In this document: in pieces, positions 1 to 33,032 of the stretch
Layout of the letters: each line of letters starts with the position of its first letter
How positions within the stretch are numbered: position 1 is the stretch's first letter
DNA from: a virus
IMG/VR virus record: IMGVR_UViG_3300045999_006933
Coordinates: 1-33,032 of that record
Direction: 5' to 3' (one strand)
DNA length: 33,032 bases
The notes under the pieces: generated by a model
Databases searched by the model: none
The model's input: only the letters and a program-made list of their open reading frames with translations
What the model was told of the DNA's origin: nothing
Program-made: the position numbers and the translations under genes

Positions 1-2505
1 AAGTGATTGCATTGTGCTACCAAGACCAGTAGTTAATCCACGTAGTACGTCTATTAGTGGTTGAAGTGTTGAGCTTAATGAATTAGCAAAATCATTTAAT
101 GCACGTATAAATTTTTCTTGTATTGTCTTACTATCGTATTCTTTTGATATTTCACTTAGTCTATCAGCTTCCATTTTTGTTATTCTACCCTGTTTTTCTG
201 CACGGCGAATATCGTCTTCTATTAACTTTCCTTCTTGTTGACGTTTTCTAATTAATTCATCGGTAAGTCCAACTTTATCCGCCAACGTTTTTCTTAATAA
301 CATTTGTGATGCAGTTTCTCTATCTAAACCGATGCCCTGTGCGATCAGTTCTTGGGCCAATGGACCACGATTTAAATAATCACTTTGCTGCAAAGTTTTC
401 AACTGTTCGTCTAATACATCACTATATTTTCCGTTCATTTGAAGTGCCATTAATCTATCGATATTAATCTGTGCTCCAGTTGCAACTTGAGCTTCAAATG
501 CGTTGGTAATTGAACTTTCAATATCTAATAACTTATCATTTGATGAAACAACATTATTAGCTTCTACACCAAGAAGTTTCATTTTAGTAACCATTGAAAC
601 AAGTTGTGCGTTTGATCCCTTAAACCCAGTTAACAATTTTGGAGATAGATTTGCTAATGATTGCATTAATTTATTTGCACTCATTATTCCTTTAGACATT
701 GCAGTTACCATCATTGTATTACTAGATAATGACAGTCCCATTGCAGTTGATGCATCTGTCATTCCTGCAATCTCTTGTCCTGTTAATCCAAATGTATCAC
801 TTAATACAGTTGCTGCTGAAACAAGTCTTTCTGTAAACTCATTACCTGCTAAAAATCTAGCAGAAATGTCCATTCCACCAAGTCCTTCTTGTGCTTTTGC
901 AATAGCTTCTGCTATCTGCTCCATGAATATACTAGACAGCCCTAGTTTATCAGCAAGACCACCTGCTGCTCTTAATGTTAATTCTGCCTGTGCTCGTGTT
1001 ACCGATAATTTCTCTGTAAAATTAGATACTATTACGTCCCATCTTAGTAATAAAAAGGCAATCGTACCAACTGCAACCGCCAGTAATTGAGCTACAACCC
1101 CCATTTTAGCCAAAACTGTTAAAATACTACCACCTGGCAATTTATTTAAAATATTACCTACAGTCGAATCAAACTGTTTTTTAGACTTGTCATATTCTTT
1201 TTGCTCTGCCTTTGCCTTTTCTGCTGCTATTCTAGAATTAAATTTAAGTTGTTTTAGATATGCATCAACCATTGCTTTATCTTCTGCCGCTTCAGCTTTG
1301 GCTCTTGCTTTTTCTTGTTCTTCAGCTACCTTAGAGTTAAATTTTAATTCTTTTAGAAAAATTTGTTCTGCCCGTTTTTTCGCTGCTTCTTCGGCTTTTT
1401 TGTTTTCAGCTTCCAATTTAGTTTGGTTTTTTTGTTGCTCTTCTAAAACCTTAGAATTAAACTTTAATTCTTTAAAAAATATAGCAAGCAACGCTTTTTC
1501 TTTTTTATCCGCGTCTAATTTTTCCGCTTTTGCTATTTCTTCTGATACTTTAGAATTAAATTTTAATTCTTTTAGAAAAATTTGTTCTGCCCGTTTTTTC
1601 GCTGCTTCTTCGGCTTTATTTTTATCAGCTTCCAATTTAGCTTGGTTTTTTTGTTGCTCTTCTAAAACCTTAGAATTAAATTTAAGATTTTTATTAAATT
1701 CTTTTATTTTGTCTGCATTAGCTTTTTCTTCTAATTTACGGCTTTCTTCTTCTAATTGTTTTTTTTCTTTTGCTGATTTAATTGCATCCTTTGCAAGTTG
1801 GTTGTTTTGTCTATGAACTTCATTCATGACTTTAGTATCCTGTAACATTTCTAATACAGTGGTTGCCTGTAATCTTAGATTACTATAATATCCACCGGCA
1901 AGTTGCAATTTCATTTTATCTAAGCTATCAATAAATAAAAGCGTATCAGCTATTTCTTTATCAACACTTAAATTTTTAAATTTTGAAGTTCCTAAATTAG
2001 CTTCATTTTTTAACAAATTACCATATGCCCGTGTTAGATCGTTTGTTATCTTTACTGCAGACTCTGTAAATTCCCGTGTATTTTCTTTTCGCTTTCCTGT
2101 AGCATATGACTCCAAATCAGTGGAAGTTTTTACAGCATTTTCCATTAATTGCGTCACGTTCATAACACCAGTTTTTAAATCATCAATTGGTGTTTTAAAC
2201 TGTTTAATATTTTCATCAAATGCATTTCCTACAGCATTTAAACTTTTTAATAAGTCATTATTAAGGCTTCTTGATATTTGTGCAACGGAGGAGTTTGCTC
2301 TAACAAATGCTCTATAAAAATCATCTATTCTGTCTGTTGTTACACCCATCTTTGCAAGCGAATCAACCACAGAATTGATGCTTTTTTGCAAATTGGTAGC
2401 AGCTACTGTTTCTCTATTAAGATCAACTTCAGCTAATTGATTTTTAAGCTTAGCTAATTTTTCTAATAGCTTTCTCTGTTTATCTAAATCTGCATTTGTA
2501 GCCAT
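1..2505 (-). CDS. Tail tape measure protein (C-terminus beyond left edge)
   Basis: An open frame of 835 codons starts at the ATG ending at 2505 (MATNADLDKQRK...) and has no stop before the left edge. The order of parts is a helical N-terminal third, then a highly charged Lys/Glu/Ala coiled coil with recurring LKFNSKV motifs at about residues 268-441. A strongly hydrophobic segment follows at about 457-490 (VVAQLLAVAVGTIAFLLL), then a long helical, Met/Ser-rich region. Length, coiled coil, internal hydrophobic segment and position directly after the gp26- and gp51-like frames fit a tape measure, the protein that sets tail length and is threaded through the tail tube. The T4 counterpart would be gp29, but no residue-level match to gp29 is claimed. 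The Shine-Dalgarno is weak (GGGCAAATAA before ATG); a promoter-like motif lies 33 nt upstream. The family call is an inference from architecture and context. Confidence 0.8.
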   Translation of the reverse strand, partial: MATNADLDKQRKLLEKLAKLKNQLAEVDLNRETVAATNLQKSINSVVDSLAKMGVTTDRIDDFYRAFVRANSSVAQISRSLNNDLLKSLNAVGNAFDENIKQFKTPIDDLKTGVMNVTQLMENAVKTSTDLESYATGKRKENTREFTESAVKITNDLTRAYGNLLKNEANLGTSKFKNLSVDKEIADTLLFIDSLDKMKLQLAGGYYSNLRLQATTVLEMLQDTKVMNEVHRQNNQLAKDAIKSAKEKKQLEEESRKLEEKANADKIKEFNKNLKFNSKVLEEQQKNQAKLEADKNKAEEAAKKRAEQIFLKELKFNSKVSEEIAKAEKLDADKKEKALLAIFFKELKFNSKVLEEQQKNQTKLEAENKKAEEAAKKRAEQIFLKELKFNSKVAEEQEKARAKAEAAEDKAMVDAYLKQLKFNSRIAAEKAKAEQKEYDKSKKQFDSTVGNILNKLPGGSILTVLAKMGVVAQLLAVAVGTIAFLLLRWDVIVSNFTEKLSVTRAQAELTLRAAGGLADKLGLSSIFMEQIAEAIAKAQEGLGGMDISARFLAGNEFTERLVSAATVLSDTFGLTGQEIAGMTDASTAMGLSLSSNTMMVTAMSKGIMSANKLMQSLANLSPKLLTGFKGSNAQLVSMVTKMKLLGVEANNVVSSNDKLLDIESSITNAFEAQVATGAQINIDRLMALQMNGKYSDVLDEQLKTLQQSDYLNRGPLAQELIAQGIGLDRETASQMLLRKTLADKVGLTDELIRKRQQEGKLIEDDIRRAEKQGRITKMEADRLSEISKEYDSKTIQEKFIRALNDFANSLSSTLQPLIDVLRGLTTGLGSTMQSL
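1180..1700 (-). repeat. Coiled-coil repeats in the tape measure gene
   Basis: The peptide LKFNSKV (last copy LKFNSRI) recurs five times with alternating spacings of 40, 33, 40 and 33 residues, which makes a 73-residue (219-bp) super-repeat. At the DNA level the stretch near 1331-1470 is almost identical to 1550-1689 at an offset of exactly 219 bp. This indicates a recent in-frame duplication inside the tape measure gene. Confidence 0.85.
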
Positions 2506-2537
2506 TTATTTGCCCATTACATAATAATATACCTTAC

Positions 2538-2548
2538 AATAAATATTT
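2538..2548 (-). promoter_or_regulatory. Late-promoter-like motif before the tape measure gene
   Basis: The sense (minus) strand carries AAATATTTATT in the short gap between the gp51-like stop and the tape measure ATG, 33 nt upstream of the start. It shares the ATATTTAT core with eight other junctions in this window. It is one of the weaker copies because the flanks differ. Confidence 0.4.
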
Positions 2549-2558
2549 TATAAAAAAA

Positions 2559-2795
2559 TTATTTAGGCGAAATTGCTGGTTTTGAGATAGAATTTTTTGG
2601 TGATGACGATCCCCTGGTTGCTTCTTCGATTGCTTTTGCCTTTTCTATAAATGCCTGTTCTGCTTCATTTATGTAAAATCTTCGTAAAAATACAGGCATA
2701 TTATATACGTCTTCCCATGGAAATGAGCCTTTTGTATAAAAAACTAATTGAAAAATCTCTTTATGTATAAGGGGCTTTTGATTAACCCCTAGGCC
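2559..2795 (-). CDS. 51: gp51-like baseplate/tail assembly frame, probably made by frameshift from gp26
   Basis: This 78-codon frame (GLGVNQKPLIHKEIFQLVFY...) ends at TAA 2559-2561. It carries the segment FPWEDVYNMPVFLRRFYINE, which I associate with gp51-type small proteins encoded next to gp26 in T4-like phages; that assignment is from memory. The open frame runs from an upstream stop at 2829-2831 and has no ATG, GTG or TTG before the ATG at 2697-2699, which would discard the first half of this segment. It overlaps the end of the gp26-like gene in the +1 (equivalently -2) frame. The simplest reading is a fusion product made by ribosomal slippage on TTTTTTT at 2796-2802, giving a minor protein of about 352 residues. 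Alternatives are a rare ATT or ATA start, a 46-residue product from 2699, or an indel error in the T run. Position before the tape measure gene fits a tail assembly chaperone role. Confidence 0.6.
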   Translation of the reverse strand, partial: GLGVNQKPLIHKEIFQLVFYTKGSFPWEDVYNMPVFLRRFYINEAEQAFIEKAKAIEEATRGSSSPKNSISKPAISPK

Positions 2796-2802
2796 AAAAA
2801 AA
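2770..2802 (-). other. Candidate programmed frameshift site
   Basis: On the minus strand the gp26-like frame reads TCA TTT TTT TGG CCT, with seven consecutive T (2796-2802). Five nucleotides after the run, AGGGG (2786-2790) can pair with CCCCT (2770-2774) across an 11-nt loop, forming a GC-rich hairpin that spans the gp26 stop codon. Slipping +1 or -2 enters the gp51-like frame at GGC CTA. A -1 slip would hit TAG after two codons. Slippage has not been demonstrated. Confidence 0.5.
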
Positions 2803-3618
2803 TGAGGTCCCCATGGGAATTTCCATGCTTATTGACTCTCCCGTTGCATCTGATAAAAATTCAAATGTTAGATCTATATCAGGCGAAACTTCTTTTATAT
2901 ATTCACGCAACGCCCTAGAATCTAACGAAAACAGTTCATTATCAACAAAATTATCAATATACAACCTTGATGTTTCATCATCAACCGATGTTATAATATG
3001 TTTTAATCTTGTTGTGAATTCACGGTCAATTCCATCACTTTTCTTTAATTTTTTTAATTTTAGATCTTGGGTAATTTGATTTTCGATGCCATGGGTAAGC
3101 AGTCTAAAAGTTATTTTGCGTTTAGAATTTGGTAATGTAAACTCAAACTTATTCTCATTCTCTGGGATTAGATTCCAATCTATTTCTTTATCTTTTATAT
3201 CTTGTAGGTCTATGGTAAGTTGCTGTTTTGTGCCGGGTGAGAATGGATCTTCTACTTCAATTTCGTAATCTTTTCCGTATCCCAAAATTCTAGCCGCAAT
3301 CATTATTGCATTTTTATCACCAACATATATATCATCATATCTAACAGGTGATATTATTAGTGATTGTAATAATTTATCAAGAACAGTTCCCTGTTTAATC
3401 AAATTAGATGATGTTAAAATATCCTCCTCCCTTGCGGTCATATATTTTAAATCAATAAACCCAGATGCAAGGGGATGATCTTTTGGATATAATAATCCCT
3501 TAGATGGCAACGGCACTGTTTCCGTAGGAAAATTATAGCTTTTTACTTCTTCATTTTTATAATTTTGAAGGGCTATTTCTTTTAATTGATCATCTGTTAA
3601 CTGCTGTTGTGTACTCAT
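2782..3618 (-). CDS. 26: gp26-like baseplate hub / tail assembly protein
   Basis: The product is 278 residues. The N-terminus has VPLPSKGLLYPKDHPL near residues 35-50, then MTAREEDILTS and a helical region with YDDIYVGDKNAIMIAARILGYG, ending in MGTSFFWPRG. These features resemble the T4 base plate protein family that includes gp26, which is needed for hub assembly upstream of the tape measure. The ATG at 3618 follows a strong AAAGGAG 6 nt upstream. The gene opens a new transcription unit: a terminator (3669-3696) and a promoter-like motif (3652-3662) separate it from the giant fibre gene. Its 3' end overlaps the gp51-like frame. Whether the protein is a virion component or a chaperone cannot be read from sequence. 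Confidence 0.75.
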   Translation of the reverse strand: MSTQQQLTDDQLKEIALQNYKNEEVKSYNFPTETVPLPSKGLLYPKDHPLASGFIDLKYMTAREEDILTSSNLIKQGTVLDKLLQSLIISPVRYDDIYVGDKNAIMIAARILGYGKDYEIEVEDPFSPGTKQQLTIDLQDIKDKEIDWNLIPENENKFEFTLPNSKRKITFRLLTHGIENQITQDLKLKKLKKSDGIDREFTTRLKHIITSVDDETSRLYIDNFVDNELFSLDSRALREYIKEVSPDIDLTFEFLSDATGESISMEIPMGTSFFWPRG

Positions 3619-3651
3619 AAAAACTCCTTTGTAATAGACTTGTTAATATCA

Positions 3652-3662
3652 AATAAATATCA
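3652..3662 (-). promoter_or_regulatory. Late-promoter-like motif before the gp26-like gene
   Basis: The sense strand reads TGATATTTATT, 34 nt upstream of the ATG and immediately downstream of the giant-fibre terminator. It belongs to the recurrent ATATTTAT family in this window. Confidence 0.55.
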
Positions 3663-3668
3663 TAATAA

Positions 3669-3696
3669 TAAAAAAAGCCCCTAATTAAAGGGGCTT
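3669..3696 (-). terminator. Rho-independent terminator after the giant fibre gene
   Basis: The minus strand forms AAGCCCC / GGGGCTT (3675-3681 with 3690-3696, plus one more A-T pair) around a six-base AT loop, followed by an uninterrupted T run. It starts 6 nt after the stop codon of the 2828-residue gene. The plus strand has a poorer T tail, so leftward termination is favoured. Confidence 0.85.
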
Positions 3697-3701
3697 ATTT
3701 A

Positions 3702-6700
3702 TTATCGCATTACTACTAACCTATATTCATTTGTTGTTGGTATAGTATTAAATGTTACAGTCATTGTATTCGTGCTATTGATAGACATTGTTGGATATAC
3801 AACAAAATTAGAATTATTACTGTATACCATTGCTATTATATCACGTGTTCCAAGACTGTGTGTTACCGGATATGTCACATTTGATCCATCCCCAAGATTA
3901 GTTGTATATTTTGAGGAAGATAAGTATGTAACTGTTGTGTCAAGCTGTTTTATAGCGTTTACCGCCACCAGATTCACCATTGCTGGTTTAATCATCTTGA
4001 TATCAAAACTACCGGTGGCTGAAACTGACCCCGAATATGATCCGGATGCGCCCATAACGAATAATGATCCACTCACTCCCGATGCGAGTGCTGCTGCCTC
4101 CAGATCTTGTGCTATATACCCGTATGAACTTCCAGAGTGCTTATATGTGCCGTTTGGACTTCCTGACACATAGTTGAACCTACCATCCCACTTAAATTCT
4201 TTTGGTTGGATTTGCCTAATGAAATCCAATCCAAGATTAAATGATCCAGTATCGGCTTTATCTCTTGCATCAGAATACCATATCCAACCAGCAACACCAG
4301 GTACACCCCATGCAACATGTGTAGTCATTTGTTGATTACCAAGTGCAACTTGATTTATAATATTGAATTGGGTTTTAGGTGCGTTTGCTCCAATTATAAC
4401 ATTATTATTGCCCCATGTCTTTACATTAGGTCCGTTTAATTGTTGTCCAGAGTTGACACCTAAAAATACATTTTTATCACCAGCCACAAGTGATGCACCT
4501 GCTTGGAATCCAGCAACAGTATTATTTGATGAATCAGTTTGGACACTTGGTTCAAACCCAGCCCCCGCAACTGGCCCTGGCATTGCTCGTAATGTTGCAT
4601 TTGTTTGTAATAAACTATTTAATGTATTTGTACCAACTGCAGTATTTTTATCCGAGTACTGTATGTTATACAATGAATTTTTTCCGATTGCAACAGTATC
4701 CAGAATTGTATTTCCCTCTAATGTTGCGCTTGCACCTATTTGAACGCTTGCATCAGAACTTCCAGTTCCATTATATTGTACGCGGTATCCAATTGCTACG
4801 TTATCGGTTGCTGCTGGCATTCTTGCTTGTGCGTCTGATCCAATTGTAACAACTTGTGCGATGTCCTCGTAATTACTACCGGATATAGTTACACTTGATC
4901 CTTCAAAGAATTTATAATCAGAGCACCATGTAATTGGCAACGGATTACATCCACATCCCGATGAAGTTTTAAGCGATACTTTATAATGAGAATCAGTAAA
5001 ACTCCATGTATTACCCCCATCGGTTGTATATGCGATTTGGCCGTATGTCATTCCAATTATAGCTTTTTGTTTATCTATAATTGTTATTTCACCGAATGGC
5101 AATGGGCGAATTTCACCTAATGCATTTCTGCCACCGCCACACATAACTGGTAACGTTATGGTTTTGTGTTGCCAAGATGAACCACCATCGTTTGTAATCG
5201 CAATTAGCATTTCTTGACCAGTTGGTCTTTCTGGTTGTGGTGGTGTTCCAAAATTATTTGGGTATACACCAATGGCAATTCCAAATGAATCATCGAAGAA
5301 ATCGATATCCGTAAATGTTATGTAGACTTGGTTATCATTTGCTCTAGTTGCAAAATATGCAGGTGTAGATACACCTGCTATAGAGACGGTATCCCAAAAA
5401 TCTCCACCAAATTTTGTTTGTGAGCTAGCCCCGAGAAGCTTAGTAAATAATCCAGTTCCTCCATTCCATTTGTAAATTGAACCGTATGTTCCAACTAAGT
5501 ATGCAGTATCACCTGCAGCATTCATCCATACTCCATTAAATGAAACGTTAGATCCAGAGTTTGTAGTATCCACTGTTCTAATAGACCACGTAGATCCGCC
5601 ATTGGTTGATATATACGCTTTGGTTCCACCAACAGCCATTCCAGATGTTGCAGTAGGAAAATGCATATCAGTAATTTCAGGATCGTATCTTCCATTATCA
5701 ATTATTTGATTAAATGATAAAGTATCAACTACATCACCAGCAAATTCATTGTTAGATGTTGCTTTATATATTGCTGATTTATAATTTTGCCCTTCCCGTG
5801 TACCCGGTATTCCCTTAACCAATAAATACATTGTGTTTGTATCTGGTACATTTAATTTCATGCTTTTACCGCCAATTGAGCGTATAGGACCTATGTTTTT
5901 TAATAATCCTGGTTTTTGTACCACATTCCATTCTATTGGATCTTTTCCATTAGTTGAAGACAGATTATTTGTTCTTACAATTAATGGATATCGAGTTCCA
6001 TTATTAGTTGTTTGCTCAATTGCAGCATACGCAGTTTGTCTAGACGCTATTGCAATTGAAACTGGTTTTGATTTACTATAATTTTCATCCCATTTTTTTC
6101 CTGCGTTTGTTAATTCATCATATATAAAATATGTATCACCACGCTTTTTAACATAATTACTATTAGACCATTTTTTAGATGAAAAATCACTAAAATCGTT
6201 TCTTGATAAAATATTGCTATTGAAAAATCCAACAGCCAATACACCAACTGGGTCTGAATTAAGCACTATGTCTGGTGATGCAGCGTTTGATCCAGATTGG
6301 GTACCACGTAAAGCATTTGCACCAATTGCAACTATATCATAACCAGTCTGATTTTGAAGCGTTCTAGAACCAACCGCGACTGTTTGTGTAAATTTCCAAT
6401 CATTGTTTTGTGAACTACTATAATATGTTCCAATTTTAGTTTTAAATGCTTGACCAACGTAATTACCTATGAAAACCGAATCTGATAAATCATTGCCATG
6501 ATCCGAAACCGCTCTGTAACCAATTGCAATTGTATCAGCAGAACCAGATGCATTCAAAAATGCATAGTTTCCGATTGCTATATTTCTACTGCCAATTGAT
6601 TGAAATACTCTTTGTGGTTCGATATTACCAGATTGAGATATTTGTGATGCACGTACTGAACCTAAGTTGTTTAATAGTGACTTATATCCAATTGCAACGT

Positions 6701-9700
6701 TATCATTTCCACCGCGTAATGAAACAGACGCGGTTGGTGCAAACTTTGTTAAATCACCATTTAAACCAAGTGCCCAAACGCCAACAGACGTATTTCTATG
6801 ATTATGGCCCAAATGCTGGCTATAAAATCCTATTGCTGTGTTATTTGAGCTTTCGTTTGAATCATATAAAGTTGCATATCCAACGGATGTATTAAATGTT
6901 GAATTTATAGCTGTATTTTGTGAATACGCACCAATTGCAATTTGACCATAATTTGCTGCTAATTTTGGCTGTGGTTCATTTAAATCTTCCGGGCCTGTTA
7001 TTAAATCGCCCATGTAAATTGCTTTAAACACATCTTCATATATTGAATCCAATGAAGTTTTACCTTCATTAATATCAACATTTTTAAGAGCGTTTGCACC
7101 AATTGCAACCATACGTGATGCATTTTCAAATGAACTCAATGCATACGAACCAACTGCAACATTTTCGTCTACTATTTCAGACGGTATTGTTTGTTGCTCA
7201 ACTGGGTTTTCGGTTAACGCATTTTTTAACGATAAATCATAATTTGGATTTGTAGATGGTACGTCATTTGAATAACGCGTTGTTGTTAACCCTTTTATTT
7301 CAAATCTAGGAAAACTTGCATTTGATCCAGTTGGGCTAGGTGAAGCAAATAATGCGAACTGCGTATTTGCAGCTGCATCATACCATGTTTTGCCACCATC
7401 TACTGACTTTAAAATACCATTTAAGTGTCTAGCAAGTATAGTACTGTTATCTATTAAATCAACTTCCTGTATACTACCATAATTACTGCCAGTTGTTGTC
7501 CCAGTAAAACTACCAGATCTCCATGTTAATCCAGTGTTGCTACTGTAAATAATACTACCTGATTCACCAACAGCAACAATTTTAGATCCTACCGCTTGCA
7601 CATCTAACAAATTATTTGTTGTTAATCCAGTAGAAACTAGATTCCAATTTAATCCTCTATTAGAAGTTCTATAAACCGATCCGCTTGTACCAACCGCAAT
7701 CCATGTACTTGCATTAACATAATCTATAGCATTTAGAGTATGTGATCCACTATAACTTGATGTTTCCCACGCTACACTACTTCCACTTTGCAACTTCCAT
7801 ATTTTAGACCCAACTATAAATCCAAAATTTTCCGAATACATTTTAAATGATTTTAAAGTATTACCCGAAGTATTTAAAATGCTACCAGTTCCAAATCCAT
7901 TCCCACCATTTGTTGATTTTAAGAAAGTACCAGATGTATTATCTAAAGCATAAACAGTTGAAGGCGTAAGAACACTAAGATTATCAACAGCATATGTCGA
8001 TGATGAATATACGGCTCTATAAGAATCTGTTTTTTTATTGTATTTTGATATAATTGTTTTTAAATCAGATGATCCACTCAAATCATTGGATAACACAAAA
8101 ACTTCAGATGCGTTTGCTTTATATATTTTTGTAGCATATAATGAACCAGAATAGCTTCCAGACGCAATTGATGCAGTATCGATAGAAAGGAATTGAGTAG
8201 TCCATGTATCACCAACATCATTTGATACTAAAATACTACCTGCTTCATTTATACCGATAATACTTGATGTTGCAAATATATTTAGTGCAGTATTTACTAC
8301 ACTAGTTTTTATATCACTTCTGTTTGAGCTAAGTGCTTTGTATCCAATCGCAACATTATTTTTTGCATTTCGTATCATGTCCATGGCACCGAATCCGGCA
8401 GCAGTATCAGCTTTACTGTATTCGGCTTTACCCAATGTACCAACACCTAACGCAGCACCGTATGTTAATTTATTTCTTAACCTTGCTACTTCTATATTTG
8501 TATTCTGTCCAAATATTCCCTTACCAAGACCAATATTGTTTGATGAGTTTGGATAATATATTGGATTTGACCCGGACGGTGGGTTACATTTATATGCAAA
8601 ATTTTCAAAATTATAATATGATGCACTTATAAATGGAACACCAAAGCATCCTTTAATTTCTGGGTCTTCTGTATCTTCCCCTCCACCACCATCATCAATT
8701 ATAGAAGTTTCTTCCGTTAACGTTATTTTTTCGGCAAATGCCACAGTATATAATGTAGATGGTTGTCCAGTTAAATTTCTAAGAGAATCAAATTCAAATT
8801 CCAAATCAACATAATCGTGATTTGAATCCACCAAAGTCCAAGACGAGCCAGAATCAGTGCTTTTTAATACAAAATGTTCACCGGATGTAGAATTTGTTGC
8901 GCTATAATGCCCAACTGCCAATCCAAATTTTCCATTTCCAGAAAACTTAATTTCGTTTACTATACCTGTATATGCTAAGTCATGAGCCTTTTCCCAGTTT
9001 GAGCCACTATCGGTTGTTATCCATATTTCACTTCCCATTGCAATTACACCAACAGCCTCAGTCAAGAAATGCATCGCAGATACTTCTTTATTTGAAGTTG
9101 AATCATATGGTGTAGTTAAACGAGTCCAACTTAATCCAGAATCTGTTGTTTTAAACAAACCAGCATATTTGTTAGATCCGTATGAACCTGCAACAAATCC
9201 CTTTCTTACTGTTATAAATTGTAAATGCCCTCGGGTGTCACCCGCTGCAAAATCTGTTATTCCAATAGGATTCCAGTTTATACCACCATCTCCTGTTCTA
9301 TATATTAATTCTACAGCAGGTGATCCATTTACAGAACCCCGAACCGTAACAGATCCTGTTAAATCATTAACAAAAAAGATATCTTGTGGCTGATATGATA
9401 ATCGATCATTTGAAGTAGGTAATTGAGTCCATCCAGGTGATGTTTTCCATGTATTTCCACTGTCATTTGAAACAAACACGTATCCATCGGCACTCAAATC
9501 TTTTGGGTATGCAGTTACATATATTAAGTATTCACCTGATATAGACTGAGTTGGAATAAAAACGGAATTGAAATTAAACCCTTCTAGATCAGGTCCTCCC
9601 ACATAAGACCAGTTTGCACCACCGTCCTTTGTTATAGAAATTAATGAAAAAGATTTTGGATCATTCTGGTCTGTTATATCTGATACAGCAACACCAAAGT

Positions 9701-12188
9701 TTGAATCATAAAATCTAATTTTTCGTATCCCATCTGAATTACCTGGATATTTTAAATCTTGTCTAAAAAGATTTGAATTTACTTTTTTAAACGTACTTGC
9801 TTGATCATCTGATGCATATACTGGAAATGTGTCTTTATTGCTATCTATTAAATACTTACCTTCACTTATACTTGTAAATGTAAAATCACCACCACCGTTT
9901 ATACCTAAATCCGGTGGTTCTTGTTCTTTTAATCGTGTGATTGCGTTTTCCCAAGTAATACCGCCATTGTTAGATGTTAACAAAATAGGTTCGGAACCAA
10001 GACTAGTTGATCCACCACGTGTAGCTGCAAATGTAGTGCCGCCTGCTATCCAGTATGGATAGCCTTCTTCTCCTGCTATTGCACACAATGTCCATGAATT
10101 ATCAGTCCACGGTCCCATTACCGGGTACAATATTGAAAGGTTTGTTGCGCGTATTCCAAAATCACCACCAAGTAAAAATAAAATTGTTCCTTGGCTAAGT
10201 GTTCTAGCAGAATCCAATTCAAATATTTCTGAGAATTTATTTGTTGTACGGTCAATAATAAATGTAGTTACAGTAGAAAATCCATTTGTAGTAATATAGA
10301 ATGCACTACCTAATTGGTTAATCGCATATATGTTTGATTCATCATACGGAATTACCTTTTTTATTCCTTCTGAATACGTATATAATTGTGTCCATGATGT
10401 GCCGCCGTTAGTGGTTTTAAATAAGACATTATTTAGACTAGTTGTATCTTCTATTAACGCAAATACAGTTGAGTTATTTAACGCAACAACCTGTAATATT
10501 TTATGGGAAGAGCCAGTTATAGCCGATGCTACCTCAGACCAAGTAACTGGATCAGTTGAATATGTGGTTTCATTTGTAATAGATCCTGTTTCTTTATATA
10601 TTATTTTTCCGGTATCGGTTCCAGCAAAAATTTTTCCTGTTTTTGCTGTGTGTATTGTAACTAAATTTTGTGAAGTTAATGAAGATGTTTCTTCGACAAA
10701 TCTAAAACTCTTATTAAAATCATAGACATATTTAGTGCCTCTAATTATTTTTGCATTTGCAGTTATAATATAAATTTCACGATAGCTATGTGCTATAAGT
10801 TTTGTTGGTATATCATTTACAACTGTTGTGAAATCACGTTTTACACTTAATCTATACGTACCAAATGAAAATTCATATAACCCGTTTGTTGTTAATATAT
10901 AAGCGTATGCAAGTACATCCTTTTCGGTTGGGTTTTCATCTGTTACCAATTGTAAATCAACTGTATTCTCAGGGATATCAAATTCTATCCAATCTATAGT
11001 TTTTGGATCATCTTCACCCAAGATATTTGGATTTCTAGCTACAAACAGTTTATTTTTAGAAATTGCCGCATAATAATTTACAAGCCCCGCTCGTATTGAT
11101 TTCACATTTTCTATTGGTAAGAAATCCGAATATATACCAGATGATATATATTCCCACGTAAGACCAGAATTACTCGATTTTAATATTCGTGTATGATCGT
11201 CTCCAACTAAAAATACATCAGTAGTGTTTGGTAATAATATGTCATTAAATGCAGGTATTCTGTTATCTCTAGTTAAAACAACGAGTGGACCACTTGCATC
11301 TTCAATTAAAACAGGATTCCATGTATTATTATTACCAGCAAACGATGATTTTTTAATTGCCCCATCTGTTCCAACGGCATATACAACGTTTGAATTTCCA
11401 GTTACAAATTTAATTCTATTTACACATGTTCCCTTTGCGCCAATTGATCCAACATATGTCCATGTCAGTGCACCATCGGTAGATTTATAAAGTCTGCCAT
11501 AATGTGTACCTATAATAAATGTATTGGGGTCATCTGGTTTTACAGCGATAGCGGTTATACAGTCACCTGCAACATCATTTGGAGCAGTTCCCCATAAAAC
11601 AAATTCATTTGATCCAACTTCTTTTTTAAATATTTTTGGAAATACCTGTGCTTCATTACCACTCATAGTTGATATAGCAAGGCCATACCTAACAAATTTT
11701 CTCCAAAATATTGTATCACTTCCAGCACCCGGTGATGCACCAACAACATAAGCTTCATCTTCGTTTGTCCAAAGCATATCAAAACCAACAATTTGATTTG
11801 AAAGAGAATATGCATTTACAAAATTCAATCCACCATCGGTTGAAATATCTATTTTAGTACCGCCGCGTACTGCGCTTCCATCTCTATCAGTTTTTAATGT
11901 GTATATTGTTTTTGAATTTACATGTTGAACCCTGAATCCCATAACAGACGCTTTTGGTACAGTTGCTTGATCAAAGGAAATCCCAGAATCCTGCGATGTT
12001 ACTACGTAATCAAATTGACCATGTGCTACAACTGATCTATTTTTTGCTATTGTTTTAGCATCCGATGCATCGGTACCTGCAATAAATGAGCTTGGTATTG
12101 TATCTGTTGCAAATGTACCAACGATTTTAAATGATCCTGTATCTGCTGCTAATCTACCTTGTACTCGGGAATTTCCAAATATTTTCAT
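3702..12188 (-). CDS. Giant fibre/adhesin: beta-propeller and YadA-head-like repeats with S74 chaperone
   Basis: At 2828 residues this is the largest gene here. Block 1 (about 1-1155) has some 12 Asp-box-like motifs (STDGALTW, TTDSGLSW, SNDSGNTW), as in BNR/Ycf48-type propellers. An acidic Gly-rich linker (DDGGGGEDTEDPE, near 1165) and a Cys-containing segment lead into NVAIGYKAL-type repeats like YadA heads (near 1276). More Asp boxes follow at about 1330-1600, a long YadA-like block at 1680-1990, three Asp boxes at 2200-2395, a second Cys-rich segment (CGCNPLPITWC, near 2413) and a last YadA-like block at 2460-2625. An S74 intramolecular chaperone-like domain begins at SDARDK (2639). About 70 beta-rich residues, with THSLGTRDIIAMVY, end the protein. 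It is likely a trimeric tail or baseplate fibre that binds host surface glycans; the ligand is unknown. It is transcribed as a single gene between two terminators, and its Shine-Dalgarno is modest (AGAGAAC). Confidence 0.8.
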   Translation of the reverse strand: MKIFGNSRVQGRLAADTGSFKIVGTFATDTIPSSFIAGTDASDAKTIAKNRSVVAHGQFDYVVTSQDSGISFDQATVPKASVMGFRVQHVNSKTIYTLKTDRDGSAVRGGTKIDISTDGGLNFVNAYSLSNQIVGFDMLWTNEDEAYVVGASPGAGSDTIFWRKFVRYGLAISTMSGNEAQVFPKIFKKEVGSNEFVLWGTAPNDVAGDCITAIAVKPDDPNTFIIGTHYGRLYKSTDGALTWTYVGSIGAKGTCVNRIKFVTGNSNVVYAVGTDGAIKKSSFAGNNNTWNPVLIEDASGPLVVLTRDNRIPAFNDILLPNTTDVFLVGDDHTRILKSSNSGLTWEYISSGIYSDFLPIENVKSIRAGLVNYYAAISKNKLFVARNPNILGEDDPKTIDWIEFDIPENTVDLQLVTDENPTEKDVLAYAYILTTNGLYEFSFGTYRLSVKRDFTTVVNDIPTKLIAHSYREIYIITANAKIIRGTKYVYDFNKSFRFVEETSSLTSQNLVTIHTAKTGKIFAGTDTGKIIYKETGSITNETTYSTDPVTWSEVASAITGSSHKILQVVALNNSTVFALIEDTTSLNNVLFKTTNGGTSWTQLYTYSEGIKKVIPYDESNIYAINQLGSAFYITTNGFSTVTTFIIDRTTNKFSEIFELDSARTLSQGTILFLLGGDFGIRATNLSILYPVMGPWTDNSWTLCAIAGEEGYPYWIAGGTTFAATRGGSTSLGSEPILLTSNNGGITWENAITRLKEQEPPDLGINGGGDFTFTSISEGKYLIDSNKDTFPVYASDDQASTFKKVNSNLFRQDLKYPGNSDGIRKIRFYDSNFGVAVSDITDQNDPKSFSLISITKDGGANWSYVGGPDLEGFNFNSVFIPTQSISGEYLIYVTAYPKDLSADGYVFVSNDSGNTWKTSPGWTQLPTSNDRLSYQPQDIFFVNDLTGSVTVRGSVNGSPAVELIYRTGDGGINWNPIGITDFAAGDTRGHLQFITVRKGFVAGSYGSNKYAGLFKTTDSGLSWTRLTTPYDSTSNKEVSAMHFLTEAVGVIAMGSEIWITTDSGSNWEKAHDLAYTGIVNEIKFSGNGKFGLAVGHYSATNSTSGEHFVLKSTDSGSSWTLVDSNHDYVDLEFEFDSLRNLTGQPSTLYTVAFAEKITLTEETSIIDDGGGGEDTEDPEIKGCFGVPFISASYYNFENFAYKCNPPSGSNPIYYPNSSNNIGLGKGIFGQNTNIEVARLRNKLTYGAALGVGTLGKAEYSKADTAAGFGAMDMIRNAKNNVAIGYKALSSNRSDIKTSVVNTALNIFATSSIIGINEAGSILVSNDVGDTWTTQFLSIDTASIASGSYSGSLYATKIYKANASEVFVLSNDLSGSSDLKTIISKYNKKTDSYRAVYSSSTYAVDNLSVLTPSTVYALDNTSGTFLKSTNGGNGFGTGSILNTSGNTLKSFKMYSENFGFIVGSKIWKLQSGSSVAWETSSYSGSHTLNAIDYVNASTWIAVGTSGSVYRTSNRGLNWNLVSTGLTTNNLLDVQAVGSKIVAVGESGSIIYSSNTGLTWRSGSFTGTTTGSNYGSIQEVDLIDNSTILARHLNGILKSVDGGKTWYDAAANTQFALFASPSPTGSNASFPRFEIKGLTTTRYSNDVPSTNPNYDLSLKNALTENPVEQQTIPSEIVDENVAVGSYALSSFENASRMVAIGANALKNVDINEGKTSLDSIYEDVFKAIYMGDLITGPEDLNEPQPKLAANYGQIAIGAYSQNTAINSTFNTSVGYATLYDSNESSNNTAIGFYSQHLGHNHRNTSVGVWALGLNGDLTKFAPTASVSLRGGNDNVAIGYKSLLNNLGSVRASQISQSGNIEPQRVFQSIGSRNIAIGNYAFLNASGSADTIAIGYRAVSDHGNDLSDSVFIGNYVGQAFKTKIGTYYSSSQNNDWKFTQTVAVGSRTLQNQTGYDIVAIGANALRGTQSGSNAASPDIVLNSDPVGVLAVGFFNSNILSRNDFSDFSSKKWSNSNYVKKRGDTYFIYDELTNAGKKWDENYSKSKPVSIAIASRQTAYAAIEQTTNNGTRYPLIVRTNNLSSTNGKDPIEWNVVQKPGLLKNIGPIRSIGGKSMKLNVPDTNTMYLLVKGIPGTREGQNYKSAIYKATSNNEFAGDVVDTLSFNQIIDNGRYDPEITDMHFPTATSGMAVGGTKAYISTNGGSTWSIRTVDTTNSGSNVSFNGVWMNAAGDTAYLVGTYGSIYKWNGGTGLFTKLLGASSQTKFGGDFWDTVSIAGVSTPAYFATRANDNQVYITFTDIDFFDDSFGIAIGVYPNNFGTPPQPERPTGQEMLIAITNDGGSSWQHKTITLPVMCGGGRNALGEIRPLPFGEITIIDKQKAIIGMTYGQIAYTTDGGNTWSFTDSHYKVSLKTSSGCGCNPLPITWCSDYKFFEGSSVTISGSNYEDIAQVVTIGSDAQARMPAATDNVAIGYRVQYNGTGSSDASVQIGASATLEGNTILDTVAIGKNSLYNIQYSDKNTAVGTNTLNSLLQTNATLRAMPGPVAGAGFEPSVQTDSSNNTVAGFQAGASLVAGDKNVFLGVNSGQQLNGPNVKTWGNNNVIIGANAPKTQFNIINQVALGNQQMTTHVAWGVPGVAGWIWYSDARDKADTGSFNLGLDFIRQIQPKEFKWDGRFNYVSGSPNGTYKHSGSSYGYIAQDLEAAALASGVSGSLFVMGASGSYSGSVSATGSFDIKMIKPAMVNLVAVNAIKQLDTTVTYLSSSKYTTNLGDGSNVTYPVTHSLGTRDIIAMVYSNNSNFVVYPTMSINSTNTMTVTFNTIPTTNEYRLVVMR

Positions 12189-12236
12189 GTTTGTTCTCTA
12201 TATTAGTTTCGATTAATCATATGCATAGTTTGTACA

Positions 12237-12247
12237 TATAAATATAT
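12237..12247 (-). promoter_or_regulatory. Late-promoter-like motif before the giant fibre gene
   Basis: The sense strand reads ATATATTTATA, 49 nt upstream of the ATG and 10 nt past the tail-tube terminator. It shares the ATATTTATA core with the other junction motifs. Confidence 0.5.
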
Positions 12248-12256
12248 TTTTGCCAT

Positions 12257-12285
12257 AAAAAAAATCCCCACCGAAGTGAGGATTT
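12257..12285 (-). terminator. Rho-independent terminator after the tail tube gene
   Basis: The minus strand pairs AAATCCTCAC with GTGGGGATTT (10 bp including one T-G wobble) around a TTCG tetraloop, followed by a T run. It lies 24 nt after the tail tube stop. The stable UUCG loop and long stem make this one of the clearest regulatory signals in the window. Confidence 0.9.
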
Positions 12286-12309
12286 ATAGATATTTTTGCT
12301 AAGCTTCTT

Positions 12310-12798
12310 TTAGAATTGGAGGATTGCGTAATCGTAAGAAAGTGTTAATGTTATTTCAACTGCACTTTCGGTACCCCAGTCAAAATCTCCAAAGTTTGTT
12401 TCCTTGATGAATGCACCTTTAATTGTCCATTCTTCAATCTTATCACCAACAGGACCAAGTGTATTAAATGTAATATCCTTCTTATAAAAATCTGCATATC
12501 CATCTCTACCAGTTACAGATTCATGGGAAAGGCGTATCCATTCAAGTGTTGCTTGTGCGGCAGATGGCACGATTGGATCATATAATTTAATTTGAAGATC
12601 CTGCCATTCGCCCTTTCCTTTTAATTGACGCTTCACATTTATATGTTCCATTGTAACCTTACCGAAGTTGATGTTTGGTCTTTGTGCTGCCTTTATAAGA
12701 TAGGCAGGAACACCTTCGATATACATAATAAATCTGTTTAAGACCTTTGGTTCAAAGGCAGTAAACATAATTTCGGTAGGACTTAAAAGATCGGCCAT
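12310..12798 (-). CDS. 19: Tail tube protein (gp19-like)
   Basis: The 162-residue product has the size and pattern of T4 gp19-type tail tube monomers: NRFIMYIEGVPAYLIKAAQRP at residues 21-41, the charged segment WQDLQIKLYDPIVPSAAQ, and a beta-rich C-terminus ending VEITLTLSYDYAILQF. Hexameric rings of this protein stack into the inner conduit for DNA ejection, inside the sheath and around the tape measure. The gene directly follows the tail sheath gene, as in T4 (18 then 19). The ATG has a strong AAGGAG 7 nt upstream, and its own promoter-like motif lies 32 nt before the start, which suits a product needed in many copies. A strong terminator follows. Confidence 0.93.
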   Translation of the reverse strand: MADLLSPTEIMFTAFEPKVLNRFIMYIEGVPAYLIKAAQRPNINFGKVTMEHINVKRQLKGKGEWQDLQIKLYDPIVPSAAQATLEWIRLSHESVTGRDGYADFYKKDITFNTLGPVGDKIEEWTIKGAFIKETNFGDFDWGTESAVEITLTLSYDYAILQF

Positions 12799-12829
12799 TT
12801 ATTTCTCCTTAGTTTCAGTTACGTTTTTA

Positions 12830-12840
12830 TATAAATATCA
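12830..12840 (-). promoter_or_regulatory. Late-promoter-like motif before the tail tube gene
   Basis: The sense strand reads TGATATTTATA (continuing TAAAAACG), 32 nt upstream of the ATG in the gap after the tail sheath gene. It is one of the best matches to the shared consensus. Confidence 0.55.
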
Positions 12841-12852
12841 AATGTTTAAATA

Positions 12853-15285
12853 TTATTCTGGAAACTCTGCGCCAGTTGGCTGAACGTTGAAATCTAATAC
12901 GATAAATTCTGCTGTTCTAGTTGGCTGTAGATATAATTGACCATACATAATATTTCTGTCTATAACGTCTGGTGTATTATTTGTTTCGTCCATAATCACT
13001 CTGAATGCAAATAATCCTTGGCGTTGTTGAATTGATTCGAGATATGGTGTTACTATATTCAGGAATCTATTGCGTGTTGCCGCAGTATTCTGTTCAAATA
13101 CCAAGAATCTAGTTGATGCCGCTATAAATTTCTTTGCTGCAATCAATAAACGTCTAACATTAATTCTATCTAATGCAGATGGTCTTGCTTGAAGAGTTTT
13201 CTGTCCCCATACACAAACGCCTTGTCCAGGGAATGATGCAATTGGATTGACTCGGTTTTCATAAAGTGAATCACGTTCTGTTTGAGTTAATCTAGACTTA
13301 GATTGTATAACTTCAGTTAATCCACCACGATTTAATCCTGCTGGTGCAAACCATTCTGCAGCTACTCTATCGCTGAATGATATAACACCTGGTAGTACCA
13401 CAGAAGGAGGTACCCAGACTGGTTTATTTCTATCAGTATCTACAATTTTTACCCATGGATAGTAAGTAGCAGTATAACTTGAATCAAAACCGGCTACAGT
13501 ACTTACTATGTCGGTCACGGAGGCATCATATCCTGCGGCATCCATAACATAGAAAGTATCACCGCGCTCTTCTGCCATATCCTTTGCATACGTTGTTATC
13601 GATGAATGCAATGAATGAAGAACACCCGGTGTTATTATCATATTAATATCGAATTCATCTTTGTTTGATATTGCATCAAGTGCTTTTTTATATGCAGTAT
13701 ACCCAGCTGCAGATGTTGATGATATATCAAATCCTTGTGTATTTCCAGCTGTAATGTATTGCCCAGTTCTCTTTTGAAGATTTGGTTTTTGACCGTCAAA
13801 TCCACCTTGGAACGGAACAATGAATTTTCTAGTATCAATTGAAGTATCAGATGTTAATCCAATTGATCCAGTATATGGAGCCGCTGCTGTTGGATATGCT
13901 GCTCCCAGCGGTTGATTATAATCAGAAAGTACAAAATCTATATTGTTTCCGAATGTAAGTTGTGCTGATACTGGCAGTGGTGCTAAATAGTTTACATTGT
14001 CTGTATTTTGGAAATCGAAATCAAACCCCCAATATTTTCTCTTATTATATGTACCACCGATTGTCTGTCCAACTACATACGTTGCTGCTTCTGGTTGTGT
14101 GAACGAGCTAGGAATTGGGCTATATAATGCTCTAAATCCAAAAGGTACCAGTGAAGGGTCGGTTGCTCCATTCTCAACTGCATCGTCTAATTTTACTCTT
14201 ATGTAATTTGATTTATTTGGATAATCACCCAGTACACTTACTTTTCCATTTGAATCTACGGAGTAATATCTATCCCCAATTACTCTCGATATGAACAATG
14301 GAGAATTAGGATCAAGATTACATGTAAATTGCTCAATGATGGATGGTCTTAAATCATCATCTTCATGTGAAAATGGAGCATTTTTGATATCACTTTGATC
14401 TACATATCGAACAATAACATCAAACTGCCCGTACTGTGAACCAGCGATAGTACCAGCAGGACGAATGTTTGTTATACCTACTTTTACATCCATGTTAGTT
14501 GCTGTACCGTCAGAAAGATGTACAAACTTAAATAAGTTTACAAGCTGTCCACCAACCTTTTGTGAAGTGATCCACGGAGTTTCGGCAGGTAGATATGGAT
14601 TTTGGAAATCCCAGTTATCGTTGGTTGTTCCCAATTGCATTGTCAATGATGTAAATCCACTTGCAATTAATTCTTCTGCTTTATTTGAGAATAATGAATA
14701 ATTGTAAACAGGGTTTGTTCCTATTGGACTGTATCCAAAAAGTTTTCCTATAAAGTCAGCACTATTTGGATCAATTGAGGCAGAGTATCCAGTTCCATTT
14801 TTGTTTGTTGCGTTTGTAAATGTAGATGTATCGGTTACAAATGATCCCGATATTGTTAATACGAAAGAGCCACTTGGTGCTCCAGCTGTAAACGATGAAG
14901 ACTGAAACAGATTTGTTGCTCCATCTGTTGTTACAACATATGTTGGGTGTAGCATAGAAATTAAATAAGACTCACTACCAGAATTTGCAACAATTGCAAT
15001 TGGACGTGTCAATTCATATCCACCTGTTCCAAGAACTCTTACAACAGTTGCACTTGGTGCATTATTTAGATATGATTTTGCTGTATATGGTAAGTATGTA
15101 TTTTCAGAGAAGCCACCAAACTTGGTAACAAATTCTCTGAAAGACCCTACTGTTGTTGGAACAAACGCAGGACCCTTTATTGTTGGTCCTACTAATGCAG
15201 CACCAATTTGTGCTACTGCTTGCGGGAGAAATGACGAATCAATTTCTCTTGAAAATACACCAGGACTTACAATTCTTTCTGCCAC
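12853..15285 (-). CDS. 18: Contractile tail sheath protein (gp18-like)
   Basis: The 810-residue protein begins MAERIVSPGVFSREIDSSFL and continues with AALVGPTIKGPAFVPT, the typical N-terminus of T4-type sheath proteins. The C-terminal part (ASFPGQGVCVWGQKTLQ, RINVRRLLIAAKKFIAAS, PTRTAEFIVLDFNVQPTG) matches the conserved sheath core that forms the contractile helix around the tube. T4 gp18 is 659 residues; the extra length lies in the variable middle region exposed on the tail surface. The start is GTG at 15283-15285, six bases after GGAG. An out-of-frame ATG overlaps it by two bases and stops after a few codons. The gene sits between the small coiled-coil gene and the tail tube gene. Confidence 0.95.
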   Translation of the reverse strand: MAERIVSPGVFSREIDSSFLPQAVAQIGAALVGPTIKGPAFVPTTVGSFREFVTKFGGFSENTYLPYTAKSYLNNAPSATVVRVLGTGGYELTRPIAIVANSGSESYLISMLHPTYVVTTDGATNLFQSSSFTAGAPSGSFVLTISGSFVTDTSTFTNATNKNGTGYSASIDPNSADFIGKLFGYSPIGTNPVYNYSLFSNKAEELIASGFTSLTMQLGTTNDNWDFQNPYLPAETPWITSQKVGGQLVNLFKFVHLSDGTATNMDVKVGITNIRPAGTIAGSQYGQFDVIVRYVDQSDIKNAPFSHEDDDLRPSIIEQFTCNLDPNSPLFISRVIGDRYYSVDSNGKVSVLGDYPNKSNYIRVKLDDAVENGATDPSLVPFGFRALYSPIPSSFTQPEAATYVVGQTIGGTYNKRKYWGFDFDFQNTDNVNYLAPLPVSAQLTFGNNIDFVLSDYNQPLGAAYPTAAAPYTGSIGLTSDTSIDTRKFIVPFQGGFDGQKPNLQKRTGQYITAGNTQGFDISSTSAAGYTAYKKALDAISNKDEFDINMIITPGVLHSLHSSITTYAKDMAEERGDTFYVMDAAGYDASVTDIVSTVAGFDSSYTATYYPWVKIVDTDRNKPVWVPPSVVLPGVISFSDRVAAEWFAPAGLNRGGLTEVIQSKSRLTQTERDSLYENRVNPIASFPGQGVCVWGQKTLQARPSALDRINVRRLLIAAKKFIAASTRFLVFEQNTAATRNRFLNIVTPYLESIQQRQGLFAFRVIMDETNNTPDVIDRNIMYGQLYLQPTRTAEFIVLDFNVQPTGAEFPE

Positions 15286-15308
15286 ATTATTCTCCTAAAT
15301 AAATTGTT

Positions 15309-15599
15309 TTAGTTATTAGATGATTCCTCAGATTTCGGCTGAAACGTACCGCTCTCTAAGTCTAAAACACCATCTCCATATTTCGTATTAAATTCTTGAA
15401 TCATATCTTGTTCTTGTTTTCTCAGTTCTTCGTACTTTTTCCATGCTTCATTCTCTACTTCTTCCAATGCCTTCATTCTATTTTCAACTATCTTTTTTTC
15501 AATTTCCAATTGTCCTAACTCAGCTGAGAACGCGAAGTAATCATTTTGCATTTTTTTGATTTGTTCCATGTCCTCTTGACTAAATTTAATTGCTTCCAT
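15309..15599 (-). CDS. Small coiled-coil protein of the tail cluster, function unknown
   Basis: This 96-residue, Glu/Lys-rich protein is almost entirely predicted helix (FSAELGQLEIEKKIVENRMK, then WKKYEELRKQEQDMIQEF). It ends with the short segment KYGDGVLDLESGTF and an acidic Ser-rich tail. Small proteins with this helix plus KYGxGxLDLxxGxF pattern occur near tail genes of other phages as far as I recall, but I know no established function. A strong GGAGG precedes the ATG and a promoter-like motif lies 35 nt upstream, so it starts a unit with the sheath gene 24 nt downstream. A role in tail assembly is inferred from position only. Confidence 0.7.
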   Translation of the reverse strand: MEAIKFSQEDMEQIKKMQNDYFAFSAELGQLEIEKKIVENRMKALEEVENEAWKKYEELRKQEQDMIQEFNTKYGDGVLDLESGTFQPKSEESSNN

Positions 15600-15633
15600 A
15601 AAACCTCCATAGTTAAAAAAATTCTATTCATTT

Positions 15634-15644
15634 AATAAATATTA
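15634..15644 (-). promoter_or_regulatory. Late-promoter-like motif before the coiled-coil/sheath genes
   Basis: The sense strand reads TAATATTTATT, 35 nt upstream of the ATG at 15599. It is preceded by a ten-base A run just after the gp15-like stop. It shares the ATATTTAT core, although the first bases differ from the best copies. Confidence 0.45.
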
Positions 15645-15653
15645 TTTTTTTTT

Positions 15654-16565
15654 TCAAAAATTGTTATTATTCAACGTATCTGTATAATATTTTTTATCGT
15701 TTGGTCCTTTTCTATTTTCTTTAAAATCCTGATCTATTTCGCTGACTATTTCCTCATTAAAAACTAGTCGTTTGGTGGATAATCTCCGTTTAGCTACCAC
15801 TTCACCATGAACCGATTCTCTTACCAAATACCCATACGTTTCTATATTAAATGAAGCCCTAACTAATCTATCTTCATTTATATTTGGTAAGTTTTCTATT
15901 GTATAGCTATCTGCATACGATCTAAATTTATAGTTATTTTTATCTCCAAATGATTGTCCTTCATAGAATATCATGGTTTCAATTAAATCATTTAATTGCG
16001 ACTGGTATTCACACCAAAATTGAAATTCATATGTTATTTTAACGTAATCGGGGGGTTGCATTATATAAAACTCACTCTGTCTCCTTGCACCAGACTGAAT
16101 TGAAAACTGATCATATCTAAAGTTTTTATCGTATTTTGATTCAGCTAGATAATATAAATCTTCAACCGGTGATACTTTGTTCCGTTTTAGCTGTGAATCA
16201 AGGTCTACGGATGATCGTCTAAATGCAATTACAGGAATTAAAATTTTTCCTTTTTTATCTCTTATATATCCCTCTTTTTGTACATTTGACCATTTTTCAG
16301 AATTCATGTATAAAATTGGAACGTCTATAAGTGAATCGTTTTCAACCACTTTTGGTTTTATCACATTCTCAAAAAAACTTTTTATAGCAAAATCAATATC
16401 ATATAATGTTATATTCGGTGGTTTAACATTATCTTGATCCCGTCTTATTTGGGTATGACGCGCTTGCCCTAATGCATGATTTGGTCTTGTTACTTTATCC
16501 GCATCATCTATAAAAGAATCTACTGTTCTTTTTAATGGTGGTCTATATTTTTGAGAATTTCTCAT
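15654..16565 (-). CDS. 15: gp15-like tail terminator / sheath stabiliser
   Basis: The 303-residue product has the pattern expected of the T4 gp15 family: a leading helix (DIDFAIKSFFENVIKPKV, about residues 56-73), then IDVPILYMNSEKWSNVQ and an ILIPVIAFRRSS strand. Next comes a long middle domain with YVKITYEFQFWCEYQSQLND and a beta-rich C-terminal half. gp15 forms the ring that caps the finished tail and joins it to the neck. Position supports this: gp13- and gp14-like genes precede it and the sheath and tube genes follow, the same order as T4 genes 13-14-15 and 18-19. It starts two bases after the previous stop. The last 40 residues are charged and probably disordered. Confidence 0.75.
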   Translation of the reverse strand: MRNSQKYRPPLKRTVDSFIDDADKVTRPNHALGQARHTQIRRDQDNVKPPNITLYDIDFAIKSFFENVIKPKVVENDSLIDVPILYMNSEKWSNVQKEGYIRDKKGKILIPVIAFRRSSVDLDSQLKRNKVSPVEDLYYLAESKYDKNFRYDQFSIQSGARRQSEFYIMQPPDYVKITYEFQFWCEYQSQLNDLIETMIFYEGQSFGDKNNYKFRSYADSYTIENLPNINEDRLVRASFNIETYGYLVRESVHGEVVAKRRLSTKRLVFNEEIVSEIDQDFKENRKGPNDKKYYTDTLNNNNF

Positions 16566-16567
16566 AA

Positions 16568-17089
16568 TTAAAAATTATGTGGTAAATTATTTTCTTTATT
16601 TATTCCAGCTCTAACTTGTTCGATATTAAGCTTGCTTCTACGTGTTATATGACCTTGTGCTATTATAGAAAAATTAGATCCCCATTCTGTACCAGTTGAC
16701 GCATAATCTGGATTTTTTCCTAAGATATATTGGTTGTCTATTACATTATCTATTTCATAGTATTCACCATTATATTCAACCAAATCCCCAACTTCAATAA
16801 CAAGTGATATTTCGACTAAAATGTCCCGTAAAAATTGGAACTCTATTGGCTGAGAAAAATCAATAGTTGGATTATCGAAATTGTATTGCTGTGCAGACCT
16901 ATTTACTAAACATGGTATTTTTACACCGGCATAGTAAATTTTGTTATCCGCTTCCTCGTAAATATTAGTAGTTGTTTTTTCAAGTGACAACTTAAATATA
17001 CTGACTTCAATGTCTATTATATCTACTATTAATTCTTTATTTAACGTATTAAATAAACTTATATCTCTATATTTTCCGTAAAGTGCCAT
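16568..17089 (-). CDS. 14: Neck / head-tail connector protein (gp14-like by position)
   Basis: The 173-residue protein contains a beta-rich core with GDLVEYNGEYYEIDNVIDNQ at about 101-120 followed by YILGKNPDY, and a basic C-terminus (GHITRRSKLNIEQV). Its ATG overlaps the stop of the gp13-like gene in TAATG and it is followed two bases later by the gp15-like gene, so the three are translationally linked. The GDxVxYxGxxYEI pattern is typical of small head-tail connector or stopper proteins that bind under the portal. T4 gp14 is longer (256 residues), so the equivalence rests mainly on gene order. Confidence 0.6.
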   Translation of the reverse strand: MALYGKYRDISLFNTLNKELIVDIIDIEVSIFKLSLEKTTTNIYEEADNKIYYAGVKIPCLVNRSAQQYNFDNPTIDFSQPIEFQFLRDILVEISLVIEVGDLVEYNGEYYEIDNVIDNQYILGKNPDYASTGTEWGSNFSIIAQGHITRRSKLNIEQVRAGINKENNLPHNF

Positions 17090-18222
17090 TATCCTACATA
17101 TATTTTTAGTGGAACATTAGATAGCGTTTCTCTTATAGCTTCTGCTTCTTGTTTCTTTTTTTCAAGTTGTGTTTTTCTAGATGTTTCTTCCAACGCATCC
17201 TGTAGTTCTTTTATGAGCCTCTCCTTTTCCAAATTAGCAGAATCAATAAGCTCAGAATAGTTTAACGTTACTTCCGCATTTGGTATTGGGATTTCAAGAT
17301 ATTTTCCACGCACATATCCTAGCATTTCTTTACACAATGCCAAGAAATAAGAATATATCCAAGATTTTCCTACTTCATTTATACGGGAATAGGGCAAAAT
17401 GCCATATGGCGCATTACTGTAATCAGAAACCAATCCAGTTGTTGGATGTCTAACTGGATTAGACCTGTCCTCTTTTAAAATATAAGTAAAGTATAAATTT
17501 ATATCTTCCGATGGAATTGGGAATATTGTTAACTTATTATTGCGTAAATCAAAACTGTATGCTGATTTTCTTATTTCATCGTTAAACTCTATGGCTTGTA
17601 TTCTTAATAAATCGTAGTATACAGGCATTAACATGAATTGAACACCTGTTGAATAGGGACCGAATCCGAATGCGTCTAATAATGCCTGATTTCCCAAATA
17701 TGGATCAAAGAATCGAGATGATGCAGGTACTCTATGATGGAATATCTTTTTAACTTCGATAGTCCCTGACGGTTCGTATATATCATTAAATAGTGTTTTT
17801 AAATCATAATTTTGAACATTTGGTTGTAATCTAATAGATCCAGTTTTAAAATCTATTTCACCGCCAACACCTACCTCTTGACCATATTCATCTGCAATTG
17901 AAACCAATCTTCCTAAATTCGCATTTATAAGCTGTCCAGCTAAATTTGATGATGTTGGTGCACCTTGTAGATTTAACATATTTTGACGTATGTTAAACTG
18001 ATTTACTTGACTTGTATATTCATATACAGCTTCTTCAAAACATGCATAGAAATTAACAGGTTGTAATTCAACGTCAACAATTGGATACCCTAAACGTGTA
18101 GCTGCCCATTTTGCAGCCTTATCTATTTGCTGTCTAAATGCAGAATCCCCATCATAAAAACCAAATGGGGTATCGCCTGGTGCGAAGCTTGATGAACCGG
18201 GCCATATTGGAATTACTACCAT
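17089..18222 (-). CDS. 13: Neck protein (gp13-like head completion)
   Basis: The 377-residue protein opens with VVIPIWPGSSSFAPGDTPFG and has WAATRLGYPIVDVEL and FEEAVYEYTSQVNQFNIRQN in the first 100 residues. The latter is the helical pattern of portal-adjacent adaptor proteins. The middle is beta-rich, and the C-terminal part (about 315-362) is a charged coiled coil (EKERLIKELQDALEETSRKT). Order and overlap with the next two genes match the T4 13-14-15 set, whose products seal filled heads and dock the tail. T4 gp13 is about 309 residues, so the coiled-coil tail may account for the extra length. A promoter-like motif lies 37 nt upstream and the Shine-Dalgarno is AGAG. Confidence 0.65.
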   Translation of the reverse strand: MVVIPIWPGSSSFAPGDTPFGFYDGDSAFRQQIDKAAKWAATRLGYPIVDVELQPVNFYACFEEAVYEYTSQVNQFNIRQNMLNLQGAPTSSNLAGQLINANLGRLVSIADEYGQEVGVGGEIDFKTGSIRLQPNVQNYDLKTLFNDIYEPSGTIEVKKIFHHRVPASSRFFDPYLGNQALLDAFGFGPYSTGVQFMLMPVYYDLLRIQAIEFNDEIRKSAYSFDLRNNKLTIFPIPSEDINLYFTYILKEDRSNPVRHPTTGLVSDYSNAPYGILPYSRINEVGKSWIYSYFLALCKEMLGYVRGKYLEIPIPNAEVTLNYSELIDSANLEKERLIKELQDALEETSRKTQLEKKKQEAEAIRETLSNVPLKIYVG

Positions 18223-18258
18223 ATCATTCTCTGTATTTTAATTAAAATATATCTTATA

Positions 18259-18269
18259 TATAAATATCA
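18259..18269 (-). promoter_or_regulatory. Late-promoter-like motif before the neck genes
   Basis: The sense strand reads TGATATTTATA (continuing TATAAG), 37 nt upstream of the ATG of the gp13-like gene. The TGA stop of the preceding gene is the first three bases of the motif, so the two are fused. Confidence 0.55.
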
Positions 18270-19103
18270 TAAATTTTGAAGTTTTAAGTCATTTATTACC
18301 CAATCTTTTACGTCATTTGTTTTTGAGAAGTATATATTTACTCCGCTGTTAACATTGACAGTATAAAATGAATAAACCTCAAGTGCACCATTATTTACAC
18401 CAGGACCAGAACTTTGTTTAATAAATGGAATCACGCTTTTATTTTTATTGGATTCATAAGGAATTACATATGTATAAAACCGTTCTGTTACGCCAGCGTC
18501 TGAATTTCTATTATAGTATAGCGTAAAGTTTTCGCCATCTAAATTATATGAGCTTGATAGATTAATATTTTGTGTTCCAGTATCAGATCCCATATCACCA
18601 AATGCACCAAATACGAAATCAGAATTATCATTTACAGAAATCGAGTATTTAAATATACCCTGTGCTACAAATCCATGTGTTATTGTAAATAACCTACCAA
18701 ATGCAGATGCCGTTTGTGCAGTTACTACACCATCAGATTGATTTATTGGCGTTAAAATTGGTGTATAATATGCATTTGTTGACGGGTTGTATAAATAAAA
18801 ATAGCCCCATCCATCAAATATATCACCTGCCCAATCTGACCAATATTGAACAGATGTTGTTGGTGGCGATACTGTTCCTGGGTATATATAATCCCCGAAT
18901 ATTGCAGCTGGTACATTACTAGTTGCCATATCTTTTGTTACAGCCGCACCAACTGTTAAATTTTGCGAACCAGTTAAATTTTTAGATACTACATATTTTA
19001 AACTAGACGATAACTGAAATGAAAGACTTCCGTTTATATAATTTGGAGAACGCATTATTGTAAAATTGCCCTGAGTTCCTGTATTTAATAATGTAATTGG
19101 CAT
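18267..19103 (-). CDS. Unrecognised beta-rich protein next to the collagen-like fibre
   Basis: I do not recognise this 278-residue protein. It is rich in Ser, Asn, Tyr, Phe and Gly and poor in charged residues, with many short beta-like stretches (WSDWAGDIFDGWGYFYLYNP near 88-107, FVFGAFGDMGSD, FYTYVIPYE). No signal peptide, transmembrane segment or catalytic motif is evident. It starts 12 nt after the fibre gene, without a clear Shine-Dalgarno, so translation may be coupled. Composition and position suggest a virion-surface protein such as a fibre tip, adaptor or receptor-binding subunit. That is inference, and a baseplate accessory protein is equally possible. Confidence 0.7.
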   Translation of the reverse strand: MPITLLNTGTQGNFTIMRSPNYINGSLSFQLSSSLKYVVSKNLTGSQNLTVGAAVTKDMATSNVPAAIFGDYIYPGTVSPPTTSVQYWSDWAGDIFDGWGYFYLYNPSTNAYYTPILTPINQSDGVVTAQTASAFGRLFTITHGFVAQGIFKYSISVNDNSDFVFGAFGDMGSDTGTQNINLSSSYNLDGENFTLYYNRNSDAGVTERFYTYVIPYESNKNKSVIPFIKQSSGPGVNNGALEVYSFYTVNVNSGVNIYFSKTNDVKDWVINDLKLQNL

Positions 19104-19115
19104 AAATTATAACAT

Positions 19116-22100
19116 TTAATATTTTGATTTCAATTCTAATACCTGTTTTTCCAACTCTTGTATTTTTTCCAATAAATGTTTAATTATTACACTATGATAC
19201 GGGACTATCTGTTCATAATTTACTGTCAACTGACTTCCAGCTGGGCTTGTAAATCCATCATTATCTATATGCTGTTCCAATGATTCATTCGGTATTATGC
19301 CAACTAAATTATCAAATCCTGCTTTTGAAACATTTTGTGCAGAATAACCAATTTTTATTCCGCTATCTTCATTGTATTTCCACGTAAATTTTATCGGTTG
19401 AGTATTTAAAATAAATTTTTTTGATTCATCTATTGATACAAAATCAATGATATTTTTTAATCTTTCATCTGAATATGCATTAAATTCTGAGGCGGCTATT
19501 CGTTGATTTGCAACTAATGAATATGCAGCAATTGCAGATGATGTACCAGTCAATCCTGATGTATTTAGGTATCCATATGAACCTAAATTATAATTAGCAC
19601 TGCCATTTATAGTTACAAATCCTGTTTTAGATGATGTTCCTATTAAAACTCCACCAGTTGCTCCCGTTTGTCCATTTATAATAAGATTGCCAGATCCAGA
19701 AACATTTAGCCATAAATTAGCATCGGGTATAGTAGAATGGAAATGTCCATTTCCATCATCAAATATAACAATACTTCCATTGTTAATAGAAAGCCCACCG
19801 CCTGTATTTTTTAACCCCGATAAATCATTAGCGGTTGTTGCTGGTAATGCAAGAGAACCGGAATCATTAAGAGTGAGTATTTTAACATTATACGCATGAT
19901 TGATAATTTCAAAACTTCCACTTTCATTTAAGCGGAATGTTTTAGATGGCGTTACTGCACTCCCTGTTGTATTTGTTACACGCATAAAATCAAAATACTT
20001 GTTTCCACCGCGTGTTCCGTAACCATAAAGATCTAATCCAACTGAGTCTACTAACGGCAATCTCGTTAATCCAAAACTTCCAGAAACTGATTGAAATCCC
20101 GATATTATATTAGACCCAGTTATATTAAATGAACCAGATATATCAAATGATCCAGTTAATGTTAAAGAAGATCCGGTTAAGATAAGATTTCCACCGGTAA
20201 TTACTTCGCCATCAATTCCGGTTGACGTTAAAACTCTACCCCGAAATGGATTAATTACAACAATAGATCGACCCGATGTACCGCTAGTCCCAGATGTTCC
20301 AGATGTTCCGGATAAACCGCTAGTCCCAGATGTTCCAGATGTTCCGGATAAACCGCTAGTCCCAGATGTTCCAGATGTTCCGGATAAACCGCTAGTCCCA
20401 GATGTTCCAGATATACCGCTAGTTCCAGATGTTCCAGATATACCGCTAGTTCCAGATGTTCCAGATATACCGCTAGTTCCAGATGTTCCAGATATACCGC
20501 TAGTTCCAGATGTTCCAGATATACCGCTAGTTCCAGATATACCGCTAGTTCCAGATGTTCCAGATGTTCCAGATATACCGCTAGTCCCAGATGTTCCAGA
20601 TGTTCCAGATATACCGCTAGTCCCAGATGTACCAGACGATCCAGTTGTAAATGGTATTCCGTTTATAATAAGACTACCCGATATATTTAAACTTCCGGTT
20701 ATATTAGAACTACCAGATATAAACATAGATCCAGATAAAAGTATTTGATCTACAGATGGGAATGTTACAGAAGTACCCGTGACTGCAAGTGATCCAGTTA
20801 TATCAGTATTTCCGTTAATACTTAACGTTGAATTTGAATATATTAAATTTGATGAAGCCGTTGCTGCATTTATAGAACCGTCACTCAATATTATCCGGTT
20901 AGCCCCTGGATTACTTATTGTATTAAATCCAGTTCCAGATGTACCAGTGGTTCCGGACGTGCCACGTGCACCAGATGTACCAGATGTTCCAGTTGCACCA
21001 GATGTACCAGATGTTCCAGTTGCACCAGATGTACCAGATGTTCCAGTTGCACCAGATGTACCAGATGTTCCAGATGTTCCAGATGTTCCAGATATACCAC
21101 TAGTTCCCGGTGTTCCCGTTGCTCCAGAAGTACCAGAAGTACCAGGGATTCCAGTTGCTCCAGAAGTACCAGAAGTACCAGATGTACCAGGGGTACCAGG
21201 AGTTCCAGTTGCTCCAGATGTTCCTGATGTTCCTGTTTCACCAGAAGTTCCAGATGTTCCTGTTCCACCAGCTGTGCTAGATGTTCCAGAGGTACCTGAC
21301 ACGCCCATTGATCCGGATGGACCAGTTGATAATCTAGTTATATTTGCCGTTGATCCAGCTCTAACTCTAACTAACTGTCCACTTGAATTTAAAAACGCAT
21401 TTACATAACTACCACTTGGCATGTATCTATATATTTTCAATGGAACAGGTGCAGGTGCTACTGTATTTGAACCGTAAATAATATAACTCCCAGTCCATAC
21501 TTGTACATTATTTTGTAATATACTGAATACGATTGTATCTTGGACTGTCTGTGGGTCAACTATTAAATTAAAATTTAAGTCATAATATCCGTCATACGAT
21601 GACATAAATCTTCCACTAGAGCTATAAAATTCCATCCCTAATGTAGGAATATTTTCAACCATCATTGAACCAGAAAATACATCAAAGAAACTAGACGAAT
21701 ACCCAGAATCGTTTGTTCTAGTTAAACTTAACATTTGATCGGTACTTACGCCTAATGAATTCTGTATTACTGTAATTCCACCTGAAGTGGATGATGTCCC
21801 CGATGTTCCTGATATACCAGAAGTACCGGGATTTCCAGTTGCACCAGATGTTCCTGCTGTTCCAGTTGCACCAGATGTTCCTGCTGTTCCAGTTGCACCA
21901 GATGTTCCTGCTGTTCCAGTTGCACCAGATGTTCCTGCTGTTCCAGTTGCACCAGATGTTCCTGCTGTTCCAGTTGCACCAGATGTCCCAGATGTTCCAG
22001 TTGCACCAGACGTTCCTGCTGTTCCAGTTGCACCAGATGTTCCTGCTGTTCCAGTTGCACCAGATGTTCCTGCTGTTCCAGTTGCACCAGATGTTCCTGC

Positions 22101-22547
22101 TGTTCCAGTTGCACCAGATGTTCCAGATGTTCCAGTTGCACCAGATGTTCCAGATGTTCCAGTTGCACCAGATGTTCCCGCTGTTCCAGTTGCACCAGAT
22201 GTTCCCGCTGTTCCAGTTGCACCAGATGTGCCAGCAGTTCCAGGTAAACCTGTTTCCCCAGATGTACCAGATGTTCCTGAATTTCCAGTTGCCCCTGATG
22301 TTCCGGATGTACCTGGGCCGCCTGAAGTACCAGAAGTACCGGGTCCGCCTGAAGTACCGGCTGTCCCAGTTGCACCAGACGTTCCAGATGTCCCAGATGT
22401 TCCGTTTACTATAGTTTCCGATACTATACTGGGTACCCCAACTTGTATAGTTGTTGGAGCAAGCGCTGTTGTAACTGAAATCTGTGCTGAATCACTAGGA
22501 GTTATTGATAGATTTGAATTACCCGTATTTACTATTATGTTTGACAT
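19116..22547 (-). CDS. Collagen-like tail fibre with C-terminal S74 chaperone domain
   Basis: The 1143-residue protein has a 48-residue head (MSNIIVNTGNSNLSITPSDS...). A first collagen-like Gly-X-Y block follows at about 49-254, mostly GATGTAGTS, then a globular beta-rich domain at about 255-412 that resembles a C1q/TNF-type jelly roll (my impression only). A second GTS/GAT block lies at about 413-538, a short beta region comes next, a third GTSGTSGIS block lies at about 634-760, and then a beta-rich stalk. The C-terminal 118 residues start at SDERLKN (residue 1026), the signature of S74 intramolecular chaperones that drive fibre trimerisation and then self-cleave. They end in a coiled coil (LLEKIQELEKQVLELKSK). 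It is probably a trimeric side fibre or head decoration. Its ATG overlaps the previous stop in TAATG, with no evident Shine-Dalgarno. Confidence 0.85.
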   Translation of the reverse strand: MSNIIVNTGNSNLSITPSDSAQISVTTALAPTTIQVGVPSIVSETIVNGTSGTSGTSGATGTAGTSGGPGTSGTSGGPGTSGTSGATGNSGTSGTSGETGLPGTAGTSGATGTAGTSGATGTAGTSGATGTSGTSGATGTSGTSGATGTAGTSGATGTAGTSGATGTAGTSGATGTAGTSGATGTSGTSGATGTAGTSGATGTAGTSGATGTAGTSGATGTAGTSGATGTAGTSGATGNPGTSGISGTSGTSSTSGGITVIQNSLGVSTDQMLSLTRTNDSGYSSSFFDVFSGSMMVENIPTLGMEFYSSSGRFMSSYDGYYDLNFNLIVDPQTVQDTIVFSILQNNVQVWTGSYIIYGSNTVAPAPVPLKIYRYMPSGSYVNAFLNSSGQLVRVRAGSTANITRLSTGPSGSMGVSGTSGTSSTAGGTGTSGTSGETGTSGTSGATGTPGTPGTSGTSGTSGATGIPGTSGTSGATGTPGTSGISGTSGTSGTSGTSGATGTSGTSGATGTSGTSGATGTSGTSGARGTSGTTGTSGTGFNTISNPGANRIILSDGSINAATASSNLIYSNSTLSINGNTDITGSLAVTGTSVTFPSVDQILLSGSMFISGSSNITGSLNISGSLIINGIPFTTGSSGTSGTSGISGTSGTSGTSGISGTSGTSGTSGISGTSGISGTSGTSGISGTSGTSGISGTSGTSGISGTSGTSGISGTSGTSGLSGTSGTSGTSGLSGTSGTSGTSGLSGTSGTSGTSGTSGRSIVVINPFRGRVLTSTGIDGEVITGGNLILTGSSLTLTGSFDISGSFNITGSNIISGFQSVSGSFGLTRLPLVDSVGLDLYGYGTRGGNKYFDFMRVTNTTGSAVTPSKTFRLNESGSFEIINHAYNVKILTLNDSGSLALPATTANDLSGLKNTGGGLSINNGSIVIFDDGNGHFHSTIPDANLWLNVSGSGNLIINGQTGATGGVLIGTSSKTGFVTINGSANYNLGSYGYLNTSGLTGTSSAIAAYSLVANQRIAASEFNAYSDERLKNIIDFVSIDESKKFILNTQPIKFTWKYNEDSGIKIGYSAQNVSKAGFDNLVGIIPNESLEQHIDNDGFTSPAGSQLTVNYEQIVPYHSVIIKHLLEKIQELEKQVLELKSKY
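20270..20646 (-). repeat. Collagen-like repeat block 3 of the fibre gene
   Basis: Tandem units of 27 bp (encoding GTSGTSGIS) and 36 bp (encoding GLSGTSGTSGTS) are nearly perfect at DNA level. Every unit length is a multiple of three, so copy-number changes stay in frame. Confidence 0.9.
20934..21308 (-). repeat. Collagen-like repeat block 2 of the fibre gene
   Basis: Gly-X-Y coding repeats of mixed 9- and 18-bp units (GTSGAT, GTPGTP, GETGTSGTSG) with more sequence divergence than the other blocks. It is the only block with several Pro residues. Confidence 0.85.
21786..22403 (-). repeat. Collagen-like repeat block 1 of the fibre gene
   Basis: A long tandem array dominated by a 27-bp unit encoding GATGTAGTS, roughly 15 copies between about 21837 and 22220, with degenerate edges (GGPGTSGTS, GNPGTSGIS). 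Units are almost identical in DNA, which indicates recent expansion by slippage or recombination. Confidence 0.9.
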
Positions 22548-22912
22548 TATCTAGTTACTGATTTTCTAATTTTTACAGTTCCTTCCATTAATCTGGCTAC
22601 AAAGCTTCCACTATGAATTTCCAAGTCATATATTGAGCTATCAAATGTTAACGTATCAGATTTTGCAGCAGATATGTATATCCGTATTGATCCTGATGTT
22701 GGTGTAATAATTAAACCAGTGCCGTCTGCATCAAGTGATGAGCTTAAAGTTAAGTATTTTGTAGTTGTATTATCTGCATAATCAGGTCTAAGTTGCATCA
22801 TTGCCTGATAATTTGTTAAATTTATCGGGGCACCGGTTGCATCATTATATGCTATAGTAAAATCTACAGTAGTTCCCTGTTCTATCGTAAAATCATATCT
22901 ACCAGCAGCCAT
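22547..22912 (-). CDS. Small beta-sandwich structural protein upstream of the fibre
   Basis: The 121-residue product starts MAAGRYDFTIEQGTTVDFTI and has the alternating pattern of an Ig-like beta sandwich: INLTNYQAMMQLRPDY, then GLIITPTSGSIRIYISAAKS, then YDLEIHSGSFVARLMEGTVK. The (K/R)YDFTIEQG...LTxY...MQ(L/I)R layout is one I associate with small proteins beside phage tail fibres, resembling the N-terminal domain of baseplate upper proteins (BppU type). It has a GGAG site and overlaps the fibre start in TAATG, which implies coupled translation and a probable role in attaching the fibre. No enzymatic motif is present. Confidence 0.65.
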   Translation of the reverse strand: MAAGRYDFTIEQGTTVDFTIAYNDATGAPINLTNYQAMMQLRPDYADNTTTKYLTLSSSLDADGTGLIITPTSGSIRIYISAAKSDTLTFDSSIYDLEIHSGSFVARLMEGTVKIRKSVTR

Positions 22913-22923
22913 TTAATGCTCCA

Positions 22924-23658
22924 TTATTTCGTTGTGTTTTCTTCAAAATATGACAATATTTCTTCAACAATTGGATGTCTGTGATTTTGTTTTAATTCAC
23001 GAAATCCAATTCCTTGAATTTTATCTTTCATATTAAATAAATATGGAAATCCGCTATCTTTTTTATTTTTTAAATCAGTTTGAGTTGTATCACCACAAAT
23101 AATCATTTTTGAATGCATACCCAACCTAGATAAAATCATTTCCATTTGTGATTTTGTAATATTCTGTGCTTCATCCACAATAACACATGAGTTTACAAAT
23201 GTTCTACCTCGCATAAAACTTATAGGGGCAATTTCTAATTTATCTTCATTTATTAATTTTTCTATTTTATCTTTTCCTGCAAGCATATACATATTTGCAT
23301 GAATGGGAGCAACCCATGGATTCATTTTTTCTTCCATTGTCCCTGGTAAAAATCCAATATCTTCATTAGATACAGTTGGCCGTGTGATAATTATCTTATC
23401 GATTTCCCTATAAAAAAGATATTCTAAGGCGATTTGACACGCTAATAAAGTTTTACCTGATCCTGCTTTACCAGTTAATACTGAAATTGCATTTGTTAAT
23501 ATTTCAGCTTTTGCTTGCTTTTGTTCTTCATTTAATGATAGCCCAAATTTAATTTTATTTTTTATCTGTTTTCTCCCCTGTTTGATTCCATAATTTTTTT
23601 CAAAATCATCATCGTTAATTTCAAATGTTTCTTCATTTTCCGCACTGTAGTTTATCAT
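22924..23658 (-). CDS. phoH: PhoH-family ATPase
   Basis: The 244-residue protein has a full P-loop core: Walker A GKAGSGKT at 63-70, a Walker B-type CVIVDEAQN at 158-166, the family segment ITRPTVSNEDIGFLPGTMEE at 91-110, and ICGDTTQTDL followed by FRELKQNHRHPIVEEIL near the end. These are the hallmarks of PhoH-like NTPases, related to helicase/nuclease-type P-loop proteins; their physiological role in phages is unsettled. All ATPase motifs look intact. It sits between the capsid terminator and the fibre genes, with its own promoter-like motif 34 nt upstream. It is an unusual non-structural gene inside the virion cluster. The first 40 residues are charged and probably disordered. Confidence 0.93.
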   Translation of the reverse strand: MINYSAENEETFEINDDDFEKNYGIKQGRKQIKNKIKFGLSLNEEQKQAKAEILTNAISVLTGKAGSGKTLLACQIALEYLFYREIDKIIITRPTVSNEDIGFLPGTMEEKMNPWVAPIHANMYMLAGKDKIEKLINEDKLEIAPISFMRGRTFVNSCVIVDEAQNITKSQMEMILSRLGMHSKMIICGDTTQTDLKNKKDSGFPYLFNMKDKIQGIGFRELKQNHRHPIVEEILSYFEENTTK

Positions 23659-23691
23659 AAAGAACCCAAATTATGTAAATGGATATTTTTA

Positions 23692-23702
23692 TATAAATAT
23701 CA
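23692..23702 (-). promoter_or_regulatory. Late-promoter-like motif before phoH
   Basis: The sense strand reads TGATATTTATA (continuing TAAAAATA), 34 nt upstream of the phoH ATG and about 29 nt downstream of the capsid terminator. It is one of the best matches to the shared consensus. Confidence 0.6.
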
Positions 23703-23730
23703 TCTTTGTATTGATTATTAAGTAAATAAT

Positions 23731-23764
23731 AAATAAAAATGGGTAGCATTTCTGCTACCCATTT
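23731..23764 (-). terminator. Rho-independent terminator after the major capsid gene
   Basis: The minus strand forms a perfect 12-bp stem, AAATGGGTAGCA with TGCTACCCATTT, closed by a GAAA tetraloop and followed by TTATTTATT. It lies 22 nt after the capsid stop codon and closes the head gene unit. Confidence 0.9.
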
Positions 23765-23786
23765 ATTACTTCTATCTAGAGATAGA

Positions 23787-25421
23787 TTATATATCACCGA
23801 GTGAATCAATCTGGATAAGACCGTAGAACTCAGGACGAACAATCTTCTTAGCATAGCGAGTCATTACTCCCTTACGTGGTGTAAAGGTGTTTGGATCGTA
23901 TACAAGAGGTGTCATGATGAGTGGAACATATGGAGCATAAACTGCACCAGTTTCAAGGAATTGTGATCCACGATAACCCATGAGAATTTGGTTCTCTAAC
24001 ATATATGGGTTCTTATAGATTTGATATCTTCCTTGGAATGTACCAACTTTTTGAACTCCCATCGCAAATTGCATTTCTTGGCCATTACCTCCATCAACTG
24101 CAAATCCTGGCATTGATTCAAGAATTGTTGCAACCTGTGGTCCAACAACAGCAAAGTTAGCACCACCACGCATTGTCTTCTGGTGAATAGCGTTTGATAC
24201 CTTTTGCATCTTAGTACCAAGAGTCTGGAACCATGTCTGCTGTGTGTATGCAGATGCTTGTGCTTGTGCAGTTGTAAGATCAGTAAACCCACCCTGAAGC
24301 GCATCATAGTAGCGTCCTGTGCGAGCTGACCATCTTTCTGTTGTTTGAGCATTCTTAATAAGCATGTCAAGAATTTCAAGATCAATTTCTTGAGAGATGT
24401 ATTCAGAAAGCATTGATGTCAATTCTGCTTCCGCATCGATTGAATGGTAAGCATTCAAATCTTGTGCGAATTCAGGTGTCCATACAGCTTTTAACTTACG
24501 TGTTTTTGCAACGATAGTTTCGCTACGAAGTTCGAGATTGATTTCTGGGATGTCAAGTGTTCCTGTTCTATCTTCGAAATCACCACGGCTAAGAGCTGTT
24601 GGTTGGATACTATAATCAACAACAACGCCTGCAGGTGCTGTTCCTCTACAGATAAATGATATCTGAGTTAATGCTGCATTTGTGTTTGTATATTGTGGGA
24701 AGAATTCTGTGATACCAGAACCGCTAACTTGGAAAGCGCGTACTGCTTCAACATCATATGATGAAGACATTGATGATGTTGCAACTGTAAGCTTAAATAC
24801 CTGACCAGCGGCAATTGATGCAGAATATGAATTGAAGAATTCAGTATCGAAATCGTAATCCGCAGCCGATACAGATGATGTAACAAAGTTTGTTGCTGTT
24901 GATGCAGAATTCTGTGATAAAACACCTGTTCTTCCTTCGTTAATAGAATATCCATAACGTCCAGCACCGTAAAGACCACCTGATGGATCTACACCTTCAG
25001 CGGCTTTACCAGTAACACCGAATACCGAATCTGATTGTGAATCTTTACCTGCACCGGTTGTAAATCCTGGCTGTGCTGTTCCATATTTGAAATCAAGGAA
25101 GAATACAAGACCAGACGGTAAGTTCATTGGCTGAACAGAAACAAAATCTTTTGCAGCAATTTGTGCAAAAATACGTCTTACAAGTGGAAGAGCAACGCCT
25201 GCCCACTCTTCTGAACCAGCAGCTGTACCTGTTCTTGATGACTCTTCGATAAGTTGCTTTGCTTGGTTTTCAAGAAGGATAGCCATTCCTGACTTACCAT
25301 ATTGATCTGCAAGTCCTTCAAGAAGACCTGTCTTTTCCCACTTGTTTATAAGTGGCTTTGCCTCGTCCATCTGCTTTTTGTATGGGCTAGATGTTTGGCT
25401 TAAAATTTCTCTAACGCTCAT
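23787..25421 (-). CDS. 23: Major capsid protein (gp23-like)
   Basis: The 544-residue protein has the T4 gp23 layout. A helical N-terminal prodomain is followed by ENQAKQLIEESSRTG (51-65) and SEEWAGVALPLVRRIFAQIA, the start of the HK97-fold shell domain. Conserved stretches such as FVSVQPMNLPSGLVFFLDFK and LKAVWTPEFAQDLNAYHSID follow, and the C-terminus is YAKKIVRPEFYGLIQIDSLG. T4 gp23 is 521 residues and is cleaved by gp21 after residue 65 at an (I/L)xE site. The equivalent here would be after LIE or IEE at 57-60, an inference. The start has AGGAG eight bases upstream. The scaffold gene precedes it by 28 nt and a strong terminator follows, matching its need for high expression. Codon choice here includes more G/C-ending codons than in neighbouring genes. 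Confidence 0.96.
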   Translation of the reverse strand: MSVREILSQTSSPYKKQMDEAKPLINKWEKTGLLEGLADQYGKSGMAILLENQAKQLIEESSRTGTAAGSEEWAGVALPLVRRIFAQIAAKDFVSVQPMNLPSGLVFFLDFKYGTAQPGFTTGAGKDSQSDSVFGVTGKAAEGVDPSGGLYGAGRYGYSINEGRTGVLSQNSASTATNFVTSSVSAADYDFDTEFFNSYSASIAAGQVFKLTVATSSMSSSYDVEAVRAFQVSGSGITEFFPQYTNTNAALTQISFICRGTAPAGVVVDYSIQPTALSRGDFEDRTGTLDIPEINLELRSETIVAKTRKLKAVWTPEFAQDLNAYHSIDAEAELTSMLSEYISQEIDLEILDMLIKNAQTTERWSARTGRYYDALQGGFTDLTTAQAQASAYTQQTWFQTLGTKMQKVSNAIHQKTMRGGANFAVVGPQVATILESMPGFAVDGGNGQEMQFAMGVQKVGTFQGRYQIYKNPYMLENQILMGYRGSQFLETGAVYAPYVPLIMTPLVYDPNTFTPRKGVMTRYAKKIVRPEFYGLIQIDSLGDI

Positions 25422-25449
25422 CTATTTCTCCTAAAATTAATTTAATTAA

Positions 25450-26490
25450 TTATTTTAATCCTGCTAATACTTTAAATCTGTTTGCTACATCGTTTCCACT
25501 AGAAAGGATTTCAGTAGTTTGTGCCGATGGTTTTGTTGATGGGATAGCATCACTTGCAAACGATTCTTTTAATGTAGATGCTTTTGCTTTATTAGAGTTA
25601 AATGTCTCTGCTAAAGTTGTATATATAAGCTTTGCTTCACGTATTGTTTTTGTTCTATCAAGATTCTCAATAACTTTTGCTTTTTGAGATTCATTTAAAT
25701 CAAACTTCTTGAATAATTTTGTTGAATACATAAGTTTTGCATTCAAAAGATTAACTTCATTGATTTGATTTCTTAAAAATGTTATGACGTCATATGCTTC
25801 AGCAAGGTCAGATTGAAGTGATTCCATTTTCTTTTTATCTTCTTCATCTTCTTTTCCATATTCTTCTTTGTGCATGTCGTCTTCTTCATCTTCGCTGTCA
25901 ACTTCTCTCAAAGCACGGATAAGTTCTTCAAGATCAATCATACGTGATCCTTCTTTCATCTTATCTTCGCCGTCACCATATTCGTGACTTCCTTCTGCAT
26001 GAATAAGATCATTCTTGCCTGGATCTTCAGTGTCTGCAGCGGATGAGACGTCTGCTGGTTCCTTGTTGTCACCTTGGCCTATTTGTGATGATGCCAATTC
26101 TTCTTCTAATTCACGAATTATAGCTTCTAAATCCAAATCAGACATATCGTCTTCTTCGTGATCTTTCGCTTCCTTCATGTCTTCTTTGTCTTCTTCGTCT
26201 TTTGCTTCTGATACAGATTCGTCCTTCTTCTTATCTTCATCCTTTTCAGTTTCAGACTCTTCTGTAATGTCCTTAACCTTCGTCATATCGTCAGTGCCAT
26301 ACTCAGAATTCTCTTCGTTAACAGATTCTGTGGCAACATCATCACCCAAATCTTCTGACAATTTAGCAGAAATCATTGATTGGATGTGCGGTGCAAGAGC
26401 CTCTTCCAACGCCAACTTAGCATTAGCATATGCTGTTTCTTTTACAGCTTTTGCATCGGCTATAGCTTCTCTTAATAAATCTTTTGACAT
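25450..26490 (-). CDS. 22: Prohead scaffold / core protein (gp22-like)
   Basis: The 346-residue protein is strongly acidic in its first two thirds, with long Glu/Asp/Lys runs (about 68-125 and 195-220), and helical toward the C-terminus (AYDVITFLRNQINEVNLLNA, then LYTTLAE-type helices to about 300). No enzymatic motif is present. Low complexity, charge, length and position between the prohead protease and the major capsid gene match gp22-type scaffolds, which nucleate the prohead and are degraded by the protease. LxE-type motifs that could be protease sites are numerous. The Shine-Dalgarno is GAGG, with a 116-nt leader that holds a promoter-like motif and a hairpin. Confidence 0.8.
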   Translation of the reverse strand: MSKDLLREAIADAKAVKETAYANAKLALEEALAPHIQSMISAKLSEDLGDDVATESVNEENSEYGTDDMTKVKDITEESETEKDEDKKKDESVSEAKDEEDKEDMKEAKDHEEDDMSDLDLEAIIRELEEELASSQIGQGDNKEPADVSSAADTEDPGKNDLIHAEGSHEYGDGEDKMKEGSRMIDLEELIRALREVDSEDEEDDMHKEEYGKEDEEDKKKMESLQSDLAEAYDVITFLRNQINEVNLLNAKLMYSTKLFKKFDLNESQKAKVIENLDRTKTIREAKLIYTTLAETFNSNKAKASTLKESFASDAIPSTKPSAQTTEILSSGNDVANRFKVLAGLK

Positions 26491-26512
26491 AAAAAATCCT
26501 CATAAAAAATTC

Positions 26513-26532
26513 TATAGCCATTTGTAGCTATA
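26513..26532 (-). promoter_or_regulatory. Hairpin in the scaffold gene leader
   Basis: On the minus strand TATAGC (26527-26532) pairs with GCTATA (26513-26518) across an 8-nt loop, followed by GAATTTTTT, the GAGG site and the ATG at 26490. A second weak stem (ACGG with CCGT, 26547-26560) lies upstream. These could modulate scaffold translation or act as a weak attenuator. The stems are short and may be chance. Confidence 0.3.
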
Positions 26533-26579
26533 ATAAAATTAAATTAACGGGAGACTCCGTAATGACGAAGTATTATTGA

Positions 26580-26590
26580 TATAAATATAT
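26580..26590 (-). promoter_or_regulatory. Late-promoter-like motif before the scaffold and capsid genes
   Basis: The sense strand reads ATATATTTATA (continuing TCAATAA). It lies 90 nt upstream of the scaffold ATG, farther than at any other junction, leaving a long untranslated leader. It lies in the gap right after the bS21 stop. Confidence 0.45.
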
Positions 26591-26606
26591 AATATTTTTT
26601 AAAACA

Positions 26607-26837
26607 TTATAAATTTTCTAAAAAAGTATTCTTTTTTTGTTTTAAAATTGCAGCTCGTTTTGCTCTTTTTCTTTTTTCAGATGGCTTAACAAATTCTTGT
26701 TTTTCTCTATACAATTCTAATATTTGAAACTCTTTCATTTTACGCTTAAAAATTCTTAATGCGTTATCGATGTCTTTGTTCTTAACCTCTACATATGTGC
26801 CATATTTTTTTGGCGTATCTGAAATTATTTTTTTCAT
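26607..26837 (-). CDS. rpsU: Phage-encoded ribosomal protein bS21
   Basis: The 76-residue, very basic product matches bacterial small-subunit protein bS21: VEVKNKDIDNALRIFKRKM at 16-34, then LELYREKQEFVKPSEKRKRA at 40-59 and a Lys/Arg tail. bS21 sits near the 3' end of 16S rRNA, where Shine-Dalgarno pairing occurs, and is one of the few ribosomal proteins known in phage genomes. A phage copy could exchange into host ribosomes and favour phage messages, but that is inference. Here it lies within the head operon, six bases after the DUF3008-like gene. Its GAGG site overlaps the previous TGA stop. The length is normal (family about 65-75) and it looks intact, with a longer N-terminal lead (MKKIISDTPKKYGTY) than usual. 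Confidence 0.9.
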   Translation of the reverse strand: MKKIISDTPKKYGTYVEVKNKDIDNALRIFKRKMKEFQILELYREKQEFVKPSEKRKRAKRAAILKQKKNTFLENL

Positions 26838-26843
26838 AAAACC

Positions 26844-27392
26844 TCATTTAATTAATTTGTATGCAACTTCTACCATTTTATTTACTGGTAATTTTAAAAA
26901 TTTTGATTTAGCTTCCATTGATGTTAAACATTCATATACACTCATTATCGCATTTGCAGCCGGTACATTTATTGTTTCTTCCCCAACACGTCCTGATGAA
27001 CTTGTTTTTATTATTGATTCCACTTGTTTAATTTTTTGCAAATCGGAATCTTCAAGTATTTCATTTTTATGTACTTGGAATGCTTTTAATGCAGACAATG
27101 CATTTTTATACGAATCATATTTCTGTGGCCATAATTTATCAGTTTTTGCACTTCTAATTCTATAGCTATCACCGACTTTTATTATAAACTTTTCAAATAT
27201 TCGCATAACATCTTCTTTTTTAACTTTTTTAGGTAACCCCTTTGTAGATGTTGATGCGTATTTTTCTAATTCTTTTTTAGACATGCTCTTTGCAACAGAT
27301 TTTACTGTTGGGGATGCTGATTTCATTTGCCCCGTTTTATATCGCAAAGCCATTGCCATTAACTGTTGTTGATTTTCACTTTTAGCTGGCAT
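26844..27392 (-). CDS. DUF3008-like protein with extra C-terminal domain
   Basis: Residues 1-57 (MPAKSENQQQLMAMALRYKT, VKSVAKSMSKKELEKYAST, KGLPKKV) match the small DUF3008 family (typically MPAKSKAQQ...ALxYK...SMSxKELxxFA...KGLP), as I remember it; its function is unknown. The remaining 125 residues are a basic helical domain with DSYKNALSALKAFQVHKNEI and SSGRVGEETINVPAANAIMS, which I do not recognise. It lies four bases after the prohead protease gene and is preceded by a doubled GAGGTGAGG site. It sits where T4 has internal head/core genes, so a prohead-core or internal head protein is possible, but nothing in the sequence proves it. Confidence 0.65.
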   Translation of the reverse strand: MPAKSENQQQLMAMALRYKTGQMKSASPTVKSVAKSMSKKELEKYASTSTKGLPKKVKKEDVMRIFEKFIIKVGDSYRIRSAKTDKLWPQKYDSYKNALSALKAFQVHKNEILEDSDLQKIKQVESIIKTSSSGRVGEETINVPAANAIMSVYECLTSMEAKSKFLKLPVNKMVEVAYKLIK

Positions 27393-27396
27393 TACC

Positions 27397-28050
27397 TCAC
27401 CTCAAATTACATTCGCATGATAATTCACAAATTAATTCCTGTAAAACTTTATGCACTTTAGCAGTCTTTGAAATTTCGGCGTTTACTGTTTTAATTGTAT
27501 TTTCATTTATAGTATTTTCATTTGTAGGGAATACAAACGCTCCATGTGTACTTGGATTGGACACGAAATCCCATGCTATTAATTCAAAATCATCTTGAAC
27601 TTCAAGTGCATTATATCCGTTAGTTTCTGCTATTTCTTTAACTGTACCGAGTCCACGAGAAGAAACCCCTACTTTTATACCAGATTTAAATAATTCTTTT
27701 AATATATTTCCACTTGGAGTTGGTAATATTTCGATCTTTCCTATTAAATCATCACCTTTCCAGAACATATCAATAATATTATGGCTAACATTTTTTAAGT
27801 TTACAACAGCTGAATCTGGGTGATCGAGTTCGCCAAGTGCTCTTCTTTCAACTATAAATGTATCATAATATTTTTTGGCTTCACGCGCTAATACGTCTTT
27901 TGGATAAATTCTTCCATTTTGATTTTTAACACCAGCTCTTTGTAATGGACCACTTACAATTAGTGTTCCACCATGCTGGTTCATTGACTCATTTATATAT
28001 TGTGGTGTGAAAGTCATCACACCATTGTAGTCTACTAATAATTGTTTCAT
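27397..28050 (-). CDS. 21: Prohead core protease (gp21-like)
   Basis: The 217-residue protein carries the features of T4 gp21-type prohead serine proteases (peptidase family S77, assemblin-like fold). These are GPLQRAGVKNQNGRIYPKDV at 34-53, RRALGELDHPDSAVVNL at 69-85 with the presumed catalytic His77, and GIKVGVSSRGLGTV at 124-137 with the presumed nucleophile Ser130. The latter two match the His and Ser of the family. The enzyme cleaves scaffold, capsid precursor and core proteins during head maturation, then itself. The ATG overlaps the preceding TGA stop (ATGA). The C-terminal 40 residues are Asn/Thr/Glu-rich and end with two Cys (ELSCECNLR). Confidence 0.92.
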   Translation of the reverse strand: MKQLLVDYNGVMTFTPQYINESMNQHGGTLIVSGPLQRAGVKNQNGRIYPKDVLAREAKKYYDTFIVERRALGELDHPDSAVVNLKNVSHNIIDMFWKGDDLIGKIEILPTPSGNILKELFKSGIKVGVSSRGLGTVKEIAETNGYNALEVQDDFELIAWDFVSNPSTHGAFVFPTNENTINENTIKTVNAEISKTAKVHKVLQELICELSCECNLR

Positions 28051-28580
28051 GCTGATAATTCTATTATTTTTTTAGAAATTTTTATTAATCGTTCTGCAAT
28101 TTTATGGAGTTTTGTCTTTGAAGATTTCCAATACGCATCATTAGTAATTGACATTTCATTTTTGAGTCTTGAATGTTGATTTATAAACGATTCTAGTTCA
28201 TACAAGGATCTATTAATTTTTTTAATACCCAAATTCATCTTCTTTGAATTTGAATGTGTTTCATCTTTTTTAAAATCAGTATATCTAACTTCATTTAGAT
28301 GTAATTCCGAAGCCATGTGTGAAAATATAGATTCGTTTTTTATCTGCTTTAATGGTTTTTTATGAACAGGTATAAAATATTTTGGTTTTTTCTTTTTAAC
28401 TGGCATGTATCCAAATGTTCTGGATATGATGTCCATTCTCTTTTCGTGTTCTTCTTCATCTGCAGCAAACGCCCCTGGAATGTTATACCCATCCACATTT
28501 GATGTTACATTTCCCGGAGCATCGCCCTCTTCATTTATATATTTTTTTACCTGCTTAATATATTCTTTTATATCGTCCAT
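28047..28580 (-). CDS. Basic helical protein upstream of the prohead protease, unknown
   Basis: The 177-residue, Lys-rich protein begins with a short helix (MDDIKEYIKQVKKYINEEGD), continues with a Gly/Pro segment (GNVTSNVDGYNIPGAFAADE) and the basic stretch YMPVKKKKPKYFIPVHKKPL, and ends in two helices (IKKINRSLYELESFINQHSR and LHKIAERLIKISKKIIELSA). I do not recognise a family. It starts at TAATG and ends by overlapping the protease start, so translation is coupled at both ends. T4 has small prohead core genes (67 and 68) in this place. An analogous core role is suggested by position and charge only. Confidence 0.7.
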   Translation of the reverse strand: MDDIKEYIKQVKKYINEEGDAPGNVTSNVDGYNIPGAFAADEEEHEKRMDIISRTFGYMPVKKKKPKYFIPVHKKPLKQIKNESIFSHMASELHLNEVRYTDFKKDETHSNSKKMNLGIKKINRSLYELESFINQHSRLKNEMSITNDAYWKSSKTKLHKIAERLIKISKKIIELSA

Positions 28581-28894
28581 TATCTAACCGCCTGATTACG
28601 TAATAATATTATTACATTATTTCCATTTAAAACTTGGTATACAGATAATTCATGAACAATCCCAGTGGTAAGCTTACTAAGATCTATAGTACCACCACCA
28701 GATAAGTATGCAGTTCCAATAGAGCCAGAGAGTGGTAATACTCCACCAGCACCATAGTTAGAACCGGTAAAAAAAGCACTTCCAGATACACTTATGCTTT
28801 TAAAAAATTTTCCAGGATGCCCCAATCTAGAAAAATCATTATATGTTGTTGTTGTTGGGGTTGGATAATCATATGGTTGTACTGGAGTTGACAT
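28580..28894 (-). CDS. Small Gly/Ser-rich protein of the head cluster, unknown
   Basis: This 104-residue protein has a Pro/Thr-rich N-terminus (TPVQPYDYPTPTTTTYNDFS), then a Gly/Ser-rich region with short beta-like segments (FFKSISVSGSAFFTGSNYGA and GTAYLSGGGTIDLSKL). It ends with a hydrophobic beta pattern, VHELSVYQVLNGNNVIILLR. The SGSAFFTGS style recalls fibre or decoration proteins rather than scaffolds. Both ends overlap neighbours in TAATG, so it belongs to the portal-protease unit. A head decoration or vertex-associated role is conceivable, but no homologue is recognised. Confidence 0.65.
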   Translation of the reverse strand: MSTPVQPYDYPTPTTTTYNDFSRLGHPGKFFKSISVSGSAFFTGSNYGAGGVLPLSGSIGTAYLSGGGTIDLSKLTTGIVHELSVYQVLNGNNVIILLRNQAVR

Positions 28895-29751
28895 TATATA
28901 ACTCTCCCTAATTCATTTTTAAGTTCTTGTAATTTTAATAATTTTATAACATGATCATCAGTTACTGATTTTATCTCTTTTAAGCTGGTCGTTAGTCTTA
29001 AAAGTTCATTGAGCTTGATGTTTAAAATATCATCTTTAATTTTAGATTTAGAGTTTACTATGAATTCCTCTATTTTAACTATCTCATTTATAATAAATGT
29101 CTTTAAATTATTTGAGTTTGATATGTTAAGTATAAATTCACGTAATGTTGTCTTTTGATTTTCCCCCAAAAAGCCATACTTTTCATTAAATTTATTTACC
29201 AATATTCTATATGAAAGTAATCTAACATCTTCTGATTCGTATTGATAATTGTTTTCTAGTATTTCAAATTCAGGGACAGATGAATTAGGCTTGTTGGTCT
29301 TAGTAATATTATCCATCAAAGTACTTTTTGACCTAACAATATCAAGTGGGTTATCGTCTGCATCATATTCAAATAGTTTAAATATAGAAGCATAGATTTT
29401 ATAGTTTGGTATTGAAGTTTTGAAGAATGTGTCTATGTCAAATTCTTCTTTTAATTCTTTGATAAGATTAAATTTTTCTTCTTGTAATTTTTGTTTATTT
29501 AAACGCTTTCGTGTTCCAGTCACCGTTTCTATAAGAATAGATGACTTTTGCTCAGAAGTATATTTTTCATTTATAAGTGTTCTATACAAGATATATTCCT
29601 TGTATAGCTCTTTATCCTTTGAAAAATATTTCTTCAACAGCGAACTAGCCTTTGAAGTTTTTCCTTCAATAATATCAGCGGTGATTTGACGAGCTAATAA
29701 CTCAAACAAGATCCCGGTATTTTTAAATTTAGAATGTTTTAATTCTTTCAT
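28894..29751 (-). CDS. Conserved-type helical protein between portal and protease, unknown
   Basis: The 285-residue protein is almost entirely helical and charged. It opens MKELKHSKFKNTGILFELLA followed by RQITADIIEGKTSKASSLLK, an N-terminus I associate with an uncharacterised protein found beside the portal gene of other T4-like phages, although no function is known to me. Later parts include EEFDIDTFFKTSIPNYKIYA and a C-terminal helix pair (LNELLRLTTSLKEIKSVTDD). There are no catalytic motifs, signal peptide or membrane segments. The ATG lacks a clear Shine-Dalgarno, but a promoter-like motif lies 30 nt upstream. Prohead core or portal-assembly roles are plausible from position. Confidence 0.7.
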   Translation of the reverse strand: MKELKHSKFKNTGILFELLARQITADIIEGKTSKASSLLKKYFSKDKELYKEYILYRTLINEKYTSEQKSSILIETVTGTRKRLNKQKLQEEKFNLIKELKEEFDIDTFFKTSIPNYKIYASIFKLFEYDADDNPLDIVRSKSTLMDNITKTNKPNSSVPEFEILENNYQYESEDVRLLSYRILVNKFNEKYGFLGENQKTTLREFILNISNSNNLKTFIINEIVKIEEFIVNSKSKIKDDILNIKLNELLRLTTSLKEIKSVTDDHVIKLLKLQELKNELGRVI

Positions 29752-29780
29752 ATTTTAGAATTTATATAGTTTATGTTATA

Positions 29781-29791
29781 TATAAATATGC
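29781..29791 (-). promoter_or_regulatory. Late-promoter-like motif after the portal gene
   Basis: The sense strand reads GCATATTTATA (continuing TATAACAT), 30 nt upstream of the ATG at 29751, in the only gap between the portal and protease genes. It shares the ATATTTATA core. Confidence 0.5.
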
Positions 29792-29803
29792 AGATAATTT
29801 TAA

Positions 29804-31630
29804 TTAGTGTGTATTTATTATATTTTTTTCACTCAAAAATGTCTGTTCACTATTATCTAGATTAACGTCTGCATCGTGTGTTTCAATTTCTTCATTTATT
29901 AATGACTTTTTGATAATATCATTTGTTTTAAATTTAATATTATTTAAATAAGGTATGTATTTATCAGCCACTGAATTTTCGTTGCTAAATACGGATCCCC
30001 TATATGAATGTGATATTTTTTTATCCATTGAAATATCAGACCCTGCTTTCTTTCCAAGTGGATCTCTTCCCAATGGATGTTCATCTGTTTCATATGATGA
30101 TTTGTATTCCTTTGGTCTTCCAACTTTACCGGGAACTTCCATTGAAGCGATATCGTGTGGAGTGCCAAATGATTCTGCAGTTACGACTGGGTCGTTGCCT
30201 TCTGTTTCAATCTGCGCAATTCTGAATTTAAATTTTGCATCTTCTATTATATTATTTATTTCTTCATTCGCTTCATCTTCACTAAGATTGAATATATTCT
30301 TATACAAGTTCCATTTTGACAACGCATGGTTTTCTGTAGCCATTGAGAATACTTCTATTTTTTTACTTAAAAGATTAATTTTTTCTTGTTCGTAAATAAT
30401 AGATGGCGATGTAAGATTTAACGAAAAATCTATAAGATCGGATTGTGTAAATCCCTGTGCATATAGGTGTACTATAGCAATTTTTGTCAGTTCACTTTCA
30501 ATTATACGCTGTATACGTTCAATCGTTCTTGCAAATCGTATATCTTCTGCTGCAAGTGTTGCCTTGCCTTCAACTGTTTCATCGTAACCTAAGAATGCTT
30601 TTGGTATTTTTAAAGCGGCAAATAATTTACTACGCAGATATTCCAAATCATCGATTGCTTGATATTGCAAACCACTTAATGTTGAAATTTCTGTTCCATT
30701 ATTTTGTCCACGCACTGGCAAATAAAAATCTTCTAAAATATTCTGCATATTATATCTGAGATTATATTGCCCCGTTCTTTCATCAACAAACGGTGTTTTT
30801 TTCATCTCATTCATAACTGACTTCATATATTGATCTACCTCATTTGGTGGGATATTACCAATATCAATTTTAAAGATTCTTTTTTCAGGTGCTCTCATAA
30901 CTCGATGGATCATCATAGCATCTTCCATCAAAATTATTTGTTTAAAAAGTTTTCTAGCACCCTCCAATATAGATTTTCCATACGGTAAAAAGTTAGTATC
31001 TGATAACAGTCTAAAATGCGCTATTTCATAATTTTCAAATTTACCTTTGCCAAGCGGACCCTCATATATAAACTTAGTATCAAATAAGTTTCCAGGATTT
31101 ACGCCATCTTCCCTTGTCATTTCGTATGCAGACATAGGAAATGCGTTTACAATACCAATCTCTTCTTTTATATCAAGAAACAAGTAAAAATCACCATACT
31201 TTACTAAATTTCGTGTCCATGGCCAAATATTATATTCAATATTTAAAATATCATAAAATAAATTTCTTAATATTTTATTTATTGTTTCGTTTTCCGTGTT
31301 TATTACTAAAATATCACCCTCTTCATTTTTTGTCGTTGTTTCATCTGCATAGATGTCAAGGGCAGACGATAATATTGCATCTTCATCCATTGCTTCATAA
31401 TCAGTATACAGGTCAAGACGGGCGGCACTAAATCCATTATATTGGTGATACGGGTTTACGTTTGCACCTTTTGTTCCGTGTAGCCTACCATATCTATCTA
31501 TAACTTTAGTTTGATAAGGATTACCACTCGATTGATAATGTGATGTATCACTTACTTTTAATCTTCCATTTACATTTTTTAATATAACGGGAGAACTAAA
31601 TAATTTTTTTAATCTATCAAATATTGACAT
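29804..31630 (-). CDS. 20: Portal protein (gp20-like)
   Basis: The 608-residue product has the features of T4-type portal proteins: ARLDLYTDYEAMDEDAILSS at about 70-89 followed by ALDIYADETTTKN, then IYEGPLGKGKFENYEIAHFR. The clip/stem region includes EDAMMIHRVMRAPEKRIFKI and PPNEVDQYMKSVMNEMKKTP, and IPKAFLGYDETVEGKATLAA follows. The last 130 residues are acidic and probably flexible. A dodecamer at one capsid vertex nucleates prohead assembly and is the channel through which the terminase pumps DNA. T4 gp20 is 524 residues, so the C-terminal tail is longer here. The gene starts nine bases after the terminase stop with an AAAGGTG site. Confidence 0.95.
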   Translation of the reverse strand: MSIFDRLKKLFSSPVILKNVNGRLKVSDTSHYQSSGNPYQTKVIDRYGRLHGTKGANVNPYHQYNGFSAARLDLYTDYEAMDEDAILSSALDIYADETTTKNEEGDILVINTENETINKILRNLFYDILNIEYNIWPWTRNLVKYGDFYLFLDIKEEIGIVNAFPMSAYEMTREDGVNPGNLFDTKFIYEGPLGKGKFENYEIAHFRLLSDTNFLPYGKSILEGARKLFKQIILMEDAMMIHRVMRAPEKRIFKIDIGNIPPNEVDQYMKSVMNEMKKTPFVDERTGQYNLRYNMQNILEDFYLPVRGQNNGTEISTLSGLQYQAIDDLEYLRSKLFAALKIPKAFLGYDETVEGKATLAAEDIRFARTIERIQRIIESELTKIAIVHLYAQGFTQSDLIDFSLNLTSPSIIYEQEKINLLSKKIEVFSMATENHALSKWNLYKNIFNLSEDEANEEINNIIEDAKFKFRIAQIETEGNDPVVTAESFGTPHDIASMEVPGKVGRPKEYKSSYETDEHPLGRDPLGKKAGSDISMDKKISHSYRGSVFSNENSVADKYIPYLNNIKFKTNDIIKKSLINEEIETHDADVNLDNSEQTFLSEKNIINTH

Positions 31631-31639
31631 TTTTCACCT

Positions 31640-33032
31640 TTATAAAAGCCATGATAAATCTTCGTTTTCTTTATCAGAAACACGCATCTTCCAATAATTA
31701 TCAGCATTTCCAGCATTTCTATATGCAACAGATGGTTTTTGTATATTATTTAACGCATGTTTAGTCAATTCCATGCCATCCATTTTTAATTTTATAGCAG
31801 AATCACGAGTCCATAGTGCTATACCCATTGACATAACAAGGTCATCGTTATATCCTTTTAACGCCTCTGCTCTTGATCCATTCCATATAAATACGAACAT
31901 TTCTTCTATTAAACGTTTAGATTGTATTACTGGTAAACGTTCTCTGAAATATGTTTCCAGTTTGGATATTATCAACGGACGTATTCTACTACTCATAGTA
32001 AATCCAGGTACCATCTGGGATTTATCTTTTAAATCATACCCCTTCATTAATTGCACGTCTGGGTCTATATACCCCTCCTCTTTGTATGAGTAGTACAGAT
32101 TTCTATAGTTTCTATCGATTGCCTGTTGTATTGCTGCCCACCCTATATTCGCATTTTCTATTACCAACAACGCGTCATTATATTGAGTAGCTAGAGATAC
32201 CAAAAAATTTCCATATGATTTTGTATCAAGTTTTCCTTTATATTCTGCAACTTGTGTTAGTGTTTCTATATCTAAAACATGACATGCAGAATAATCTTGC
32301 CCATCTCCACGGGCAACGTCAGCAACCACAATATACGATTTGGTAAAATCAGGGTATTCCCATATCCATAAATTACTATCTATTCCCTGCTTTTCAATTG
32401 GTTCCTTAACGTAAGTTTCATTATACCACTGTATAATAGAACCATCTATGACAGTATGACCAGATGAAATAAAATCGCAATCACATTCTTGAGATGCCAT
32501 TTTTTCACCAAGTAATTTTGTTTGTTTATCTCTCCATGATTGATCTCTTTCTGGATGCACAGTCCATGGCAATAATATTGGATTAAATCCGTTTTCGCCT
32601 GTTTCTGCGCCCACCCATGTTTTATGGAAAAAGTTTCCAGTTCCGTTTGGGGTAGACAAAATGATTGCGCGTCCACCATTAGCAAGAGTTTGCTGTGCAG
32701 ACGCCCATATTTCGTCTATATAATCAATAAATGCCGCCTCGTCTATAATCAGAAGAGAAAGAGATTCAGATCTACCTGCATCGGCGGCTGCAGAAACAGC
32801 TTTAATTTGTGATCCATTTTTAAAACGAAGTGACAATTTATTGTCTTCTATGCATTGATTTTTTAACCACGATGGCAATAGTTCATGCATTGTTCGTACT
32901 TTTAAAACAAGATTTTTTGCAACCTCTTGCTTAGTAGCAATTACCAAAACATTTTTATCCGAATTAAAAATCATCATCCATAACGCATAACCAGCAGTTA
33001 ATGTTGAAATACCCAACTGTCTTGATTTTTTC
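31640..33032 (-). CDS. 17: Terminase large subunit (gp17-like), N-terminus beyond right edge
   Basis: The frame is open to the edge; 463 codons are visible. A TTG at 33016 falls inside the conserved ATPase motif and is not the start. Numbering from the first full codon, the Walker A-type segment is KSRQLGIST (2-10), with no Lys before the Ser-Thr but one just upstream of SRQ. Walker B is LLIIDEAAF (93-101) and the coupling motif is STPNGTG (126-132). The nuclease half has YIVVADVARGDGQDYSACHV with Asp238, then LLVIENANIG (Glu292) and GYNDDLVMSMG (Asp396/397), consistent with RNase H-fold catalytic acids. It packages and cuts DNA at the portal. T4 gp17 is 610 residues, so about 130-150 are missing here. 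Confidence 0.95.
   Translation of the reverse strand, partial: KKSRQLGISTLTAGYALWMMIFNSDKNVLVIATKQEVAKNLVLKVRTMHELLPSWLKNQCIEDNKLSLRFKNGSQIKAVSAAADAGRSESLSLLIIDEAAFIDYIDEIWASAQQTLANGGRAIILSTPNGTGNFFHKTWVGAETGENGFNPILLPWTVHPERDQSWRDKQTKLLGEKMASQECDCDFISSGHTVIDGSIIQWYNETYVKEPIEKQGIDSNLWIWEYPDFTKSYIVVADVARGDGQDYSACHVLDIETLTQVAEYKGKLDTKSYGNFLVSLATQYNDALLVIENANIGWAAIQQAIDRNYRNLYYSYKEEGYIDPDVQLMKGYDLKDKSQMVPGFTMSSRIRPLIISKLETYFRERLPVIQSKRLIEEMFVFIWNGSRAEALKGYNDDLVMSMGIALWTRDSAIKLKMDGMELTKHALNNIQKPSVAYRNAGNADNYWKMRVSDKENEDLSWLL

What the first reader, a model, noticed from the sequence alone, without database searches (positions are those of the whole stretch)
2559..3618. Possible programmed frameshift joining gp26-like and gp51-like frames in a T4-like phage
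Seen: the gp51-like frame is open for 89 codons but has no ATG, GTG or TTG before its conserved-looking segment, and it overlaps the end of the gp26-like gene. At the overlap there are seven T (2796-2802) and, 5 nt on, a hairpin AGGGG/CCCCT. A +1 or -2 slip reads smoothly from ...MGTSFF into GLGVNQKPL. Known: many long-tailed phages make two tail assembly chaperones from such an overlap just upstream of the tape measure gene (lambda G/GT by -1, Mu-type by -2). Inference: gp26 and gp51 may be the T4-type version of that chaperone pair, made as one frame plus a frameshift extension here.
Basis: partly seen in the sequence, partly recalled or inferred. Interest (0 to 1): 0.75.

Follow-up and report, generated by a model that had tools for sequence, protein, structure and literature searches.

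The report
Forward-frameshift tail-chaperone gene in T4-like phages
Two overlapping genes read from one start in a T4-like phage almost certainly make a short and a long tail-assembly helper protein by letting some ribosomes skip one base at a run of T's, a trick found here at the same spot in 176 related sequences, while other T4-like phages slip backwards at that spot and T4 itself uses two separate genes.

Summary
In detail: the gp26-like gene (2782-3618, -) ends over a start-less frame (2559-2828, -), with seven T's at 2796-2802 and a hairpin 3' of it. It is not an error: 176 non-redundant sequences show the same overlap in the same +1 frame, at the same Phe-Phe codons. Codon 2 is YTT in 175 of 176 and the next base T in 173; it is never TTC, although 23% of gp26 Phe codons are. 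Variants TTC-TTT-Y permit +1 but not -2 re-pairing, and interrupted T runs argue against RNA-polymerase slippage. Cyanophages, KVP40 and jumbo phages carry a canonical -1 heptamer T-TTT-TTC at the same two Phe codons and a -1 extension with a 3' RNA structure; T4 has separate paralogues, gp26 (short) and gp51 (long). Best explanation: a tail assembly chaperone pair (TAC-N/TAC-NC) made by +1 ribosomal frameshifting. That T4-like gp26/gp51 are TACs is already published (Vladimirov et al. 2022, not readable here), and -1 poly-T signals are known; I found no account of the +1 class. The hairpin is not general. No expression data exist.

The parts
2782..3618 (-). gp26-like gene, TAC-N (short chaperone, 'G' form), 278 aa
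   Evidence: phrog_150 E 7.6e-11; profile match to cyanophage gp26 E 1e-15, ending in FF; AlphaFold2 mean pLDDT 89.6
3624..3629 (-). Shine-Dalgarno AAGGAG of the gp26-like gene (the only clear ribosome entry site of the pair)
   Evidence: sequence
2794..2802 (-). shift site TTT TTT TGG: proposed P-site codon TTT (2797-2799) moves +1 to TTT (2796-2798); next codon GGC (2793-2795)
   Evidence: conserved in 176 sequences: codon 2 YTT 175/176, next base T 173/176; re-pairing table
2562..2795 (-). +1-frame extension (TAC-C, 'T' part, homologous to the C-terminus of T4 gp51), read after the shift; stop codon 2559-2561
   Evidence: conserved motif FFGL...VYNMP..R; profile matches
2559..2828 (-). complete stop-to-stop +1 frame, 89 codons, no start codon
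2770..2790 (-). hairpin 5 nt downstream of the shift site (present here and in L008; not general in the class)
1..2505 (-). tape measure protein gene, immediately downstream (incomplete at window end)
   Evidence: pairwise match to immuto tape measure protein E 5e-8

Best explanation
The two frames are one gene for a tail assembly chaperone pair. Most ribosomes read 2782-3618 to its stop and make the short form (TAC-N, gp26-like, 278 aa). Some ribosomes, with the peptidyl-tRNA on the second UUU of UUU-UUU-UGG, slip one base forward (UUU to UUU) while UGG waits in the A site. They continue in the +1 frame at GGC and make the long form (TAC-NC, 352 aa, ...GTSFF-GLGVNQ...). By analogy with lambda G/GT, the shared N-part should coat the tape measure protein encoded next door, and the extension should recruit tail-tube subunits. 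Shown here: conserved overlap, frame and site, purifying selection on the +1 frame, lack of conserved starts, homology to T4 gp26/gp51. Inferred: that the slip happens, that it is +1, and the chaperone role.
For: Overlap in the same +1 frame in 176 non-redundant sequences, and in 107 representatives below 60% identity. Codon 2 TTT 169, CTT 6, CTA 1, never TTC, against 334 TTC of 1466 Phe codons (23%) in the same genes; next base T in 173/176. LIS04 and GXN1 use TTT here although all their other gp26 Phe codons are TTC. TTC-TTT-Y variants allow UUU-to-UUY +1 re-pairing but no good -2. 69/176 have no ATG/GTG/TTG in the extension frame and 131 no ATG; SD-like starts in only 25. Changes concentrate on third positions of the +1 frame. 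The -1 class at the same Phe-Phe uses T TTT TTC in 83/85, with strong 3' structure, mean z -2.57 against -0.19 control, so codon choice tracks direction. T4 gp26 and gp51 are one family, gp51 with an added C-terminus. Tube and sheath genes lie upstream, tape measure directly downstream.
Against: No expression data. No conserved stimulator (Shine-Dalgarno-like stretch or 3' structure) was found for the +1 class: mean z -0.68 against -0.38 control. The extension profile does not hit T4 gp51 directly with significance (E 0.16), only through cyanophages. Similarity of the body to a solved chaperone (HK97, 2ob9) is weak (E 0.88). At TTT-TTT-T sites, including the window's, +1 and -2 re-pair equally well. 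One relative inside the +1 clade (L098) lacks the motif and has its extension in the -1 frame.
Confidence: 0.8

Rival explanations
1. The same fusion is made by a -2 ribosomal slip, as in phage Mu, adding one more Phe.
For: Same reading frame; at TTT-TTT-T the P-site tRNA re-pairs equally well two bases back. -2 is known for phage Mu tail genes (PMC5009743).
Against: TTC-TTT-Y sites (six sequences, GXN1 among them) have no good -2 re-pairing but a perfect +1 one; freedom of codon 1 (TTC, CTT) and constraint on codon 2 plus next base fit +1.
Confidence: 0.1
2. RNA polymerase slips on the T run, so a fraction of the mRNAs carry one base fewer or two more and encode a fused ORF.
For: Seven T's in most members.
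Against: Run interrupted or short in several lineages (TTTCTTTGG, TTCTTTTGG, TTTCTATTC, TTCTTTCGT) with the frame relation kept; the -1 class at the same codons has canonical ribosomal signals.
Confidence: 0.04
3. The extension is a separate small protein started at a non-standard codon or by re-initiation after gp26 stops.
For: Annotators of Mel-JY01 and P-SSM2 call separate small genes there.
Against: 69/176 have no ATG/GTG/TTG and SD-like starts are rare; conservation (FFGL) begins exactly at the shift site; T4 gp51 has the extension fused to the body.
Confidence: 0.03
4. Assembly or sequencing indel in a homopolymer splitting one ORF.
For: Seven T's are error-prone; six T's would give one ORF.
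Against: Same state in 176 non-redundant sequences from independent assemblies and isolates, 216-288 aa bodies, none fused.
Confidence: 0.01

Closest known systems
Tail assembly chaperones of T4-like phages (gp26/gp51; Vladimirov, Gautam & Davidson 2022, Virology 566:9; cited in PMC10885494 and PMC12846349)
   Same: Same protein family (PF12322/phrog_150), short and long forms
   Different: T4 uses two genes on opposite strands; the known T4-like frameshift signals cited are poly-T -1 sites, the window's class shifts into the +1 frame. The 2022 paper itself could not be read, so it may mention +1 cases
Lambda G/GT, HK97 gp13-14, P2 E/E' tail chaperones
   Same: [quoted passage not shown] short and long products
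   Different: -1 frameshift; no detectable sequence relation; only weak fold resemblance of the body to HK97 gp13 (2ob9, E 0.88)
Phage Mu-type -2 tail gene frameshift
   Same: Same resulting frame relation
   Different: Variant sites here do not allow -2 re-pairing
Haloarchaeal myovirus HSTV-2 tail chaperone (very likely +1; PMC5009743)
   Same: +1 frameshift for a tail chaperone
   Different: Different host domain; sequence relation not tested
prfB (RF2) +1 frameshift at CUU-U
   Same: Peptidyl-tRNA on YUU slipping onto UUU; six members here have CTT-T
   Different: A-site codon is UGG or UAC/UAU, not a stop; no conserved upstream Shine-Dalgarno seen

Membership tests
Frameshift-made tail assembly chaperone pair (TAC-N/TAC-NC) | Located between tail tube/sheath genes and the tape measure gene | tested here: met
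   Sheath and tube at 12853-15285 and 12310-12798, tape measure immediately downstream; in Mel-JY01, immuto, SP-15, LIS04 the gene directly follows the tube gene
Frameshift-made tail assembly chaperone pair (TAC-N/TAC-NC) | Out-of-frame extension open across the end of gene 1, without conserved start | tested here: met
Frameshift-made tail assembly chaperone pair (TAC-N/TAC-NC) | Conserved slippery sequence in the overlap | tested here: met
   YTT followed by T in 172 of 176
Frameshift-made tail assembly chaperone pair (TAC-N/TAC-NC) | Binds the tape measure protein, absent from the virion, both forms made in a set ratio | not testable with these tools
   No expression or virion data for this metagenomic phage
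Frameshift-made tail assembly chaperone pair (TAC-N/TAC-NC) | Fold of known TACs | tested here: inconclusive
   HK97 TAC 2ob9 is the only PDB match with probability above 0.4, but E 0.88
T4-like gp26/gp51 family (PF12322, phrog_150) | Sequence homology of the body | tested here: met
   phrog_150 E 7.6e-11; relatives hit PF12322; profile match to cyanophage gp26 E 1e-15. The window protein alone does not hit PF12322
T4-like gp26/gp51 family (PF12322, phrog_150) | Extension homologous to the C-terminus of T4 gp51 | tested here: met
   Through cyanophages: A6 vs A8 E 1e-7, A8 vs T4 E 2e-6; direct comparison E 0.16
Canonical -1 frameshift (X XXY YYZ) | Extension in the -1 frame at a heptamer | tested here: not met
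   Window extension is in the +1 frame; -1 found in the sister class
Mu-type -2 frameshift | P-site tRNA re-pairs two bases upstream in all members | tested here: not met
   Fails for TTC-TTT-Y sites
prfB-like +1 frameshift | YUU-U slip site | tested here: met
prfB-like +1 frameshift | Stop codon in the A site and Shine-Dalgarno 3 nt upstream | tested here: not met
   A-site codon UGG/UAC/UAU; no such upstream element seen by eye at the sites listed

The most novel reading that the evidence does not exclude
One chaperone gene has solved the short/long problem in three ways from the same two Phe codons: a widespread clade shifts +1 (codon 2 YTT followed by T, no conserved stimulator), another shifts -1 (T TTT TTC plus RNA structure), and T4 duplicated the gene. 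Direction has flipped within clades (L040, L098), and the synonymous choice at the second Phe codon reports the direction.
Probability: 0.6. Interest if true: 0.68.

Novelty: new variant of a known kind. Interest (0 to 1): 0.58.

Why it matters
[quoted passage not shown] The 2022 identification of T4-like TACs removed part of that puzzle. The present data add a large, ecologically common class that makes the long form by +1 frameshifting. They also give a natural series (+1, -1, duplication) in one gene, in which codon 2 can be swapped to test what sets frameshift direction. They correct the annotation of Mel-JY01, immuto, SP-15, RM378 and many metagenomic phages, where the extension is missing or called as a separate gene, and supply clean +1 training cases, which prediction tools lack (PMC10885494).

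Tried and rejected
Rejected: sequencing error, -2 slip, RNA-polymerase slippage, independent start (see rivals). The hairpin as a required stimulator: in the +1 class the mean z downstream is -0.68 against -0.38 in a control stretch; only 21% are below -2. Rfam: no match in the window. PDB sequence search with the fused profile: none. PHROGs with the extension: only weak hits, phrog_32580 'tail assembly chaperone' in 4 of 20 members at E 0.11 or worse. The claim that CTT-T sites exclude -2 was dropped: CUU can re-pair to UUC with a first-position wobble. The 2022 Virology paper is not held; literature searches gave no report of +1 in T4-like chaperones, but subscription papers are mostly absent.

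Full report
What is there. On the - strand, gene 2782-3618 (278 aa, with Shine-Dalgarno AAGGAG) ends ...ATG GGG ACC TCA TTT TTT TGG CCT AGG GGT TAA. The frame one base ahead is open from 2828 to 2559 with no ATG, GTG or TTG before its conserved part. A tape measure gene follows (1-2505; match to immuto's annotated tape measure protein). Tail tube, sheath, portal, gp23-type head protein and T4-type terminase genes elsewhere in the window mark a T4-like myovirus. The record is a 33-kb IMG/VR fragment.

Relatives. tblastn of the gp26-like protein finds Microcystis phage Mel-JY01, Flavobacterium phage immuto, RM378, LIS04, GXN1 and uncultured phages, with most alignments running to the FF end. In these and in the first set of IMG/VR relatives the +1 frame, not the -1 frame, continues. 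Four scans of viral contigs gave further loci. A profile of the extension was used to assign its frame: 274 of 275 loci were assigned. After removal of duplicates there are 176 in the +1 class and 85 in the -1 class.

Shift site of the +1 class. Codon 1: TTT 169, TTC 6, CTT 1. Codon 2: TTT 169, CTT 6, CTA 1, never TTC, although 334 of 1466 Phe codons in the same genes are TTC. Next base T in 173. Third codon TGG 140, TAC 29, TAT 3, others 4. Among 107 representatives under 60% identity the picture is the same. Listeria phage LIS04 and Streptococcus phage GXN1 use only TTC elsewhere in gp26, and SP-15 mostly TTC, yet carry TTT at codon 2. A P-site tRNA on YUU moving onto UUU or UUC explains all but CTA-T (L003, where the preceding TTT-C works) and TTT-TTT-A (LIS04, where the first TTT works). 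The -2 alternative fails at TTC-TTT-Y sites; it cannot be told apart from +1 at TTT-TTT-T by sequence alone. These counts come from related sequences and are not independent events, so no P value is given.

Selection and starts. Between the window and L008 the first 150 nt after the gp26 stop differ 4/4/23 at +1-frame codon positions 1/2/3; over 160 pairs 1143/607/2979. 69 of 176 have no start codon of any kind up to 24 nt past the site, 131 no ATG; 25 have a start with an SD-like 4-mer.

The -1 class. In P-SSM2, S-SM2, S-SRM01, KVP40, Atu_ph07 and CBB the gene ends FF (or FF plus a few residues) at T TTT TTC and the -1 frame runs into the small gene annotated as gp51 or hypothetical. 83 of 85 have this heptamer, with TTC as codon 2. 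The 50 nt downstream are structured (mean z -2.57; control -0.19), unlike the +1 class (-0.68; control -0.38). Direction, codon choice and RNA structure therefore go together.

T4. Genes 26 and 51 lie on opposite strands. Both proteins match PF12322 and phrog_150; gp26 stops at profile position 235 of 282, gp51 goes on to 280. The last residues of gp51 align with a single internal gap to the cyanophage -1 extensions (NYSLNSISKMIPAER with KYSLTELENMMPWER; E 2e-6). These in turn match the window-type extensions (E 1e-7), and the bodies match (E 1e-15). So gp26 corresponds to the short form and gp51 to the long form.

Tree. In a tree of 76 bodies the +1 members cluster strongly, with L040 and L098 (-1) inside the +1 part. 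L040 has T TTT TTC at the end of a longer T run; L098 has AAT TTC TTC TGG with its extension in the -1 frame. L098 rests on one contig. Deep branches are long and uncertain.

Fold. The gp26 body models well (pLDDT 89.6) and resembles T4-type hub proteins in BFVD (E down to 1e-19). In the PDB the only match of note is HK97 tail assembly chaperone 2ob9 (E 0.88, probability 0.51), with YqbN (3klu) further down: suggestive only. The extension is three helices.

Known and new. From papers read here: G/GT-type frameshifts are conserved in long-tailed phages 'except T4', with -1, -2 and +1 all used, +1 very likely in HSTV-2 (PMC5009743). T4-like phages may carry short and fused long TAC genes (PMC10885494, citing Vladimirov et al. 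2022). Poly-T -1 signals are cited for T4-like TACs (PMC12846349). T4 gp26 and gp51 are listed as hub assembly chaperones, gp51 essential with unknown function (PMC3004832). The TAC identity and the T4 two-gene solution are therefore known. The large +1 class with its codon signature was not found in the searchable literature, though the 2022 paper could not be checked.

Noticed in passing
L098:1501-2470 (IMGVR_UViG_3300020442_002272): Inside the +1 clade, but the extension lies in the -1 frame (AAT TTC TTC TGG CCT TCC CGA TAG); a flip of direction or an assembly error in one contig.
   Followed up: partly
L040 (LR756511.1, 595-kb uncultured phage): Groups with SP-15/LIS04/GXN1 (+1) but has a long T run ending in T TTT TTC and a -1 extension.
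   Followed up: partly
L034, L035, L041 and L122-L201, 50 nt downstream of T TTT TTC: Strong RNA structure (mean z -2.57) in cyanophage-type gp26/gp51 overlaps; a good covariation target.
   Followed up: partly
L001:3812-4048, L002:3839-3949, L034:3208-3381: Public annotations call the extension as separate small genes (Mel-JY01 from a TTG, P-SSM2 'gp51' 57 aa) or miss it (immuto, with a 36-aa ORF in its place).
   Followed up: yes
window 3702-12188 (-): 2828-aa ORF whose C-terminal part matches tail spike proteins (phrog_4636, E 6e-28); a terminator-like hairpin at about 3671-3696 separates it from gp26.
   Followed up: no
window 19116-22547 (-): 1143-aa protein with nine collagen-repeat stretches (PF01391, E 8.5e-57).
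   Followed up: no
window 22924-23658 (-): PhoH-like gene (phrog_170, E 7e-67) inside the structural gene block.
   Followed up: no
window 1-2505 (-), N-terminal half of the product: Tape measure protein with several near-identical copies of a coiled-coil-like unit (KELKFNSKVLEEQQKNQ...).
   Followed up: no
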